Below are positions 1 through 64,000 of a stretch of 64,000 nucleotides of DNA, piece after piece. Under the pieces are notes generated by a model, which saw nothing but the letters and a program-made list of their open reading frames with translations, searched no databases and had not been told where the DNA came from. The DNA is from Iningainema tapete BLCC-T55 (GTDB lineage: Bacteria; Cyanobacteriota; Cyanobacteriia; Cyanobacteriales; Nostocaceae): positions 15,784-79,783 of the forward strand of contig NZ_JACXAE010000034.1 in the NCBI RefSeq assembly GCF_014698965.1, read 5' to 3'. A program made the position numbers and the translations under genes. Numbering within the stretch: position 1 is the first letter of the stretch; the number at the start of each line of letters is the position of its first letter.

Positions 1-480
1 CGTTCCAGCTTAACTCGACTAAGGCGTTGATAGCATCTTGGTTGCCTGGATCGATTTTATTTAAAGTTTCTGCCGCACATACACAAGTAAGTTCATTTTG
101 AGCGTTCCAGCTTAACTCGACTAAGGCGTTGATAGCATCTTGGTTGCCTGGATCGATTTTATTTAAAGTTTCTGCCGCATATACGCGAGTATATCCATAT
201 TCAGCGTTCCGGCTTAAATCAAATAAAACACTGATAGCATCTTGGTTGCCTGGGTCAATTTTATTTAAAGATTCTGCTGCACGCGGACAGGTAAATTCAT
301 CGTCCGTGTTCCAGATTAACTCAACTAAAGCCTTGATAGCATCTTGGTTGCCTGGGTCAATTTTGCCTAAAGATTCTGCTGCACGCTGACGGGTATCTTC
401 ATCGTCCGTGTTCCAGATTAACTCAACTAAAGCCTTGATAGCATCTTGGTTGCCAACGCCCATTTTACTCAAAAATTCTA
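1..480 (-). repeat. 102-bp tandem repeats encoding 34-residue HEAT-like units
   Basis: The motif cgttccagctt recurs at 1, 103 and, with variation, near 205, 307 and 409, an exact 102-bp period. Each period encodes one 34-residue helical repeat ending KIDPGNQ on the minus strand. The first two units are nearly identical, so the array seems to have expanded or been homogenised recently. More diverged units continue to about 660, and a further one lies near 980-1040. Confidence 0.9.
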
Positions 481-2779
481 ACGATAAATAATAGATAAGC
501 TTATCGGAAAAATCATAACTTCCCGCGCTCGACCAGATTAACTCAACTAAAACGTTAATTATGGATTTGTTGCCAGAGTTGATTGTATACAAAGCGGATG
601 CCGCATTCGCACAGTCAGATTCATCTTGCAAGTTGCTTATTAACTCAACTAAACAATCGATAATATCTAAGCTGAAATGATGATTTATAACCAAATATTC
701 TGTACCATAATTAAACCTATATTTATTTGAATTGTCAAGTATAAAGTCAAATAAAGGATCGTCATATTCTTGGTGTAAATTATAAATTTCTTTTCGTGGT
801 AATTTATAATAATATTCATTTATTTGGGTGCGTATTAAGTCTTTTGAATAGAAAGAATCTTCACTTATTTGGGTCCAACTTAAGTTGTACATCATGAAAA
901 GGTAAATAATATTTATGCTAGTTTGGTCAAGTCTATACAAATAAGTTAATGCTTCAATAAGGTTATGTTTATCTTTCGAGTTCTGGATAAACTCGACTAA
1001 GGCGTTGATAGCATCTTGGTTGCCTGGATCGATTTCATACAAAAATTCGGCTGCCCACAAACAAACGTTTTGAGCAGAAAAATTCTCTTTATATTTTACG
1101 TGTGCGTTCCGCAATGATTCAACCAGTAGAGGGATTGCTTTTTGTCTATCCGTTTGCAATAATAATGCTCTAGCGTTATTTGTAATCTTGTCGCAAACTA
1201 AATCGCCCCACAACTCTTTTTCAAAATCATTAAAATCCCTCAGGCTCCACTTCACGATTTGTTTGACTATTTCCAAGGCTCTAGAACAATTTTTAAACTC
1301 TAAAATTCCTATACCTGCCAAAGAATAAGCTTGATATTGATAAAAGCAACCGCAACCATCTTTAAACCCTATCAATGCATTGATAAAATCATCTTTACAT
1401 TTACTTTTTACATCCTCACGTCCCAGCCATAGTAAAAGCACTTGCCTCCATTGCCGTTCAAAAATTCGATATCGTTCTGTTTTTATAAATTTATTTTTAT
1501 GAGCGCGGGGCAAGAAAAAGTTCCAATCATCAATTGCCAAAGCGGCGAAATACTCCTGAAAGGTAGCATGGTAGAAAGCATAAAAAGGTTTGCCAGATTT
1601 ATCCCTATCTACTTGATTTAGCCAACCCAGCTTTAAGCCAAGGTTAAATAAATCCTCCCCCATTACCTCGAAGGCAAAATCTCGCCTAATACGATATCTA
1701 ATTTCGGAATCATCTATAGCCTTTAGTGCCAACTGACTTAGAGCTTTATTCAACGCAACTTGTTGCGCGTCAGTCGTAGGAAATTCTCTTTGTTTCCACT
1801 CATAGTGGTTGAGAGTAAATCTCTCGTAAAGTGCGGCTTGAGTTTCTGGTAAATTAGCACTAGAGTTCAAGCCCCAAACTTGACACATCAAAGCTAATCT
1901 AAGAGGGTTTTTTACTAAATCTAGTAAGCGCTCCCTTCCGGGTTCAATCAGCTTCCGCCATAGTTTTTCCCCTTTATCAAAATCTCCTTTATCAAGAGAA
2001 GATGCACGTTCAAACCATTGGGTAATAAAATCGTGTACCTGCTCACGGCTAAAAACCTGAGTTTTGTAATTTTGAAAATCAAGTAGATTTTTAGTGCTAG
2101 CGTCCCAGACATTTAACCGACAAGTTAGGACTACCCGTGCGCCCGGTAGTTCGTTGATGAAATCACTAACTTTATTTAGCGCTTCGGATGCAGATGTGTT
2201 GGGTATCTCATCTACACCATCTAACAGCAGCCACACTCGTTGTGTCTGTAATAATTCCCGTAATTGTTCAGGTGCAACTGATTCAACTAAATTACTCAGC
2301 CAACGGGTAAGTAAATATTTTTTTAAGGTGTCACCTGATAAATTGCTCAAGGGAATATAAATAGGTAATGCGTTACGCTCAATTAAGTAGCTACCTATTT
2401 TTTCTAGCAATGTAGACTTTCCGACTCCCGGTTCCCCTATGATTGCTATTTTACCCTTAACGTTTGAACCATCTCCTATGACTTTTGTGAGAAATGTATC
2501 GTGGTCATATATCTTTTCGATGACTTCTAGAGGTAGTTGGTAGAATTCCGTTCCTCTTTCCGGCGTTAATTCACCTTTTGCAAAAAACTCCGCACTGCGG
2601 CTAGATTGACGCTTGCGCTCAACCAACCCCAAAGGTACGTAAATGTCAAGTTCAACAGCACTTTCGGTCGCGTGCCGTCGGCTGCGATTATTCTGAAGTT
2701 GCTCAGAGAATTTACGGTAACAAACTTCGCACCAGTTGATGGGATTTGGCTTTGCCCGTTCCCCTTCGGGCGTAGTCAG
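1..2779 (-). CDS. NACHT NTPase with C-terminal HEAT-like repeats, 5' end cut by TGA, 3' end outside window
   Basis: Reading the minus strand from just after a TGA at 2782-2780, one frame stays open to base 1. It first gives a linker (NWCEVCYRKFSEQ, then DLYVPLGLVERKRQ-like residues) usual just before cyanobacterial NACHT domains. A P-loop IIGEPGVGKSTLL follows near 2410-2450, a Walker B-like RVWLLLDGVDEIP near 2215-2250, then a helical region and at least five HEAT-like repeats of 34 residues containing ALVEL and KIDPGNQDAI. STAND/NACHT proteins of this type are signalling ATPases, and some bacterial members defend against phage; that role here is inference. There is no ATG near the start of this segment, only in-frame TTG codons, so it probably once formed one protein with the upstream ORF (2780-3223). 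The C-terminus lies beyond the window. Family call is firm; functional status is uncertain. Confidence 0.85.
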   Translation of the reverse strand, partial: MTTPEGERAKPNPINWCEVCYRKFSEQLQNNRSRRHATESAVELDIYVPLGLVERKRQSSRSAEFFAKGELTPERGTEFYQLPLEVIEKIYDHDTFLTKVIGDGSNVKGKIAIIGEPGVGKSTLLEKIGSYLIERNALPIYIPLSNLSGDTLKKYLLTRWLSNLVESVAPEQLRELLQTQRVWLLLDGVDEIPNTSASEALNKVSDFINELPGARVVLTCRLNVWDASTKNLLDFQNYKTQVFSREQVHDFITQWFERASSLDKGDFDKGEKLWRKLIEPGRERLLDLVKNPLRLALMCQVWGLNSSANLPETQAALYERFTLNHYEWKQREFPTTDAQQVALNKALSQLALKAIDDSEIRYRIRRDFAFEVMGEDLFNLGLKLGWLNQVDRDKSGKPFYAFYHATFQEYFAALAIDDWNFFLPRAHKNKFIKTERYRIFERQWRQVLLLWLGREDVKSKCKDDFINALIGFKDGCGCFYQYQAYSLAGIGILEFKNCSRALEIVKQIVKWSLRDFNDFEKELWGDLVCDKITNNARALLLQTDRQKAIPLLVESLRNAHVKYKENFSAQNVCLWAAEFLYEIDPGNQDAINALVEFIQNSKDKHNLIEALTYLYRLDQTSINIIYLFMMYNLSWTQISEDSFYSKDLIRTQINEYYYKLPRKEIYNLHQEYDDPLFDFILDNSNKYRFNYGTEYLVINHHFSLDIIDCLVELISNLQDESDCANAASALYTINSGNKSIINVLVELIWSSAGSYDFSDKLIYYLSLEFLSKMGVGNQDAIKALVELIWNTDDEDTRQRAAESLGKIDPGNQDAIKALVELIWNTDDEFTCPRAAESLNKIDPGNQDAISVLFDLSRNAEYGYTRVYAAETLNKIDPGNQDAINALVELSWNAQNELTCVCAAETLNKIDPGNQDAINALVELSWN

Positions 2780-3223
2780 TCAAATAGTAAAATTACTACC
2801 TCTTTGGTCAATGTTTTGGGTTTGAGCTGCATTAATAGCTTTTTGAATATTTTGGATAAAAGTCGAAGGGTATAAGTGTTGAGAGTTCTTCACAGCTTCT
2901 TCTATCTCTCCAAGGATTTTAGCCAAATTCGGTGGTGGATTAGTTTCTGCTAATGCTACTAATCCCTGCATGACTTGATTGACTTCAGGATTTGCTTGAG
3001 CAGCAGATTCTACTTCCAACACTGCCTTACCGTAATCGAGTGGTTGTTCTGGCGCTTTCTCAATAGCAACTACAGTATGGGGAGACTGTTTTTTTAGTGT
3101 TACAAGGAACTTGCCAGTTTTGTCCCATAAAGCTTCTCCTACCTTTTCGCCCGTTTTTTCCAATGCTTTAGTGGCAATTACGGAGCCAACAGCTATTGCA
3201 GCAGTAGTTAATAATGGTTCCAC
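2780..3223 (-). CDS. N-terminal module of the NACHT system (147 aa), ends at an in-frame TGA
   Basis: This 147-residue protein starts with a hydrophobic helix (TTAAIAVGSVIATKAL) and continues with GEKVGEALWDKTGKFLVTLK, a module I recognise as common at the N-terminus of cyanobacterial NACHT and repeat proteins. It then becomes Gln/Ala/Glu-rich helical sequence and ends QRGSNFTI-TGA. The downstream NACHT frame is the same frame, so a single stop codon separates the two. It could be a separate adaptor-like gene, or the 5' end of a NACHT gene broken by a nonsense mutation. The start ATG at 3223-3221 follows a purine-rich stretch (gagagggaggtag on the minus strand) that makes a good ribosome binding site. 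Confidence 0.75.
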   Translation of the reverse strand: MEPLLTTAAIAVGSVIATKALEKTGEKVGEALWDKTGKFLVTLKKQSPHTVVAIEKAPEQPLDYGKAVLEVESAAQANPEVNQVMQGLVALAETNPPPNLAKILGEIEEAVKNSQHLYPSTFIQNIQKAINAAQTQNIDQRGSNFTI

Positions 3224-3396
3224 GAGCTACCTCCCTCTCTGTATTATCCTAGTTTATTATTACAACAGTTACAGCAATTTTCAGGTAAATAGACGACAGT
3301 GATTAAACCAACTAAAGGTATTAAAATTTCCTAATTGATAAAATGACTATAAAATGTATCAGGGGTAAAACAACGCACAAGGAATGATCTCTTAAG

Positions 3397-3965
3397 AAAC
3401 ACATTCCGTAGGGTTAGAAATAGGGATGAGTTCTAAGCCTTGAGCTTGAGCTTTTTTTTGAAGCTTTTTCAGCATCCGATCTCGATACTGTTGAGAATCA
3501 GCATCAATACCAGGGTCGGTGTAGGCATCTCCAGAGGTTCAAAGCCGGTAAAAAATGTGGGCGCTCTTTATGGGCAGTAGCAGTGATTGCCTTTGGTGCG
3601 CCCATACGGGAAATGCCACTAATCAGATACTGAGGGTTTGTCATTGATTGGCACTTGGAAGTAATGCCCATTGTGGCATTCATATTTTTGCAGCATTTCC
3701 CCAGTGCGTTTGCGTACTCGAATTCCGTACTTTTTCTTGATTCCAGCACCGCACTTATCACAAACTCGCAGTACGGAACTTGGTGATAGTTCCGCTTCAC
3801 CAATATTTTGATCATGAATCGCAGGATTCCCCTCATCAAGCTGCCTGGGAGGTTGAGGTTTTCCTCTCAGGCAAATAATTCCCCCCTTAGTTCTTCTATT
3901 TGTTGTTGAAGTTCAAGCCGAAAAGTGGTGATCGCACTTTGAATCAATTCGTCCACCCACTTCTT
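3397..3965 (-). pseudogene. degenerate gene remnant with a zinc-ribbon-like segment
   Basis: No long clean ORF fits here, but coding-like pieces appear in different minus frames. Near 3961-3880 there is GDKKWVDELIQSAITTF followed by a coiled QQQIEELRGE stretch and a stop. Near 3790-3640 there is VCDKCGAGIKKKYGI...ECHNGHYF, a zinc-ribbon-like pattern. Near 3560-3400 there is a basic tail (RDRMLKKLQKKAQAQGLEL) ending in TAA. The order and spacing suggest one decayed gene, possibly a transposase or phage-type DNA-binding protein. I cannot name the family. The 111-codon ORF at 3504-3839 is in yet another frame and looks like a by-product. Confidence 0.35.
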
Positions 3966-4058
3966 GTCACCAGAGTCAAATATAGCTATAGAAGCTATTT
4001 TTTACATCTTTAATCACTGCATAAAGCTACGCTTGCACTCCTGACGGCATAACCCATC

Positions 4059-4095
4059 AATCATCGTCTCCTATTTAGAGGACGATGATTTTTTT
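4059..4095 (+). terminator. rho-independent terminator, plus orientation
   Basis: AATCATCGTC (4059-4068) pairs perfectly with GACGATGATT (4081-4090) around a 12-base loop and runs straight into TTTTT. It separates the remnant region from the helicase gene at 4184. Confidence 0.75.
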
Positions 4096-4183
4096 AATTC
4101 AATATTAGTACAAGCCGTCGTAGTAATAACCACAACACAAGAAGACTGCCTTTCTGATTAAACATAGAACAAGCATTATTCAC

Positions 4184-6910
4184 ATGAAACCAAATCAACC
4201 TGAGTGGTTACAACCAAACAAACAAGTTTATTCCAAACAACACGGTGTTATTCACATCGCAGCCATCATTGATGAAAACCTTTACTTCAAGAAAGGCAAT
4301 GTTAGCCAAATTATCTTTAATTGGCAACAAGAAGTCCAAGATGGAAAACTCTTACCCATTAACGAAGCACCATGTGGTAAAAGTATCCTCTATCAAGAGA
4401 TAGCAGCTATCCTTGATGGAGCAGGAAAACTGCAAAGCTGTGATATAATACCAGCAAAAGAAGCGCAACTTTATCCTATACCCGATGATATTCACCCTGC
4501 GGTTAAAGATGCTCTAGTTAAATCAGGAATCACTCAGTTATATTCCCATCAAATCGAAGCGTGGTCAGCTTACAAGCAATCTTCAGATATCATCCTCCAA
4601 ACTCCTACAAGCAGTGGTAAAAGCATATCTTTCCTGATTCCAGTTATGCACGAATGCCTTAAAGGGAAATCGGCTTTGGTGTTCTTTAACCTCAAAGCGC
4701 TTGCCAAGGATCAGGAGGATAAAATCCGCTTGTTTGTTAGCTATTTAGATGAAGAAATTCGTCCGCAAGTTATTAACATCAATGGGGATATACCGCCTCA
4801 ACAACGCAAACAACTTTACAGCAATAAACCGTCAATTGTATGCGTCACACCTGATGTTTGGAACCACGAGTTAAACAATTTCCAATACGAGTCAAATTGG
4901 GGATTTAGAGAAACAATCAGAAATATCTCAATTATTGTCTGTGACGAAATGCACTTTTATTCGGGCATCTTTGGGGCGCATTTTGCATTGCTTAATCGCC
5001 GCACCCAACTAATGATGGAAATTGCTGGAAATGAACTATCAAATTTGAAGTATATCTTTGCTTCAGCAACAATCAGTAACAGCAGGGAAATAGCCCAAAA
5101 GCTATCTAATCGAGTAGGACCTCACAATCTTACTATTATTGACCAAAGTGGGGCGAAACGCCCAGAAATCACCTTTCTTAGCCTCAAACCACGAAACAAT
5201 ACTGTATACCAAACTGCCCAGATAGCAGCATTGCTTGTAAGCAGAGGCATTGTTGGAATTTGCTTCTGCGATAACCGCGCTCTGGTCAAAGTTTTAACCA
5301 ATAGCATCCGTAAAGCCCTAACCGAGATGCAACTAGCCCACCTTGGAGAAACCATTTCTGCATTTTATGGAAGTATGAAGCCAAACCAGAGGAACAAAAT
5401 TGTTACAGATATACAGTTAGGAAAGGTGAAATTCATAGTCTCAACCTCCGCCCTTGAAGCTGGTTTGGATATCGGCTCCATTGACGCAACCGTCGTACAC
5501 AGCTATCCCGGTTCAATTCTCGCCTTTCGGCAACGGGCAGGAAGATCTGGCAGGCAAAAAGAAGGATTGTTGATATTTATACCATCCAAAAGGTCAATTA
5601 TGGATGGATATTATGCCTTGCACCCGGAAAGACTGTTATCTGACCCTCCAGAAATAATCAATTTCAACCACAACTACGAAACCATCCTCTCACAGCACAT
5701 TCTCGCCTGCTGCAAGGAAAATAAACCGACACTAGCTCAAATTAGCCGTCATTTTGGTAGTCTTGGTGAAGCGATCGCAAAACAGTTGATTGGGGAAAAC
5801 AAAATAAGTTTCAGCTATAACCAGAAAATAGCTACCAATCGCAGTCAGGGTTACGTACACTCAAATATCAAAGTTAGGGGTAATACTGACAGAAACGTCG
5901 GGTATGTGAACCTTGACAGTGGGGAAGAATTCGAGGTAAGCAGTACCTCTACAGCATTGCGAGAAGTCTATCCAGGCGCGATTTATCCTGCTCAAGACTT
6001 CGATGGGAACCCCGCATGGTACAAATCCATTGAACTAAACCTGAGCGAAGGGAAAGCTTGTCTCAAGCCAATTGGCACTACCAGCCAGTTTACCCGCGCT
6101 TTGGGTTTCCTGGAGTTTGAAGAAATCAAGCTTGCTCTTGAGAATAAAATTGTCAGGTTACCTCAAGGTGCGATTAGGTTTACGCCAGTTGTTGCCCTAA
6201 TCAAGCAAGAGATTTACGGCTATAACTTGTACAGACGAGAACTAAAATGGAGTTGCATTAACAACAAATGCAAAAATTATAATTCAAACTTGCACGTACA
6301 TTTACAAACTTGTCCTGCGTGTAATAATCAACTCTTTGAAAAAGAAACTATCGAACTTGTGGAGGAATATAAGTATAAGGAAATACTCGCTCTCAGCTAC
6401 AATACTTTCTGCATCAGAGTAGAAGTTAATCCAGAAGCAAAGAAACACTTTGCAGATGTAGTTAGTAATTTTATCAAAGAAATTCTCAAAAAACAGAAAT
6501 ACATCCCTCAAGAAGAGAAAGAACTATTCGACAATAATGAAACCGACACCTGTATTCATACTCTGGCACATCAACTAATTCTGAGCTTACCACTTGTCGA
6601 ACATGGCGCAAACAGTCGAGATTTAGATTTCATGTTAGTAAAAACAGCTAATAAACCCTATACTATAGGCTACTTCTTCGACACCTGTGAACATGGCACG
6701 GGAATGTGTGATACCCTCATCAAATACTTAGAAACAGCTTTTATGAAAGCTAAGTTTCTAGTGGAAAACTGTCCCTGTAAGTACGGATGTTCCTCTTGTA
6801 CAACTATTCATCGCTGTCCTGAAGATAACAAAGCGTTGTTTAAATCGATTGGATTATTCCTACTTGATGAAATAACCAAGTCATCGGAAACAATCACCAT
6901 TAATCAATAA
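4184..6910 (+). CDS. DEAD/DEAH-type SF2 helicase with Cys-rich DUF1998-like C-terminus (MrfA/Hrq1-like)
   Basis: This 908-residue protein has two RecA-like helicase lobes. Motif I is TPTSSGKS (about 140-147), motif II is DEMH (254-257) instead of the usual DEAH/DExH, motif III is the SAT in FASATISN, and motif VI is QRAGRSGR starting at 450. The C-terminal third has a CINNKCKNY...CPACNNQ zinc-binding-like segment and ends in HGTGMCDTL and a cysteine cluster CPCKYGCSSC (about 863-872), as in DUF1998 proteins. Known relatives are MrfA, which repairs mitomycin damage in Bacillus, Hrq1, and the DrmA component of DISARM defence. No DISARM methylase or DrmB/DrmC neighbour is visible, so a repair or unwinding role is the safer reading. 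It is followed by a terminator and stands as a single gene. Confidence 0.85.
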   Translation: MKPNQPEWLQPNKQVYSKQHGVIHIAAIIDENLYFKKGNVSQIIFNWQQEVQDGKLLPINEAPCGKSILYQEIAAILDGAGKLQSCDIIPAKEAQLYPIPDDIHPAVKDALVKSGITQLYSHQIEAWSAYKQSSDIILQTPTSSGKSISFLIPVMHECLKGKSALVFFNLKALAKDQEDKIRLFVSYLDEEIRPQVININGDIPPQQRKQLYSNKPSIVCVTPDVWNHELNNFQYESNWGFRETIRNISIIVCDEMHFYSGIFGAHFALLNRRTQLMMEIAGNELSNLKYIFASATISNSREIAQKLSNRVGPHNLTIIDQSGAKRPEITFLSLKPRNNTVYQTAQIAALLVSRGIVGICFCDNRALVKVLTNSIRKALTEMQLAHLGETISAFYGSMKPNQRNKIVTDIQLGKVKFIVSTSALEAGLDIGSIDATVVHSYPGSILAFRQRAGRSGRQKEGLLIFIPSKRSIMDGYYALHPERLLSDPPEIINFNHNYETILSQHILACCKENKPTLAQISRHFGSLGEAIAKQLIGENKISFSYNQKIATNRSQGYVHSNIKVRGNTDRNVGYVNLDSGEEFEVSSTSTALREVYPGAIYPAQDFDGNPAWYKSIELNLSEGKACLKPIGTTSQFTRALGFLEFEEIKLALENKIVRLPQGAIRFTPVVALIKQEIYGYNLYRRELKWSCINNKCKNYNSNLHVHLQTCPACNNQLFEKETIELVEEYKYKEILALSYNTFCIRVEVNPEAKKHFADVVSNFIKEILKKQKYIPQEEKELFDNNETDTCIHTLAHQLILSLPLVEHGANSRDLDFMLVKTANKPYTIGYFFDTCEHGTGMCDTLIKYLETAFMKAKFLVENCPCKYGCSSCTTIHRCPEDNKALFKSIGLFLLDEITKSSETITINQ

Positions 6911-6918
6911 AGTCTAAA

Positions 6919-6956
6919 AATAGTCCTACCTAGTAATGGTGGGACTATTTTTTATT
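6919..6956 (+). terminator. terminator after the helicase gene
   Basis: AATAGTCCTACC (6919-6930) pairs with GGTGGGACTATT (6938-6949), with one T-G wobble, followed by TTTTTATT. It starts 9 bases after the helicase stop. Confidence 0.85.
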
Positions 6957-7021
6957 AGTAGCAAGGGAAAAACCACGTACATTGCTCACGCACTAGTTTC
7001 CGCAGTTCGTAAATAGCAGCT

Positions 7022-7768
7022 ATGTACATTGAATTATTAGCCGATTCAAGTCAAAGCCCTAGCAAGTTTCAAATTCTTCATGCACCGACATATCTCCTGC
7101 TAGAAACAAACCTAAAATTAGGTGATTTTGTTGAATATGGTCGCATCGATTATATCATCAATTATGCTACTAATCAGGGATATGAAATCAAAATATTATA
7201 TAGAGAAAACCAGACTGACAAGAAATATCCCTTACCAGCTATCAGCGATGAACTTACTGATTTGATGATTGATTACCCGTCAGATTTAAAAATGCGGACT
7301 AACGGGATGGTTTTCGAGCAGCGGGCATATCTAATGGCAAAGGTTCATCATGAGGTATGTCAAAATATCGAATCAGAGAAACTTCTCAAAGAAGCTGAAT
7401 ATTGGTTAGTAAATTATGCACGAGAAGTTATCGCCACTCAATGCGAATATCTACCAGATATTCTTAGCAAACTTGACCATTCAACTATTAGGTCAATGGC
7501 ATTAGATACGCTAATGGTTTGGCAACCAAATTGGAAAAAAGCTATTTCTCAATATGCAGGAGAAAGATTTGAAGCAGGTAACAATGAGTTTGAAATTATC
7601 AACTATTACTATGACTGCAATAAAAAGGGTAGAGAGGGAGTAATGGTGCTGTGCCGAGTAACCAAAACATTGGACAAATATTCTGAATTTCCCATCTTCC
7701 CCCTCAATCAAAATTGTACTCTTGGGACTTACCAAGTCGAAAATGCTCTAAATCAAAGATTAGCTTAA
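7022..7768 (+). CDS. hypothetical protein, 248 aa
   Basis: I do not recognise this family. The protein is soluble, with no membrane segment or signal peptide. It has a beta-rich N-terminal part (residues 1-75, including GDFVEYGRIDYIINYA), a helical middle with several Tyr and Trp, and a C-terminal beta-like segment (GVMVLCRVTKTLD). It begins about 110 bases after the helicase stop and beyond that gene's terminator, so it probably has its own promoter. The insertion sequence starts 60 bases after its stop, leaving it intact. Confidence 0.6.
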   Translation: MYIELLADSSQSPSKFQILHAPTYLLLETNLKLGDFVEYGRIDYIINYATNQGYEIKILYRENQTDKKYPLPAISDELTDLMIDYPSDLKMRTNGMVFEQRAYLMAKVHHEVCQNIESEKLLKEAEYWLVNYAREVIATQCEYLPDILSKLDHSTIRSMALDTLMVWQPNWKKAISQYAGERFEAGNNEFEIINYYYDCNKKGREGVMVLCRVTKTLDKYSEFPIFPLNQNCTLGTYQVENALNQRLA

Positions 7769-7989
7769 TTGCGCCGACACCATTTAAGTTTAAAAATCCC
7801 AAATATTAGTTACTTATTTGGTGGAGATGTTCTTTACTGGAGTTTGGACTAAAAGCTCAGACAGAAGCAAAGCACTGATAGAATAAGAGATAAAAAACAG
7901 ACAGCAATACTGAGGTGAAGACTGATTGTTTTAGAGAAAAGCAGTCAGTATCACTTCTGACTGCTGTAAAGTCAATGAATGTAAACAAA

Positions 7990-9370
7990 AGCTCATTGAC
8001 TCAGATGATCCTGACACAATTAGAAGAATTTCGGCAAGCAATCTACGATTGTCAATGGTATTGCTAGAGACTCAGTATTTGAGTTGATGGATGCAGTGAA
8101 GACGGCGCCCAACCATTCAATCATTTGTAGCGACTACCCAAAATCCAATGTTTAGGCGGGAATGGTCGAGTATTTATGCCGCACTGCATGACAGTCGTCC
8201 CAATAGAAGAAAACTGATGAATTTGCTGGTAGAGAAAGTAAAAACTGAAGAACAACCATTTCTAGCAGGAGATCATACCTTTTGGCCCAGACCAGACGCA
8301 AAGACGCTCAAAGAAAGGACTTTTAGTGGGGGGAAAGGAGTTAGTGCCAGTGTGGGACAAAGTTATAGTACCTTGGCATGGATACCAGAGTCAAATGGGA
8401 GTTGGGCATTACCGTTAAGGCACGGGCATGATTACCAGCTTTGAAACCCCAACGAGTAAGGCAGCGTTTCAACTCAAGCTTGTGACTCGGCAGGCGCGGA
8501 ACTAGACCACTTGTTGCTTATGATAGAGGCTATGGCAACGCCAAATTTGTGAAGGCTACCGCTGGTATAGAAGCTGACTTATTACTCAGGTTAGCATCCA
8601 ATAGATGCCTTTGGGGTAAACCCGAGGTCAAAAAAGGTCGAGGCGCACCACGTAAGCATGGTCATAAGTTTAAGCTGAATGACCCCACAACAAAGCCAGA
8701 GGCAGATGAGACTTTGATTGTTGAGGACCCAAAGGTTGGTCAGGTCAAACTGATGCTAGGAAGCGGATATCATTTTTTGGAATCCCCCAACCGAGACATG
8801 GAGATCATCCGTGTCGAGGTGATTAAACCAGCAGGGCGAAATCGGAAATTCAAACCCTTATGGCTCGCGCTTGGCTTGGTCAGACGATGCCCCCATTAGA
8901 GGACTTCTGGCATAAATACTTACGTCGCTTTGCGCTCGAACATTGGTGAGACAGCGCTGCAGGAGGGTTTCCCTCCGTAGGCGACTGCGAACCCGAAGGG
9001 TATCGCTTTGCTTCGCAAAGGCTACATTGGACACAGCCTCAATTAAGTTCGACTCAGGCAGCAGAGCGATGGAGTGACAGAAGTGCCTCTGTTAACTTGG
9101 CAATTGTGGCGCTTCGTGGGAAGCTTGCATCGACTCCCCATTGCCTTGGCAATCAACTCAGGATACACTGTCTCGGCGTGCACAAGCGTTTCCCCTAATT
9201 TTAGCCTCTATTGGTACTCCGGCTAAACCACCAAAAACCCGTGGAAAATCACGCTTGTCGCGCTCCCGGACATCAACCACCCCCACGTCCAACTTATCCT
9301 ACTGTTAAAAAACACGCATCTAAAAAAGCTAAACCCGAAGAATCACTGCAATATTGCCGACTCCACTGCT
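7990..9370 (+). pseudogene. broken DDE transposase of the insertion sequence
   Basis: Coding pieces in shifting plus frames resemble a cyanobacterial IS701/NF041680-like transposase. In order they are: TAPNHSIICSDYPKSN; FRREWSSIYAAL (8148-8444) with the FLAGDHTFWPRP segment, where the first Asp of a DDE triad is expected; IVPWHGYQS-like residues in another frame; VAYDRGYGNAKFVKAT leading into the 116-residue ORF at 8549-8899; and a C-terminal piece with GTPAKPPKTRGKS. At least four frame changes separate them, and a short repeat interrupts the gene near 8950. No functional protein is expected. The family call is a resemblance from memory, so the exact IS group is uncertain. Confidence 0.8.
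8949..9002. repeat. short dispersed repeat nested in the transposase pseudogene
   Basis: About 54 bases, including the snap-back gagggtttccctc and gaacccgaagggt, interrupt the transposase reading between EHW and a later YRFA-like continuation. Similar G/C-rich phrases (gggaaacccg, cccgaaggg) recur near 41940-42110 and 63480-63660. This looks like a small cyanobacterial dispersed element that entered after the transposase gene was already present. Exact boundaries are uncertain. Confidence 0.5.
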
Positions 9371-9655
9371 GCTTAGTTTCGGCTAAAAACCTGATGATTC
9401 AACTTGACTCAGTTTCAAACTTGAAGTTGAGCCGCTTTGTCCTGCCAATGAGTGTTAATTGCAGGTCGAAACCGGATTAGTCCAAACTCCAGTCTTTACT
9501 CTCGGCTACTTTTGAGTCCAAACCAAAATTTTTGTCATGAATAACAACAAACCAATTGCTTAATAACAGGAATAGCAACACTTCACAGTCAAACTGCCTT
9601 TTTCCATACCCCCTCCTCCTCCCCTTCAGTCAATAAAATCCAAGCCACCATAAAT

Positions 9656-10231
9656 ATGAACATTGTCAAGATAAATTCACTTGCAGAAATAGACAATATT
9701 ATTGCACTCTTGTTAGGTTGGGTTGAATCGGAAATAGAAGAAGAATGCAGTCAGTTTACTCCAGGGGCAACATGGATTTATGGAGGAGATTATTATGCCA
9801 TAAAAGTAAAATTACTTTTCCCCGAAGAGGTAGTAAATGCAGGCGGTGAGTCAGAATGGACTTATGAACACGAAGACTGGTACGAAAATGGAGGCGCACC
9901 CTATTTTAGTTCCCAATGGAGTGATACAAATATTCTACTTGAAGAATGCGATCGCATGGGATTGCTGCTGGAGTGGTTCAGAAATAAAGACAACATCGGA
10001 TGTCAAATACGAAAATACGAATTTGAAAAACCAGAATTATTGATTCCAGTTGTTGCTTACACTGGCACTAATTTTAGCATTCCTAAATCAATGAGTCTTG
10101 CAACCTGTATGGCATGGCTGTTGTGGCACGGCATCAAAATTGAGTTTGAATTCGATAAGCTCACAGATAAATATTGTATAACTGGCTCAGAAATATCAAG
10201 CCAAGATATCGGCAGTCCAAATGATACATAA
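9656..10231 (+). CDS. hypothetical protein, 191 aa, possibly phage DUF2591-like
   Basis: The sequence is acidic and Trp-rich, with W at several positions near GWVESE, TWIYGG, SEWTYEHEDWYE and SSQWSD. The layout of a Tyr/Trp-rich centre followed by a C-terminal AMAWLLWHG-like helix faintly recalls phage-type DUF2591 proteins, whose members carry PTPLIAAMRCYV-like segments. The resemblance is too weak to name it. It starts with ATG at 9656 and lies alone after the insertion sequence. Confidence 0.5.
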   Translation: MNIVKINSLAEIDNIIALLLGWVESEIEEECSQFTPGATWIYGGDYYAIKVKLLFPEEVVNAGGESEWTYEHEDWYENGGAPYFSSQWSDTNILLEECDRMGLLLEWFRNKDNIGCQIRKYEFEKPELLIPVVAYTGTNFSIPKSMSLATCMAWLLWHGIKIEFEFDKLTDKYCITGSEISSQDIGSPNDT

Positions 10232-10304
10232 AGCGCACGACTCCGCCGGAACATCGTTCGAGAACTAGTAACAACTAACCAACTTTACTACCAATTACTT
10301 AAAC

Positions 10305-10437
10305 ATAAGTAGGTCGGTATGAAAAATTGTCGTTAAAGTAAGGCAGAAAGCAGAGGGCAGAGGGCATTCGGGAAGAGAGTTTTAAGCCTGTTTACGTTTT
10401 TGTACTTGCCTCTAAATTATGATGCCGACTTACTTAT
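10305..10437. repeat. MITE-like element, 133 bp with imperfect 16-bp inverted ends
   Basis: The left end ATAAGTAGGTCGGTAT (10305-10320) matches the reverse complement of the right end ATGCCGACTTACTTAT (10422-10437) at 14 of 16 positions. The interior has purine-rich gcagagggcagagggc runs and no ORF. Size, ends and lack of coding fit a miniature inverted-repeat transposable element. No clear target duplication was found. Confidence 0.55.
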
Positions 10438-10488
10438 CGCCACAATAACTAACACACCAATTCTTGAAAAAATGTTGGAATTATCCCT

Positions 10489-10707
10489 ATGGAACAAGAA
10501 GTCAAATATTTGCTAGAAGGCATCTGTACCTTCTATTGGAACGCAGACTTTTATAAATTCTGCGAAGTCTGTAACTTCGACCCTGAACATGGCTACTCAC
10601 ATGAAAAGTGGCAACAGTGGCAACAGCTAATATCGTGTATCAAAGCGTTTGACCAAAATACCCTTACCAAGCTAGTTGAAGCAGGTCACCTGCAGAAGTC
10701 GTTGTAA
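10489..10707 (+). CDS. small hypothetical protein, 72 aa
   Basis: An ATG-started 72-residue soluble protein rich in Trp, Cys and Lys, with no recognised domain. It sits 62 bases before the primase gene on the same strand, so it may be the first gene of that transcript. Length and composition look like a real small plasmid protein, but nothing identifies its function. Confidence 0.45.
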   Translation: MEQEVKYLLEGICTFYWNADFYKFCEVCNFDPEHGYSHEKWQQWQQLISCIKAFDQNTLTKLVEAGHLQKSL

Positions 10708-10769
10708 ACCACCACAGGTACTTACGCAAACGGTGCATGAGTCACTTAAACACATAAATATATGAACTC

Positions 10770-11747
10770 ATGCACGCACACGCTCAAATTCGACAGTTGG
10801 TATCTTCCCTAGACACTTTACCCGAAGAATGGCAAGTTGTCCCCACGTTCGGTAAACGTCCTTTGGGAAAAGAATGGGAGAAGAACACCTACTCTCCTAG
10901 AAAACTACAAGCCGAACTTAGCCGCCGCCGCTTTAAAGTCTGGATCAATGACAGATACATCGTCCCCACAGGCATCGCCTTGGTATGCGGACCCAATCAC
11001 CCCCAAGGGTATCTGGTAGCTATCGACTGCGACGGGGAAACCTCATGGCGAAAAATCCTGGAAATAAACGGGTTAAAGCCAGAGAAACTTGAGCAAATAA
11101 CACCCGCCGATTCACGGGAACGCGCTCAAAAATACCTTCCTCCCACAGTTGCATTTACCTCTGGCAGGAAATACCGAAGCCAGCATTTGTACCTTATTCC
11201 TGGTTTGAGAACTTGGGAGGTAAAATCTCGTAAAGTCAAAACCGGACGAGACGAACACCTAGAGTTTCGGGGCAAAAATCTTGCGTCAATTCTTCCTCCC
11301 TCCTTCCATCCAGAGGGCAGGATGTACAAATGGCTCCCCGGTTGCAGCCCGTGCGATCGCCAATTAGAGATAGCTCCCGATTGGGTAATTGCCCAGATGC
11401 TCGTCAAACAGGAGAAAGCAAGAAAGTTCAACCTACCCCAGGAAAAATACGACCGCCGTTCCGGGGTAGATATTTATGCTTGTTTATACCCGGAAATCGA
11501 GAAAAACATTCAAACCGCGCTTGCACTTCTCGAAGTGATCCACCCCCGATTTGCAGATGATTACCATTCCTGGATTCAAATAGGGATGGCACTCAAGAGC
11601 GTTAGCCCTATTTTACTTGAAGCATGGGACACCTGGAGCCAGCTATCACCTAAATACAAAATAGGCGAATGCGCTTATAAATGGCAGTCGTTTCGCCTTA
11701 CTGGCATCACGATCCGTACCTTATTCAGATTCGCCAACCTTTCTTAG
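10770..11747 (+). CDS. PrimPol-type primase/polymerase with PriCT-2 domain
   Basis: This 325-residue protein has an archaeo-eukaryotic primase (PrimPol) core. It includes the metal-binding pair in AIDCDGETS (D86 and D88), the downstream SQHLYLIPG segment with H139, and HLEFRGKNLASILPPSFH, which matches the third conserved region of bifunctional primase-polymerases. Residues 230-322 (DYHSWIQIGMALKS, then LWD-like AWDTWSQLSPKY) match a PriCT-2 domain, a primase C-terminal module found in phage and plasmid replication proteins. No helicase domain is fused, unlike many plasmid RepA/D5 proteins, so it probably makes primers for the PolB encoded at 23550. It leads directly into the PRTRC cassette, 2 bases before the next start. 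Confidence 0.85.
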   Translation: MHAHAQIRQLVSSLDTLPEEWQVVPTFGKRPLGKEWEKNTYSPRKLQAELSRRRFKVWINDRYIVPTGIALVCGPNHPQGYLVAIDCDGETSWRKILEINGLKPEKLEQITPADSRERAQKYLPPTVAFTSGRKYRSQHLYLIPGLRTWEVKSRKVKTGRDEHLEFRGKNLASILPPSFHPEGRMYKWLPGCSPCDRQLEIAPDWVIAQMLVKQEKARKFNLPQEKYDRRSGVDIYACLYPEIEKNIQTALALLEVIHPRFADDYHSWIQIGMALKSVSPILLEAWDTWSQLSPKYKIGECAYKWQSFRLTGITIRTLFRFANLS

Positions 11748-11749
11748 TC

Positions 11750-12235
11750 ATGAACAGTCAAATACAACCCAACGAAAATGTAACTAACCCAGAGGCTAGT
11801 TACAGAGATTTTAATTCAGATGCCCAGGATACCAACAATAAAGATGAAGCCTCAGATGAATCTATAAATACTGAAGCCATAAATCAAGATTCATCTAACG
11901 AGATAAGTCTGGATAATCAGAACATAAATCCTGTCCTAATTACCATTCAGGTAATACCAAATTCGGAAATAGCAATTATTTCAATTGGAATTAAGAATGC
12001 GACTCCAATTATTAAGACAATTAACAAGACTGAGTTAACATCTCATCCTATCATAAATGACTGTTTAGTGGAATTAGAAAAATATCTCCCAAAAATGTTA
12101 GCTATATGCAAGCAGAAGGAAAATCAGAACATATATCACGAACATCAGCAGTCGTCTCCATCAGTACAAAAGCGCGAATTACCTGAAAGCAAAAATAAAG
12201 CATCTAACTCTAGTAACCAACTGTCACTGTTTTAA
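11750..12235 (+). CDS. PRTRC protein E-like, with C-terminal clamp-binding motif
   Basis: I chose the ATG at 11750, two bases after the primase stop, rather than an upstream in-frame codon inside the primase. The 161-residue product has a low-complexity acidic N-terminus (about 1-60), a small beta-rich core (VLITIQVIPNSEIAIISIGI) and a basic Ser/Gln-rich tail ending SNQLSLF. Its place directly before the C, F, B, A and ThiF genes matches protein E in PRTRC cassettes, and the core is loosely similar. The last five residues are a canonical bacterial beta-clamp binding motif. The E assignment rests mainly on position. Confidence 0.55.
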   Translation: MNSQIQPNENVTNPEASYRDFNSDAQDTNNKDEASDESINTEAINQDSSNEISLDNQNINPVLITIQVIPNSEIAIISIGIKNATPIIKTINKTELTSHPIINDCLVELEKYLPKMLAICKQKENQNIYHEHQQSSPSVQKRELPESKNKASNSSNQLSLF

Positions 12236-12243
12236 CAACTATT

Positions 12244-12681
12244 ATGAAATATATTGCACACATTGAAGGACAGCAAATCCTACTAGATGAAACAATTGCC
12301 TCTGACGATAATACACTTAAAACAGCTATTAGCGTCTACTTTCCAGAGTATGCTAATGCCGAAATCGAACGACAAACAACTGATGACACGGTTTCAATTC
12401 GGCTGGTAAAGAAAGCAGGTACTAAGGGTAATCTAATTCAAGAAGTAACAATACAGCAGTTGCGAGAATCCCCCTTTGAAGTAAATCCTGCACTAAAGTT
12501 AGCGTGGCAGTTAAAACTTCTAGAAATAAAAAATCAAATTACTCTCTCAGGTTTAATCGCAATACAGCCTGAAATAGACCTCGCAATAAAATCGGCTCAA
12601 AGCTGGGAAACTTACACAGAAAAAGTAACCCAAAGCCTTAAGCAGCAACCCGCAGCCACAAGTAAATATCCCGTACTGTAA
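12244..12681 (+). CDS. PRTRC system protein C (N-terminal domain) with extension
   Basis: Residues 1-60 align with PRTRC protein C: the pattern YFPEYANAEIE, then a short beta segment ending KKAGTKG, parallels YPELTNAEIEGP...RRAVGTKG of the family. The family is only about 70 residues long, so the additional 80 residues here (helical, ending PAATSKYPVL) are an extension. Protein C is small and beta-rich. In related cassettes with E1, E2 and JAB genes a ubiquitin-like beta-grasp protein is expected, and C is a candidate for it, but this is inference. No C-terminal di-glycine is present. It lies 8 bases after the E-like gene. Confidence 0.7.
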   Translation: MKYIAHIEGQQILLDETIASDDNTLKTAISVYFPEYANAEIERQTTDDTVSIRLVKKAGTKGNLIQEVTIQQLRESPFEVNPALKLAWQLKLLEIKNQITLSGLIAIQPEIDLAIKSAQSWETYTEKVTQSLKQQPAATSKYPVL

Positions 12682-12691
12682 TAACATGTGC

Positions 12692-12713
12692 TAAGCCGCA
12701 CGATAGCGGCTTA
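12692..12713 (+). other. intercistronic hairpin before the protein F gene
   Basis: TAAGCCGC (12692-12699) pairs with GCGGCTTA (12706-12713) around a 6-base loop, ending 6 bases before the ATG at 12720. The tail ctattt is too poor in T for a strong terminator, so an attenuator or translation-control role is possible. Confidence 0.6.
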
Positions 12714-12719
12714 CTATTT

Positions 12720-13448
12720 ATGCTTACCAACATACACTCATTCAAAATACCAATTACTTGTTTAACAGCGACTATCTACCTTGAAAATCTCTCCCAACGA
12801 GTAAATATCTTAAGTCTGTACCAAAAAATATTCCCAGAACATTGGTTAGAATCATCCATGACTATTGATCAACACTCGCATCGAGAAAGTGCTTACATTG
12901 ATAGAGAAATTGAGTTTATTCGACTGGTTAATGAACATCTATTTCCAATCGAGTACATCGACGATATAGAGTTTAGTCCCGATCGTAGTAATATCCCAAT
13001 ATCACCACAAAAACCTGAGTGGTGGTACGAAGATTTTGAGGATATAGAATACTTTGAAAAGTTCCTCCTCTCACTTATGGGACAAGGGTACAATCTCGAC
13101 GAATGGGAAGTACATTTTGGTTTTACTCCTGAATGTATAACACCAGCAGAAGATATCTATCCCGACTCGCTTACTAAACTATGCCGTTGCTACAAAAGCC
13201 CACTTCAACATCTAGTTACAGCCATACGAATTATCGATTACTCAACTGAGAATATCTGGTTAGATGTTACGTATGAGACAAGCGACTGGCTAGAGTGGAC
13301 TTACGAAAATGTTATGTTTCTCGCTCAAAAGTGGCTTGAAGCTGTATTGATGATGGAAAACTCAAATGCACTTGCCCATCTTATAGAAACATCTCTGACT
13401 GCCCGAAAAACAATAGTTAAACTCTGGAACCAAGCATCAGAACTATGA
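12720..13448 (+). CDS. PRTRC system protein F-like
   Basis: A 242-residue protein between the C and B genes, the usual place of protein F. The C-terminal half (IRIIDYSTENIWLDVTYE, then WLEWTYENVMFLAQKW and a closing TIVKLWNQA) resembles the family pattern of a WLD-TYE core followed by a helical end. The N-terminal half is unremarkable. No function is known for F in any cassette that I recall. Its stop overlaps the B start (ATGA), so the two are probably translationally coupled. Confidence 0.65.
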   Translation: MLTNIHSFKIPITCLTATIYLENLSQRVNILSLYQKIFPEHWLESSMTIDQHSHRESAYIDREIEFIRLVNEHLFPIEYIDDIEFSPDRSNIPISPQKPEWWYEDFEDIEYFEKFLLSLMGQGYNLDEWEVHFGFTPECITPAEDIYPDSLTKLCRCYKSPLQHLVTAIRIIDYSTENIWLDVTYETSDWLEWTYENVMFLAQKWLEAVLMMENSNALAHLIETSLTARKTIVKLWNQASEL

Positions 13449-14215
13449 ATACTGATATCAATATATTGCCAATAATCGACTTAGAAAATATCTCTCAAAG
13501 TCTTCTTGCAAGTATTCCCCAGTCCGAGTTAATCGCGCAATTAATTATTCTCAAGGGGCAATTTATCTTAGTCGAACACGAAGGTAAAAAATGCAGTTAC
13601 AAATTCCTTTCCCCCGAAGCGGTAGAAAAAGCTTTCACGAGTAAAACTGCTACATCTGGATGGCTTCCTAGTAACACGGTTTGGTGGGGGAGAACTCCAG
13701 CAGGGGAAGCAATAATTCAGTTTTACCCTCCCCAAAAGTACCAAATCCAACTTGTAGGAGAGGACATTGCCGTGGGCGGGGAACCCGACTTGAGGCAAGT
13801 GTCCGTTGAGGAAATAAAGATAATTACTGTCCCAATGCCGGCATTCCTATTTGCAGGATGTGGTAGTAAATATTACCTGTGGGCTGTTAAAGGAAAGGTA
13901 TTTAAACCAGACGCTCAATTGTACAAGCCACCCCTACCTAACGTCCGCGACGACTCTAGCATCTGCTTTGGAGAAAACTCTCCCGGTGCGTGCAGTGCTA
14001 ACACCATCATCCAAACCTGGGAGTTGTTTTGGAAATCGCCCTTTAACAGGGACTTGGCTCAAGGAAAGTCAAAAACCCATCCCAACGATATCTGCTGTTC
14101 CCTAGTCAGCTTACACGAGTCAAAAGCCAAGTCTTACCCTTCAAGCGACTTAGTTCCCCTTCAAAGCTGGAAATTTAAAACCCCATTCGACATTATCAAC
14201 CAACTGTTCAGTTAG
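13445..14215 (+). CDS. PRTRC system protein B (prokaryotic E2-like, family D)
   Basis: The 256-residue protein shows clear PRTRC B signatures: GWLPSNTVWWGRTPAGE (about 76-92), the VPMPAFLFAGCGSKYYLWAV segment, then LYKPPLPNVRDDSSICFG and W..FW.SPFN near the end. Protein B has been placed among divergent bacterial E2-like ubiquitin-conjugating folds. The Cys in SSICFGENSPGACSAN (near 175-190) are candidate catalytic positions. It overlaps F upstream by 4 bases and is followed after 3 bases by protein A, so it is mid-operon. Confidence 0.85.
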   Translation: MNTDINILPIIDLENISQSLLASIPQSELIAQLIILKGQFILVEHEGKKCSYKFLSPEAVEKAFTSKTATSGWLPSNTVWWGRTPAGEAIIQFYPPQKYQIQLVGEDIAVGGEPDLRQVSVEEIKIITVPMPAFLFAGCGSKYYLWAVKGKVFKPDAQLYKPPLPNVRDDSSICFGENSPGACSANTIIQTWELFWKSPFNRDLAQGKSKTHPNDICCSLVSLHESKAKSYPSSDLVPLQSWKFKTPFDIINQLFS

Positions 14216-14218
14216 CCC

Positions 14219-14815
14219 ATGAATCCTTTTATCGGTTATCACCTCGCCACAAGTCACAATCTTCTTTCCTACAGCCAAAAACTCCAAGAATACTGGCTTG
14301 CATCAAACGGTCTTTTCGTGCGATCGCACCGCCGCGAGTTAGAGGTTTGTCTGCAAATTGCCCTGACTCAGATTGCTGGACTACAACCCATTGAACCGTA
14401 CTTCCGCCTGATAGTCCCAAAAGTCAAGAGCCAGATAATCACGGACATCATTAACACTGCTACTATCAACCAAGAGCAGGAAATCCTTTTCTACCTGGGT
14501 GTGGCAAATAACCAATGGTGGTTCCATACCCCGTTGCAGACAGCTTCCTCAACCCAAGTCGCATCCCTAGAAAGTTCACTCTCACAAACCTATACAGAAG
14601 CGCTAGTAGAAATACACAGTCATGGAAATCTAGCAGCTTACCCTTCAAGTACTGATAATGAGGAGGAAAGAGGGAAATTTCGAGTGTTCGCCATCATCGG
14701 TACGCTTGATGCCACTCCCACAATCTATACCCGTATCGGGATCTACAATCACTTCTTTCCAATCGACTCCAATTTAATATTTGAAATCCCGGCTCACATT
14801 ATATGCTTGAACTAA
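14219..14815 (+). CDS. PRTRC system protein A, JAB/JAMM peptidase-like
   Basis: The C-terminal half contains LVEIHSHGNLAAYPSSTD, a complete JAMM metal site of form H-x-H-x7-S-x2-D: H133, H135, S143 and D146. JAB proteins cleave isopeptide or C-terminal bonds of ubiquitin-like proteins, so this is the candidate deconjugase or processing enzyme of the cassette. The remaining residues (GKFRVFAIIGTLDATPTIYTRIGIY) match the family. Its last 13 bases overlap the ThiF gene. The intact motif argues for real enzymatic activity. Confidence 0.9.
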   Translation: MNPFIGYHLATSHNLLSYSQKLQEYWLASNGLFVRSHRRELEVCLQIALTQIAGLQPIEPYFRLIVPKVKSQIITDIINTATINQEQEILFYLGVANNQWWFHTPLQTASSTQVASLESSLSQTYTEALVEIHSHGNLAAYPSSTDNEEERGKFRVFAIIGTLDATPTIYTRIGIYNHFFPIDSNLIFEIPAHIICLN

Positions 14816-15642
14816 CTGCTTACCAACAGGCTTTACCAGTTCTACCCCAGCGCCACACTCGTATCAACTTTATCCTAGTCGGAGCAGGAGGTACAGGAGG
14901 GTATCTTGCAGAAGACTTATGCAGGATTATCCTACAACTTCAACAAACCGGGAAAGAGGTAAGCTTTACCATCGTCGATGGCGATACCGTCTCAACCGAA
15001 AACACTATCCGTCAAAATTACCAACCAGCAGAGGTTGGACTATTCAAGGCAGATACACTTGCCTTAAAATGCAGCGCCAGGTATGGGATTGAAATTACAG
15101 CTATTTGCGACTGGTTTGAAGAAGAGATTGTCCACGCCACCAGTTCGTGGAACAGCCTAACAGTAATTATTGGTTGTGTCGATAACGCCGCCGCCAGGGA
15201 CAAAATACATTCGGTTTTGAAACTAAACAACGCTAAAGAACCAGCATCACTATTTTGGCTAGATTGTGGTAATACCAGTCACTCCGGACAAATAGTAGTT
15301 GGAACCCACTCCGATTTTGATATTCTGCGGGCTTGTGATAATCCAGATAATCCTAAATTCTGGTTGCATCTTCCCCAACCGACGCTAGTTCATCCCGAAT
15401 TGTTAGTCCCCTTACCAGAAGAACTTACCAGCAACAACCTTTCCTGTGCCGAAATCCAAGCACGAAACTACCAATCCCTATTCATCAACCGGATGACAAG
15501 CGCGATCGCTGCTCAATACCTGCTAGAGTTAACCCTAACTGGAGGACTGAAAAAGTTCGCCAGCTACTTTGACTTGAAAGCAATGTCAACCCGCAGTCTA
15601 TACACCAGCATAGACAACCTTAAAAAATATCACGCTCCATAA
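14803..15642 (+). CDS. PRTRC system ThiF/E1-like adenylating enzyme
   Basis: The Rossmann nucleotide motif GAGGTGG at 27-33, the VDGDTVSTENTIRQNY segment (Asp for ATP/Mg, the R-Q-N of the E1 fold) and the GCVDNAAARDKIH region are all typical of ThiF/MoeB/E1 proteins. No Cys-x-x-Cys zinc pairs are evident, as in other PRTRC ThiF proteins. E1-like enzymes adenylate the C-terminus of a ubiquitin-like protein. With B and A it makes an E1-E2-JAB set, probably acting on a cassette or replisome protein, which is inference. It is the last gene of the PRTRC operon: a hairpin follows its stop. Confidence 0.9.
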   Translation: MLELTAYQQALPVLPQRHTRINFILVGAGGTGGYLAEDLCRIILQLQQTGKEVSFTIVDGDTVSTENTIRQNYQPAEVGLFKADTLALKCSARYGIEITAICDWFEEEIVHATSSWNSLTVIIGCVDNAAARDKIHSVLKLNNAKEPASLFWLDCGNTSHSGQIVVGTHSDFDILRACDNPDNPKFWLHLPQPTLVHPELLVPLPEELTSNNLSCAEIQARNYQSLFINRMTSAIAAQYLLELTLTGGLKKFASYFDLKAMSTRSLYTSIDNLKKYHAP

Positions 15643-15666
15643 AGAAACCACCACTCTAAGCTAACG

Positions 15667-15695
15667 CAAACTGTCCTAAAAGTTTGGACAGTTTG
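15667..15695 (+). other. perfect hairpin directly abutting the next start codon
   Basis: CAAACTGTCC (15667-15676) and GGACAGTTTG (15686-15695) form a 10-bp perfect stem with a 9-base loop. The ATG at 15697 begins one base later and no ordinary Shine-Dalgarno is visible, so the stem would hide the start region. This could control translation of the nuclease gene, or act as the operon end. Confidence 0.65.
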
Positions 15696-15696
15696 T

Positions 15697-16386
15697 ATGA
15701 ATCGGTTTAACCATCAACTATTGGAAATTCTTGAGGAAAACCCAGAGTTTGCCGAAGCTAAATACTCACATTATATCAGAGGAAATTCGGAAATAGCTGG
15801 AAGTCAATTTAATCTAATCATGCAGCAGATTGGATTAGGACTTCCAGTAGAACCTTTCTTAAAAGCATATCCTCAGATTGCTAACTGGGTAGATAAAGTC
15901 AAACCATTTCTCAATCTTCCTGGTAGCAAACAATGGAACGCAGAATTACAATACTACTACCAGTCTAACATAATTTACAGTCAATATGACCTAGTAATTT
16001 ACGCAGAAAATCAGGTAATTGGATTCGACTGGACTATCCAAAAACCTACAAAATTTGAAATGCTAGAGTCTAGATACCAAACGCAACTTAGGTTATTCCT
16101 CCTACAGCAGAAAACAACTTTGAACTACGATGCAATCTCACTCATCTACCTATTTGTAAATAGCGATGACTTTCCTATTTATCAGTTCACTTACTCTAAA
16201 GCCAGACATACTGCTTTTAAAGAAAGATTAGAAAGAACTCTTGCCCCATTTACAGAACAGGCAGGGAAAGAAACCGTAAGTGATAAAACACTCCTAGAAA
16301 AACATAATGAAAACCTCCAGAAACTATTCAGGCAAGAAATAACTGGTGAAGAATATCTTGCCACTATCCCAGAAGTTGAAATATGA
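15697..16386 (+). CDS. PD-(D/E)XK nuclease-like protein
   Basis: The middle of this 229-residue protein has the layout of a RecB/Cas4-type nuclease: an acidic residue in NAELQYYYQS, then YDLVIYAENQVIGFDWTIQK, where the Asp of YDLV and the D-x-x-x-K of DWTIQK fit the catalytic D...(D/E)xK arrangement, and a following QTQLRLFLL helix similar to the Q-motif of RecB nucleases. It is cotranslated with the next gene (ATGA overlap). Its position beside polymerase and methyltransferase genes suggests DNA processing or repair during plasmid replication. Confidence 0.7.
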   Translation: MNRFNHQLLEILEENPEFAEAKYSHYIRGNSEIAGSQFNLIMQQIGLGLPVEPFLKAYPQIANWVDKVKPFLNLPGSKQWNAELQYYYQSNIIYSQYDLVIYAENQVIGFDWTIQKPTKFEMLESRYQTQLRLFLLQQKTTLNYDAISLIYLFVNSDDFPIYQFTYSKARHTAFKERLERTLAPFTEQAGKETVSDKTLLEKHNENLQKLFRQEITGEEYLATIPEVEI

Positions 16387-16724
16387 ACAAAGCATTAGAA
16401 ATTACCAAAATAGAACTAACACCCGACGGTTGGACATTCAATCTCCTCTCCCGTCGGGTAGGAACAATCACTAATCCTTTAGGCGTTCGCAAAACCACTT
16501 ATTTTGGTTTTGATGATGAAAATCAAGCGCAAAAGTTTCAACAATGGCTGAAGAGGAAAAATAAATGCAGCGATGCCGTTATTCGCCAGTCAGAACGCCT
16601 CAAAACTTTATTTGAGGTAAAAGCCTGGAATGTACCAACTGAACTAATTATTGAGTGCGCCCTCAAAGATTTAAAGGAACAGACTAATGCAACTATCCTT
16701 ATTCAGTCTACCACAACAAGATAG
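16383..16724 (+). CDS. hypothetical protein, 113 aa
   Basis: The start overlaps the nuclease stop by four bases and its end overlaps the methyltransferase start by 38, so it sits in a tight three-gene unit. The N-terminal half is beta-rich (TPDGWTFNLLSRRVG, then TTYFGFDDENQAQKFQQWLK) and the rest helical. No family is recognised. It may be an accessory subunit of the neighbouring nuclease or methyltransferase. Confidence 0.6.
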   Translation: MNKALEITKIELTPDGWTFNLLSRRVGTITNPLGVRKTTYFGFDDENQAQKFQQWLKRKNKCSDAVIRQSERLKTLFEVKAWNVPTELIIECALKDLKEQTNATILIQSTTTR

Positions 16725-17733
16725 TTTCGGCTTCGACATTTTCAACATTCCCGACACCAAAAAAGCCGAAAAGCTACGGGAACTTGCAGCCCAGATGCAA
16801 TCAATTATTGATCAAAAGAAAAACCCAGCTATCGGGAATCAAAGGGCGACACACCGCCGGAAAACCATTGCCCAAGGAATTATCCAAGAAGGCATCGAAC
16901 TAGAGACTATCCAATCTTGGATAAAGGCGATCGCACAAATGTGGGAAGCTGGAAATACCCCACCTGTGCTGCGCGGCTTCTACCAAAAATCACAGGTAGA
17001 AGCACTGTATAGAATTTCTCAGAGAAAAAACACAACCCAGGAAATACAAGCAATTTTCAATGAAGAGAATTATCAGAGTTGGCTAAAATCACTCAGTCGT
17101 GCAGGTTTACACACAGCAAGCGAAATTGTATCTGCAATAGAAGAGATTCAGCAGATAGTAAAACCTGAAGAAATCGATACCACCAAACAACAACTTAACA
17201 AGCTTGAGTTGGAAATCATTGGAATGAAATCTGGAGATTTCTTCCCTACTCCTGAATCAGTTTGTCAGCGGCTTATTGAACTTGCGGATATTCAACCAAA
17301 CTGGCGCATTTTGGAACCGAGTGCTGGTAGCGGAAGCATAGCTTATTGTATTACTAATTACCCAAATGTTCAACTAGAAGTAGTTGAAATTAACCCGACA
17401 TTGCGACAAATTCTTGAACTCAAAGGGTTTAATCTGGTAGGAAAAAACTTTCTAGAGTTTAACCCTAACCATTTATACAATGCCTGCATCATGAATCCCC
17501 CATTTTGTGAAATTGAAGAACACATCTATCACGCTTGGAAGTTGATATGTCGTAAAGGGATTCTCATCTCAATCGTACCAGAATCAGTCTTCTTTAACCG
17601 AAAGTATAAAGCTTTTAAGGAGTGGTTATATTCAAGAAACACTTACGATGAGAAATTGGAGAAAGAAGCATTTCTCCAGTCAAATAATCCAACTGGTGTA
17701 GCTACTAGAATCATCAAAATTATCAAGCCATAA
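16687..17733 (+). CDS. class I adenine-specific DNA methyltransferase with N-terminal clamp-binding motif
   Basis: Motif I is EPSAGSGS (210-217) and motif IV is NPPF (270-273), the N6-adenine signature. The preceding DFFPTPESVCQRLIELA is typical of type I/III-like and plasmid methyltransferases. Residues 1-200 are helical, and the extreme N-terminus reads MQLSLF, a clamp-binding motif. This suggests methylation coupled to replication rather than a restriction system: no specificity or restriction subunit is nearby. Binding to the clamp encoded at 19486 is inference from the motif. A terminator follows. Confidence 0.85.
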   Translation: MQLSLFSLPQQDSFGFDIFNIPDTKKAEKLRELAAQMQSIIDQKKNPAIGNQRATHRRKTIAQGIIQEGIELETIQSWIKAIAQMWEAGNTPPVLRGFYQKSQVEALYRISQRKNTTQEIQAIFNEENYQSWLKSLSRAGLHTASEIVSAIEEIQQIVKPEEIDTTKQQLNKLELEIIGMKSGDFFPTPESVCQRLIELADIQPNWRILEPSAGSGSIAYCITNYPNVQLEVVEINPTLRQILELKGFNLVGKNFLEFNPNHLYNACIMNPPFCEIEEHIYHAWKLICRKGILISIVPESVFFNRKYKAFKEWLYSRNTYDEKLEKEAFLQSNNPTGVATRIIKIIKP

Positions 17734-17739
17734 AAGAAA

Positions 17740-17775
17740 AAAAGGCAGTCAGAATAATCTAACTGCCTTTTGTTA
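17740..17775 (+). terminator. terminator after the methyltransferase gene
   Basis: A 14-bp stem with one mismatch (17740-17753 with 17758-17771) and a four-base loop ends in TTTTGTTAT. It separates the nuclease-methyltransferase unit from the small genes downstream. Confidence 0.8.
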
Positions 17776-17794
17776 TATAACTGAGGCATCAAAC

Positions 17795-18010
17795 ATGTAC
17801 TACAAACGCATGGCATATTGCCAATTAGAAGACAAGTTCGTTACATATATATTTCCTGTATCGGGAGGGCATATTAGGTACAAAATTCTCAACCAATCGG
17901 AGATGAAAACAGCTATTTTTCAATGCAATAAAGCCGGATGGAAAGTCATCAATGCTACTAATTTAGTAAATAAAATGCTAGAACCAGTACTATTTAAATC
18001 TAGAAGATAA
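17795..18010 (+). CDS. small hypothetical protein, 71 aa
   Basis: An ATG at 17795 is preceded by gagg at a suitable distance. The product is basic, Tyr-rich and beta-like at its N-terminus (YCQLEDKFVTYIFPVSGG), with no recognised family. Eight bases separate it from the next small gene, so the two probably share a transcript. Confidence 0.55.
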   Translation: MYYKRMAYCQLEDKFVTYIFPVSGGHIRYKILNQSEMKTAIFQCNKAGWKVINATNLVNKMLEPVLFKSRR

Positions 18011-18017
18011 GGAAAAT

Positions 18018-18293
18018 ATGGCTATTCAAATAATCACTTCGTATAGGTTTATCCCTGGAAAAGAAAGCAAAATTACTACTTACGGTAGTCCAGATGAACA
18101 GACAGTTGCTATTCATAATAGTAGCAGTACTTCTGTATCTCTAACATTTACAACTGAAAGTACCTCGGTAGTCAAGCAACTGATTAAAAACTTAGCAGAA
18201 GTATACCAGACACTCGCCTATACCACTCCCGAAATTATTCAAGAGGAATGCAGTGAAGAATTTGAAAAATTACTAACAGATAGTGAAGATTGA
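18018..18293 (+). CDS. small hypothetical protein, 91 aa
   Basis: Begins with ATG after a clear aagga ribosome binding site. Residues 1-55 are beta-rich with many Ser/Thr, and the C-terminus is acidic (EECSEEFEKLLTDSED). I do not recognise it. An acidic end next to replication genes could be a protein-binding or DNA-mimicking tail, but nothing proves that. A terminator closes the pair. Confidence 0.55.
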   Translation: MAIQIITSYRFIPGKESKITTYGSPDEQTVAIHNSSSTSVSLTFTTESTSVVKQLIKNLAEVYQTLAYTTPEIIQEECSEEFEKLLTDSED

Positions 18294-18315
18294 CTATTAA
18301 AGTTTATCAACACGT

Positions 18316-18350
18316 AAGTCGCCTAAAAACACTTGGCGACTTTAGTTTTT
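18316..18350 (+). terminator. terminator after the two small genes
   Basis: AAGTCGCC (18316-18323) pairs with GGCGACTT (18335-18342), followed by TAGTTTTTT. Confidence 0.85.
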
Positions 18351-18409
18351 TACCACGGCTCAATGCTAAACGCAATTTCTGCATTGACGTTAAATCAATC
18401 GTGTAAGTT

Positions 18410-19426
18410 ATGGCTATCAGAAACCAAGGTAAAACAACTGCCCTTCAAGAACAAACACAAGAAACTCAAAATCAGAGTCAAGATAACAGCGAACAAACAC
18501 AAGAAATGCAAAATCCCAGTCAAGATAACAGCGAACAAAGAAAATCTGCACTCTCTAAATTCGCCAGCCCTGAATATAACGCCCCCATCAGCAATATCTG
18601 CATTTGTCAAATAATTAACCACATGGAGGCTGAAAAGGTTGGCTTATTTATCAAAGACAAGCAGTTAATAGGAATAGATTGGAAAGGAAGCGAACCTACC
18701 CACAAGCATACTTTCTCTTCAGGCACACCAGAAATGGGAGTACTGCTGCAATCTCCTCGCCTGCACATCCTTGACATATCTCCAAGATATATTGAGACAC
18801 GAGATGAAGGAGAAATCATTGGCATCTACGAATCGCCTAACGGGTACGACATGTACCAAACCCTGGGTAAGGACAAAGTAGTGTTAAGACGGTTTTACTT
18901 CATCTATCTAGTTGATGAGAAGAATCAAAACCTGCACGCAAAGCCTATCGTCCTTTCTATCAAAGGAATCGCTTCTAGCAAATTCGGCGAAGCATACAAA
19001 CAATTCCAGCGCGAGTTAGAAGTTGCATTTGCCAAATACATGGGATCGTCTGTTGCGGAGAAATGTACAGAATTTCACCGCTTGGGAATCTTCCAACCAA
19101 CATTTATTCCATCCCACGAACCAAAGGATGCACCTAATCCAAAGGACAAATCCTGGGTTGCTGTAGTCGATTCTTACAAGTCACCAAAACCAGATGGTAG
19201 CGATTTTCTAGAATTCTTCTCAGAGGAGAAGGAAGCCGAGTTCGAGACGCTTATACAGGCTAATCCTGAATTCTCTCACAGAATTGGCAAAACCTCTGCT
19301 GTCGTCGCCGAACACCACCGCTTAGTAGGGGTTAGTCACGAGATGAATGCATTACCAAGCGCACCTGTACATCATACTGCTGCACTAGTTACCACCAACA
19401 GCAAGATGGAAAATTTGCCTTACTAA
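18410..19426 (+). CDS. cyanobacterial plasmid protein, probably DUF5895 family
   Basis: This 338-residue protein has a Gln/Ser/Asn-rich N-terminal 45 residues with two copies of SQDNSEQ, then a globular domain from about residue 60 to 280 (EKVGLFIKDKQLIGIDWKG; FYFIYLVDEKN; KGIASSKFGEAYKQF). I associate this globular layout with DUF5895 proteins carried by Nostoc plasmids, from memory and without confirmation. The function is unknown. It may bind single-stranded or clamp-loaded DNA, given that it stands directly before the clamp gene, but this is only context. Confidence 0.55.
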   Translation: MAIRNQGKTTALQEQTQETQNQSQDNSEQTQEMQNPSQDNSEQRKSALSKFASPEYNAPISNICICQIINHMEAEKVGLFIKDKQLIGIDWKGSEPTHKHTFSSGTPEMGVLLQSPRLHILDISPRYIETRDEGEIIGIYESPNGYDMYQTLGKDKVVLRRFYFIYLVDEKNQNLHAKPIVLSIKGIASSKFGEAYKQFQRELEVAFAKYMGSSVAEKCTEFHRLGIFQPTFIPSHEPKDAPNPKDKSWVAVVDSYKSPKPDGSDFLEFFSEEKEAEFETLIQANPEFSHRIGKTSAVVAEHHRLVGVSHEMNALPSAPVHHTAALVTTNSKMENLPY

Positions 19427-19435
19427 AAAACAGCT

Positions 19436-19460
19436 AGGGTGCTGAATATTAGCACCCTTT
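19436..19460 (+). terminator. hairpin between the DUF5895-like gene and the clamp gene
   Basis: AGGGTGCT (19436-19443) pairs with AGCACCCT (19451-19458), followed by only TT then C, so the U-tract is weak. It lies 26 bases before the clamp start and could work as an attenuator. Confidence 0.6.
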
Positions 19461-19485
19461 CAACCATTCATACTCACATTTGCAT

Positions 19486-20886
19486 ATGAAACTGACAGTC
19501 GAACAAAGCACGTTACAAGAACTAATCGAAACCACCAAGAATGCCGTTGCTGCCAAACCAACTGATGTAATTCTTGGCAACCTATTAATAACAGCATCCG
19601 CTGAAAGGAAGCTAACGGCGATTGGCACTAACCTTAATCTTTCGATAGAATCTACAATTGAAGCAAGCATTGAAAATGCCGGCAGTGCAGCCCTTCCCGC
19701 AAAATTACTAGTCGATACGGTTAGCAACCTTAAAGGGCAACTTACCATTGAAGTAAACAACCGCACCTGCGTAATACATCACTCTACGGGTAAATGTAGA
19801 ATTCAAGGTGGCAATCCAGAGGAATTTCCCTCGCTACCAGAAAGTAGTAACGCAATAATAATTACCATTCCTTGTAAGAAATTACAAGCAGCAATGGATG
19901 CTACTCTCTACTGTAGTAGTAGCGACGAAACAAAACTGGTTTTGACTGGTGTCAACTTCCAGTTTCACAATACCTCTTGGCAGGCTGCGACTACCGATGG
20001 ACACAGACTAGCGCTAGTATCAGGATCGTTAGATACCGGGTATCCAACTCCAATTGAATTTACCGTACCAGCCAAGAGTTTGGTAGAGTTAAATAAAATA
20101 CTTGCCCAAACAGCAGAAAATAGTACTTGCGATATCCTGATAGAGGAGAAAACCGTCAGATTTGTCCTAGCTAATGCCAAAATCACTTCCCGACTGCTCG
20201 AAGGTGACTATCCTCACATCAATAATTTAATCCCCAAATCATTCGCACACAAATTTACCCTAGAACGCAAAGCATTTGAAATGTCCCTCAAACGCATTGC
20301 TCACTTCACCGAAAGAAAACAGAAAATAGTCAAAATCGTTTGGGAAGTCAGCAACGGGCAAGCAACCTTATTTACCGAAGCTAGTGATATTGGCGATGCG
20401 GTAGATTCACTGCTAATGAAGCCATACTCCAGTAGCACTGTTGATATCAATATCGGGTTGAATATTCAGTACTTGCAAGAGGCGTTACGACACATCCTTA
20501 CCGATGAGGTAATTATTCAGTGCAACAATTCCCTTCAGCCAGTAGTTATTTGTCCCGTAGGAGGATTACTCAACCAGCTATCACTAATTATGCCTGTAGA
20601 AATCAAACAGGAATTCAGTTCAATTCCTACGAATAGCAAACAAACCCAAGAAAATGACACAGACAAGTTTTCTGAATCGTCAGAACCAAAGGGCATTCAG
20701 GAAAAGGAAGAACACCGCGCACAGTCTCCTGAACTACCTGATTTAACAAATGCTCAAGAAATAGAAGAACAATCGCCACCTGGGGAGGAAGCTCTAAATG
20801 ATACTGCAACAGAACCAGAAACACCGACGCTAAATACCAGTTCTAAGTCACGCAAGCGTAATCAAAAACCAGTAGCAGCCGTTTAG
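19486..20886 (+). CDS. dnaN: DNA polymerase III beta subunit (sliding clamp), plasmid-encoded
   Basis: I start at ATG 19486; an upstream TTG at 19480 adds only two residues. The first ~370 residues follow the three-domain DnaN fold: MKLTVEQSTLQELI at the N-terminus, KCRIQGGNPEEFPSLPE at the end of domain I, ATDGHRLALVSG in domain II, and a conserved-type end (PVVICPVGGLLNQLSLIMPV). About 90 additional residues (roughly 377-466), Gln/Glu/Pro/Ser-rich, form a disordered tail not found in the usual 360-380-residue clamp. Presence of a second dnaN beside PolB, DnaX, delta and delta' suggests a clamp dedicated to this plasmid's replisome. Confidence 0.92.
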   Translation: MKLTVEQSTLQELIETTKNAVAAKPTDVILGNLLITASAERKLTAIGTNLNLSIESTIEASIENAGSAALPAKLLVDTVSNLKGQLTIEVNNRTCVIHHSTGKCRIQGGNPEEFPSLPESSNAIIITIPCKKLQAAMDATLYCSSSDETKLVLTGVNFQFHNTSWQAATTDGHRLALVSGSLDTGYPTPIEFTVPAKSLVELNKILAQTAENSTCDILIEEKTVRFVLANAKITSRLLEGDYPHINNLIPKSFAHKFTLERKAFEMSLKRIAHFTERKQKIVKIVWEVSNGQATLFTEASDIGDAVDSLLMKPYSSSTVDINIGLNIQYLQEALRHILTDEVIIQCNNSLQPVVICPVGGLLNQLSLIMPVEIKQEFSSIPTNSKQTQENDTDKFSESSEPKGIQEKEEHRAQSPELPDLTNAQEIEEQSPPGEEALNDTATEPETPTLNTSSKSRKRNQKPVAAV

Positions 20887-20896
20887 AAATCTGCTG

Positions 20897-20917
20897 AGGG
20901 AGGAAGTAACCCTCCCT
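20897..20917 (+). other. intercistronic hairpin between clamp and dnaX
   Basis: AGGGAGG (20897-20903) pairs with CCTCCCT (20911-20917). There is no run of T behind it (tacaaaaaac), so it is not an ordinary terminator. It may protect mRNA or attenuate. Confidence 0.5.
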
Positions 20918-20973
20918 TACAAAAAACCCGTGGAAAAATCACTTTGCTCAAAAACTACCACCCACATCAACAT

Positions 20974-22260
20974 ATGTATCAACCCATACACCTAAAATAC
21001 CGTCCTGAAACCCTAGCAGATCTCATCGGACAAGAACACATCGTCCGTACCCTACACAATGCGATCGCTCAAAATAAAATTGCTCCTGCATACCTATTTG
21101 CCGGAGCTAGAGGTACTGGCAAAACCAGCACTGCCCGCATCCTCGCCAAATCTCTCAATTGCCATTCCGCAAATTCTCCCACTACCCAACCTTGCGGTAA
21201 ATGCAACTCTTGCCGCGCGATCGCACTCTCAAATTCACTTGATGTAACCGAACTAGACGCCGCCAGTAAGTCTGGTGTGGACTCGACGAGGGACATCATT
21301 GAAAAACTAGGGTTTGCGACTGTCGAAAGCAGGTACAAAATTGTCATAATCGACGAATGCCATGCTCTATCATCTGCTGCGTGGCAAAGCTTGCTCAAAA
21401 CAATCGAACAACCCCCAGCACACGTAGTATTCATACTTTGCACTACGGAGGCGCACAAAGTTCCAGATACAATTAGTTCTCGCAGTCACTGGTTCGATTT
21501 TCACACACCCAGTATCCAAACTATTGTCTCCCATCTGGCACTAATTGCCGAAAAAGAAGAAATCAAGGTTACAGAAAGCGCCCTCCGTACTATTGCACAA
21601 AGTAAAAACAAACATATGCGTGACTGTCAAACCCTACTCGATCAGCTTAGTAACCTCGACACTGAAATTACCGCCAACTGGGTTTGGGAAATTACAGGTT
21701 TAATTCCCGAATACGATTTATTAACAATTCTAGAAAACCTTAGTCAAGGTAACGCAATCAACAGTATCAAAATCCTTAAAAGCAATTATGAATTTGGAAA
21801 AAGCCCCTTCAATATCTACACTGACTTAGTTAGGATATTCAAAGATTTACTAATTGCCAAAGCTAGTGGGGGCGAAAACCTCACTGAAAGAGAAGATGAT
21901 ACTTGGAAAGAACTAGTAAATATTGCTTGCACTTGGGAGATTAAACACATCCAGTCAGCAATCAGCTTAGTTAGTTCAAAATATACGCTTATGCGAGATA
22001 ACCTCGCTCACTTGTGGCTAGAAACTACACTGATAGAACTTGCTCAAATCATGGAAACAAAGACAAAAGAACAACCCTGGGCTAATTGGAAAACAATCCA
22101 AGACGCGATAAATTGGAGTAAAGAAAAACTCCCACATTTATCCCAATCTGAACTCGAAGTACACTGGAACAATCTTACTCCAATTAATGGGAAAAAAGCA
22201 CCAGCATGGGTACAAATGGTACAAAAGCTTCAGATAGAATCTCGATTAGAAACAGCCTAA
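20974..22260 (+). CDS. dnaX: DNA polymerase III gamma/tau-like clamp loader subunit
   Basis: I choose ATG 20974 (MYQPIHLKYRPETLADL), which is where DnaX proteins begin; an upstream TTG at 20944 adds ten unrelated residues. The Walker A motif GARGTGKT (44-51), the zinc module CGKCNSCRAI, Walker B VIIDECHALS and sensor I region ISSRS are all intact. At 428 residues it has the gamma-like ATPase and collar regions but a much-shortened C-terminus, so tau-type contacts with DnaE and DnaB are probably missing, consistent with a PolB replicase. With delta and delta' it would load the clamp encoded just upstream. Confidence 0.92.
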   Translation: MYQPIHLKYRPETLADLIGQEHIVRTLHNAIAQNKIAPAYLFAGARGTGKTSTARILAKSLNCHSANSPTTQPCGKCNSCRAIALSNSLDVTELDAASKSGVDSTRDIIEKLGFATVESRYKIVIIDECHALSSAAWQSLLKTIEQPPAHVVFILCTTEAHKVPDTISSRSHWFDFHTPSIQTIVSHLALIAEKEEIKVTESALRTIAQSKNKHMRDCQTLLDQLSNLDTEITANWVWEITGLIPEYDLLTILENLSQGNAINSIKILKSNYEFGKSPFNIYTDLVRIFKDLLIAKASGGENLTEREDDTWKELVNIACTWEIKHIQSAISLVSSKYTLMRDNLAHLWLETTLIELAQIMETKTKEQPWANWKTIQDAINWSKEKLPHLSQSELEVHWNNLTPINGKKAPAWVQMVQKLQIESRLETA

Positions 22261-22293
22261 TTCAAATGTTCATCACTTTATAAAGACACTGAC

Positions 22294-22327
22294 TTTCCCC
22301 AAAAAAACTTTGGGGAAAATTTTTTAT
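22294..22327 (+). terminator. strong terminator after dnaX
   Basis: TTTCCCCAAA (22294-22303) pairs perfectly with TTTGGGGAAA (22309-22318), followed by ATTTTTTATT. Confidence 0.9.
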
Positions 22328-22607
22328 TAAATATAAAAAATATTAGTCAATGTATAAGATTACATATAAACAACGTGAGTTCGAGGGGGTAGTTGACTGT
22401 GGTAGCAGGTGTTGGCTTCAATTGCTGGAAGTAGGCGATCGCCTACTAGCATAACCACCAACTTGGGCTAAATACTAAAAGGTGTAATTTTCCGCACGTC
22501 AACTTAATATTCTCATAATCACTATTGGGTAGCGGTAACTGCGCTGAAATCAAGCAAGACCACAACAAAATTTAACAACTGGATTCTGGAAGTATCTGAT
22601 TAAAATT
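22328..22607. other. intergenic region with a HIP1-centred palindrome
   Basis: No gene is seen in these 280 bases. AGTAGGCGATCGCCTACT (22430-22447) is an 18-bp perfect palindrome built on the HIP1 octamer. The rest is AT-rich at the left and carries a probable promoter for the gene at 22608, though no clear -35/-10 pair was found. Confidence 0.5.
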
Positions 22608-23528
22608 ATGCCAGTTGAAGCAATTAGCCTTCGTACAGGACTTTTATTGCCAGCAGCAATCGCTGACTTCGATACGTATATTGATGAATTACCACGATGC
22701 TCCAAATGTTTCGGCGAGTTATGCCTCGCGAAGGGTGAAAAAATGCCACCTTACTGGAGGCATTTTCCAGGCGTAGGAGATGAATGTCCCGATAAATCAG
22801 AAATTAGGGTCGTTATTTATCACAAACCTAAAACCTTAGACCGTAAACAAACTCTTGCACTTTTTAAAAAACGTTTTCTCGAAATTTTAGATATAGCCAT
22901 CAATGGCACACTGACTATCGATGGACAATTCGCCACTAGACAACTATCAGAACAGGTTAAGGGAAGTTCAGTTCAATGCAGTAATGGAATAGCGCATTTT
23001 AACGACTGCCTGCTTGAAATTGACAGACTTAGAAAAAACCTTGACTGTATTCTAGTAGTTGCCTCTAGCTGTGCCAAAAATTTATACAGCAATGACTCAA
23101 TTAACGAATGGGTTGTACCAGAAGCAGAAAAAATCCAAATGCTAGAAATAACAATTGCTTACAAACAAACTCATGAGCGTTGTGTAGATGAAGCGTGCAA
23201 ATATATATTCAGTAATGGTAGGCAAGACCTCCTCAAAGAATTAGTAGCCTTTGCGTGGCTGGAATACAATTCAAATCTTAAAAACACTTACAATCAATTA
23301 AAAGTACGCGAATTTCCCGTATGGCTGCTTACAGCAACAATATCAATATTAGCAGCAGTACCCTGGTACAGGATTATGACTGCACTATTAGAAGAAAAAG
23401 AACCGTTAGTTCAGCCGCTTTCAATCTTCGCACTTCCTAATAATCTGGACATCATTTTTGAGGTATTTTTACCAACAAAAAAACCCCATACTAAACCACA
23501 AGGATTCATGCCAAAGAAAAGTAAGTAA
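22608..23528 (+). CDS. hypothetical protein with CoiA-like zinc segment, 306 aa
   Basis: The N-terminal part has C-x2-C (CSKCFGEL), then MPPYWRHFPGVGDECP and a following VVIYHK. This spacing of two Cys, a His/Phe pair and a third Cys resembles the zinc-binding N-terminus of CoiA-like competence proteins. The middle is helical and the end is basic (KPQGFMPKKSK). No nuclease motif of the CoiA core is evident. It lies 21 bases before the polymerase gene, so the two are probably cotranscribed and it may assist the polymerase. Confidence in the CoiA resemblance is low. Confidence 0.5.
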   Translation: MPVEAISLRTGLLLPAAIADFDTYIDELPRCSKCFGELCLAKGEKMPPYWRHFPGVGDECPDKSEIRVVIYHKPKTLDRKQTLALFKKRFLEILDIAINGTLTIDGQFATRQLSEQVKGSSVQCSNGIAHFNDCLLEIDRLRKNLDCILVVASSCAKNLYSNDSINEWVVPEAEKIQMLEITIAYKQTHERCVDEACKYIFSNGRQDLLKELVAFAWLEYNSNLKNTYNQLKVREFPVWLLTATISILAAVPWYRIMTALLEEKEPLVQPLSIFALPNNLDIIFEVFLPTKKPHTKPQGFMPKKSK

Positions 23529-23549
23529 TTCTGTAAAGTTTAGTAAATT

Positions 23550-25367
23550 ATGAATTACAACCACCGAGATTTTATTACCAAATCTGGTAATAAAATCATC
23601 GTTAATGAAGAAAAACTTGACATATTCTGGTCAGATACTACCCCAATACCTGAGTGGCATCCCACGGTAAATATTGCCCCGTACTCTAGTCTCAAAACTC
23701 TGGTAGTCGATATTGAAACGGCAGGGATAAACCCAAGAGAAAATCGGATCTATGCAATTGGCTGCATGAGCGAGATAGGGGAGATTGCCATCTTTATGGA
23801 TCAAGCCGAAAGTAAAATCCTCCAGGAGTTTCTCTTCCATCTAGAAGCAAGCAAACCAGAAGTAATTTACACCTACAATGGAACAGAATTTGACCTACCG
23901 TTTATTATCACCCGCTGCGAGTTACACGGCATTCCTCATCCGTTGAGAATTGCATCTAAGACACGAATCATCCAAACTGCCCAAATACGCGGCGAACCAC
24001 TGGAGATTCGAGAGGTATTCATCCGCAACTGCCAGCACGTAGATATCTTTATTTGCGTTCTCAGGTGGGATTTTGTTGCTAAAGAACTGACCAACGGGCG
24101 ATCGCTTAAACAAGTGGTGCTAGAAATGAGATTGCGCTCCCTTGGGCGACTGGTTCTCCCCTACGAGGAAATTCTAGCTTGCTGGAAAGCTGGTTCTGGT
24201 AATCAGGGATGGCAGAAAATTAAGGAGTATCTCACCTACGACTTGGAAGATACTCAACTTATAGCCAACAGGCTTGTGCCCTCATATTACTATGAAACAC
24301 TAGTTGTACCGGGGATGAACCTCCAGCAGTTAGCACTCGCTGGTAACGGTACAAAGTGGGAAAGAATTTTTGAGCATTACTATCCTGGATACAAACCCAA
24401 ACCCGATCGCAAGTACAAATTTCAAGGAGGTTGTGCCTACTCCATTCCAGGACTATACAAAAAAGTTGGATACATCGATATCAGTTCCATGTACCCCAGA
24501 ACCATATTGTCAAAGGGAATTGTCTCTCGCAAGGATACAAAGCGAATCGGGTTGAGCATCTTGCAATATTTGGTAAATGAGAAATCAAGACTGGAACAAC
24601 TTGCTGCAGCCGGAGACATTGTTGCCAAGGAAAAAAGAGAATCCACTAAAGTTTTGGCTAATTCTCAGTTTGGATTCTTCGGAACATCTGAACTTGCCTT
24701 CAACGATATGGAAGCAGCAGCCCTGGTAACAGCCTACGGTAGGCGCATTCTACAGTTCATGATTGAGGTAATCAACAACAGTGGCGCAACTCCCATAGAA
24801 GTTGATACCGATGGTGTGTTCTTTACCCACCCCAACCCAGAAGAAGTGTATGCCACACTTCAATCTCAATTACCCAGAGGGATAATTGTCAAATTAGAGT
24901 TTATTGCAGAAGCGATGTTCATTCCCCAGAGGGGAACTAAGAACTATCTGTTATGGCTGAAAGATAACAGGATTATCCACAAAGGTAGCTGGAGAAGTCG
25001 CTCCCGCTCGAAGTTAGAAAAGGAATTCCCGGTTGAATACTTAACTTACTTAATCCAAAACCAATTCACAGCAGAGTCATATTTCAAAGAAGTAAAAACA
25101 CAGATTTTATCGGGAAAATACCCAGTAGAAAAACTCGCCATCACTCGTAAGATTCGTGAGGGTGAAAAGGAACTTCTCAAACTAGGAAAACCCGGAGATG
25201 TCGTAACTTACTATTACGGAGTTAGAGGTTTAACAAATATCAGCAGTAATGAGAAATATTCACCTCTACACTATCTTAACCTGATCGAACACTCGCGGTC
25301 AGAAATCCTCAAGATAGCTGCTCCCGAAATACTAGAAACCAACCTGCGTCAATTATCTCTGTTCTAA
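23550..25367 (+). CDS. family B DNA polymerase with 3'-5' exonuclease and C-terminal clamp motif
   Basis: The 605 residues contain all catalytic motifs. Exonuclease: D54 and E56 in VDIETAG (Exo I), N110 and D115 in YNGTEFDLPF (Exo II), Y230 and D234 in YDLEDTQ (Exo III). Polymerase: D310 in DISSMYP (motif A), K367 and N371 in KVLANSQFG (motif B), D419 and D421 in DTDG (motif C). The protein ends LRQLSLF, a bacterial clamp-binding pentamer at residues 601-605. It is compact and lacks the TPR regions of protein-primed phage polymerases in any obvious form. It is probably the plasmid replicase, used with the clamp at 19486 and the primase at 10770. Confidence 0.92.
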   Translation: MNYNHRDFITKSGNKIIVNEEKLDIFWSDTTPIPEWHPTVNIAPYSSLKTLVVDIETAGINPRENRIYAIGCMSEIGEIAIFMDQAESKILQEFLFHLEASKPEVIYTYNGTEFDLPFIITRCELHGIPHPLRIASKTRIIQTAQIRGEPLEIREVFIRNCQHVDIFICVLRWDFVAKELTNGRSLKQVVLEMRLRSLGRLVLPYEEILACWKAGSGNQGWQKIKEYLTYDLEDTQLIANRLVPSYYYETLVVPGMNLQQLALAGNGTKWERIFEHYYPGYKPKPDRKYKFQGGCAYSIPGLYKKVGYIDISSMYPRTILSKGIVSRKDTKRIGLSILQYLVNEKSRLEQLAAAGDIVAKEKRESTKVLANSQFGFFGTSELAFNDMEAAALVTAYGRRILQFMIEVINNSGATPIEVDTDGVFFTHPNPEEVYATLQSQLPRGIIVKLEFIAEAMFIPQRGTKNYLLWLKDNRIIHKGSWRSRSRSKLEKEFPVEYLTYLIQNQFTAESYFKEVKTQILSGKYPVEKLAITRKIREGEKELLKLGKPGDVVTYYYGVRGLTNISSNEKYSPLHYLNLIEHSRSEILKIAAPEILETNLRQLSLF

Positions 25368-25439
25368 AGAACCAAATCCCTATCAATCATTAATTAACTG
25401 ATTGGTGTGGGGATCACTCATTAATGTAAAGACAATTAA

Positions 25440-26195
25440 ATGAAAAATAAATCATCAGATCGTAAGCCCAGGCTCAACAAAAAACAGCGAGCTTGGGTAA
25501 ACTCGTTCGTTTCGTCCCATCCAAACGCTAGAGTTAGAAATATCTACGACAGTTTGGATGGCGATCGCTTCGTTGAAATCGAGTGGTGGGAAAACACAAA
25601 CCCGGTGATACTAGATGAACACACCCACATACGAGGAAGAATATCCTATCAAATACGAGTCAAACTACGAAAGTTTGGAGACGTCAGGAAAACGGCAGAA
25701 TTCTCGTACCGTATTACCCCACCGGAGAAACAAACGGTATCTTACCGCTTAACTGGTCAACTCTGCTTGGAACTTCCTCAATTTTACAGGGTTGTGGAGC
25801 CGACTAACCCTGTCATTGTCAAACCCAAACAAAAAGCCAAAACCGCTAAAAAAGTTAAGAAGTTTGTCCAGCAAACTCTTCCTTTATCGGGAATTACCGC
25901 CCAACTCAACGCCATAAACCTTCAAGAGGGAGGAGTAGCCCTATCAGAACAGGAACTGCTGCTAGAGACAATCTCACATCTGGAGTTGAACACAGTTCAA
26001 AAGGTTAAACTTCCAGCAGCCATCATCAAAATCCTCAAAGAGAAGAAAGCAAGCCTAAAAGAATCTGAGACTGCCATATCACTCTATCAAGTAGCGGGAG
26101 CAACTTGCGTTTTAGAGTATCTACAACAGCTAGACTCTTGGCGCAAATATATAGGCATTCTACCAGTAGAAAGCCAGACTATCAAAAATAAATAA
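25440..26195 (+). CDS. hypothetical basic protein with possible internal clamp motif, 251 aa
   Basis: Unrecognised family. Residues 1-110 are basic and beta-rich (FVEIEWWENTNPV, SYQIRVKLRKFG). A Lys-rich linker (KPKQKAKTAKKVKK) precedes QQTLPLSG, which loosely resembles a clamp-binding motif, and the end is helical. The start is ATG 25440. It sits 72 bases after the polymerase gene on the same strand. DNA binding is a fair guess from charge and context. Confidence 0.5.
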   Translation: MKNKSSDRKPRLNKKQRAWVNSFVSSHPNARVRNIYDSLDGDRFVEIEWWENTNPVILDEHTHIRGRISYQIRVKLRKFGDVRKTAEFSYRITPPEKQTVSYRLTGQLCLELPQFYRVVEPTNPVIVKPKQKAKTAKKVKKFVQQTLPLSGITAQLNAINLQEGGVALSEQELLLETISHLELNTVQKVKLPAAIIKILKEKKASLKESETAISLYQVAGATCVLEYLQQLDSWRKYIGILPVESQTIKNK

Positions 26196-26338
26196 AATGG
26201 ATTGCCACCGACTATTTTTTAGTTTGTGGCAGTCTCTCTAGCACTAAAAAAAGCCATTCAAAATGGTTACAAAAGCGCCCAAAGGCTATATTACCGACGC
26301 TACGCGCAACTCCTAGAAATAATAGGGGAACAGGTGTT

Positions 26339-26590
26339 ATGCCTTCACAAATCAAAAATTTAAATAAACTAGAGCGCATTCTAAGAAGCTTCGGCATAGA
26401 CATAAGACCGAGGCAAACAGCTAGAGGAGAAATATTACTACCTCTAATTTACCAGGGAAATGGCTTCAGTTGTATGTTAACCTGCGTCGGAGGCGAAAAA
26501 ACTGCATCGTGGCGCGGCAGTTGCAGCCAAAGAATTAAAAACAGAATTGAAGAACATTTTCAAGCTTTTCTAGCAGTAGATAGTTTGTAA
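26339..26590 (+). CDS. small hypothetical protein, 83 aa
   Basis: ATG-started basic protein with an Arg/Lys-rich N-terminus (NLNKLERILRSFGIDIRPR) and a cysteine pair further on. No domain recognised. It is preceded by about 140 bases with an imperfect hairpin (gattgccac/gtggcagtc, near 26201-26231) and followed by a terminator, so it seems to be its own transcription unit. Confidence 0.5.
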   Translation: MPSQIKNLNKLERILRSFGIDIRPRQTARGEILLPLIYQGNGFSCMLTCVGGEKTASWRGSCSQRIKNRIEEHFQAFLAVDSL

Positions 26591-26600
26591 TGTCAAAAGA

Positions 26601-26634
26601 ACAGTACCCTGATTTGTCAAGGTATTGTTTTTTT
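26601..26634 (+). terminator. terminator after the 83-aa gene
   Basis: ACAGTACC (26601-26608) pairs with GGTATTGT (26621-26628), with a wobble, and the inner TGA/TCA extends the stem. A run of seven T follows. Confidence 0.75.
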
Positions 26635-26687
26635 ATCCCACCCTTTTGGCTTACACCTTATAATTAAGAAAAGAAAGACTACCAATA

Positions 26688-26885
26688 TTGTTCCTACCCG
26701 CCCTTTCAAAGTTTAACCAAAGCATAACACCACTTGCTCAAAACTATATCCTGTGGATGGAACGCAAAGAATGGCAAATCATAATTAAACTAGATAACCA
26801 ATTAGAAGTTATCAATCCAAAAGGAGAAATAGTATTCCGAATGCTACTAGATTGCACTCGCTCTCATTTACCAGTTACCACATAA
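26688..26885 (+). CDS. possible small protein, TTG start, 65 aa
   Basis: The only full-length start is TTG at 26688, preceded by aagaaag at a plausible distance; the first ATG is 23 codons in. The product has a central beta-like segment (WQIIIKLDNQLEVINPKGE). Small size and the weak start keep confidence low. Its stop region includes the repeat ACCAGTT...AACTGGT around 26872-26893, just ahead of the delta gene. Confidence 0.35.
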   Translation: MFLPALSKFNQSITPLAQNYILWMERKEWQIIIKLDNQLEVINPKGEIVFRMLLDCTRSHLPVTT

Positions 26886-26971
26886 ACTGGTAAGTGGATA
26901 ATCGTCCTAATTTAAATCACCACTTATCGCTAACACAACTTCAAATCGAAGTTGTGTTAATTAAACAAGCG

Positions 26972-27931
26972 ATGCTAATACATATACTAAGTGGCGAGGA
27001 TACCGTATCCTTAAACAATAGAATCAACCAAATCGTCGAGGAACATACTCATCCTCAATGGCGCACATTCAACTATATCAAACTAAATTCTACTAATCAA
27101 GATACTATTGCAGACGCCATCACTGAAATCCGCACTATCCCTTTTGGAGAGGGAGCAAAAGTAGTTCACATAAACCAAGCGTCAATATTCAACAACTGTG
27201 CAGATGAAATCATTCAGTTTCTGTCAGAAAATTTAAAAGCTATTAGTACTACAAATGGAAACGTCCTATTAGTCACTTCTACTAAAATAGACTGTAGAGG
27301 CAAAGCAATAAAACTACTTTCCAAATACGGAAATATAGAGGAATTTCCTCTCATTCCCAGTTGGAATAAAAAGGAAATTAGGAATCTCATCAATCACAGT
27401 GTTTCTAAATACAATCTATCACTTACGGAAGATGCAATAGATTATTTAGTTGACGCTATTGTCAACAATACAACACGACTTGATAGCGAGTTGAAAAAGC
27501 TATCAATTTATGCTGCCGGAGAAATTTTAAATAAGGAAACAATAATCCCTCTTGTTAACAACAGCACCTCTAAATGCATAGAACTTGCTCATGCTTGTCT
27601 TACAGGAAAGGTAAAAGTTGCCCTGGAGTTACTCAGCAATTCAATGTTGAGCAACGAACATCCCCTTATAATCGCAGCTACACTGTACAGTTGCTTCCGC
27701 ACTTGGCTAATTGTCAAAGCAGGGATGATAGAAAAACTCAAGGATGAAGAAATAGTTAGGCTGGCTAACTTAAAAAATCCCAAAAGACTATATTTCCTCA
27801 AAGCAGAAATACAGTTTGCTAACGTTGAAAAACTCAAGCAAAGCCTAGAGTTTATTTGCTCTCTAGAACATGAACTCAAGCAAGGAATAAATAACCTTGA
27901 AGCACAAATTATCAAACTTTGCAGCATTTAA
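26972..27931 (+). CDS. holA: DNA polymerase III delta subunit-like (HolA)
   Basis: I start at ATG 26972 because MLIHILSGEDTVSLNNRI matches the usual HolA start (short beta strand then GED). A GTG at 26894 would add 26 residues. The 319-residue product shows the HolA features NTTRLDSELKKLSIYA in the lid domain and a helical collar at the end (FICSLEHELKQGI). Delta opens the clamp during loading. The next gene, delta', starts 5 bases after its stop, so both are coupled. Confidence 0.8.
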   Translation: MLIHILSGEDTVSLNNRINQIVEEHTHPQWRTFNYIKLNSTNQDTIADAITEIRTIPFGEGAKVVHINQASIFNNCADEIIQFLSENLKAISTTNGNVLLVTSTKIDCRGKAIKLLSKYGNIEEFPLIPSWNKKEIRNLINHSVSKYNLSLTEDAIDYLVDAIVNNTTRLDSELKKLSIYAAGEILNKETIIPLVNNSTSKCIELAHACLTGKVKVALELLSNSMLSNEHPLIIAATLYSCFRTWLIVKAGMIEKLKDEEIVRLANLKNPKRLYFLKAEIQFANVEKLKQSLEFICSLEHELKQGINNLEAQIIKLCSI

Positions 27932-27936
27932 GAATT

Positions 27937-28779
27937 ATGAAAAACCCCAATTTTGATAGCATCATTGGACAGCATACTGCCAAAGTCATCTTAAAAAATG
28001 CAATTTCCAGTAACAAAATTGCTCCAGTATACCTCTTTTGGAGCAATATTGATGGTATAGGAAAAGCAAAAACAGCTTTTGCCTTTACCGCTGCATTAGT
28101 AGAGGACGAAAATATTACCAATCATCCAGATGTATTGGTGATAAAACCAAGTTATCCCCCAGAAGGAAAAGCCTTCCATACGCCAGCATCTATTCGTATT
28201 GAAGAAGTACGAACTATCATCAAATTTACCAGCACTACTGCTGTCGCCGCCAAACGCAAGGTGGTAATCCTCCATGAAGCAGAAACACTACAAGAAAAAA
28301 GCTCAAACGCACTACTTAAAACCCTAGAAGAATCGCCTAATTGCGTCTTCATTCTCATTTCGTCTCATCCAGATAAGATAAGCGCCACTATTACAAGCCG
28401 CTCGTTTGTTGTCCCATTTACACGTCTAACACCAGATGAAGTAGCAAAAGTTCTGGATTCATTGCCAGAGTACAAACAAGTCAGCCAGGAGATAATAGCA
28501 CTCGTCAATGGTAGCCCAGGTGTAGCAATAAAGCATATCAAATATCTGCAATCTATACCTTCTATTGTCAACCGTCTCCAAACACCGCCCAGAAGCATTA
28601 CCACAGCCATCAGCCTCAGTAATGAAATCTCTTCTCTAGAATTTCCTACCCAGCTATGGCTAATTGAGTATTTGCAGTACCTTTGGCAAGAAAAAAGAGC
28701 AAAACTGCATTTATCAAAGCAAAAGCTACTACAGCAAGTGCAAACTCGTGCTGTTTGGGATACAGCGCTGATACCTTAA
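27937..28779 (+). CDS. holB: DNA polymerase III delta' subunit-like (HolB)
   Basis: The chosen ATG is at 27937 (MKNPNFDSIIGQHTAK), the natural start for this AAA+ family; six upstream in-frame residues are not needed. The product (280 aa) has the delta'/RFC fold: IIGQHTAKVILKNAI, a degenerate P-loop GIGKAKTA, the ALLKTLEESP segment and ISATITSRS (sensor I/SRC-like). The nucleotide site is altered relative to DnaX, as in other delta' proteins that do not hydrolyse ATP. It completes a clamp loader with DnaX and delta. Confidence 0.85.
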   Translation: MKNPNFDSIIGQHTAKVILKNAISSNKIAPVYLFWSNIDGIGKAKTAFAFTAALVEDENITNHPDVLVIKPSYPPEGKAFHTPASIRIEEVRTIIKFTSTTAVAAKRKVVILHEAETLQEKSSNALLKTLEESPNCVFILISSHPDKISATITSRSFVVPFTRLTPDEVAKVLDSLPEYKQVSQEIIALVNGSPGVAIKHIKYLQSIPSIVNRLQTPPRSITTAISLSNEISSLEFPTQLWLIEYLQYLWQEKRAKLHLSKQKLLQQVQTRAVWDTALIP

Positions 28780-28789
28780 TCATGCATTG

Positions 28790-28819
28790 GGTTTTTAGGA
28801 TAAACAATTCCTAAAAACC
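28790..28819 (+). other. perfect 11-bp hairpin between delta' and the next gene
   Basis: GGTTTTTAGGA (28790-28800) pairs with TCCTAAAAACC (28809-28819) around an 8-base loop. It lacks a T-run after it, so it could be an attenuator or RNA-stability element. Confidence 0.55.
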
Positions 28820-28849
28820 TACAATCTAAACTATTTTAAGTGACGGAAG

Positions 28850-29536
28850 ATGACAAAAAGAAAAAAAGGTTATTCAGATTCAAATAAAAATCTTACTCTA
28901 TTTGAGGTTGAAAAAATTTGCGGTAATAAATCAACTTTACTCAGTCAATCAACTCAGAAGCTATTAAGACTAATGGTAGCTGAATTAGAAATAAATTCAG
29001 CAGCTACTGCCAGTTTATTAGAAATAGCCGAAGTCGATAAACAGCTAGTTCAATATATCGCCGGTCCTGTAATTACTTCAACTAACTGCTGGCAATCATG
29101 CATTCCCCAGTGGGTATATAAAGCAGTTACCATTGATAGGCTAGACACAGTACTAGAGGAAATAGAAAAAGGCAGTATTGGAGAACTTGCAACACCCAGC
29201 GAGGTACTTACCGTCATGATGCCTATTAGTCTTGAAGCACCTTTGCATTCTGATTGGGTAAATGTCTATCTTTGGGCATCTCACACAACACTAGTCAAGC
29301 ACAAACCATTCCCCAATTACGATTATGAAAACCTCTGGGCGAAGATAGGTACGTCGCCTATCAATTATAAACAAATCCAGCATAACTATAAGTCTCTAGC
29401 AGCCGATATTCGGTTTCGTGTAGTCAGCTATGCCGCTAAACAAGGATGGGGAAAAAGGCATAAATCACCTGAAAAGTTAACTACAAACGAATCTCAGACC
29501 ACAAATATTGCACGGCAATTAACATTGTTTGAGTAA
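28850..29536 (+). CDS. hypothetical protein with two clamp-like motifs, 228 aa
   Basis: No family recognised. The N-terminus contains KNLTLFEVEK and the C-terminus ends ARQLTLFE, both close to the clamp-binding consensus QL(S/D)LF; the second is a near-perfect match. Between them the protein is mostly helical with a Trp/Cys-rich centre (TNCWQSCIPQWVYKAV). It is the last gene of the plus-strand clamp-loader group. A role as a clamp-bound accessory factor is inferred only from the motifs and position. Confidence 0.6.
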   Translation: MTKRKKGYSDSNKNLTLFEVEKICGNKSTLLSQSTQKLLRLMVAELEINSAATASLLEIAEVDKQLVQYIAGPVITSTNCWQSCIPQWVYKAVTIDRLDTVLEEIEKGSIGELATPSEVLTVMMPISLEAPLHSDWVNVYLWASHTTLVKHKPFPNYDYENLWAKIGTSPINYKQIQHNYKSLAADIRFRVVSYAAKQGWGKRHKSPEKLTTNESQTTNIARQLTLFE

Positions 29537-29874
29537 CAAAGAACAAGCAAAGCAAATAGTTGCCTTTAAGCTTTATTCAATGCAGCCAGTGCTTAATTCC
29601 CAAGCGATCGCGTCTCACAAGCAAACTCTACCACATCCGGCAATAGAGAACTGACCTAATAGACAGTTTTCAAAAGGATGGGCTTTAATCAACTCTCCAC
29701 CAAACCCATTCGATGGAGAGTTGATTAAATCATCACGCCCAGGATACTGTCAATAATGGATTTCGTAAGCAATGGGTGCAAAATAACAAAGCTTATTGCA
29801 AGTTTTTTTTCAAAAAAAGACTAAACCCTTTTTTATCTTCTAGTAGCAGGTTAGCCTCTTAACCTGCTATATAA
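29537..29874. other. intergenic region with a 16-bp perfect inverted repeat
   Basis: No gene is seen. TTTAATCAACTCTCCA (29684-29699) and TGGAGAGTTGATTAAA (29714-29729) form a perfect stem around a 14-base loop. A second stem, TAGCAGGTTA (29844-29853) with TAACCTGCTA (29860-29869), ends just before the convergent gene's stop. The two transcription directions meet here, so these are probably bidirectional ends, though neither has a strong T-run. Confidence 0.6.
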
Positions 29875-31095
29875 TTAGTGGTTGTGGCAATCCTGACAAC
29901 CACGTTCGTAGTAGGAACGTAAAGAGGAAAAAGTTTTCAACAGCCAATTGCTACCAACCTCCCACTCTTCAATACAATTAAGCGTCATGTAATACCCACT
30001 TTTATAAGCAGCAACACTCATGTTAACTGGGAAGCCAGTAGAAATCCTAGTAACTTGCATCGGAACACTCATCAAAGCCTCTAAGTGACTATTGTTATTT
30101 TTTCCAGTAAGGAAGTAAAATACAATCATCTGTACTAAAGAAGGAAGTAACAACAAGCGGTCTGACCATTTAGTAAAATGTAGCTTAATACGAAAATAGC
30201 CAGTGGGAATACCCTCATCTTCATAGATATTACTCGATTCCATATCCAGTAATTCTGTTTCAGATAAAGTTAAATCACTATCCAAAATAGTAAATAAAGT
30301 ATTTGCTCCCAACTCTCTTCTTAAATAAACAAGCGTCATTCCCCAACGTTTGCCATCTTTTTCCAATATATCGACTGCTACCTCTGAATGATGCCGACCG
30401 TACTTTTGCTGTAGCGCCGCCACAGCTTCTGAATTTAAGTTATCTTTCCAAGTAGATTTTTCAAAAAAATCTTTAAAGTAGTATCCCGGACAATCAGTTT
30501 TTCCCGCTGCTATTAGTTCCGCTAAATCCGGTTCAGCTGCAATATATTCCTGTAAGGAAATCTCTAGTTCATCTTTGATATGAGGTGGCAACAAACACCT
30601 TACCTCATCCAAACTCAAGGGATAGTCTAAATAGGGATGTCCCATCAATATATAAGGGTCTGCCAAGTCCTGTAAACATTCAAGTACAAGCTGACGGGCA
30701 AAATACTCGTTACCCTTATTTATCGGTTGCCCACTTAGTTCTTTTTCAACCGCAATGAGGGCGATCGCACTTAAAGAAAAATAAGCCGCATCATGCACGC
30801 AAGTAGGTAATTGCCCAAAAGGTTGAGTAAGCAATAAATCGAGGACTTCTCGTAGCACACCAATTCTCTGGGTATTAGATATATCTCCAAAATGACGAAT
30901 CCCAATTCCATCGGTATTTTCTAACCAAGCCTCATTTGTTACTTCTAGATGGCTACTATAATCAGCGGCTAGTAAGGGCATCTCACCCTGAGATCGCAGA
31001 TAACTGTCTTCATCCTGCTGCAACCACATAAGAGCAAGCAAGGTTAGCTTACAGACAGCCATATTCCGCCGCAACCGACGTTCCAGTTTAGTCAT
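29875..31095 (-). CDS. hypothetical protein, 406 aa
   Basis: I start at the ATG at 31095-31093 (MTKLERRLRRN), which has GGAG six bases upstream; a TTG four codons earlier lies on that ribosome binding site. The protein has a basic N-terminus, a helical middle and a C-terminal half with a hydrophobic segment (LLLLPSLVQMIVFYFLTG) and a Cys/His end (ERGCQDCHNH). I do not recognise the family. It is the only minus-strand gene between 10 and 32 kb. Confidence 0.55.
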   Translation of the reverse strand: MTKLERRLRRNMAVCKLTLLALMWLQQDEDSYLRSQGEMPLLAADYSSHLEVTNEAWLENTDGIGIRHFGDISNTQRIGVLREVLDLLLTQPFGQLPTCVHDAAYFSLSAIALIAVEKELSGQPINKGNEYFARQLVLECLQDLADPYILMGHPYLDYPLSLDEVRCLLPPHIKDELEISLQEYIAAEPDLAELIAAGKTDCPGYYFKDFFEKSTWKDNLNSEAVAALQQKYGRHHSEVAVDILEKDGKRWGMTLVYLRRELGANTLFTILDSDLTLSETELLDMESSNIYEDEGIPTGYFRIKLHFTKWSDRLLLLPSLVQMIVFYFLTGKNNNSHLEALMSVPMQVTRISTGFPVNMSVAAYKSGYYMTLNCIEEWEVGSNWLLKTFSSLRSYYERGCQDCHNH

Positions 31096-31138
31096 AAACT
31101 TCTCCAATAATCACTATTTAGGCATAGATATCATCAAG

Positions 31139-31543
31139 ATGCCCATAGAAATACAAACCACATCAAGTGCCAAGCACTTGAAACAAAAAGTCACAAATAT
31201 TACACACATGAATACTATCTCTATACAGTTTAATCAACTAGACAAAATTTCTAGCCTGCTTAGGCAACATGGTGCAATAGTAATTGTAAAAAAAGGAACA
31301 AACAATCAACGAATAATTATCCTTAAGCGTCAACCAACAGTCGATATAGCAACAATCATAGGTGGTACACCACCTCAAGAAGTACCAAGACTGCTTACAA
31401 AAGAAGATTTAGATAATTTAGAAATCGAGCAATTACAACATCTGGGGGAAATCCACAAAATACGCAACTATAAAAGGATGGGGAAACAAAAGTTAGCAGC
31501 AAAACTAGAAGGAAAGGCAACCAGGGAAGAAATACCATCCTAA
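31139..31543 (+). CDS. small protein with Rho-N/SAP-like C-terminal helix pair, 134 aa
   Basis: The C-terminal part reads LTKEDLDNLEIEQLQHLGEI, then RNYKRMGKQKLAAKLEG. That spacing of L-x-L-x-x-L followed by a basic Y-x-x-M-x-K-x-x-L is typical of small Rho-N/SAP-type nucleic-acid binding helices. The N-terminal half has a beta-like IVIVKKGTNNQRIIILKRQ stretch. It may bind DNA or RNA next to the SSB genes. An ATG at 31139 opens the gene, divergent from 29875-31095, with 43 bases between the two starts. Confidence 0.55.
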   Translation: MPIEIQTTSSAKHLKQKVTNITHMNTISIQFNQLDKISSLLRQHGAIVIVKKGTNNQRIIILKRQPTVDIATIIGGTPPQEVPRLLTKEDLDNLEIEQLQHLGEIHKIRNYKRMGKQKLAAKLEGKATREEIPS

Positions 31544-31569
31544 TTAAGTAAACACTTCGGTTTGAGAGT

Positions 31570-31604
31570 CCGCATCTGCACACCAAACTCCCCTACAGAT
31601 GCGG
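31570..31604 (+). promoter_or_regulatory. inverted repeat in the ssb leader
   Basis: CCGCATCTG (31570-31578) and CAGATGCGG (31596-31604) form a perfect 9-bp stem with a 17-base loop, 56 bases before the chosen ssb ATG. No T-run follows, so a leader structure or operator is more likely than a terminator. Confidence 0.45.
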
Positions 31605-31660
31605 CTTACGTCAAAGTAAAAATTACACATAATCAGTTAATAACCACAGAAGGAAGACTC

Positions 31661-32074
31661 ATGCTTACGCAAATAAGAGCGGAAACATTAACAAGTACTC
31701 CTATGAGCAACTTCCTCAACATAATCATGCTAGTTGGCAGATGCGGACAAGATCCCGAACTGAAGTATTTCGAGTCGGGCGCGGTAAAAGCAAGCATTAG
31801 CCTTGCTGTCAGACCTCCCTATAGAAGCGAACAAGCCCTCTGGTTCGATTTAGTCGCATGGGGTAATCAAGCAGAAATTATTGGAAATTACGTTCGCAAA
31901 GGAACTCAAATTGCGATTACAGGCGAGTTTGGGTTCGACCGCTGGGCTGATAGAAATTCCGGCGTGACAAGACAACGACCGGTAATTACAGTCAATGCCA
32001 TTGAACTACTGGGAGGACGCAAAGAAGAACAACCCAGCAACACCGAAACAGCGATCGCTAACGCCAATTTTTAA
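31661..32074 (+). CDS. ssb: single-stranded DNA-binding protein (OB fold) without acidic tip
   Basis: The ATG at 31661 has AGGAAG upstream; a GTG much earlier (31562) would read through the leader hairpin and is rejected. The 137-residue product has the SSB OB-fold marks: NIIMLVGRCGQDPELKYFESG, LWFDLVAWGNQAEII and KGTQIAITGEFGFDRW. The C-terminus ends TETAIANANF and lacks the acidic D-D-(I/L)-P-F tip that most bacterial SSBs use to recruit partners. The next gene does have that tip. Confidence 0.88.
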   Translation: MLTQIRAETLTSTPMSNFLNIIMLVGRCGQDPELKYFESGAVKASISLAVRPPYRSEQALWFDLVAWGNQAEIIGNYVRKGTQIAITGEFGFDRWADRNSGVTRQRPVITVNAIELLGGRKEEQPSNTETAIANANF

Positions 32075-32144
32075 GAAAAGCAACCCCCAAGCGACCACAT
32101 TCGCCTGGGGCAACAAACATCATTTATCTACATAGGTCAAAATT

Positions 32145-32570
32145 ATGATTAACAGCATTTGCACCACAACCATCAAGACAATCAACCAAACTCACGACTC
32201 CTCTGGAAGTTTAATAGTGTTTGGAGTCATGGAATTCCACTATCGGTCTAAAGAAGGATCTACAGCAGACGAAATCCCTTATCGCAGTAAAGGTGCACCT
32301 GCTGTTATCATCAACGAACTTGGAGAAGCTACTCTGGGAACGGCAATAGGATTTATAGATTTACAAACAGACGACAGAGGAACATACAAGGAAAAAATTG
32401 CCACATTCGTCATAAGACAATTTGCTCCTTCTTCAGCTAATCCATCCGAACAAGGTCTCAACTCTAAGGTTCAAAAGCCTGAAACTCCTGATTTCGCCAA
32501 GGAGTTAGTAGAAGCAAATGACAGTGTAGCAGACGAAAACAAAGACCAAGCTGATGATATCCCGTTCTAG
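32145..32570 (+). CDS. second SSB-like protein with DDIPF tail
   Basis: Starts at ATG 32145 and gives 141 residues. The N-terminal 90 are beta-rich (SGSLIVFGVMEFHYRS; KGAPAVIINELGEATLGTAI; YKEKIATFVIRQFAPS), consistent with an OB-like domain but without clear SSB sequence matches. Then comes a disordered acidic tail ending QADDIPF, the exact SSB C-terminal partner-binding signature. The pairing of a tipless SSB with a tip-bearing neighbour suggests they cooperate on the same DNA. A terminator follows at 32733. Confidence 0.6.
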   Translation: MINSICTTTIKTINQTHDSSGSLIVFGVMEFHYRSKEGSTADEIPYRSKGAPAVIINELGEATLGTAIGFIDLQTDDRGTYKEKIATFVIRQFAPSSANPSEQGLNSKVQKPETPDFAKELVEANDSVADENKDQADDIPF

Positions 32571-32654
32571 CAGACGTACCTTCTGTTAGTGTTCAATTTG
32601 AAAACAGTAGTTATACCATTTCTCCAAAAGCTGGCTACACACGCTCCCTTCTTG

Positions 32655-32681
32655 CCCCCCTTCCCAAGGGGGGTTGGGGGG
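32655..32681. repeat. G/C-rich palindromic dispersed repeat
   Basis: Six C, then ttcccaagggg and a run of G's form an almost perfect snap-back (ccccccttcccaagggggg with a ttgggggg extension). Palindromes of this type are scattered through Nostocales genomes. No function is assigned. Confidence 0.6.
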
Positions 32682-32732
32682 TAAAGATGTGTCGCAACTA
32701 CAAGGAGAATTGGTATTAGCTGAAAATCAGAA

Positions 32733-32779
32733 AATAATGCCAGTATGGACGCACAAATTCATACTGGCATTATTTTTTT
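32733..32779 (+). terminator. strong terminator after the SSB pair
   Basis: AATAATGCCAGTATG (32733-32747) pairs perfectly over 15 bp with CATACTGGCATTATT (32760-32774), followed by TTTTT. The upstream A-run gives it symmetry, so it can also stop minus-strand transcripts from parAB. Confidence 0.92.
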
Positions 32780-32841
32780 AAGCAGCAAAAGTTTTCCTGA
32801 CAATACTTATTGATGTCAACTCCTCTTACTCGACTGCTGCT

Positions 32842-34005
32842 CTAAATCAGGGTTTCAACCTCCTGTAGCTTTTCTTGAAGGGCTTGGCGCAGTTCGGCAA
32901 GTCGGGTTCGCCCCAATTCATTGAGATCAATCGATTGGACGGTTTTGATGGTTTTGTCCATCTGTTTGTCCTGCTTGGTTTTGGAATCTGGGGTATCGTA
33001 CTGCAAAAGCTTTTGCTTGACTAGTGTTCTAGTCTGCGAGAGTGATAGTTTCTCTTGAATAACTTGCTGAGTTACCTGAGTGCGGATTGCCACAGCTTCA
33101 GTTTCATCAACATTCAGTGCGAGAGAGGAGAGTTTGTTAAGTTCTCTCGCTTTGCTGCTTTCCAGCCCGAGAGAGCGAATGACACACTTGAGATCTTCTG
33201 CCAGTTTAAGTAGGGGAAAGATATTGTTGTTGATGGATACTGGATTTAGTTGTAGCCCCAGCAAAACTGAGACAATATCTTGTTCCTCAAGGTCTTTGAA
33301 GTCAGCCGTTTCTAGCCACTGCTGTTGAGTTGTCAGGTCGGCATCCTTAATCAGTGCAAGCTCCTCAAGGGTTTTGCTACGAATTCGTCTGTTAATGAAA
33401 GCATTAAGAAACTTTGGAATCTCGTCTTCTCGGTCTTTGAAGTTGGGGTATTTATGAATGGTTAATCGAATCAGAGCAGTTGCTAAGTCAAGGTCATGAA
33501 GTTTTTCGGAGTGAATACTGGTTACTAGTTGGCCCTCAAACACTGCTGCTTCGTCCTGAGCATCCTCTTTGAGCAGAAACACAGCTTTTAGGGTTGTCAT
33601 TCCAGCTAATGGAGCCGATCGCCACCTAAGTTCTCCGTCAAATAATTTGTACCGTCCATCAAGTTGTGGAATTAGCACAATTGGGTTTTTCTGCCCCTGC
33701 CGACGTAGACTCTCCACTCGTTCTTGAATTATCAATTCTGGGAAAGTTTGTCTAGGTTGAGTAGGGTCGGGATCGATGAGGTCGATCGCAATGTCGTGTA
33801 TTCCGCCTTGGTTAGCTAGTTGATTGGTGAGTGACTCAATTTGTTGCTCTAATACAGTTTTTTCTTCAGAACTGAATGCATTTGCTCGCAGTTGTGTAAT
33901 TTCCGCTTCGAGTTCCTCTACCTGACTTTTAAGTTGGTGGATTTGCTGTGTTTGCCCTGCTTGCCCGAATAATTGACTCATCTCCACGGGTTTTTTGCTT
34001 GCCAT
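32842..34005 (-). CDS. parB: ParB-family partition protein with N-terminal coiled coil
   Basis: This 387-residue protein has an N-terminal coiled coil (about 20-65), then the ParB/sulfiredoxin nuclease-like domain: DLIDPDPTQPRQTFPE, PIVLIPQLDGRYKLFDGELRWRSAPLAG (about 107-135), and helical DNA-binding and C-terminal parts ending in another coiled region. The GELRWRSA segment corresponds to the CTP-contacting G-E-R-R motif but is altered. It is 5 bases downstream of parA in the same transcript. It should bind parS-like sites; the palindrome cluster at 35311 is the obvious candidate. Confidence 0.85.
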   Translation of the reverse strand: MASKKPVEMSQLFGQAGQTQQIHQLKSQVEELEAEITQLRANAFSSEEKTVLEQQIESLTNQLANQGGIHDIAIDLIDPDPTQPRQTFPELIIQERVESLRRQGQKNPIVLIPQLDGRYKLFDGELRWRSAPLAGMTTLKAVFLLKEDAQDEAAVFEGQLVTSIHSEKLHDLDLATALIRLTIHKYPNFKDREDEIPKFLNAFINRRIRSKTLEELALIKDADLTTQQQWLETADFKDLEEQDIVSVLLGLQLNPVSINNNIFPLLKLAEDLKCVIRSLGLESSKARELNKLSSLALNVDETEAVAIRTQVTQQVIQEKLSLSQTRTLVKQKLLQYDTPDSKTKQDKQMDKTIKTVQSIDLNELGRTRLAELRQALQEKLQEVETLI

Positions 34006-34010
34006 TAAAA

Positions 34011-34868
34011 TTACTCCGTCATTAACTTGATTAGGCGCTCAACTATTGGGTTAAAGTCTTCACTTGCATCACATCCTGGTCGGTACAAGTGTAGAGGTAG
34101 TCCTGCTCCACTAGCTTTGAGGTGGTAATTAGATTCTCTAATGTAAGGGAAGCAATGAATACCCATCTGTTGAATCAGGAAAGGAAGAGTTTTGGCTGGG
34201 TCAATGTCAGTTCTTGGTTTCCCTTTTTTGTCTAACCCCAGAATATCCCGGTGTGCCCCTACGTCGTATAAGTCCACCCGTGTAGGTACAAACCCCAAAA
34301 TTTCGGGTTTGGGTTTGAGTCTTAGGTCATCCACTTTGCTGTAGAACCAATCCAAAAAGCCCGCGAAAGCTCCCGTATCTTTGTATTCTGGTTTGATGGG
34401 AACCAGTACATGCGTGCTTGCTGCTAGTGCCATTAACCCCATTGGCTCTAAAGAGGCAGGAGTATCAAAGATAATCAAGTCGCTCTTTAAGGGGAAGTCT
34501 TCCAATTTATCTTTGAAAGTGTAGTGACGGCGACTGTAATTGTATATTTCTCCGATGCTTTCTTCTAAAAATTTACCACCTTGTATAGCCGTTACGGTAG
34601 AAAGATGTTCAGTCCAAAGTGGAACAAGGGGGTAATCACCTTTGAATGTTTTTTTAAGGACAGTAGCAAGAGATTGCTCCATAGACGCAGGTGCAAGTCT
34701 TGCAAAAATGCACAATGACCCATTTTGGTCGAGTTCTATCAGGGTAACTTTATACCCTTTGGCACCAACAGCATACGCTAAATGAGTTGCCATTGTGGTT
34801 TTCCCCGATCCGCCCGCATTGCTGGCGATTGTTAATCGAACCTGGGTTCGAGCAGGTTTCTTTTTCAT
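34011..34868 (-). CDS. parA: ParA-family partition ATPase
   Basis: I choose ATG 34868 (MKKKPARTQVRLTI) with gaagg upstream; an in-frame start at 34910 adds a different leader. The 285-residue protein has Walker A SNAGGSGKTT at 16-25, Walker A' ELDQNGS, and Walker B LIIFDTPA. The signature lysine of ParA deviant Walker A (KGGxGKT) is replaced by Ala18. This may alter ATP-dependent dimerisation, though some plasmid ParA proteins share the change. ParB lies immediately downstream, and the pair probably segregates this replicon. Confidence 0.85.
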   Translation of the reverse strand: MKKKPARTQVRLTIASNAGGSGKTTMATHLAYAVGAKGYKVTLIELDQNGSLCIFARLAPASMEQSLATVLKKTFKGDYPLVPLWTEHLSTVTAIQGGKFLEESIGEIYNYSRRHYTFKDKLEDFPLKSDLIIFDTPASLEPMGLMALAASTHVLVPIKPEYKDTGAFAGFLDWFYSKVDDLRLKPKPEILGFVPTRVDLYDVGAHRDILGLDKKGKPRTDIDPAKTLPFLIQQMGIHCFPYIRESNYHLKASGAGLPLHLYRPGCDASEDFNPIVERLIKLMTE

Positions 34869-35310
34869 GGAAATACCTTCTAAAGGGGAAGCAATTATTA
34901 AAATGCTCAACAGTATTCAGTTATCGAAATGGCTCCTGGAGTATTCGTTGTGTCGCTAACTGCCTTTTGGGTAGAAGGCAACATCTGGGCATTTTTCAGG
35001 TCGATGCCTAAGACTCATGGATTTATTGGCTTTAGCCAATGGCGATGGTAAGTCGCGAGTGAACCTGAGTGGAAAATTGTTAGAGCAGAAATTTTTCTGA
35101 CCTACTTAAAAACCCCACTGCTCCTAATGAATCGGAGTTTCATAAGTTATTTAAGCAGAAGTCAACGGCAAAATGTTCCACTTAGTCGTCAGATTTTTGA
35201 GTTAATTTTCGGGTTTTAGGAGACTTTGCCACTCTCCCCCGTCAATCGGAACCTATAACCCAAAGTTGAGGTTGCTCCATTTTGAGCAAGGTTTAGCCCA
35301 AAATGTTGTG
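34869..35310. other. parA upstream region
   Basis: No gene is seen in these 442 bases. The stretch includes tttttctgacctacttaaaaacccc and a tgctccattttgagca inverted repeat near 35275. The promoter of parAB should be here, but I could not pick a clear -35/-10 pair. Confidence 0.4.
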
Positions 35311-35376
35311 TTTTACTACTAATAGTAGTAAAACTAACGTTAGTTTCATGCTCTAGAGCAAAACTAACGTTAGTTT
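35311..35376. promoter_or_regulatory. cluster of four palindromes near parA (candidate parS/operator)
   Basis: In order: TTTTACTACT-aat-AGTAGTAAAA (35311-35333); AAACTAACGTTAGTTT (35331-35346), perfect; TGCTCTAGAGCA (35349-35360), perfect; and a second exact AAACTAACGTTAGTTT (35361-35376), 30 bp after the first. Two identical 16-bp palindromes around a third is typical of a dimeric protein's binding array. Lying 440 bp upstream of parA, it could be the ParB centromere, an operator, or part of the replication origin. Confidence 0.7.
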
Positions 35377-36030
35377 ATTCTACACTGATTGGTTGTCTAC
35401 CACTTGTATTAACCGAAAAAAGTTATGACTAATTCTTAGGGGTTAATTGTGTTACCTTGTTGTCAGAAGGCAGAAGTACGTTCGTGCAGCGACGACCTTC
35501 GCGATCTTCGACGACCTTCGCGCCGCGTCTCTGAAGGACAAGGAGAAGGAGAAGGCACGCAAGCAAGGGCAATTGGATGAATTACACTTGTAAAACAAAT
35601 TTCCTACTCGGAAAAATTTATTAAGCACAAGTGTAGATGCGTCCATAGCCTTAAAACAATCTTGAGAGATGCACTTATCATATCCAGTTCGGTAATATTA
35701 CGCATCTAATTGGAATTAGATAAAGAAGTAAACAATTTTCCCAATCTGTTGTAGCGGAATTTTTCAAGTTGTTGAACGCCAGTTCTGCAACGTCTCATAC
35801 ATCTAAAGCATTTTCATTTATAACACCAGCATTTTGGCAATATTTATAGCAAATGCACAGTCAGCTTAATGATTTTTAGGTAGGTGCATACAAGAGTGCG
35901 ATTGCCCTTTGGGCACTGCGCTCTGCGCAATCGCGTAACGCACCCTACGTCTCAAACCTCAACAACTACCCGATTTTCCGAGAGTTGTACGTGTTACAAC
36001 TCTTATCGATTGCGCATTGTAGCCTCTTTG
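35377..36030. other. non-coding region with a short tandem repeat
   Basis: CGACGACCTTCGCG occurs at 35490-35503 and again at 35509-35522, a 19-bp period. Further on, G/C-rich phrases (cctttgggcactgcgctctgcgcaatcgcg, near 35905-35935) are of the cyanobacterial dispersed type. I see no convincing gene; the short ORFs at 35452-35646 and 35884-36120 look random. Confidence 0.5.
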
Positions 36031-36340
36031 TCATCCCGCAATCTCACCATCAATATGTGGGGCAACCTCTTGTTCAAAGAACTCAGAGTCTATTGCTTTA
36101 ATTTTTCCTGCCATTTTTAGATGCCAACCAGCTTTTTTTGCAATGGCGATCGCCTGCTGCGATCCCTTGTCTGGCGCTAAGCGTCCTAAGAATGCCAAGT
36201 ATGGTGGTTCTTGATGTTGGGCAACAAAAGGATAATTTTATAAATCAATTCCGTGGTAGATTGTGCCTACGTAGTTCAGGTTTATTTGACGTTGCGCGTT
36301 ACTAATACTGACGTATGCTTGCTGCTTATGGTGGGATGAT
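36031..36340 (-). pseudogene. glycosyltransferase (GT4-like) fragment
   Basis: Reading the minus strand gives AYVSISNAQRQINLNYVG, TIYHGIDL, a stop, then PYLAFLGRLAPDKGSQQAI and AIAKKAGWHLKMAGKI, followed by a stop near 36031. VGTIYHGIDL and FLGRLAPDKG are standard pieces of the GT4 glycosyltransferase core. Both ends are missing and there is an internal TAA, so it is a broken remnant, perhaps brought by recombination with a chromosome or another plasmid. Confidence 0.75.
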
Positions 36341-36727
36341 TCCTAAGCGGGAAAACCTGAGTGCGATTAATCCGTCTCCCTCTGCATCCACGCCGAAGCA
36401 TCAAACGGTAAGACATCTTTTCTTTCACTCCTGCAATAGCTGTACCTTGCTTGGAGATGAACCCCATTAAAACCAGATGCGACATAAACTTCTAAAGTTA
36501 TCTCTTAAATCCGTTTCTATACCCGTAGGGTTAGAAACGGTAGTTCAAAAATTGAGTCGCCGCAACTAAATTTATTGTGTCAGATGATAAGCACCAATGC
36601 AGTTCTTCTACTTTTCTTTTAACCTGAAGGTTATCAAAATCTACCACCAAAGTTATGTTAATTTATGAGAACAACCGTAGATTGAGTTGTTCAATAGCAT
36701 ATGGGGTACAAGTGGGGGCTATGCGTA
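36341..36727. other. non-coding region
   Basis: I see no gene here. It has a tRNA-free, moderately AT-rich sequence with an aacccta-type palindrome (tacccgtagggtta, near 36520-36533). Confidence 0.4.
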
Positions 36728-36829
36728 CCCTAATCGCTTTTTTTTTAAATTAACCCCTATACAGGGTATATATAGGTTATTCTTAGGGTATATTTAATAT
36801 ATAAAGTTGTTATACCCCATTTGACCCCT
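36728..36829 (+). promoter_or_regulatory. AT-rich leader with repeated TATACCC/GGGTATA words before an actin-like gene
   Basis: Between a run of T and the ATG at 36830 the words ACCCCTATA, AGGGTATATATAGG, AGGGTATATTTA, TTATACCCC and ACCCCTATG alternate in both orientations. CCTATA (36765 area) and TATAGG form an inverted pair. The regular spacing looks like an operator for a dimeric repressor, probably the ribbon-helix-helix-like protein encoded just downstream of the actin-like gene. Confidence 0.55.
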
Positions 36830-37783
36830 ATGAAGAACATTCACGCGAATCAAAAAATTTTTTGTGCAGGTTTTGATAATGGCTATGGAAGCGTCAAACT
36901 GTTGGTCGATGGTTTTGATGTGGTGAGAATTCCCAGTTACATCTCACGAGAAGACATGGAGGATGTACCCGGTCGGGTGGTTTATAACGGCAACGCCTAC
37001 ACTATTGGTGAGTCGGCTTTCCGCACTGGATACTACTTTGAACGGAATACGGACAACAACATTAACAAAGTAAATAACGCCCTCATCACTTTATTGGGTG
37101 CGTTAGCTCACTTGCCATATCGTAAGGCTTGGCACTTAAAGCTCGTTGTTAGCTTGCATGACGTGGCTCTAACTGATGACTTGCTGAAAGTGCTTAATGG
37201 TGAATATCAACCTTTATTGGCTGGCAAGCTATCTGATATCAAAGTAGAAGTTCTCAAAGTCGTACCTGAAGGTATGGGTGCTCTGGTGGGTAGAAAACTC
37301 CCCAAAAAGTTAACTGTTGTAGATTTTGGGAATGGGACAACACTTTATTCTCGTTACAACCAAGGTAAAAGAGAAGTCCATACCCCCTACGCTGCAGGAG
37401 TGGAAGTTCTCATTGGTGAGATTGCCAAGAAGATGAAACCTCTCAACGGTGGTAAGCTTGGGGACTTATCGAAAATTCGCTTTTGTTTAGAAATGGGACA
37501 CACCAAATACAGCCGCGATATTGATATCAAAGATGTTTACAGTGTTTGCTTAAAGGAATGGTATGAAAGCTATTTGAAAAAACCAGTCAATCTCGCTCTT
37601 GATGCCAAACACCAAGGGGATGACATTTGGGCGATCGGTGGCGGTTGCTTGCTTCCTGGTTTTAAAAAACTGCTCGTGCAGAACGGGTTTGAAATTCTAG
37701 ACAACCCAGTAGAGGCCAATTCTTGTGGACTATTTCAAATGGCTAAAACCATTGTCAACTCTTCTTCTACCAACGAAGCTTAG
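36830..37783 (+). CDS. actin-like ATPase, ParM/Alp type (plasmid segregation)
   Basis: I start at ATG 36830 (MKNIHANQK), as the upstream TTG at 36821 adds three residues only. The 317-residue protein carries the ASKHA phosphate loops AGFDNGYGSVKLL (near residue 14), VVDFGNGTTLYS (near 175) and an adenosine motif AIGGGCLLPGF (near 275). This is the ParM/archaeal-actin plasmid type: such proteins form filaments that push plasmid copies apart. A small adaptor-like gene follows 28 bases later, the usual type II par arrangement. Confidence 0.85.
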   Translation: MKNIHANQKIFCAGFDNGYGSVKLLVDGFDVVRIPSYISREDMEDVPGRVVYNGNAYTIGESAFRTGYYFERNTDNNINKVNNALITLLGALAHLPYRKAWHLKLVVSLHDVALTDDLLKVLNGEYQPLLAGKLSDIKVEVLKVVPEGMGALVGRKLPKKLTVVDFGNGTTLYSRYNQGKREVHTPYAAGVEVLIGEIAKKMKPLNGGKLGDLSKIRFCLEMGHTKYSRDIDIKDVYSVCLKEWYESYLKKPVNLALDAKHQGDDIWAIGGGCLLPGFKKLLVQNGFEILDNPVEANSCGLFQMAKTIVNSSSTNEA

Positions 37784-37811
37784 CAATTACGAATTACGAA
37801 TTATATTTATT

Positions 37812-38114
37812 ATGGTTTCTCAGCAAGATAAAACTCCAGAAAAAGTCCGAATCAAAGACAGCTATCGCGATCGCATCAAAGCAGAATCGCAACGATTGGG
37901 TAAAAGTTACCTTGAGACGCTATACTTTATTGTTGATTGCTACTTTGCGTTTAAGCAGGGCGTGTTACCAATACAGTCTGCGGTAGTTAACACCCAGACA
38001 ACCCCCATAGAACAAAATCAGCCTACTGTAGATGAGTCAACTCATACCCCAATTGACCCCCAAGTTGAATCCGTTGATGATGAGGAAACTTTTACGCTTG
38101 ATTGGGAATTGTGA
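37812..38114 (+). CDS. small ribbon-helix-helix-like adaptor, 100 aa
   Basis: The ATG at 37812 is preferred over an upstream start inside the previous gene. KVRIKDSYRDRIKAESQRLGKSYLETLYFIVDCYF has a short strand followed by two helices, the pattern of small RHH proteins such as ParR or StbB-type adaptors. The rest is a Gln/Thr/Pro-rich acidic tail ending DDEETFTLDWEL. It is the natural centromere-binding and filament-docking partner of the actin-like protein upstream. Confidence 0.65.
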   Translation: MVSQQDKTPEKVRIKDSYRDRIKAESQRLGKSYLETLYFIVDCYFAFKQGVLPIQSAVVNTQTTPIEQNQPTVDESTHTPIDPQVESVDDEETFTLDWEL

Positions 38115-38276
38115 ATGACTATAGATTACCAAACTACTGAGCGCTGCACCGACTGTGACAAGTTCCGGCTCCGTGGTAGGAAGAATTGCGGCGTTGCACA
38201 TTTGCGGACTGGACATTTCATAGCTATATTATACAATTCATCCCACAATTATACAACGCCGAAATTTTTTGTCTAA
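38115..38276 (+). CDS. small Cys-rich protein, 53 aa
   Basis: ATG directly follows the stop of the previous gene, so it is probably translationally coupled. The product has CTDCDKF...NCGVAH, a C-x2-C plus C/H arrangement like the N-terminus of the Cys-rich protein 38490-39020. It ends in a Tyr/Asn-rich tail. Too short for most gene finders, but the cysteine pattern and coupling support it. Confidence 0.45.
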   Translation: MTIDYQTTERCTDCDKFRLRGRKNCGVAHLRTGHFIAILYNSSHNYTTPKFFV

Positions 38277-38489
38277 CTGCCAGACATCTGAGCAAGTATA
38301 GCCGTCGTCACATAGGTTAGGACATTATTGATTGCAAGTGATTTCATTCTGGAACATCTTCAACAAAAGGTGGGCTTGAATGCACATGCTCAACTTTCTG
38401 TCAATGCGTAAGTTCTAACGCTATCTAGTATCACCTCCAAACCCACTTGCTACGCACTATTTAACGATTAAATATAGGGAAATAGGAAC
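38277..38489. other. short intergenic region
   Basis: Nothing coding is seen. The stretch before it includes the repeated word TTATACAATT (38228-38256). Confidence 0.4.
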
Positions 38490-39020
38490 ATGAATTGCTC
38501 TACATGTAGTTTCTTTACAGTCAACCAAAATTTAAGTTGTACAGTTAACCCGACACACTGTAAAGGAGGATGGACTCAGGCGTGCAAGGAATACGAACAC
38601 GATTTTAGTAAAGAAATACGCTGCGGAAATTGTGCTACTTTTTCAATACGGCATTGTAGCCTTTTGCATCTATCAGTTGATGCAAGTGAAAAAGGATGCA
38701 TAAATTTCTTATCCAATAATGAAGTTGAGGAAGAATTAGCCCGTTGGGAGCAGTACCAACCACAAGTTATAGCTTCTTTTGAAGAAAGGGAGCTAATCTT
38801 TAAACTCATTAAAGAACTATTTTGGCAACAAGATAAACGCAACATAATGTTATATACATGCACTCTTAGTATGGAGGAATTGTACTATTGGGTAAGTAAC
38901 TATATTGACAAAGGTATCCTTGCGCATGAAGAAGATGGGCAGTTAAAAACCATCACATGGAAACAAAATGAAATCAATGAATACGACCTCGTATTCAAAA
39001 AGGAATATACCTTCTTCTAA
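38490..39020 (+). CDS. Cys-rich hypothetical protein, 176 aa
   Basis: Residues 1-75 hold about ten cysteines with CSTCSFF, CGNCATF and similar pairs, suggesting two tandem zinc-binding modules. Residues 85-176 are helical and charged (FEERELIFKLIKELFW), then a winged-helix-like end (LYYWVSNYIDKGILAHEEDGQL). I do not recognise the family. It starts after an AGGA site and is closed by a terminator at 39030. Confidence 0.55.
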   Translation: MNCSTCSFFTVNQNLSCTVNPTHCKGGWTQACKEYEHDFSKEIRCGNCATFSIRHCSLLHLSVDASEKGCINFLSNNEVEEELARWEQYQPQVIASFEERELIFKLIKELFWQQDKRNIMLYTCTLSMEELYYWVSNYIDKGILAHEEDGQLKTITWKQNEINEYDLVFKKEYTFF

Positions 39021-39029
39021 CAAATTCGT

Positions 39030-39060
39030 AACCAGCCTTTCAAGATGGCTGGTTGATTTT
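39030..39060 (+). terminator. terminator between convergent genes
   Basis: AACCAGCC (39030-39037) pairs with GGCTGGTT (39047-39054), followed by GATTTTT. It lies between the plus gene ending at 39020 and the minus gene ending at 39063, so it may serve both. Confidence 0.75.
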
Positions 39061-39062
39061 TC

Positions 39063-40307
39063 CTAGACATTATCATCTATAGTCAAAAAACCTTCAGGAG
39101 CTTGACGGGGAGTATAATCTGGAACGAATTTCCGAGACTTATGCAGCAATCTAACATTATCAGGCTGCGAAGGTCGAGCTTGTTCCTCCTGAATACGCAC
39201 ATAGCCAGTGATCTTATCAAGCTGAGTAATCATATGTTGGTGCAATGCGTAAACATCCGCCATTCGATTACCCATGCCAGAAGATATCTCATCGGGTATA
39301 AAAATATCAGCGTGCCAAGACACTTTAATCCCCTCTTTTTGGAAGTAAGCGTCTATCTCCGGGCGAATGTAATCGGCAGTCCCTCCGCAAAATACTAGTT
39401 CTTCAATATCTTCATCCATCTTTGAGCGCAGCCACCGAACAATAGCACGCCAATACTCATCTCTGGCAAGCAATAGTGCCTTCGACATCAGCTCGCCATC
39501 AAGTTTAATTTCCTCGCGTTTGCGCTTGCGCGAGAGTTTTTGCATCACCAGGGGGTCGCAACTAGCGCCAGCTTCGACCAATACCTCGACAATGTTGGGA
39601 TTATCAGAGCTTAGTCCCGATGCCTTGGAGACAAAATTATCTACCAACCAGGACATCCCAAAATTACTGGTTATTCCCGCACCACTTGAGCCACCTCGAA
39701 CAGTGAAAATACTTGCATTGCGATAACCAAGCATCACGTACATCTCAGCCAGCATATTCTCGCCAAACACTCTCTTGCGTTGGAAAAACACACCACTTCC
39801 TTCTGAAGCTATGTTACAATGCAGCGTTTTTACCCGCATCCTACCCGTTGGCGTATCGAAAGAGCGAAATGCATCCTTCAAGCGGGTTTGTAGTTGTTCT
39901 TTATCTTGCACTTCCCCAGGCGGCAGCAGGATACTCAAGTAAGCTGCAACATCGTTATCAAGGTTCAACTTCTGCTTTGCCAGCCAAATTGCACCGCACA
40001 CCTTAGGAACCGCTAGTTCGTACTTAAGCTCTCTTAGCTGCAATATACCCCCAAACCGACGACGTGCTAACTCTCCCAGCGCGTAGTATTCTCCGCCTAT
40101 TCCTACCCAAGCACGAGATTCGGGTAGCCCTTCTGCTTCAACAGTCTCAACCGAGGGCTTACTCACGTCTGCCACCTCTGAATCCACGAGCAAGACAAAA
40201 GGCTCCCCTTCTGGATACTCTTGAACAATAGCTTTTGTCTTGCTGCCACCCATATCGATCGTTAACGCAATTTTCTTTAAGTCTGCTTTCTCTTTAGTTT
40301 TTGCCAT
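39063..40307 (-). CDS. second actin-like ATPase, ParM/StbA type
   Basis: I start at ATG 40307 (MAKTKEKADLKKIALTID), since the upstream in-frame TTG gives a poorly supported leader. The 414-residue product has ALTIDMGGSKTKAIV (phosphate 1, residues 13-27), VRGGSSGAGITS (phosphate 2) and LVFCGGTADYIRP (adenosine). This belongs to the actin/hexokinase fold of segregation ATPases, but is not closely similar to the protein at 36830. The C-terminus is a Pro/Arg-rich tail. A role in segregation or plasmid positioning is likely; the pairing with the gene at 40836 is inferred. Confidence 0.8.
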   Translation of the reverse strand: MAKTKEKADLKKIALTIDMGGSKTKAIVQEYPEGEPFVLLVDSEVADVSKPSVETVEAEGLPESRAWVGIGGEYYALGELARRRFGGILQLRELKYELAVPKVCGAIWLAKQKLNLDNDVAAYLSILLPPGEVQDKEQLQTRLKDAFRSFDTPTGRMRVKTLHCNIASEGSGVFFQRKRVFGENMLAEMYVMLGYRNASIFTVRGGSSGAGITSNFGMSWLVDNFVSKASGLSSDNPNIVEVLVEAGASCDPLVMQKLSRKRKREEIKLDGELMSKALLLARDEYWRAIVRWLRSKMDEDIEELVFCGGTADYIRPEIDAYFQKEGIKVSWHADIFIPDEISSGMGNRMADVYALHQHMITQLDKITGYVRIQEEQARPSQPDNVRLLHKSRKFVPDYTPRQAPEGFLTIDDNV

Positions 40308-40439
40308 ATCTTTAGTTTTATTAATCTTTCCTATTGTTCCCAATTTAACCGAACCGAAATAAATACACCGTTATTAAACAGTTTCTTTACAGCAGCTAAC
40401 GCTGTTTTTACAGGAAACACATATGGAGAGAAAAATCCT

Positions 40440-40727
40440 ATGGCTATATTCTTCGACGGCGCAACCGACTCCCTCGTATCATCAGTACTCAATTCAATCG
40501 AGTGGCGTATCCGCTACAACTTGCTAGAAGGCAGGTGTCCCGACAGTCCTGCATTCCGGCAAGTCATACCCAATGCTGTAGACAGTCGGGGTGTTTGGTT
40601 GGAATCTGGTTGCTTCCAAATCGAGTCAGCCCCCATTACTGGCTCGCAAAAGACTACGATAAGCTGGCATTCTGATGAGGGCGAAATCCGGTTCCGAATC
40701 GTTGAAATATCCCCACCACAAGACTAA
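40440..40727 (+). CDS. hypothetical protein, 95 aa
   Basis: ATG-started plus-strand gene lying between two minus-strand genes. The start follows a gagag purine run. The product has Trp and Cys-containing strands (IEWRIRYNLLEGRCPDS; QKTTISWHSDEGEIRFRIVE), with no recognised family. It is closed by a terminator at 40745, so it is an independent unit. Confidence 0.5.
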   Translation: MAIFFDGATDSLVSSVLNSIEWRIRYNLLEGRCPDSPAFRQVIPNAVDSRGVWLESGCFQIESAPITGSQKTTISWHSDEGEIRFRIVEISPPQD

Positions 40728-40744
40728 ATCCACAATCTAAAGCA

Positions 40745-40777
40745 CAAACTCTACTTCAACGGTAGGGTTTGTTTTTT
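40745..40777 (+). terminator. terminator after the 95-aa gene
   Basis: CAAACTCTAC (40745-40754) pairs with GTAGGGTTTG (40762-40771), with a wobble, followed by TTTTTT. Confidence 0.85.
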
Positions 40778-40835
40778 ATTAAAGAGTGCGATCGCATTCC
40801 CTACCTCCAGAGCCAAAGCGCATCAAACCTCTTTC

Positions 40836-41354
40836 CTACAACCGAAATCCCGCATCCCCATTAATCATCCCTTCAGGTATCACATCTGAATCATCATCAA
40901 AAAAGCTATCGTCATCCAAATTTTGCTCTTGAGGCAATTCTTCCTTAAGGGAAACTTGCTTTGATTGTTCGTCCCTCTTCGCCTCAACACTCACCCCACC
41001 TTCACCAAAAGATGATGAAGCTGGATTTACAGCAGCAATACCCCCCGATACCACACCCTGTGGCTGTACTAACATTACTTGGGGAAATTCTCTCATCCCA
41101 AAATTATGCTTTAGCTTCAATATCTGTGCTTCTAACTGCGCGATCGCATCCACAACTGCCCGTTGCAGTTCAATTCCCCTCACCCCCGAATCATACAAAC
41201 AATATGGCAGGTAGTACGACATTATCGCCGCAATCGCCAAATCACTCCCCTCTTCTGTCTCCTTCAAATAATCAAGCACCTTCCCGGAGCGAAAACTTTT
41301 CTTCCTTATTAGTCTCAATACTACTGGTGAGTCAGTATCCTGCTGTTGATTCAT
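40836..41354 (-). CDS. hypothetical, possible RHH-like adaptor of the second actin system, 172 aa
   Basis: The N-terminal 60 residues (VVLRLIRKKSFRSGKVLDYL, then DLAIAAIMSYYLPYCLYD) have a strand followed by two helices and could be a ribbon-helix-helix-like domain. The remainder is Gln/Ser-rich and acidic (DDDSFFDDDSDVIPEG), resembling docking tails of actin adaptors. It reads in the same direction as the actin-like gene at 39063, with the plus-strand 95-aa gene inserted between them. Its upstream region carries repeats (41462-41638) that could be its binding sites. Confidence 0.5.
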   Translation of the reverse strand: MNQQQDTDSPVVLRLIRKKSFRSGKVLDYLKETEEGSDLAIAAIMSYYLPYCLYDSGVRGIELQRAVVDAIAQLEAQILKLKHNFGMREFPQVMLVQPQGVVSGGIAAVNPASSSFGEGGVSVEAKRDEQSKQVSLKEELPQEQNLDDDSFFDDDSDVIPEGMINGDAGFRL

Positions 41355-41461
41355 AAATTCTCCCAGACACTCAACTACGGTTCATAGCTCGATAAAGTCA
41401 AGTTTGCCTGTAGTAGGCTTGTAAGCAACACTACTTTAACCTACTGATACAAGTAAAGTAC

Positions 41462-41638
41462 ACCCAAGTTGTACTTAACTTACACGGAACTTAAACACAA
41501 CTGTCAAAAATTCCACCAACTTACAGTTAATTCTATGTTTTAATTTACTTCTCCCTCGGAAATCATGTTGGCTAGCAGTAAAGAGGGTGACACTACAGTT
41601 AAACTGTAGTAGTACTCAAGTTGCACCTAACTTATCAC
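41462..41638. repeat. direct repeats and a palindrome upstream of the adaptor-like gene
   Basis: The phrase acccaagttgtacttaactt (from 41462) recurs imperfectly as actcaagttgcacctaactt (from 41614). Between them ACTACAGTTAAACTGTAGT (41592-41610) is a 19-bp perfect palindrome. The arrangement resembles a small centromere or operator upstream of an actin-type partition operon transcribed leftward. Confidence 0.55.
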
Positions 41639-41816
41639 CTAACCAATAAGTGCATTCATCTCACTCCAAGCGCTACAACTACCTTGTGGTAAGCTTTTGC
41701 GCTTCTCACCGCCCCATCGACGCAATCGACTGCATCTAGTAGTATTTATCCTCATCGACAAGGTATGGCTTGTAGGGTCACTCACATCAATTCCTATTCT
41801 TAATAAGCACTAGCTA
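41639..41816. other. non-coding stretch
   Basis: No gene or strong structure is seen between the repeat block and the promoter at 41817. Confidence 0.4.
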
Positions 41817-41845
41817 TTGACAATAAATAAGTAGTTTATTATAAT
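41817..41845 (+). promoter_or_regulatory. consensus sigma-70 type promoter
   Basis: TTGACA (41817-41822), a 17-bp spacer and TATAAT (41840-41845) match the bacterial consensus at all 12 positions. Transcription would start near 41852 and run rightward, toward the mobilisation genes. The first 700 bases of that transcript carry no convincing ORF, so it may contain a long leader or a small regulatory RNA. Confidence 0.85.
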
Positions 41846-41870
41846 ACATTATGTACTATAAACAGAAGCG

Positions 41871-42270
41871 GTTAGTTGTCAGATAATGTGGGTTCGTTGA
41901 AAGGTGGCAGAATGGAAGGAGCTTTGCCAAGGCTTGCGCGATGCCGCGAAGCGGCCTGCCCGAAGGGCATCGCACACAATAAGTTTGTAGGCAATAACAT
42001 TCCACAAAACGTTAATTTACTCACCAAAACTAGGTGTAGAGAAAAACTACACTCGGCAACGCTCGCCCGCCGTGACAGTGGGAAACCCGTCCGAACTCGC
42101 GCTGGCTCCCCCATACCCTACACCCTTTTTAAAAAGGGAACTACAACAGCTACAGTTAGATTTGATTTAAAGTACAGAACAAGAGGAAAAAGCGATAGCC
42201 ACCGTCGATTTGTACCCGAAGGAGTGACAATACCTGCTAATTCAGTTAGATTCGACCTAATCAATTAATG
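41871..42270. repeat. dispersed-repeat-rich leader of the mobilisation region
   Basis: The sequence is dense in cyanobacterial dispersed repeat phrases (gatgccgcgaagcggcctgcccgaagggcatc; gtgacagtgggaaacccg). A 130-codon ORF (41876-42268) uses a TTG start and is mostly repeat-derived, so I do not call it. The twin words GTTAGATTTGATTTAAAG and GTTAGATTCGACCTAATC sit near 42146 and 42245. Confidence 0.5.
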
Positions 42271-42285
42271 AAGCTGTCCTCAATT

Positions 42286-42315
42286 TACGAAGTGTTCAAA
42301 TTTGAATACTTCGTA
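42286..42315. other. 30-bp palindrome, candidate oriT or operator
   Basis: TACGAAGTGTTCAAA (42286-42300) is followed at once by TTTGAATACTTCGTA (42301-42315), its reverse complement with one mismatch. The centre TTCAAATTTGAA is a perfect palindrome. It lies about 320 bp upstream of the MobC-like and relaxase genes, where origins of transfer are commonly found. No nic site can be assigned by eye. Confidence 0.5.
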
Positions 42316-42631
42316 CCCAAATCTAGAAGGTCACAAACTTTACACTTTTATCACCAAATCTTGATAATTCTCTCCTGACAAGAAAAGCTGATACTAGGTT
42401 ATATTAGGGGTTTAAAGATATATAAGTAGTTACAAGGATGCTGGTTAAAAGTATTAATCTTAATCAAAAAGAATTAACCATACTAGTGGGGCTGGATTCG
42501 ATTGAATGGGTAGTATTGCCATTGATGAGGGCATTTTCACCACAGGTGCAGTCTAACCCCCTGCAGAGTACTTCCTACCTCTAGTGCAGTACAAAGATAG
42601 CTGATTAGTTCCCAACTTACATGGACAACGT

Positions 42632-42982
42632 ATGGTAAACGATCTTATCAAGAGAACCAAATCAATAAAGGTATACCTTTTTGAGTTGGAAAAAGCCACC
42701 ATTGAGGAGAAAGCCGCCGCGACGGGACAAACAGCATCAGAGTACCTGCGCTCGTGTGGGTTGAGGCGGGTGCTAGTAGCCAAGCCATCCGCCGATTTGA
42801 TAACCGTGCGTGCGACGGCAGGAACCCTCAAAAGCGAACTGATGCTGCTAATGCACCTCGGTGTTGAGACAAACAACCAGCAAATTATCAACACTGTCGA
42901 GAATGCGATCGCGCTCGTAGATAAAACCATCGCTGCTGCGTTTAACCTAGACATTCCCTACCCCCTACCCCCTACTCCTTGA
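42632..42982 (+). CDS. mobC: MobC-like relaxosome accessory protein
   Basis: The 116-residue protein has the short-strand plus helix layout of MobC/NikA-type proteins: IKVYLFELEKATIEEKAAATGQ, then TASEYLRSCGLRRVL, close to the F-x-x-x-E...A...G-T-x-S-E-Y-L-R consensus. The C-terminal part is helical. Its stop overlaps the relaxase start (TTGA), so the two are translationally coupled. MobC proteins help open DNA at oriT for the relaxase. Confidence 0.8.
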   Translation: MVNDLIKRTKSIKVYLFELEKATIEEKAAATGQTASEYLRSCGLRRVLVAKPSADLITVRATAGTLKSELMLLMHLGVETNNQQIINTVENAIALVDKTIAAAFNLDIPYPLPPTP

Positions 42983-44790
42983 TTCCCGTCATCTACAAAA
43001 AACCGAACTTTCTCGACACGCTCAAGTATGTCTTGGGGAAGGAGGATGCTGCGATCATCGATACCAACATGATGGGAACAAGTCCGCACTCCTTTAACGA
43101 ACAGTTCCTCAGTACTAAATACACCAACAAAGCAGTCAAACGGCAGTGCGCCCACCTTATTATTGCGATCGCACACCGTCCTGACTACCACGAGCATTTG
43201 TCCAATAGTCAGTATAGTTATGTGGCGAGGGAATTCCTTAGAGACATGGGGTATTTGCTCAAGGACAAAGCATCCCATGCTACGAGTCAATTTGTAGCAG
43301 TGCGCCACCATGACCGATCCCACGAACACTTGCACATAATCGCTTCCCGGATTCGGTTAGATGGTAGCTTAGTTAATGACTCTTACGACTATTTCAACTC
43401 CCAGGTTTCAACTAGACGAATAGCAGCAGAATTGGGATTGGAGGTAACACCAACGACAAATGAAGCCGTCGCCTCTAGGTTAAAACAAGAGTACGAGATT
43501 ACCGTCCCCACCAGTCCCAACCGCTCGAAAAGTATAAGGGCAATCAACAGCTTGCACAAAACCCCGACGAGTAAGGAGATTATTCGTGAAGCGATAGGGG
43601 AAGCTATTAAAGATAGCCCTACCATCTCTACTTTTATCCAAAGACTGGAGGAAAACAACATTGGGGTATTACCCAAAATGAGGGGAGATGAGCTACTCGG
43701 CTTTACCTACATCCACAATGATGTCAAAATTGCAGGTTATCAAGTATACAAACCATACAGTTGGAACAAACTGCAATCTAAATATGGGCTATCTTACGAC
43801 CAAAGCCGGGATAGTGGCATACTGCAATCATGCACCAAGCAAGCGATCGCCTATATTAATAATTTGTCATCGCGTGAACCAGAATATACTGCCCACAAAC
43901 CAACCAATAGCAATACAAGCGGCAGCAGTGGTGATACAGATAGTAACACAACACATCTACCTTCCTTGAGTATTAATAGTGCGGCTTCAAATCAAGATTT
44001 AATAATTACACTAGTTGTAGAAGAAGGCATAAGGCAGGAGACACGAGGTAAAAGGAAGAAACCACAACCCTCGGTACAATCACCAAAACCGGAAGAACTG
44101 CCTCAATTGGAGCCGATAGTAAACCAAAATCCTCCCACACCAGTTGAAGTTGAAGCGATTGTAGAACAACTGCCGACGGGGTTACAACAGGAAGAAGTGG
44201 TACAGCCAACCCCAGTCAGAGAACTTTTTAAAGTTGAGACTCAACAGAAACATAAGAAATTTGCCCAAAGGGAGGAGCCTATTAAAGCTTCCCAAACCCT
44301 TGTACCCTCTCACTCGCTAGAAGAACAACCAATAATTAGTCTTGATGAACTAGCACTGGCACATTCTTACGTTTCAGAAGAGGGCATCACGACCGAAAGT
44401 GAAGTGTCCAAAGAAACAGAAGAATATCCCCCCACACAGTTGCAACAACCGCACGACGCTTCCCTTACCCTTGCTTCTACTGGGTTGCTTCCTAAAGAAG
44501 AAAAGATCGCTTCTACCTTATCTTCAGTCATCACTGAGTACATGCTTGCAGCAAATAGTCCCCGAATTAGAGGTAAGGAGTTGAGTGCAAGCCAGGATGG
44601 GGATATCCTAACTGTTTGGCGACACTCTGATGATACGCCTGTGATGCGAACCCGAAAAAGTGATGGCAAGTGGTATGAAGAAATACCCACCCGACTTACT
44701 GAGAGTGAAATCAAGCAGATTGAAAGCCTTAAGAGATATATCCAACAAGCGCAAGTCAAGTCACAATCCCAAGCAAGGATGGAACTTTGA
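42979..44790 (+). CDS. relaxase/mobilisation nuclease (MOBP-like), TTG start
   Basis: There is no ATG near the start: translation probably begins at TTG 42979, which overlaps the MobC stop as TTGA. The first 260 residues form the relaxase domain. Motif III is H110-H111-D112 followed by H115, H117 and H119 (HHDRSHEHLH), the metal-binding site, and Y17 in LKYVLG is a candidate nicking tyrosine. GYLLKDKASHATSQFVAVRH lies just before it. The C-terminal 300 residues are disordered Gln/Pro/Glu/Thr-rich, with a small closing domain (ILTVWRHSDDTPVMRTRKSD). The protein should nick oriT and pilot transfer; no type IV secretion gene is in the window, so it looks mobilisable. Confidence 0.85.
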   Translation: MIPVIYKKPNFLDTLKYVLGKEDAAIIDTNMMGTSPHSFNEQFLSTKYTNKAVKRQCAHLIIAIAHRPDYHEHLSNSQYSYVAREFLRDMGYLLKDKASHATSQFVAVRHHDRSHEHLHIIASRIRLDGSLVNDSYDYFNSQVSTRRIAAELGLEVTPTTNEAVASRLKQEYEITVPTSPNRSKSIRAINSLHKTPTSKEIIREAIGEAIKDSPTISTFIQRLEENNIGVLPKMRGDELLGFTYIHNDVKIAGYQVYKPYSWNKLQSKYGLSYDQSRDSGILQSCTKQAIAYINNLSSREPEYTAHKPTNSNTSGSSGDTDSNTTHLPSLSINSAASNQDLIITLVVEEGIRQETRGKRKKPQPSVQSPKPEELPQLEPIVNQNPPTPVEVEAIVEQLPTGLQQEEVVQPTPVRELFKVETQQKHKKFAQREEPIKASQTLVPSHSLEEQPIISLDELALAHSYVSEEGITTESEVSKETEEYPPTQLQQPHDASLTLASTGLLPKEEKIASTLSSVITEYMLAANSPRIRGKELSASQDGDILTVWRHSDDTPVMRTRKSDGKWYEEIPTRLTESEIKQIESLKRYIQQAQVKSQSQARMEL

Positions 44791-44839
44791 GTGAACTATA
44801 GCATAGAATAAAGTTCTAGTAAACCTTACTAGAATAATT

Positions 44840-45712
44840 ATGCTTGACTACAAGCAGTCACTGCCGGGTGGGATTAATCCGTTTGAGTTGCCATCTATTG
44901 ATTTGAGCGAACGTGCCACATTGTCGCCCATCGCCGCTGTGTATTACTGCATTGGAGAAGACGACAGGATACTGTTTATAGACTGCACCCGCAACCTGAA
45001 TCAAAAGTGGATTGCCAACAAACAGTACACACATTTGGCGACGATAGCAGGTGTTCGCATTGCGTGGTTAGAGGTGGATGAGCCAGATGAACTGGAAGGC
45101 ATCAAACAAGCCATGATTGAGTATTGGGAACCCATGCTTAATGATTGGCGCTACAAGTTACAGCAGATCCGAGATTTAACCATAGATGGCTGGCATGACT
45201 TTCAAAAGGTAAATCTGGAAATTTGGGCGACATACCGTGATGCCGTGATGCCGACCCCAGTGCCAGAAGAAATTGCCACTGTCTACCGAAAGGCAATTAA
45301 GGATGCAGCAGATGAATTCAAAAAAGTCAAATCCCAAGAACGTCGCCAACAACTTGAGCGACTGCGAACCGAAATACGCGAGCTGGAGCGCAACGGGTTT
45401 GTCCCCCCAGCAGGATGCTACCTCAGCACTTATAAAGTCAAAAAACCTTATGGCACCTACGAGTACTGGAAGCTATGGAGTAAGTATCCCGTGTTCCCTG
45501 CCAGGATGAACAGTCTTCAGGCTGCATACTGGCAAAGTCAGGGTAAGGACTACATGAAAGAAGGGAAGGTCAAAACCATGCATCTGGGTAGGACCGACAG
45601 TATCACCTATAACTTGGCAGTGCAGGGACTTCAGACTCGCAAGCGCATCGAAGGATTGCAACGGGAGATTGAGGTGCTGCTGTGGAGTCTGGATGATGAA
45701 GAGGAGGAATAA
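44840..45712 (+). CDS. GIY-YIG-like protein, 290 aa
   Basis: The N-terminal part (IAAVYYCIGEDDRILFIDCTRN, then LATIAGVRIAWLEVDEP and MIEYWEPMLN) has the outline of a GIY-YIG nuclease domain, with VYY-x-IG in place of GIY/YIG and the terminal E-x-x-x-x-x-x-PxLN segment. The catalytic Arg after the second motif is not certain. The C-terminal half is coiled and ends with a domain rich in Trp and Tyr. It follows the relaxase by about 50 bases and may belong to the same transcript. An acting nuclease is uncertain. Confidence 0.55.
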   Translation: MLDYKQSLPGGINPFELPSIDLSERATLSPIAAVYYCIGEDDRILFIDCTRNLNQKWIANKQYTHLATIAGVRIAWLEVDEPDELEGIKQAMIEYWEPMLNDWRYKLQQIRDLTIDGWHDFQKVNLEIWATYRDAVMPTPVPEEIATVYRKAIKDAADEFKKVKSQERRQQLERLRTEIRELERNGFVPPAGCYLSTYKVKKPYGTYEYWKLWSKYPVFPARMNSLQAAYWQSQGKDYMKEGKVKTMHLGRTDSITYNLAVQGLQTRKRIEGLQREIEVLLWSLDDEEEE

Positions 45713-45915
45713 GAGCGAGTAATATTCTAGCAATATTTACTAGAACAATGTTAAAAGCGATCGCTTTTAACGCGGTTTCCACAGGGAGCGGTTGCCGCGA
45801 TGCTCCCACGCTTGAGTGTCGCAGTTTGTAAATGCTGACTTATCATTATTTCTTGTTAAACTTGTACAACCTACCGTATTGTCTCGTAGTCTTGTTCAAA
45901 AATAAAATAGGACTC
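45713..45915. other. intergenic region
   Basis: Includes a HIP1-related repeat (aaaagcgatcgcttttaac, 45752-45770), a near-perfect palindrome, and no gene. Confidence 0.45.
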
Positions 45916-46011
45916 CTATAGTTGATTTGAAAACATATTGGTAGAGTTCCGTTCCGGAGCGAAGAAAGTTGACAGTAACAAATAAGCTAATGGCAATTTG
46001 CTGTCTCTCAT
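45916..46011 (-). pseudogene. truncated copy of the small gene at 47632-47892
   Basis: The first 18 codons (MRDSKLPLAYLLLSTFFA) closely match the start of the 86-aa gene at 47892 (MRDSRLPLAYSLLSTFFA), then the reading differs and stops after 31 residues. The shared DNA is about 58 bp with scattered mismatches. It looks like a partial duplication, perhaps from recombination, flanking the intervening genes. Confidence 0.6.
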
Positions 46012-46259
46012 AAATCGAAATAGCTCCATCTCACACTAGCTGGATTACGCAACGAATAAACTTTGATATAATCAGGGATTCGAGCGCGGTAAGTTATTTC
46101 TTCCCGCCAGTTGAGCCGCTCAAGAGCAGAAATAATGTGATAGGACTTTACGTCACTAATCGCGGCAATTATATCGCCAGCAGTACATTCTTTGATCTTT
46201 AATTCTGCTTTAATTCGTAGGTCAAGTTTGTGTTTTTGTTCTTCACTAAGTGTTTTCAT
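46008..46259 (-). CDS. small protein with winged-helix-like features, 83 aa
   Basis: The ATG at 46259-46257 (MKTLSEEQKHK) is preferred: AAGGTG lies seven bases upstream, whereas the longer start (46280) includes that site. ECTAGDIIAAISDVKSYHIISALERL followed by a beta-like YIKVYSLR is similar to a small helix-turn-helix module. It is a plausible regulator, not placed in a family. Confidence 0.5.
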   Translation of the reverse strand: MKTLSEEQKHKLDLRIKAELKIKECTAGDIIAAISDVKSYHIISALERLNWREEITYRARIPDYIKVYSLRNPASVRWSYFDL

Positions 46260-46280
46260 TATTATCACCTTGGTGGTCAT

Positions 46281-46710
46281 CCTGTAAATGTTCCATTGCG
46301 GCGGCTAACGTCTCGTAGGGCGACTCTTAGCAGCCCCAGGAATAGATTGCTGTTGGAGCAATGGGGACAGGGTTTATTTTGGGTCTATCAAAGATTGATA
46401 GGGTGTAATAATATTTGTTTTTGAGAGTGGGGTGGGGATAGATATTTATCTTTTTAGCCCCTCGGTTTAAAGTTTTTGTGGTGATTGGGTTCGTCATGTT
46501 TCTGTACATCCAAAGTTTGTTGATTTCAATTAATAATGGCAATTTATATCGTAATACGTAGCCCGTACAGTAATATCAACATCTCTCTCCTGACACCGAA
46601 TACTAAATTCCTCAAAGCTGGATAATTGAAGAATAGGAGGCATTCCGCTCCAAGTTTATCCTAAGTAATTTATGAAAATTAAAATTGTTTTATAATCATT
46701 CGACATTTTA
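46281..46710. other. intergenic region
   Basis: Contains an unconvincing 71-codon minus ORF (46327-46542) and AT-rich sequence around 46660-46710. No clear structure or gene is seen. Confidence 0.45.
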
Positions 46711-46905
46711 TTAATTAGGTTTTTCTGCATTTAATTTCAATTTGATATACAACCTTTTAAACTTTGAATCGCCTCGATTATTATAATAGTTAGACTTTTC
46801 ATAAATAGTGATTAGCTGGCGCTTCTCCATTTCCTCCAAAAACCACACCCATTTATCAAGATCCTCTGGCGGAGCAGATATCCGAAATTCGTTGATTTCA
46901 CTCAT
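46711..46905 (-). CDS. small protein, 64 aa, overlapping the RHH gene
   Basis: I start at ATG 46905 (MSEINEFRISAPPEDLDK), which follows ggggagaag at a good distance; the longer ORF adds an 18-residue leader that overlaps the previous gene. The start overlaps the upstream stop by eight bases, so the genes are coupled. The sequence (WVWFLEEMEKRQLITIYEKS, then FKRLYIKLKL) looks like a small basic helix plus beta hairpin. Function unknown. Confidence 0.55.
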   Translation of the reverse strand: MSEINEFRISAPPEDLDKWVWFLEEMEKRQLITIYEKSNYYNNRGDSKFKRLYIKLKLNAEKPN

Positions 46906-47548
46906 CGTCTTCTCCCCTCTCATACCAATTCCAAAAGTCGGTTTCGGTGGTTTCGTCAAGGAACTCTGTAAATCTTTGCTGCCAGTAAGGGGTGTCTGTT
47001 ACATCCTGCTGGATCTGCTTGCTCTCAGGTGTATCAGAAAAGGGTAAGGGTAATTCATCAAAGCGGGATTCGAGATTCGCGATCACGCTTGCCAACACCC
47101 CAAACTGCTGCTGCACCTCCTGAAACTGTTGCGCTAATTGGTCATCCCGCAAGCAGATTTCCCCCATCAAAGCGATGCCTTGATCGTTGAGCCGCTGCTT
47201 GAGGTGTTGCTCTTCAGCCAGCTTGACTGGTGACTGTGGCACGGGTGCTGGAGGAGCGGACAACTTATCTACCTGCTGTTGCAGCTGCTGAAACATTTTG
47301 ATCAAAGTCCCAAACCGCTCATCAAATCTTTGTTCTAATGCTTGCAGGTCATCTTTCGACACCAAGTTAGTGTCGAAAGGCACTGGTGTAGCCGCTTCTG
47401 CTGTCAATTCACCGCGACGTTCCAAGAATTCCTGGAGCGCTTGGCGCAAGACTTCGGCTTCTGTCCGGTTTGTTTGTTTGGCGATCGCTTTTACTTTTTC
47501 CGCCCACTCAGGGGGAACCCGCGCTGCCAGCATTGGAGACGTTGCCAT
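46898..47548 (-). CDS. CopG/RHH-domain protein with long coiled coil, 216 aa
   Basis: I start at ATG 47548 (MATSPMLAARVPPEWAEK), not the longer ORF start. Residues 5-45 (LAARVPPEWAEKVKAIAKQT, then TEAEVLRQALQEFLERRG) are a CopG/Arc-type ribbon-helix-helix. The rest is a Gln-rich coiled coil (LIKMFQQLQQQVDKLSA) with an acidic end (WNWYERGEDDE). Such fusions act as DNA-binding scaffold or partition-like regulators. It is coupled to the 64-aa gene. Confidence 0.7.
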   Translation of the reverse strand: MATSPMLAARVPPEWAEKVKAIAKQTNRTEAEVLRQALQEFLERRGELTAEAATPVPFDTNLVSKDDLQALEQRFDERFGTLIKMFQQLQQQVDKLSAPPAPVPQSPVKLAEEQHLKQRLNDQGIALMGEICLRDDQLAQQFQEVQQQFGVLASVIANLESRFDELPLPFSDTPESKQIQQDVTDTPYWQQRFTEFLDETTETDFWNWYERGEDDE

Positions 47549-47631
47549 AATGGGGGTAGTGATATCACGTCCTTTTATAAAATAGCGGAAAGCAATGCTA
47601 CAAAGCGATATCACTGTTATCAAAATATAAG

Positions 47632-47892
47632 CTAATTAATCAGTCGTAACTCAATAAAAAAGAAAAACTCCTCCCCCTTCTCAACGTGAAAACAACCACT
47701 TTCGATCAATGCGTGCCAACAAGGATTAAAGTTGGCAGTCAATTTCTGCACGATATTTTCATGAACATACCAGCGTTGCGGCTCGTCGATATCCACCCCA
47801 TAATGCGCAAGTTCTTCATAGCCAAGAGTTTCCAGGTGAGCGAAGAAAGTTGATAAAAGCGAATAAGCAAGTGGTAATCTGCTGTCCCTCAT
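47632..47892 (-). CDS. small hypothetical protein, 86 aa
   Basis: ATG-started, Leu/Phe/His-rich soluble protein with no recognised domain. The existence of a partial copy at 45916-46011 shows that this sequence recurs in the region. It may belong to a family of small regulatory proteins, which is a guess. Confidence 0.45.
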   Translation of the reverse strand: MRDSRLPLAYSLLSTFFAHLETLGYEELAHYGVDIDEPQRWYVHENIVQKLTANFNPCWHALIESGCFHVEKGEEFFFFIELRLIN

Positions 47893-47987
47893 AAATCAAA
47901 ATATAATTAGCATCACAATAACTAGAAATTGCCCCAGGAATTAGACCTTGCCTTATAACAACTTCCCTAGTCTCAGTATTTACAAAT

Positions 47988-48359
47988 CTAAGCTGATGAA
48001 CTGAAAAAATACAATAAGTAAATTTGAGTACAAATTATAGATTTCAGATAATTTAAGGAAATAGAAGTTACTACTTCATCAAAGCTATATAACCAAAGAA
48101 GTAATAGCTGTGCTGTATCCAAAATCATGTAGCGCCGCAACCAAACACGCAGCGCATTATTAGTAAAATAATAATCATAGCATAAAACACCACTAGTGTG
48201 TCTATAAACACGGGTTTTACGCATCTTAGTCGATAAAACCTGAATCTTTCGCAAACTAGAATCCAAGGGCTGCTGTGGAAAAACAAAACGCAACACGCCC
48301 GATACTAACCAAAATAAACCCTCTTGGTCGGCAAAAGCCTGCCGCACCGCAACAGTCAA
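47988..48359 (-). CDS. possible hypothetical protein, 123 aa
   Basis: Starts only with TTG or GTG. The N-terminal half (FADQEGLFWLVSGVLRFVF) reads like a coding sequence; the end becomes hydrophobic (ILDTAQLLLLWLYSFDEV). No ribosome binding site is clear. Low confidence. Confidence 0.3.
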   Translation of the reverse strand: MTVAVRQAFADQEGLFWLVSGVLRFVFPQQPLDSSLRKIQVLSTKMRKTRVYRHTSGVLCYDYYFTNNALRVWLRRYMILDTAQLLLLWLYSFDEVVTSISLNYLKSIICTQIYLLYFFSSSA

Positions 48360-48610
48360 ACTCTTGTATATCCATTAGTATTCGCACGTCAAACAACTTG
48401 AAAAAAATAATGCTTCAGCCCAAACTAAGTCCTTTGCCAAAGCAGGTGTATATTTTTACTTTATTCCAGAAATAGTCAAGACGTAAATCTGCTCTTTTTA
48501 GCGTTTATACTAATTTAAAATGTATTTATTATTACAAGAATTTTAAATACATAAATCAGAAAATTATTAGATGTATTTTGAGAATGTAAGAAGTAAAATC
48601 ATGCTAATAG

Positions 48611-48674
48611 ATTTTTATTTAAATTAACTAATAATTTTCCTAATAAATTTTTACTTAAATTAACTGATAATTTC
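48611..48674 (+). promoter_or_regulatory. AT-rich tandem repeat directly before the giant gene
   Basis: The sequence atttttatttaaattaact (48611 on) recurs as atttttacttaaattaact (48647 on), a 36-bp period with about 90% identity that extends to ataattttc/gataatttc. The second copy ends 4 bases before the ATG at 48679, so any ribosome binding site would lie inside it. This could be an operator, or an RNA element controlling translation. Confidence 0.6.
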
Positions 48675-48678
48675 AAAA

Positions 48679-51600
48679 ATGACTATTCAAGCTAAACATT
48701 TTGATACTAGATTAAATCAATGGATTCATACCGATGGTAATACTAATAACCCAAATTCACTCTTAAAAGAAGAACTTAACAATACCCTACTAGAACATTT
48801 CTTTCCTGGGGTAAACTTTTCGTTCGGACATATGGACGAAAAGTCTACTGCTCGTCAGCTAGAACAGCACCCTGAAGGACACAAATTATTACTATCATCA
48901 AAAACTCGGTTATTATATGGACCGTCCGAATGTCTAGACACAATTAGACAATTATGCCCAGACAATAAAGATAGAGGTGCTTATGGTTCTATTTTTCTTG
49001 GGTCATGTGAAAATGCCGTCAACCGAGAGTTAAACATCTTGATTGTTGATGACAGTAATGGTGAAAATGGCGGCATCATTAACAATGACCAGGCATATCG
49101 ACTAACTGGCGACTGTTACGGGCAAATCTCCACAGAATTATATCACGAACTTACCAACCACTTTGAAGGTGATAAATACCGCGTCATCCAGCACCGCTTC
49201 GGTTGGACTGACCAGGACGGGGATGACACAAAATACCGCTTCGGCAAAGGTACACTGCGCCCTGCAAACCTCGACCAAATCCTCGACCATCAAGACCCCA
49301 ATAACCAAACTAAAGTTGACTTAATTCTTCCTATATCTGCTTTCAAAGGAACCGATAAAGATAACCCCAATGGCCCAACCAAACCTCAAATTCAACCAGG
49401 GCTATATCAGCAAAATATTTGGTTAGGGGAAAAATCCCAGTCTGAACTCGGAAAAACAGCTATCTCGCAGCTGCTTGCCTCCTTCCCAAATGGAGTAAAA
49501 GACTTTACCGAACAGTTAGAACTTGAAGCTAAAAAACTTAAAGAAGCACAGGACGATCCCCGACAACTTGCCCAACTTTATTGCGAAAAGTACGAGTTAC
49601 GGAAAGCCTTTCTAGAGGAACAAGCTACTACACTTGAGGAACAAGCCGAAAGCGATTCAACAGTAGCATCCGAGTTAGAGACACTGCGCGATCGCCTTAC
49701 TACTGACTCGTTCATTTACAAACTCATCAAAGCTGATCTGCTTGGAGTTGGACAGCTGCTGGAAACCGAGAAGGTACAGCGAGAACTCGCCCGGTTCGTC
49801 CAAAACGAGTGGAAGGAAATTGCCATCGGTAAAACACTCACGTTTGAGCGGGCAATGGTCATTCCCTCCAAAGACCTGCAAAATGGCGAAATCTCCATCC
49901 CCCATTACCAAGATGGAGAACAAGTCCTTAACTTTCGCTCCCCCTTCCTCAACTCAAATGGTTTGTGCGTCTCAACTAACAAAGTAGTTAATGACATACT
50001 TGGACCCGATGGCAAACCCCTCGCAGGTGTTATCGCTGTCTCGGATGTTTCAAGCGATCGCATTTACAATCGCTTAAACTCACAAATTAAATCTATTCTT
50101 CCCGAAGCCCAAGGGAAAAGTCTTCAACTAAAAGGTATTGAAAATTACTTAGACCAAAATATCGGTAAGCTCGAAACCAAAGATAAAATAGAATTTACCT
50201 ACAAGTTTAACGAGTATATTAAAAAACTTCAATCTGCAGGTTACGAACTAGAAATTCTTCCCCAAGAGTCCGAACAAGAGCGACAAGCCCGCGATTACGA
50301 TGGTGACTGCATCGGATTCAAGCAAGCTTGCAAGTATCCCAACCTCACAGCCGAGGCTCTTGAGCGTAACCTACCCGAAAACGCTTACGACCCAACTGTT
50401 AAACTCAAAAAACAATCTTTCTATCAGGAAGACGGTAGCCAGCCTGAGTTTGAAGAAATCGCTATCCACATGAGCGATGGCATGAGCGTAGGTGTTATCA
50501 ACAATCACCTTACCTCAATCGAAGCGCTAGAGTCAGAAATTACCATATTGAAAAACTTTGGTAGTGAGAAAGACCAAATTGACTACGTACAGCTTGTAGC
50601 CAAACACTACGAAGATTTATTCAAAACAGAAGCTTGGGCAAAATCTAAGGGAATCGAAGGTAAGGAGGTTCCCGACAAGTATCGCGCTTCCTTGTCCGAG
50701 TTTGTCCAAAAAGCCCTAAAGGAACCCCTCACTCAGGACAATGCCTTGAAGGCAATGAGCGTCAACACGAAAATGTACCGCGAAATGATTGCCGAAGCAG
50801 CATTTCAAAACCAAATTGCGGTTGACCTCTTCAAAAGTGCCAAAAAACCCGAAATGGAGATTATCCGCAGTAACAGTCGGATTCTCCACCGGGAGGTCAA
50901 CTACATTAAAGATAAAAAAAAAGATGTCTATATCGATGAAACCATCAAACCAACTGGATACTCACCTGTTGAATTACTAATTGCTAAAACTAATCAATAT
51001 TTTGAGAAAGCTCGGCTCGAATCACGGGAACTCGTCCAATTTCAAGATTTATTTAAAGGGGTTGAATTTTCAAATTCACAGCGCTTACAATGCACCATAG
51101 CAAAGAAAGAATTTGACGAATCATTCAACCTAGCTAATCAAATATCTAGACAAAAAGAAACAGAAAAGGGACCATTGGCAAAAATTACCCTTGCTAATGG
51201 CAACCAAGTAAGTGTAACTAACCTTCTACAGTATGATAGCGAGTTCATCTGGAAGGCTAAAAAAATTACGTTCAAGCTATCAGAAACACCAGAAGAAAAG
51301 CGCAATAGCAACCGCCCGCATAAATATGTTGTCTATGCTCAAATCAATGATGAAACTGAGAACGGTAAACCTAAGTTTAGAGCATTAGGAACGCTTGCTA
51401 AAGAGCAGGAAAACAAACTGGAAGAAATAGGAATTACTCCTAGACAAGAAGTAACCTCTAACAAAATATCCTTCCAACCTGAACTAAGTGAAGGACAGAT
51501 TAAACTTCTCTACCAAAAAGCTTATCAAGCAGCAGAAGAGTTTTATAATTCGATTCCCTCAGATCAGAAACTAGCAATGGCGGCTGCCACATGGGCAGTA

Positions 51601-54600
51601 TCAACTACGAGGGAAACTAGCAATAATGATACCACTCAGAAAAAAGTATCAAACTTTGCTTTTGCTACTTTCCCTAAAGAAATTATTAATCAACTTGATA
51701 ACTTACAATTTACTGAAGTTAAAATTACCGGATTTGAACGGAATAGTAAAGTATTTTATGAAGAAAATCAAAATCAAACGCTAGAAATTCGCTTCAACAT
51801 TACAGAAGCTGGAAAAAGCGTTGTGGAAATCAAGAATGAGGACGGGGAGTACCAGACTTTTGGAAATATAGAAGGTAATAGCGGAAGATTACCTATCGAT
51901 ACCACTGCTAGCGCCATTATAGAGAAGGGAGAAATATACACTAATTCTGTCACTACCAAAATCCCTGGATTACCTGAATTTACATTTAAAGTAGGAGAAG
52001 CCAACCGATTTGAACTCAAAGATAGGAGATTTCATAATGAAGTTGCTGCTTTAACTATTGAACGAGTCAACTTAACTCGTGAAGATTATACTATATATAT
52101 TCAAGAAGGAAATAAGCAGGAAAAACTAGGAAACATCGATAAAGATTCCCTGAAAGAAGCTATTAATCAAGGGTGGTTAAAGGAAAAACCAGGCGAAGGT
52201 CAACAATTACAACTTAAAATTCAATCTATTACTACAGGTCAAAACGCATACGCTATCGGCAAAACACCTGAAGGAAAACTGCTACGAATAAATATTACCA
52301 ATCAAAAGTATAAGAAAAAAGAGATTAACGATCAAGAATATAGAAATATATCCGTTAAAGCTTTTGATAAAAAATACGTTTATATTGCTAAAATCGGAGA
52401 ACAACCTCTGGGAATTATCGGGCAGCATAAGGAACGTTTAGAACGCGCTTTTAATAATAACTCACGCTACAGCCAATACAATCGCCAGGATTCATCTAGC
52501 AGCGTTATACAACAGCTAATTGATAGAGGATATCTTAGAGAAGACCAGACGAAAGTAACTATTCCCGTACAGATTACTAGCAATGAAAGTACCTGTAAGA
52601 TAACTATCAATCCGGAAAAAGTACAGTATCCTGACCAGTGGATTAAGCGCAGTCAGCTTATAAGTAACGAGCGACCTATCAGAAGCGAACAGCAGGATAA
52701 AAGTAATCAAATACTTGCTAAAATTAACGAACGTCCTACAATAATGTTCCAAGATGAAGAACAAAAATTAGTAGGATTAGTAGGACTAGTAGTTGATGAA
52801 AACATAGCCGAAAGAACAAAAAAGTATTTAGAAAAAGTAGGAGTATCATACGAACAGCTTCCCACGTCACAAGCTCGGTTAGAAACCAAAAAAGGCATGA
52901 CTGTATTCATACTTGATGAAAGTACTATTAGTGATGAGTTAAAACAAACATTTATTGACCGCGCAGGTGGTAATATCAAAAGTGCAGTTACTCCCTCACA
53001 ACCCACCCCAATTATTCCCGAACAAACTGTATATTTCTACAACCAAAACCAACAGTATAGTTCCGCAAATGGGTTACAAGTAGAGACTAAAGAGGCTATA
53101 GGAATAGTCGTACCCGCACAAGATGCGATTGCTGTAGCTAATTGGTTAGAATCCAAAAGTGTTGAAAATAATTACTTTGTTGAAAATAATACAGCTACAT
53201 TTATTATCACTAAAACTGAAACTAATGAAGAACTAAGCCAAGAATTAAATGCTTTAATTGGGGAAGTTATTAACATTGGCGAAATTGATGGCTTTGACCG
53301 TTACGAACAACTAAGTGCAGAACTCAATCAGAAACTTGAAACTCAAGACAGTCTCCTTCCATCAAACCAAACTTCACCAGGCAGCAAATACAAACAAGCG
53401 CTCAAAGCACTACCTAACCGTCCAAAAGAACTCAGTCAGTCAGAAACACCAATACCAATTGTTCCTGCAAAACCAATTGAAGAAGAAGTCAAATCAACTC
53501 AACCTGATATTGCTGTACAAGCTAGCAGCGCAACGAAAAAACTTGCGGAGAATAGTGCATCCCAAGCCAAAGCAGCAGAAACTAGAAAGCAGGTTGAAAC
53601 AGTACTTCAAAATAGCACTGGCTCACTTAACTCAGGACAAAAAGCAGCGCTTGTAAAAATGGTTGCGTTTTCTCAGCAACCTGTTAGCGGTCATGTCAAA
53701 GACAATGAGTTCCTGTTAACAGGTTACGCCGGAACCGGAAAAACCTACGTAATTCAACAGCTGCTCAAAACACTCGAACAAAGCGGACACCAGACAAGAA
53801 TTTGCTTCACCGCACCTACCAACAGCGCGGTAAAAGTATTGCGTGAAATGGCTGAATCTCAAGGAATTCAAGCCGAAACCAAAACTACGCACTCGCTCCT
53901 TGGACTCAAGGAAAAATACAACGAACTCACAGGCGAAGTATACTACGATTGTGATAAAAAAGAAAGAAGTAACCAGCACCTCAAGTATGACATCATCGTC
54001 GTTGATGAGGGGTCGATGGTCAATAAAGCGCTGTACGAAAAACTTGAAGAAGTCGCAAAACAGGGCGTAAAGGTTATTTACATGGGCGACAAAGCCCAGC
54101 TTCCTCCAGTCGGCGAACCTGAAAGCCCAATATTCCAAATCGAAAACTGTGCTGACTTAACTGAAGTTATGCGCTACGGTGGCGATATCGGTAAAACCGC
54201 CGAAACAATCCGCAACAACCTCGATACCGACAATCCCGAACCCATTCGCACTTGTAGCGACGGTACTATTGTTGCTGTTTCTAAAGAAGAATTCAAAAAT
54301 AAAGTTACCGAGCTATTCTCCTCTGAAGAGTTTAAACAAGATAACAGCAGCATCAAAGTTATCGCCTACACCAACAATCGTGTAGATCAAATTAACACTT
54401 TAGTCAAAGAACAATTATTTGGTAAAGATAGCCCGGAATATGTATCAGGAATGCGGATTATTGCCCGTGAATCAGCGACCAAAGACAATGGGGAAACTGT
54501 AGAAGTTCTCCTACATAACTCGGAAGAAATGACAATCACTGAAGCCGAACAAATTCAGGAAGGAAAATATAAAGTATGGAAGCTCCAGGGTAATAACGAA

Positions 54601-57600
54601 GAAAACCTTGTTGTAGAATTTAAGGTGATTGCCCAAGAAAGTAAAGAAGATTTTAAGAAAGATGCAGACCGTTTATGGAAGCAAGAATTTGCAAAACCCG
54701 TAAGCGATAGAAATTTCAGCATTCCAGTCAGTTTTCAAAAACAATATAGCGATATTCGTCCAGCCTACGCAATAACAGTTCACAACTCTCAAGGTAAAAC
54801 TATCAAAAAAGGACTAGTTGATGAAACTAACATCAACTACCGCCTAAAACTAGCTCTCCAAGAACAAGACCCAGAAGAGCGCACACGAGGTATCAAAGAA
54901 CACAACCAACTGCGCTATGTCGCAATGACCCGGTTTAAAGAGCAAGTGTTCGTTCTTAATGCTGAACGCGAACGGGAAGTTGAAGCGTTAAAACTTCAAC
55001 AAGCTAAGGCTACACTGAAAGCGCCTACTTCCCGGAATCTCAGTTTCGGTGAGCAACCCCAGGGACAAACTAACAGTAAACCACTAGGTAATACTATAGA
55101 AACACCAGGAAACGGAAATCAATTAATAAGCTTGCCTTCTTCAAACCAAGCTGATCAAACGAAAGCTATCGAAATCCTGGGTAAAATTAGTCCAGAAAAA
55201 GTCGAAACACTCAAATACCACCTGGAAAGCCACCTCAAACCCTTACTTGAGGAAGATAAATCGAACTACGCGCCCGGACGACAGGTTGCATGGGTAGGCG
55301 CAAAGTGGGATTTAAAAGACAAAAACTTTAAACCAGGAGTACAAGACGATGCGCTAATGCAGCTCGTCAAGCAGGTATACCCTGATGCCAACATCGTACT
55401 CGTCACCTACTCACAACAACCAGGAACTGGGATCAGCTACCACCGCGATGACTCCTACGCCGCCGTCGAAGCGCGCAGCATTAATATTGGAAATTCAGAG
55501 TGGGGGTATCGCGCTGCTAAGGAACAAATGGCATGGACTAAGGAGGAAAATACAGCCGCGACTTACCAAGAATTTAAACTCGAATCGGGTACAGTAACAC
55601 GGTTTAACTGCAAAAACGAACACGCTGCTATCAACACCGAAGCCGGGAGATGGTCAATCAACATATGGTCAATTAAAAACGACCATAGCAAAGAAAATAG
55701 CGTTCGCGCCAAATTTGAAAACTTCCTCGCCTCCAACCAACCTCCCCGTGCAGTAGTCGTAAGGTACAATGACCTCACTATCAAGGGTAACGAATGGACA
55801 CCAGGGGGAGTGATTAAAGTAGAACGTAGTTATAACTCCCTAAAAGAAGCGACTCAAAACACACCCGCATCCTCTGCAAAGCAGCCGAGTGTAGAAGAAC
55901 TTATCGCCATTGGGAATCAAACTACAGCGCGCGCTGCCAATCCTCAGATTCCAGAAAACCCCACTATATCTGGAAAACCAGTACCAATGGTTTACTCGTT
56001 ACACATGCACGGCGAACCTGATAAAGTACCAGTAAGCACGACCATCGATGCCATGCGCGGACAGGGTAGAATACACACGACTAGGGGGGTAGACTACCAA
56101 AAAACTTATGGCATCAAAGAGGGAGATATTGCGATCGCACGGGGTAAGGATGGCGAACAAGTAGCTTTCCGGGTGGGCAAGCAGTACGAAATTACCCCCC
56201 AGATGATTCAAAATCCCGACTACCAACAAGCTTGGGCAAATTGGGAGAAGCATTCAGCAAAAGAACTTACCCAAACCCAGGCAAGCAAGAGTAAGGTATA
56301 TGGGTTATTTATGGAACCGCTAGGGGATTATGTCAACGGCAAGATTGTGCCGTTCCCATCCGTACAACAGCAAACTGCCTCTCCCGCAAATATCAGCCCC
56401 AACTCCAACGATGGACTCTTAGCAGCACTCGCCAATGCCACTGCACTCGCCAAAGAACAAGGTACACTACAAAACGATTACCAGGTTTCAATCAATAACA
56501 ACCCAGAAGCTGCAGCCGGACGCTATGGGGTAGAAACCCACTTGCAGAAGCCGTTATGTGTAGCATACGCATCTGCCGAACACGCATTCAATCACCAGAA
56601 GCAGTTAAATCCCTCAGCTGATGAGTACAAACTGATGGTAGAGGTACTCCAGGCTAAACTCTCTCAACACCCCCGGCTAATTGATGCGATCGCCAAAAGG
56701 GGTGGAGTCGAATGGCTAGAAAACTGCACCAATATTACCAACGCCCAAGACAAACAGTGGGAAGGCAAGGGAAAAGAATCAGCATTCATCCGTGCCCTCA
56801 CCGAAGCGTACAGCAATGTAGTTGAAGCAAAACAAGAAGCCGACGTAACCTTTCAACAACACAACCCCAAGAGTTTGACGACGCAAGTGCAACCTTCAGA
56901 GTCGGAAACAGTTACACCTACCGAACAACAAAAAGCGGAGCGAAAAGAAATTTCATCTAGCAATATTGCTTTTAGGCAAATTACAGTTATTAGTGGTGGA
57001 CAAACCGGGGCAGACATGGGAGGACTTATTGGTGCAGCTTCTTTAGGACTGCCCACTGGAGGCACCGCTGCTGCTGGTTACATAACTGAAGCTGGTTCTA
57101 AAAAAGAAGAACTGCAAAAATATGGTCTAAAAGAAGGAGAACCAGGAAATACCGCAGCCGAAACATACGATAAGCGTACCATCGAAAATATTAGAAATTC
57201 GGATGGTACAGCCATCTTTGGAGATGTCAACAGCCCAGGCTCCCGGCTTACGGCGAAAGTTGCTCAGTCCACGGGCAAGCCAATACTACACGTCACCCTC
57301 CAAACCACTCTCTATCAACCACAACAAGCCGCAGAACAACTCCGTAACTTTGTTGAGTTCAATAATATCCAAGTCCTCAATGTTGCCGGAAACCGAGAAA
57401 GCAAAGCACCAGGGCTGCAAGTCGCCGTCGCCCAAATCGTAGAAATGGGACTTGCATACGAACGTGAGCGTTCGGCACAAACAAATAACCAAAGTGCAAG
57501 TTCTTCTGTAACCAATAAGACAAAACGCTCAACTGAAGTAGCCCCCGGAATCAACCTCAACTCTCGCAGTCAAGATCCACTAGGGGCTGCGCTTACCAGC

Positions 57601-58605
57601 ACAACTGTCAAATCCAAACAAGTAAACGCCATTGTCAACGATTACCCTGTTTCGTTCCGCGACAATAAAGAAATGCCCGCCGGAACATACGGTTCGGAAA
57701 CCTACACACAACCTAAAGCACAAGGAGAACCTTTCCTCTCCGCCGAACAAGTTTTCTACGCCTACAAAGAAACTGTCCCTTTAGGAGAACCCAGGATACA
57801 GCTAATGGCAGAAATTCAACAAGCAAAGCTTGAACAACACCCCAAACTTGTTGAAGCAATCAACGAACGAGGAGGTACTCAATGGCTAGACCAATGCAGC
57901 TACTACGTCTCTAATGGTAACAACTACTGGGAAGGCAAAGGTCAAGAATCACCCTTTATTAGAGCGCTAACTCAAGCATACATTAACGTTCAAGAAAAAA
58001 TAGAAACCAAGGAACAATTACCAACTACCGCAGCTACCAGGCAAGAGGTTCCCCAAAAAACGGATATCGAACAAGCATTTACTTCCAAAATGCCAAAGTC
58101 ACAAGTTGGAGTTATGGATGCAACACTTGAACGCATCAAACAAAATACCGTCCAAAATCTTAATGACTGGTATGAAGCTGCTCAAAAGCTTGGTAAATCA
58201 CAAAAATATCTTAACAGAATTCAGTCAGTAAAAAGCGAGTATATAAATGAGGGAGTTAGCCTTGAAAACGCCTTTAAGGCAATGTCAAGAGATATTAAAG
58301 AATTAGAAAAAATAAATGAGATAACTAGTCTTGCCCAACGTATAGTTAAAACTGTTGGTACTGAAGATATTAATGGCATCATGAGTGTAAAGACGGAAAA
58401 TTATAAAAATTATCAGATAGCTACTAAGGTTCAGGAGCAGACTTATTTAATTAAAGACAAAGATGATAATGTAGTACTATACGTAAAAGGGGGAAAAACT
58501 CAGACAAATAATATCATTGATGAAATATTACTGGACTTTAGATTCATGAATTATCGCATTGAAAATAGTCTAAATAACGTCAAAAAAGAACTTGTGGAGA
58601 AATAA
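48679..58605 (+). CDS. 3308-aa multidomain protein: two-barrel RNA-polymerase-like, SF1 helicase, AlkB-like, NADAR-like and Rossmann modules
   Basis: The reading frame is continuous. Domains by residue: 1-620 resembles RdRP-type two-barrel polymerases, with K190 in FGKGTLRP, RSPFLNSNG at 420, the catalytic-type DYDGD at 539-543 and VGVINNHL at 604-611. About 840-1320 holds four similar beta modules (for example KLGNIDKDSL, TFGNIEGNS). About 1660-2095 is an SF1 RecD-like helicase: Walker A GYAGTGKT 1682-1689, DEGS 1776-1779, SQGKT, YVAMTRF. About 2200-2335 is AlkB-like: H2255, D2257, H2315, R2324. About 2430-2500 could be ASCH/PUA. About 2575-2716 and 2968-3106 are NADAR-like (WEGKG, FIRAL). 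About 2771-2930 is a molybdenum-carrier/SLOG-type Rossmann domain (ISGGQTGAD). The end is coiled. Function unknown; repair or RNA-primed synthesis is inferred. Confidence 0.8.
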   Translation: MTIQAKHFDTRLNQWIHTDGNTNNPNSLLKEELNNTLLEHFFPGVNFSFGHMDEKSTARQLEQHPEGHKLLLSSKTRLLYGPSECLDTIRQLCPDNKDRGAYGSIFLGSCENAVNRELNILIVDDSNGENGGIINNDQAYRLTGDCYGQISTELYHELTNHFEGDKYRVIQHRFGWTDQDGDDTKYRFGKGTLRPANLDQILDHQDPNNQTKVDLILPISAFKGTDKDNPNGPTKPQIQPGLYQQNIWLGEKSQSELGKTAISQLLASFPNGVKDFTEQLELEAKKLKEAQDDPRQLAQLYCEKYELRKAFLEEQATTLEEQAESDSTVASELETLRDRLTTDSFIYKLIKADLLGVGQLLETEKVQRELARFVQNEWKEIAIGKTLTFERAMVIPSKDLQNGEISIPHYQDGEQVLNFRSPFLNSNGLCVSTNKVVNDILGPDGKPLAGVIAVSDVSSDRIYNRLNSQIKSILPEAQGKSLQLKGIENYLDQNIGKLETKDKIEFTYKFNEYIKKLQSAGYELEILPQESEQERQARDYDGDCIGFKQACKYPNLTAEALERNLPENAYDPTVKLKKQSFYQEDGSQPEFEEIAIHMSDGMSVGVINNHLTSIEALESEITILKNFGSEKDQIDYVQLVAKHYEDLFKTEAWAKSKGIEGKEVPDKYRASLSEFVQKALKEPLTQDNALKAMSVNTKMYREMIAEAAFQNQIAVDLFKSAKKPEMEIIRSNSRILHREVNYIKDKKKDVYIDETIKPTGYSPVELLIAKTNQYFEKARLESRELVQFQDLFKGVEFSNSQRLQCTIAKKEFDESFNLANQISRQKETEKGPLAKITLANGNQVSVTNLLQYDSEFIWKAKKITFKLSETPEEKRNSNRPHKYVVYAQINDETENGKPKFRALGTLAKEQENKLEEIGITPRQEVTSNKISFQPELSEGQIKLLYQKAYQAAEEFYNSIPSDQKLAMAAATWAVSTTRETSNNDTTQKKVSNFAFATFPKEIINQLDNLQFTEVKITGFERNSKVFYEENQNQTLEIRFNITEAGKSVVEIKNEDGEYQTFGNIEGNSGRLPIDTTASAIIEKGEIYTNSVTTKIPGLPEFTFKVGEANRFELKDRRFHNEVAALTIERVNLTREDYTIYIQEGNKQEKLGNIDKDSLKEAINQGWLKEKPGEGQQLQLKIQSITTGQNAYAIGKTPEGKLLRINITNQKYKKKEINDQEYRNISVKAFDKKYVYIAKIGEQPLGIIGQHKERLERAFNNNSRYSQYNRQDSSSSVIQQLIDRGYLREDQTKVTIPVQITSNESTCKITINPEKVQYPDQWIKRSQLISNERPIRSEQQDKSNQILAKINERPTIMFQDEEQKLVGLVGLVVDENIAERTKKYLEKVGVSYEQLPTSQARLETKKGMTVFILDESTISDELKQTFIDRAGGNIKSAVTPSQPTPIIPEQTVYFYNQNQQYSSANGLQVETKEAIGIVVPAQDAIAVANWLESKSVENNYFVENNTATFIITKTETNEELSQELNALIGEVINIGEIDGFDRYEQLSAELNQKLETQDSLLPSNQTSPGSKYKQALKALPNRPKELSQSETPIPIVPAKPIEEEVKSTQPDIAVQASSATKKLAENSASQAKAAETRKQVETVLQNSTGSLNSGQKAALVKMVAFSQQPVSGHVKDNEFLLTGYAGTGKTYVIQQLLKTLEQSGHQTRICFTAPTNSAVKVLREMAESQGIQAETKTTHSLLGLKEKYNELTGEVYYDCDKKERSNQHLKYDIIVVDEGSMVNKALYEKLEEVAKQGVKVIYMGDKAQLPPVGEPESPIFQIENCADLTEVMRYGGDIGKTAETIRNNLDTDNPEPIRTCSDGTIVAVSKEEFKNKVTELFSSEEFKQDNSSIKVIAYTNNRVDQINTLVKEQLFGKDSPEYVSGMRIIARESATKDNGETVEVLLHNSEEMTITEAEQIQEGKYKVWKLQGNNEENLVVEFKVIAQESKEDFKKDADRLWKQEFAKPVSDRNFSIPVSFQKQYSDIRPAYAITVHNSQGKTIKKGLVDETNINYRLKLALQEQDPEERTRGIKEHNQLRYVAMTRFKEQVFVLNAEREREVEALKLQQAKATLKAPTSRNLSFGEQPQGQTNSKPLGNTIETPGNGNQLISLPSSNQADQTKAIEILGKISPEKVETLKYHLESHLKPLLEEDKSNYAPGRQVAWVGAKWDLKDKNFKPGVQDDALMQLVKQVYPDANIVLVTYSQQPGTGISYHRDDSYAAVEARSINIGNSEWGYRAAKEQMAWTKEENTAATYQEFKLESGTVTRFNCKNEHAAINTEAGRWSINIWSIKNDHSKENSVRAKFENFLASNQPPRAVVVRYNDLTIKGNEWTPGGVIKVERSYNSLKEATQNTPASSAKQPSVEELIAIGNQTTARAANPQIPENPTISGKPVPMVYSLHMHGEPDKVPVSTTIDAMRGQGRIHTTRGVDYQKTYGIKEGDIAIARGKDGEQVAFRVGKQYEITPQMIQNPDYQQAWANWEKHSAKELTQTQASKSKVYGLFMEPLGDYVNGKIVPFPSVQQQTASPANISPNSNDGLLAALANATALAKEQGTLQNDYQVSINNNPEAAAGRYGVETHLQKPLCVAYASAEHAFNHQKQLNPSADEYKLMVEVLQAKLSQHPRLIDAIAKRGGVEWLENCTNITNAQDKQWEGKGKESAFIRALTEAYSNVVEAKQEADVTFQQHNPKSLTTQVQPSESETVTPTEQQKAERKEISSSNIAFRQITVISGGQTGADMGGLIGAASLGLPTGGTAAAGYITEAGSKKEELQKYGLKEGEPGNTAAETYDKRTIENIRNSDGTAIFGDVNSPGSRLTAKVAQSTGKPILHVTLQTTLYQPQQAAEQLRNFVEFNNIQVLNVAGNRESKAPGLQVAVAQIVEMGLAYERERSAQTNNQSASSSVTNKTKRSTEVAPGINLNSRSQDPLGAALTSTTVKSKQVNAIVNDYPVSFRDNKEMPAGTYGSETYTQPKAQGEPFLSAEQVFYAYKETVPLGEPRIQLMAEIQQAKLEQHPKLVEAINERGGTQWLDQCSYYVSNGNNYWEGKGQESPFIRALTQAYINVQEKIETKEQLPTTAATRQEVPQKTDIEQAFTSKMPKSQVGVMDATLERIKQNTVQNLNDWYEAAQKLGKSQKYLNRIQSVKSEYINEGVSLENAFKAMSRDIKELEKINEITSLAQRIVKTVGTEDINGIMSVKTENYKNYQIATKVQEQTYLIKDKDDNVVLYVKGGKTQTNNIIDEILLDFRFMNYRIENSLNNVKKELVEK

Positions 58606-58606
58606 T

Positions 58607-59347
58607 ATGAACGCCTTGATAGAAGCAGCTAGAGAAGAAAAAGTTTCGTTGGCAATGATTGCATACATAGCACGCGAAGCCATCAAAGAGTTAAACATCT
58701 CCAAAGAGAAATTTGAGGAAGCAAGACGCAACCCTCCTACAGCCGAAGAACAAAGAGATGCTGCAAAAAACTTTACTATATTTAGCAAGGAAATTAGCGA
58801 ACAAGTTCAAGAATTAGATAAATTAGCATTAGGAGACTTGAAGGATGATCAACTACAGACCCAACAGCCAGAGAAGCTGCTAGAGCAAAATAGTACAAAT
58901 TTTGATAATGATAAAAAAGACGATGATAGCAACAATAATGGCGAAAAATTAAAAGAAGAAAGCAATAAAATTGCTGTTATAAAAGCAGTAAATGTGCAAC
59001 AATTTGTTATCCCTGTAATAGTACAACGCCTTGCGCAGTTAGGTAGATCTGATAAAGAAAATATAGTATACGAAGGGCAGGATTACACTGCATCTCTACG
59101 TCTGGAAAAAGATTATCAAACTCTCAGCCTTGACCGTAACTCTCCTACGAACGAAGAAGCTAGGGAAGCGCTTTTAGCCTCTAAAAACTCTAATGAGCAG
59201 GAGTATAGTATTGTCATCAACAACCTAACCCAAGAGGAATTCGAGCGCTTTAAAGCATTATTTAAAGAGGAACAAGTACGCAAGGAGGAAAAACAGCAGG
59301 CTGAGTTTCCCGTGCAAATAAAATCCAACTCCGTGATAGAAAGTTAA
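58607..59347 (+). CDS. hypothetical partner protein, 246 aa
   Basis: The ATG at 58607 comes one base after the giant gene's stop, so the two are in one transcript and likely translationally coupled. Residues 1-75 are helical (REAIKELNISKEKFEEARRN), 85-125 are low-complexity Asp/Asn/Glu-rich, and the C-terminal 120 have a beta-helical domain (FVIPVIVQRLAQLGRSD; YSIVINNLTQEEFERFKALF). No family recognised. It is the obvious candidate partner or regulator of the giant protein. Confidence 0.6.
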   Translation: MNALIEAAREEKVSLAMIAYIAREAIKELNISKEKFEEARRNPPTAEEQRDAAKNFTIFSKEISEQVQELDKLALGDLKDDQLQTQQPEKLLEQNSTNFDNDKKDDDSNNNGEKLKEESNKIAVIKAVNVQQFVIPVIVQRLAQLGRSDKENIVYEGQDYTASLRLEKDYQTLSLDRNSPTNEEAREALLASKNSNEQEYSIVINNLTQEEFERFKALFKEEQVRKEEKQQAEFPVQIKSNSVIES

Positions 59348-59359
59348 AAAATAACCCTA

Positions 59360-59623
59360 CTAAAGTAGCCCTGTCCAAATACCAAACAAAAAAGCTACAA
59401 ATACAAATAATAGCTTTTGATATTCGGGCAGTGGCGTTTTTGGACAAATAATAGCAGCAAGTAAAAAATAATAAAACTGTGGACTATAATTAGCTAAACC
59501 TGTAGAACTAGAAGCCGCAACAGGTAAAGTACCAACTCCTAAAAAAAACAATAACCCTGTGATAAACCAAGCAACCACAGTATCAGCTATATCCAGTACT
59601 TTTTTAGTATTATTAGGTTTCAT
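59360..59623 (-). CDS. small membrane protein, 87 aa
   Basis: Three hydrophobic segments are visible: AWFITGLLFFLGVGTLPVA, FYYFLLAAII and LLFVFVAFLFGIWTGLL. The N-terminus is basic (KPNNTKK), which would stay in the cytoplasm. No family known to me. It is convergent with the giant-gene unit, with only 12 bases between the stops. Confidence 0.6.
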   Translation of the reverse strand: MKPNNTKKVLDIADTVVAWFITGLLFFLGVGTLPVAASSSTGLANYSPQFYYFLLAAIICPKTPLPEYQKLLFVFVAFLFGIWTGLL

Positions 59624-59961
59624 AAGACTAAGGGGTAAAAGTCAGGAAAACTCCCAGTAGCATGGCGCCTGTGGTTTTCCCTTAAATCAAATTTTACCAA
59701 AAAGACAGAACCCACGCCCAAACTTCAAGCTTGAAAATTGCAAAACTCTTACCCAACTGCGTCATAAATTAGCCTTACAGCAGAGGTAATTATTTCTCTC
59801 ACCTCTTACGACTTTATTCTTGAAGCTTTATTTACTGCGCTTCATAAAGAATTGGTATAAAAAGTGCAAAGCTTATGTATAAATTATGCAAAGAGAGCAT
59901 GTCACCTTTGCACAAAGGGTAATAATGGAAAAAGACAGAGATCAATAGAATCAAAACTGTG
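59624..59961. other. intergenic region before the ISKra4-like remnant
   Basis: No gene is seen. It probably holds the left end of the mobile element, but I found no convincing inverted repeat. Confidence 0.4.
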
Positions 59962-61030
59962 ATGACACCAGAACAAGCATCAGCCATCAAAGCCCATGCC
60001 GAAGCCATAGCGGCAATACTGTACTCACAAACAGAACCAGAACAGTTAAGCACCTTGGCAGGAATAGAAAAGACAGTACGTGACCAAATACTACAACACG
60101 TCTCACCAGAAATTGGAATTTTTTTATCCGCATGGCAACAGGAACGGAGTCAGGAAGAACCAGACACATCAAAAGTATCTTGGGAGAACTGCCAGTAAGT
60201 AGTCAACAAGCGCAGAAACTAGAAGTCAAACCCTATACACAGTTAAGTCCTTATCTAGAGATGTGCTGTATCCGCTGCAGTGCCAATGTATCCTATGAAA
60301 ATGCGGCTTTATATGTGGAGTTTTTCACGGGAATCAGAGTGCCAAGTAAAACACAACAACGATTGGTTCATCGGCAAGACTTGGCGCACCTGAGCAAAAG
60401 ACACCTGTAGAAGAGTTAAGTGTAGATGGCGTCCAAGTACGTTTACGAACACCCTGATGAGAACCCAGTATTTGGCGAGATTATAAAGCAGTGCAATTGC
60501 ACAACATTGCGACATAGGCTTGGTTTCAAGACAATACTGCTTTGATTGAATGGGTAGTAGCTCAACCGTTAGGCATCACCGCGATCGCTGTATTGGTGAT
60601 GGTCATGATGAAATTTGGAATATCATCAAAGAACTAGCACCTCTACAGCAGCGATGGGAAATTCAAGGGTTGGCTATCATCAATGCGGAAAACATGACAC
60701 AAAGTCGGTAGTTCGCTCAAACTCCTACAGCAGGCTGAAACTTTATTGTGACGCGGACAAGTTGATCCTGTTTTAGAGATGTTCCGTGATTCCCCCCGTA
60801 ATAAAGGTGCATAATTTCTGCCAATACAATCGCAAGCATCGCCATCGAATTGTTAACTATGAGTATTTTCAAGCTGAGGATATTTGTGCCATTGGTTCCG
60901 GTGCTGTCGAGTCTGCCTTTGCAAATAGACCGCCGACTACAAATTTCTGGTGCGTGGCACCGAATCAAGAAAATGTTCCTCAAGTACTTGCTCCGAAGTT
61001 GTGCTTATCTTAATGGACTGCTCACTATTT
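59962..61030 (+). pseudogene. broken ISKra4-type transposase
   Basis: An ATG at 59962 opens a 78-codon piece (TPEQASAIKAHAEAIAAILY), which shifts frame at a T-run near 60120. It continues as MATGTESGRTRHIKSILGEL and LEMCCIRCSANVSYENAALY, then EELSVDGVQVRLRTP near 60415, and finally YNRKHRHRIVNYEYFQAEDI with GSGAVESAFANRP near 60830-60925. These are recognisable parts of ISKra4 transposases. Several stops and frameshifts make it non-functional. Confidence 0.8.
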
Positions 61031-61136
61031 GATATCAAGAGCGCAAAGCGAAAATGCTCCCTTATGCAAATCAAACCTATTCAGCAAAAAGCAATGATAT
61101 AAGGGATCTTACATAAAATAGAAAGGATCAGAGCAA

Positions 61137-61853
61137 ATGAGTATGATAAGAGTAGCTATTATCGATAGTGAAGATATATTTAGAATTGGTACAGCAAGAG
61201 TACTATCCGAAACCCATAAAATTCAGATATGTGGTGAAGCAAAATACGGAAAAGAAGGATTAAGCCTTATCAATGACGAGCAGTCAGACATAGTAATTGT
61301 TGATATCAACTTACCCGACATTAGCGGTATAGAAGTAATCGGTAGTATCAAACGCAGGTACGAAAACCGCATTAAAGTCGTTGTAGTAACAAGAAATAGC
61401 AACAAAGAAACCGTAAGCGCTGCTCTCAATAATGGCGCAGACTGCTACTACTGCAAAACTAGCAAAAAAGACAAACTAATAGAAGCAGTATTTACTGCAT
61501 ATAACGGCGAGTCTTGGATAGATCCAGTGATAACCAGGATGCTAATAGATAAAGCCACAAGTAAGGAAATTTTGACAGAAAAAAACCAGTGCGAATTCAG
61601 CGTCCGGGAAATTAGCGTCCTTAAGCTAGTAGCCGCAGGCATGAAAAACGAGCAAATTGCCAACAAGCTTTGTTTATCAGAAGGCACAATACGCTCTCAT
61701 ATGCACAACGTATTTACCAAGCTAGGGGTAAACGACAGGCTCAATGCCGTCCGCGAAGCCATAAGGCACAAGGTTATCAGCTACGAAGACCTGAAAGCCG
61801 ATCGCACAACAGAAAATGTGTTAAATAACCAGATTAACGTTGTTGCTGCATGA
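61137..61853 (+). CDS. NarL/LuxR-type response regulator
   Basis: A 238-residue protein with an N-terminal receiver domain (AIIDSEDIFRIGTARVL, phosphoacceptor D56 in VDINLPD, then Thr and Lys positions VVVTRN and YYCKTS) and a C-terminal LuxR-type helix-turn-helix (EFSVREISVLKLVAAGMKN, then LSEGTIRSHMHNVFTKLG). It begins with ATG after gaaagga. No histidine kinase is next to it. It stands directly after the dead transposase and divergent from the minus genes downstream, so it may control plasmid functions such as transfer. Confidence 0.9.
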   Translation: MSMIRVAIIDSEDIFRIGTARVLSETHKIQICGEAKYGKEGLSLINDEQSDIVIVDINLPDISGIEVIGSIKRRYENRIKVVVVTRNSNKETVSAALNNGADCYYCKTSKKDKLIEAVFTAYNGESWIDPVITRMLIDKATSKEILTEKNQCEFSVREISVLKLVAAGMKNEQIANKLCLSEGTIRSHMHNVFTKLGVNDRLNAVREAIRHKVISYEDLKADRTTENVLNNQINVVAA

Positions 61854-62010
61854 AACTAGTTTTAAGAAAAAGGCATTCGTTAAGGGTCACAGTAGTGATG
61901 CGATCGCCTCCTCAAAATCAACACTAGACAAGTAAAAACGGCAGGTGACACATCACTTGCCGTAGCAAAAATACCGGAATGTACTGGCGATCGCTTTACT
62001 AACAGCACAT

Positions 62011-62616
62011 TTACTGAACATCAATTATACAAGCACCAGTATATTTTTTGGAAGAACGACAAGTTTTGATAATTGCCGCATTCTTAATATATATATCCCG
62101 CGCTGATTTGCCCTCAGGAGATTTTAACCATTGAAGCAGCTTCCTATCCTGCTCAGTTATCGGGGGTATAGGGGGAACCTTATTAGCATTACTAGTAACA
62201 TAGGTCCTGGCAACTGTTATATAAGTAAACACACCTAAAAAAGTTCCTAATGCTAACACACCCCCTAGTAGTGCACCTAATTGCGCTAGCTTCCAATTAC
62301 CAATGGGAGAAGAACTAACCGTGGCAGAACGCTTGCTAATCAACTCTTGAGCAGCTTTAGCGATCGCAGTCTTTTGTTGCTGCAACGCCACATCAGCAGC
62401 ATTATCCAACTTATTATCTATCATGTTAGTCCAGCCTACTACTACCGACTTTAGCTTGTCAGGCAAAGCCTGTAGAAGAGCTTGTGTTTGCCCTATTTCT
62501 GCGTACAAGTTAAATAAAGGATCTTCTTGGTTTATACCCGATTGAGTTATCCAGTCAGCAATTTGTTTTCTTTCTTCTTCAGTACGCTGTTGGAGTGCCG
62601 CTCGTACATCTACCAT
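62011..62616 (-). CDS. membrane-anchored protein, probably DUF6753 family, 201 aa
   Basis: The N-terminal 120 residues are helical and charged (VDVRAALQQRTEEERKQIAD; SGINQEDPLFNLYAEIGQTQ), followed by one transmembrane helix (LGALLGGVLALGTFLGVFTYI) and a C-terminal outer part with two Cys. The arrangement matches what I remember of cyanobacterial DUF6753 plasmid proteins, not confirmed. Genes of this type lie near conjugation or plasmid maintenance genes. It starts with ATG at 62616. Confidence 0.5.
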   Translation of the reverse strand: MVDVRAALQQRTEEERKQIADWITQSGINQEDPLFNLYAEIGQTQALLQALPDKLKSVVVGWTNMIDNKLDNAADVALQQQKTAIAKAAQELISKRSATVSSSPIGNWKLAQLGALLGGVLALGTFLGVFTYITVARTYVTSNANKVPPIPPITEQDRKLLQWLKSPEGKSARDIYIKNAAIIKTCRSSKKYTGACIIDVQ

Positions 62617-62641
62617 AATTTAATACCTATACTTTAGTAGT

Positions 62642-63397
62642 TTAAAAAACTTTTTGTTCGGGTGATAGCTCCACGCGACTCATAGTCAACCCTAAATAAC
62701 TAGCAGCCGTTTCATTAGTAGAAACAAGGGAGTGAAAATTATTCATCCAGTTAAATATAATTGAACGGTAAATAACATTAATATAAGAAATTGGTTTAAT
62801 AGCTTCACTATAAGGTAATTTACTATCTTCTAATGCTTGATAAATATTATCGCTTAGTTTACCTAAAACTAACTCTATTCCCTTAAGAGCATTAATTTCC
62901 TTCTGTACTTCCCAGCCGTCATAATACTTAAAATTTTTACCGAAATAGTAATTTTTTAAAACAACGTAATCCGCTTGATTGCCAAAATACTGATACAAAT
63001 CTCGTAAATATTCAACACAATCCTTTCGATTTGACAAGGGATGTAAAAAAGTAACACGATACCCCAAAGTATTTAAATTTTCTAAGAAAAACACACTTTT
63101 TTCAAAGACCTTGAATTCGGGAAAATTTTGCCCAGGCATATCAGTTAAAAGAACATCTGTTGTGTTACAGAATATTTCCAAGTCTACCAACAATTGATCT
63201 GAATCTCCTTGGGAAAAACCTAAATAACAAATCTTCAAGTTTTTTTGTGCATAAATATCCAATTTGTTACGATGACCATGATAATAAACTCGCATATTTA
63301 AATTGTACTTGAGATACAATTCAACCAATAATCTAGAAGTTGTAGATTTACCAACACGAGCATCACCAATTGTAATTACAACTCGCTTTCTAAGCAT
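62642..63397 (-). CDS. P-loop NTPase, ParA/MobD-like, 251 aa
   Basis: VVITIGDARVGKSTTSRLLVELY gives a Walker A motif at residues 11-19 (GDARVGKST). The following YYHGHRNKLD and VLLTDMPGQNFPE are where a ParA-type Walker A' and B would be. The signature KGG lysine is absent, so it may belong to the plasmid MobD/TraL-like branch of P-loop ATPases. It lies 25 bases upstream of the DUF6753-like gene in the same direction, so both are probably one operon with the gene beyond the right end of the window. Confidence 0.6.
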   Translation of the reverse strand: MLRKRVVITIGDARVGKSTTSRLLVELYLKYNLNMRVYYHGHRNKLDIYAQKNLKICYLGFSQGDSDQLLVDLEIFCNTTDVLLTDMPGQNFPEFKVFEKSVFFLENLNTLGYRVTFLHPLSNRKDCVEYLRDLYQYFGNQADYVVLKNYYFGKNFKYYDGWEVQKEINALKGIELVLGKLSDNIYQALEDSKLPYSEAIKPISYINVIYRSIIFNWMNNFHSLVSTNETAASYLGLTMSRVELSPEQKVF

Positions 63398-63424
63398 AAT
63401 TTATTTAATTACAGCAGTCCTATT

Positions 63425-63665
63425 TAGCTGAGAACATATCGTTTGTTCCGTTAACAGTTAATAGTTAACAGTCAACAAGAGCCAGCGCGAATGAGGGTGT
63501 TCCCACTCTCACGGTGTATGGAGCAGCGTTGCAGGTGGGAAACCCGCGCTCTTGAGCAAAGTCTGCCGGGGGGATACTCCAGGTGGCTCGCTTTGCGACT
63601 GCACCAAGGCGAACGCGGAGTTCCGCGCTTGAGAAGGGCGTTCAGCAGTCAGCGGTCAAAACAGT
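63425..63665. repeat. dispersed repeat block
   Basis: Phrases such as gagggtgttcccactctcac, gtgggaaacccgcgctcttg and cggagttccgcgcttgag are snap-back G/C-rich repeats of the type seen near 41940-42110. The short ORF at 63491-63685 is made of them and is not a real gene. Confidence 0.6.
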
Positions 63666-63670
63666 TATGT

Positions 63671-64000
63671 TTACGAATTATTTAGAATCTCTATAGTAGA
63701 TTTTTCTAGTTCTTGTACTTCTTGTACTTCATTTGCATCTAGTGGTGGTTTATCAAGGGCTAAAAGGTTAGCTGCTGGTTTTATACGTTTTTCAAAATCT
63801 TCGCTCCAAGATTTAACTCTTCCCCTAAAAACAATATTTGTTTTAGGATGGGTATACACATCACTAAAAGCCAAACTATAGCGATCCATAAAATCATATG
63901 GCTTGTAAAATAGATCGGGCATAGTAATTTCAACCAATCCTTCAGAAAGCATTTTTTTACGTAAAGACCAATCATCATAACGTTCAAAGCTTTTTTCATC
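63671..64000 (-). CDS. partial hypothetical protein, N-terminus outside window
   Basis: The minus frame stays open from 64000 to its stop at 63671, giving at least 109 residues (DEKSFERYDDWSLRKKM, then LVEITMPDLFYKPYDFMDRY). The C-terminus is Glu-rich and ends ILNNS. I do not recognise it. It reads in the same direction as the P-loop NTPase, so it may head that operon, possibly with transfer-related genes to the right. Confidence 0.55.
   Translation of the reverse strand, partial: DEKSFERYDDWSLRKKMLSEGLVEITMPDLFYKPYDFMDRYSLAFSDVYTHPKTNIVFRGRVKSWSEDFEKRIKPAANLLALDKPPLDANEVQEVQELEKSTIEILNNS

Follow-up and report, generated by a model that had tools for sequence, protein, structure and literature searches.

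Two identical 16-bp palindromes upstream of the parAB operon on a contig of Iningainema tapete BLCC-T55 are, on the sequence comparisons presented here, very probably the parS centromere of a type I ParABS system, read by the neighboring ParB protein and carried by a probable large plasmid of the Nostocales. The stretch of DNA analyzed (the window; 64,000 nt) lies within a contig of 178,643 bases in the 9.5-Mb genome. The contig is probably a large Nostocales plasmid, judging from its relaxase and from the presence of the same parAB on complete plasmids.

Table 1. Palindromes, genes and other elements around the parAB operon, with positions counted from the first letter of the window.
Feature	Position	Strand	Description
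P1	35310..35334		GTTTTACTACTA-a-TAGTAGTAAAAC; 25-bp palindrome with 12-bp arms; putative accessory site
P2	35331..35346		ParB-box copy 1, AAACTAACGTTAGTTT; 16-bp exact palindrome; predicted parS site
P3	35349..35360		TGCTCTAGAGCA; palindrome between P2 and P4; probably accidental
P4	35361..35376		ParB-box copy 2, identical to P2; predicted parS site
parB	32842..34005	-	N-terminal helices, ParB-CTPase fold and ParB/Noc-type DNA-binding domain; predicted to read the palindromes
parA	34011..34868	-	Walker-type ATPase, 285 aa from ATG; matches to Pfam AAA_31 and CbiA, both above cut-off
AT-rich region upstream of parM	36701..36829		11-bp periodicity; possibly parC-like
parM-like	36821..37783	+	Actin-type ATPase, first ATG at 36830; Pfam ALP_N over cut-off
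Possible ParR-type adaptor	37812..38114	+	100 aa, downstream of parM; ribbon-helix-helix character judged by eye

The palindrome pair and its conservation

The palindromes lie between the divergent parA (minus strand) and parM-like (plus strand) genes. P2 and P4 start 30 bp apart, 463–508 bp upstream of parA, and P1 overlaps P2 by 4 bp. A preliminary description of this DNA had reported two exact copies 30 bp apart, and both their positions and a whole-genome search bear this out: AAACTAACGTTAGTTT occurs exactly twice in the whole 9.5-Mb genome, both times in the array. The many scattered copies that the description had named as speaking against a ParB site were absent, both exact copies being at parAB. 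Four further places in the genome matched AAACTAACGTTAGTTT at two mismatches, and the same sequence read backwards as a control gave 12 places at up to two mismatches. Within the window, only P2 and P4 matched at up to three mismatches; this window-only search is weak by itself, because two such loose matches were also reached in 11 of 100 shuffles of the window. P1 matched one place in the genome within three mismatches (control, none).

Perfect palindromes of at least 16 bp were found 1.08 times per simulated 64 kb and are hence ordinary singly; others occur in the window, for example at 1370, 22430, 42123 and 45750. Because a lone palindrome of this length is expected about once per 64 kb, the improbable part is the identical pair. 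Two identical palindromes of at least 16 bp within 100 bp appeared in none of 200 first-order Markov simulations, and it is for this pair that the earlier judgement of an arrangement far above chance holds. Three even palindromes of at least 12 bp within 70 bp were found 0.005 times per simulation, compared with one case in the window when P3 is counted.

The most similar ParB (96%) among the matches listed came from Hassallia byssoidea VB512170 (L046, the same locus as L125), whose intergenic stretch is 94% identical to that of the window (673/715). P1, P2 and P4 together carry no substitution in 53 positions. P3 was rejected as a functional element, since 4 of its 12 positions are changed in Hassallia and the palindrome is lost there while P1, P2 and P4 are unchanged; this comparison suggests that P3 is probably accidental. 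The array had been described as four palindromes starting at 35311. P1 truly begins one base earlier and the other places are as described, and what is left of the four after the loss of P3 is two identical sites, perhaps together with P1.

Among the 14 related loci that carry the same type of palindrome as the window (class A, see below), P1 was seen only in the window and Hassallia. In the remaining 12, the P2/P4-type sequence alone recurs of the whole array. Besides the window, paired copies were present in L046 (30 bp), L058 (31 bp) and L050, which is the HK-01 plasmid (27 bp), and the sequence is single in ten of the 14. The sites of the window are farther from parA than those of the other class-A loci, Hassallia excepted. 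A further sequence, ATTGGCTAAAGCCAAT at 35025-35040, corresponds in Hassallia to a perfect palindrome, ATTGGCTATAGCCAAT, some 170 bp upstream of parA.

Palindrome classes in related parAB loci

We searched 217 genomes of the same family, including that of the window, for ParB, and obtained matches in at least 103 of them at E 1e-30 or better. From the matches listed, 80 loci were picked by hand; G082:C4 (partial) and others were left out, and the length of DNA available upstream of parA varies between the loci. Alignment of the whole intergenic regions with MAFFT was tried and rejected, as the palindromes did not come into register. The regions were too divergent, and palindrome scans were therefore used instead.

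In 65 of the 80 loci, the 220 bp upstream of parA contain an 18-mer in which 8 or all 9 pairs are complementary, compared with 5 of 80 for an equally long parA-internal stretch and 4% of Markov shuffles (10 per locus). The best 18-mer of the window in this range reaches only 7 pairs, because P2 and P4 lie farther upstream. The palindromes were assigned to eight classes by patterns written after they had been inspected: class A, AAACTAAYRTTAGTTT (14 loci); class B, ACACTAACGTTAGTGT (2 loci); class C, GRAGTAAYRTTACTCC (11 loci); class D, CAKATATYRATATATG (20 loci); class E, with an ATTTTRAAAT core (14 loci); class F, TGAKATAACRTTATCTCA (7 loci); class G, TGGNATAACATTATTCCA (7 loci); and class H, TCGGATAACGTTATATGA (2 loci). 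Three of the 80 loci were unclassed (L075, with only 291 bp available upstream; L112; L114), and L114 does have a palindrome resembling class E, which escaped the pattern.

We compared the classes with a quick maximum-likelihood tree of 77 of the 80 ParBs, with SH-aLRT support only and with the three unclassed loci left out. Each palindrome class forms one side of one branch of this tree, and the eight labels need 7 changes, which is the minimum, compared with a mean of 49.3 for shuffled labels. Six classes (A, B, C, F, G and H) have a branch support of 95 or more, whereas class E has 84 and class D only 62; L096 is a long branch within class E and its placement is unsure. Classes B and H, with two members each, say little about co-divergence. 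A Mantel test was added because the class patterns post-dated inspection. It compared the distance of the best palindrome of each locus, picked by rule, with ParB distance in the 43 of 80 loci that were left after 90% dereplication, L075 and L112 without a clear site included. The correlation was r 0.67–0.72, and none of 2000 permutations was as high. Lower values were obtained in the controls, namely r 0.40 for the best parA-internal palindrome (0 of 2000 permutations as high) and r 0.06–0.22 for fixed upstream 18-mers (0 to 81 of 2000); they are not nil because related loci share DNA anyway. As regards recognition-helix residues, phylogeny and specificity are confounded in this set of loci. 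From the tree and the distances, we conclude that the palindrome sequence has diverged in step with ParB, giving at least eight classes; this would allow several plasmids to share one cell even when their parAB are related.

The genome-wide distribution of the palindromes was examined for two of the classes. AAACTAAYRTTAGTTT was found at 25 places in 20 of the 217 genomes. Its forms with a CG, TG or CA center account for 18 places, all close to parB and only at parAB, and the genomes that carry them are exactly the 14 with a ParB at least 75% identical, among the matches listed. The seven places with a TA center are all away from class-A parAB, five of them in one genus (g8). The class-C form GGAGTAACGTTACTCC was found exactly in 10 of the 217 genomes, once in each and always at class-C parAB, and the eleventh class-C genome has two one-mismatch copies at parAB. 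Away from class-C parAB, one-mismatch variants of GGAGTAACGTTACTCC were present at 17 places compared with 6 in the backwards control (for example GTAGTAACGTTACTCC and GCAGTAACGTTACTCC; G111:C35, G118:C2, G119:C21, G145:C104 and others), and the excess is perhaps made up of sites of another protein.

In the genome of the window, four ParB-type proteins exceed the TIGR00180 cut-off, on four contigs. A second related ParB of this genome (contig 14, L084) is accompanied by a class-D palindrome that is single in the genome and lies at that parAB. Classes A and D are each at their own parAB, and thus the two related ParBs of one genome have private sites. Nostoc sp. ATCC 53789 carries plasmids of two classes, pNsp_a (class A) and pNsp_c (class C). 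The chromosomal parS, TGTTTCACGTGAAACA, has no exact copy in the genome, and its one place at two mismatches equals the control. That the array is a ParB/parS centromere had been proposed in the preliminary description, and the proposal gains support from the palindrome class, which tracks the ParB tree, and from the CG, TG and CA forms, which occur only at parAB across the 217 genomes.

The position of the palindromes bears on another explanation, in which they are only the operator of parAB, bound by ParB or another regulator, and the true centromere lies elsewhere. A palindrome copy starts within 50 bp of parA in 54 of the 77 classed loci (recounted by script, with parA starts extrapolated from tblastn), where a promoter or leader would be, so that ParB probably also regulates parAB in those loci. 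A promoter scan gave one weak sigma-70-like match, which overlaps P4 and is at chance level (shuffle mean 1.0). A pure operator would be expected at a fixed distance, however, and in class A a copy this close to parA is present in just 2 of 14 loci, the copies of the other loci starting 81 to 513 bp away. No other palindrome shared beyond Hassallia was seen upstream of the window parA, and the roles of operator and parS are not exclusive. At 463–508 bp from parA, the sites of the window are likelier to serve as a centromere. We consider an operator-only function improbable. In the lineage of the window, the palindromes may have moved or the leader may have grown.

More than one palindrome copy was found within 650 bp in 26 of the 77 classed loci. 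In L051, L053 and L062 the ParB box is centered in an inverted repeat of 44–50 bp with arms of 20–24 bp, which should be longer than one ParB dimer needs. In ten named plasmid loci parA always adjoins parB, and nine of the ten have a class A–D palindrome upstream of parA. One of these nine is a locus of Pseudanabaena galeata, which belongs to another order, with a class-D palindrome. In the tenth, L014 (Cylindrospermopsis curvispora), no comparable palindrome was found in about 300 bp upstream of parA. Plasmid-type parAB loci with class palindromes were also seen on contigs of 5–11 Mb (G124:C1, G072:C1, G102:C1, G066:C1 and G128:C1), where they are apparently integrated in chromosomes. A DNA-level search of a plasmid collection with the intergenic region of the window gave no match, and among the matches listed for viral contigs there was one weak ParB relative (31%).

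Partition proteins and the adjacent ParM-type genes

NCBIfam ParA/MinD-type matches to ParA begin at residues 7–14 and are all below cut-offs, and there is no room for an N-terminal DNA-binding domain; ParB is therefore the candidate binder. Window ParB matches Pfam ParB_N (5.7e-13) and exceeds the TIGR00180 cut-off. In an alignment of ParBs from 45 of the 80 loci plus the window, ParB_N was detected in all 46 rows and Pfam HTH_ParB in 17, the window ParB not among these. An AlphaFold2 model of ParB built with the 46 sequences had a mean pLDDT of 83.7, with residues 1–22 under 50, and matched structures of ParB, Noc and KorB (Foldseek and VIA-align). Its DNA-binding part matched Noc bound to its site (6y93) with Z 9.6 over 116 residues at 2.5 Å, and ParB bound to parS (6s6h) with Z 7.9. 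The 116 residues are spread over model residues 153–335, and hence the predicted domain has an insert of some 65 residues. The matches of the model to Noc and KorB indicate a shared fold only. The locus thus has several features of a type I ParABS system with a helix-turn-helix ParB, namely a Walker-type ParA beside ParB, a CTPase-fold domain, a predicted helix-turn-helix domain and a replicon-specific palindromic cis site.

The ParB family departs from chromosomal-type ParB in one of the CTPase motifs. Box II, GE(R/L)RWR, is kept in all 46 rows. In Box III (ENLQR), the E is absent from all 46 (T in 37, A in 6, S in 3), the N is kept in 5 and the Q in 1, so that the family lacks the combination of Box II and Box III residues by which a canonical chromosomal-type ParB CTPase is recognized. 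In another subfamily, two ParBs of cyanobacterial plasmids have VENLQR intact. The passages on Box III in PMC8494293 give ENLQR as the canonical motif and report that E111Q abolishes CTP hydrolysis by Bacillus subtilis ParB, and E135A has the same effect in Caulobacter ParB in the part of PMC8367383 that deals with it. With the glutamate missing in all 46 rows, standard CTP cycling is not assured. Nevertheless, the ParBs of SCP1, divergent in the same boxes, still hydrolyse CTP according to the relevant passages of PMC13245405, and for this reason the change in Box III is neither proof of a dead CTPase nor decisive for membership in type I. It also offers a further natural test of the residues that ParB CTPases need.

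The gene divergent from parA also has a weak NCBIfam ParM match, below cut-off. A ParM homologue is located upstream of parA in 32 of the 80 loci, including 9 of the 14 in class A, and several plasmid records annotate this neighbor as ParM/StbA. The putative adaptor downstream had no Pfam or NCBIfam match, and tblastn matched it in 23 of the 80 loci. In the region 36701..36829 upstream of parM, a lag of 11 bp ranked first in self-match among lags 5–40, and 1 of 2000 Markov simulations was as high; in a wider first cut upstream of parM, lag 11 was second, behind lag 20. An 11-bp period is expected of type II parC repeats. Among six regions chosen by eye, five showed the 11-bp period at 1 of 2000 simulations or better, and the sixth, of HK-01, at 119 of 2000. 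Elsewhere, type I and type II systems are known to occur together on a single plasmid, as described in parts of PMC13245405.

The proximity of the two systems means that the palindromes might instead be adaptor binding sites of the divergent parM-type system, as the intergenic region is shared in the 32 loci with a ParM homologue. We regard this as highly implausible: 45 of the 48 loci without a ParM match carry a classed palindrome (some of the 48 contigs stop short), the parM side has its own 11-bp-periodic region, and the palindrome class follows ParB.

The preliminary description had also offered an origin-binding site as an alternative, and in this form a replication initiator would bind the array as an origin or an iteron-type site. 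The window does encode much replication machinery (a primase at 10770, clamp, clamp loader and PolB-type protein), and parS sites are often near origins. Yet a scan of ten ORFs around the array gave no match to a replication-initiator family, the palindrome class tracks ParB, the named plasmid loci keep the palindromes beside parAB while their further neighbors differ, and two copies are few for an iteron array. The origin alternative is accordingly very unlikely, and we retain the reading of P2 and P4 as parS.

Other features of the window were recorded as well. Of its 33 ORFs of at least 180 aa, 25 were scanned against Pfam. The replisome genes lie at 10770-11747, 19480-22260, 23550-25367, 26894-28779 and 31562-32074 and encode a Prim-Pol primase, a DNA polymerase III beta clamp, a gamma/tau-type clamp loader, a PolB-type protein, delta and delta-prime-type subunits and SSB; it seems unusual for a plasmid to encode a sliding clamp and clamp loader of its own. 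At 13445-15642, Prok-E2 family D and ThiF-type genes resemble a PRTRC cassette. A second actin-like protein is encoded at 39063-40343, with weak ALP_N and weak FcmB matches, both below cut-off, and a 3308-aa protein at 48679-58605 combines a PIF1-like helicase part with a cpYpsA SLOG domain. In 34000-38500, Rfam gave nothing over the gathering score and the only tandem repeats were three short arrays.

Proposed function and comparison with known systems

From the computed sites, their conservation, their confinement to parAB in the forms tested, their co-divergence with ParB and the predicted folds, we infer binding, loading, spreading, regulation and partition as follows. A ParB dimer would recognize each 16-bp palindrome via its central helix-turn-helix domain. 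ParB would load at the palindromes and accumulate on neighboring DNA, and the ParA ATPase may then separate the plasmid copies over the nucleoid. A wider and tentative proposal, which we put forward as possible rather than probable, concerns one cyanobacterial plasmid ParB family as a whole: it may use eight or more parS codes, each distinct from the others, so that one filamentous cell can house many large plasmids that are related; it may work with a Box III without the canonical glutamate (T, A or S instead) and hence with a non-standard nucleotide cycle for clamp loading or release; and in many loci it may be accompanied by a back-to-back actin-type segregation system.

The preliminary description considered the array not to have been noted before, and indeed we found no description of the site, or of a Nostocales plasmid parS, in our searches of open-access literature. 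P2 and P4 offer a concrete parS candidate for a family of large cyanobacterial plasmids whose centromere we did not find described there, and the sites might serve to build stable vectors or to tag plasmids in living filaments. The eight natural pairs of ParB and palindrome form a set for studying how centromere specificity evolves and how replicons avoid incompatibility, with two of the palindrome classes side by side in the genome of the window.

In type Ia systems (F/P1-like), an N-terminal DNA-binding domain of ParA represses the operon, whereas the window ParA has no such domain. Chromosomal-type ParA, like that of the window, lacks it. The chromosomal ParABS systems of B. subtilis and Caulobacter, with parS TGTTTCACGTGAAACA, also share with the window the CTPase fold of ParB, its ParB/Noc DNA-binding domain and a 16-bp palindromic site. 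Beyond the CG center, however, the window site is unrelated to theirs, and the window ParB differs by its N-terminal helices (12–40 and 45–65), by its altered Box III and by what appears to be an insert in the DNA-binding domain. KorB of the RK2 KorB/IncC system (8qa9) was among the best matches of the whole model (Z 15.8, 201 residues, 6.2 Å). KorB acts at about a dozen operators across RK2, in contrast to the two exact sites of the window, which are both at parAB.

In the sections of PMC13245405 on partition, the SCP1 plasmid of Streptomyces is described as having a dual ParABS, whose ParBs have divergent CTP pockets and bind, with strict specificity, identical inverted repeats around their own operons, three per operon. 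These are two type I systems on one plasmid, whereas in the window a type I system stands beside a ParM-type one.

As far as the parS sections of PMC5450999 go, the locus is closest in logic to the systems of Burkholderiales secondary chromosomes and large plasmids (Bsr). There, as predicted for the window, parS is a 16-bp palindrome centered on CG and of narrow cognate specificity, and one imperfect palindrome is repeated five times upstream of parAB. The sequences and the host phylum differ from those described in that source, class A ending A-rich rather than T-rich. Compared with the same account, the system described here comprises eight or more classes within a single ParB family, of which some have CA or TG centers and one has an ATTTTRAAAT core. 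The divergence of Bsr parS sites is interpreted there as a means of avoiding incompatibility (PMC5450999).
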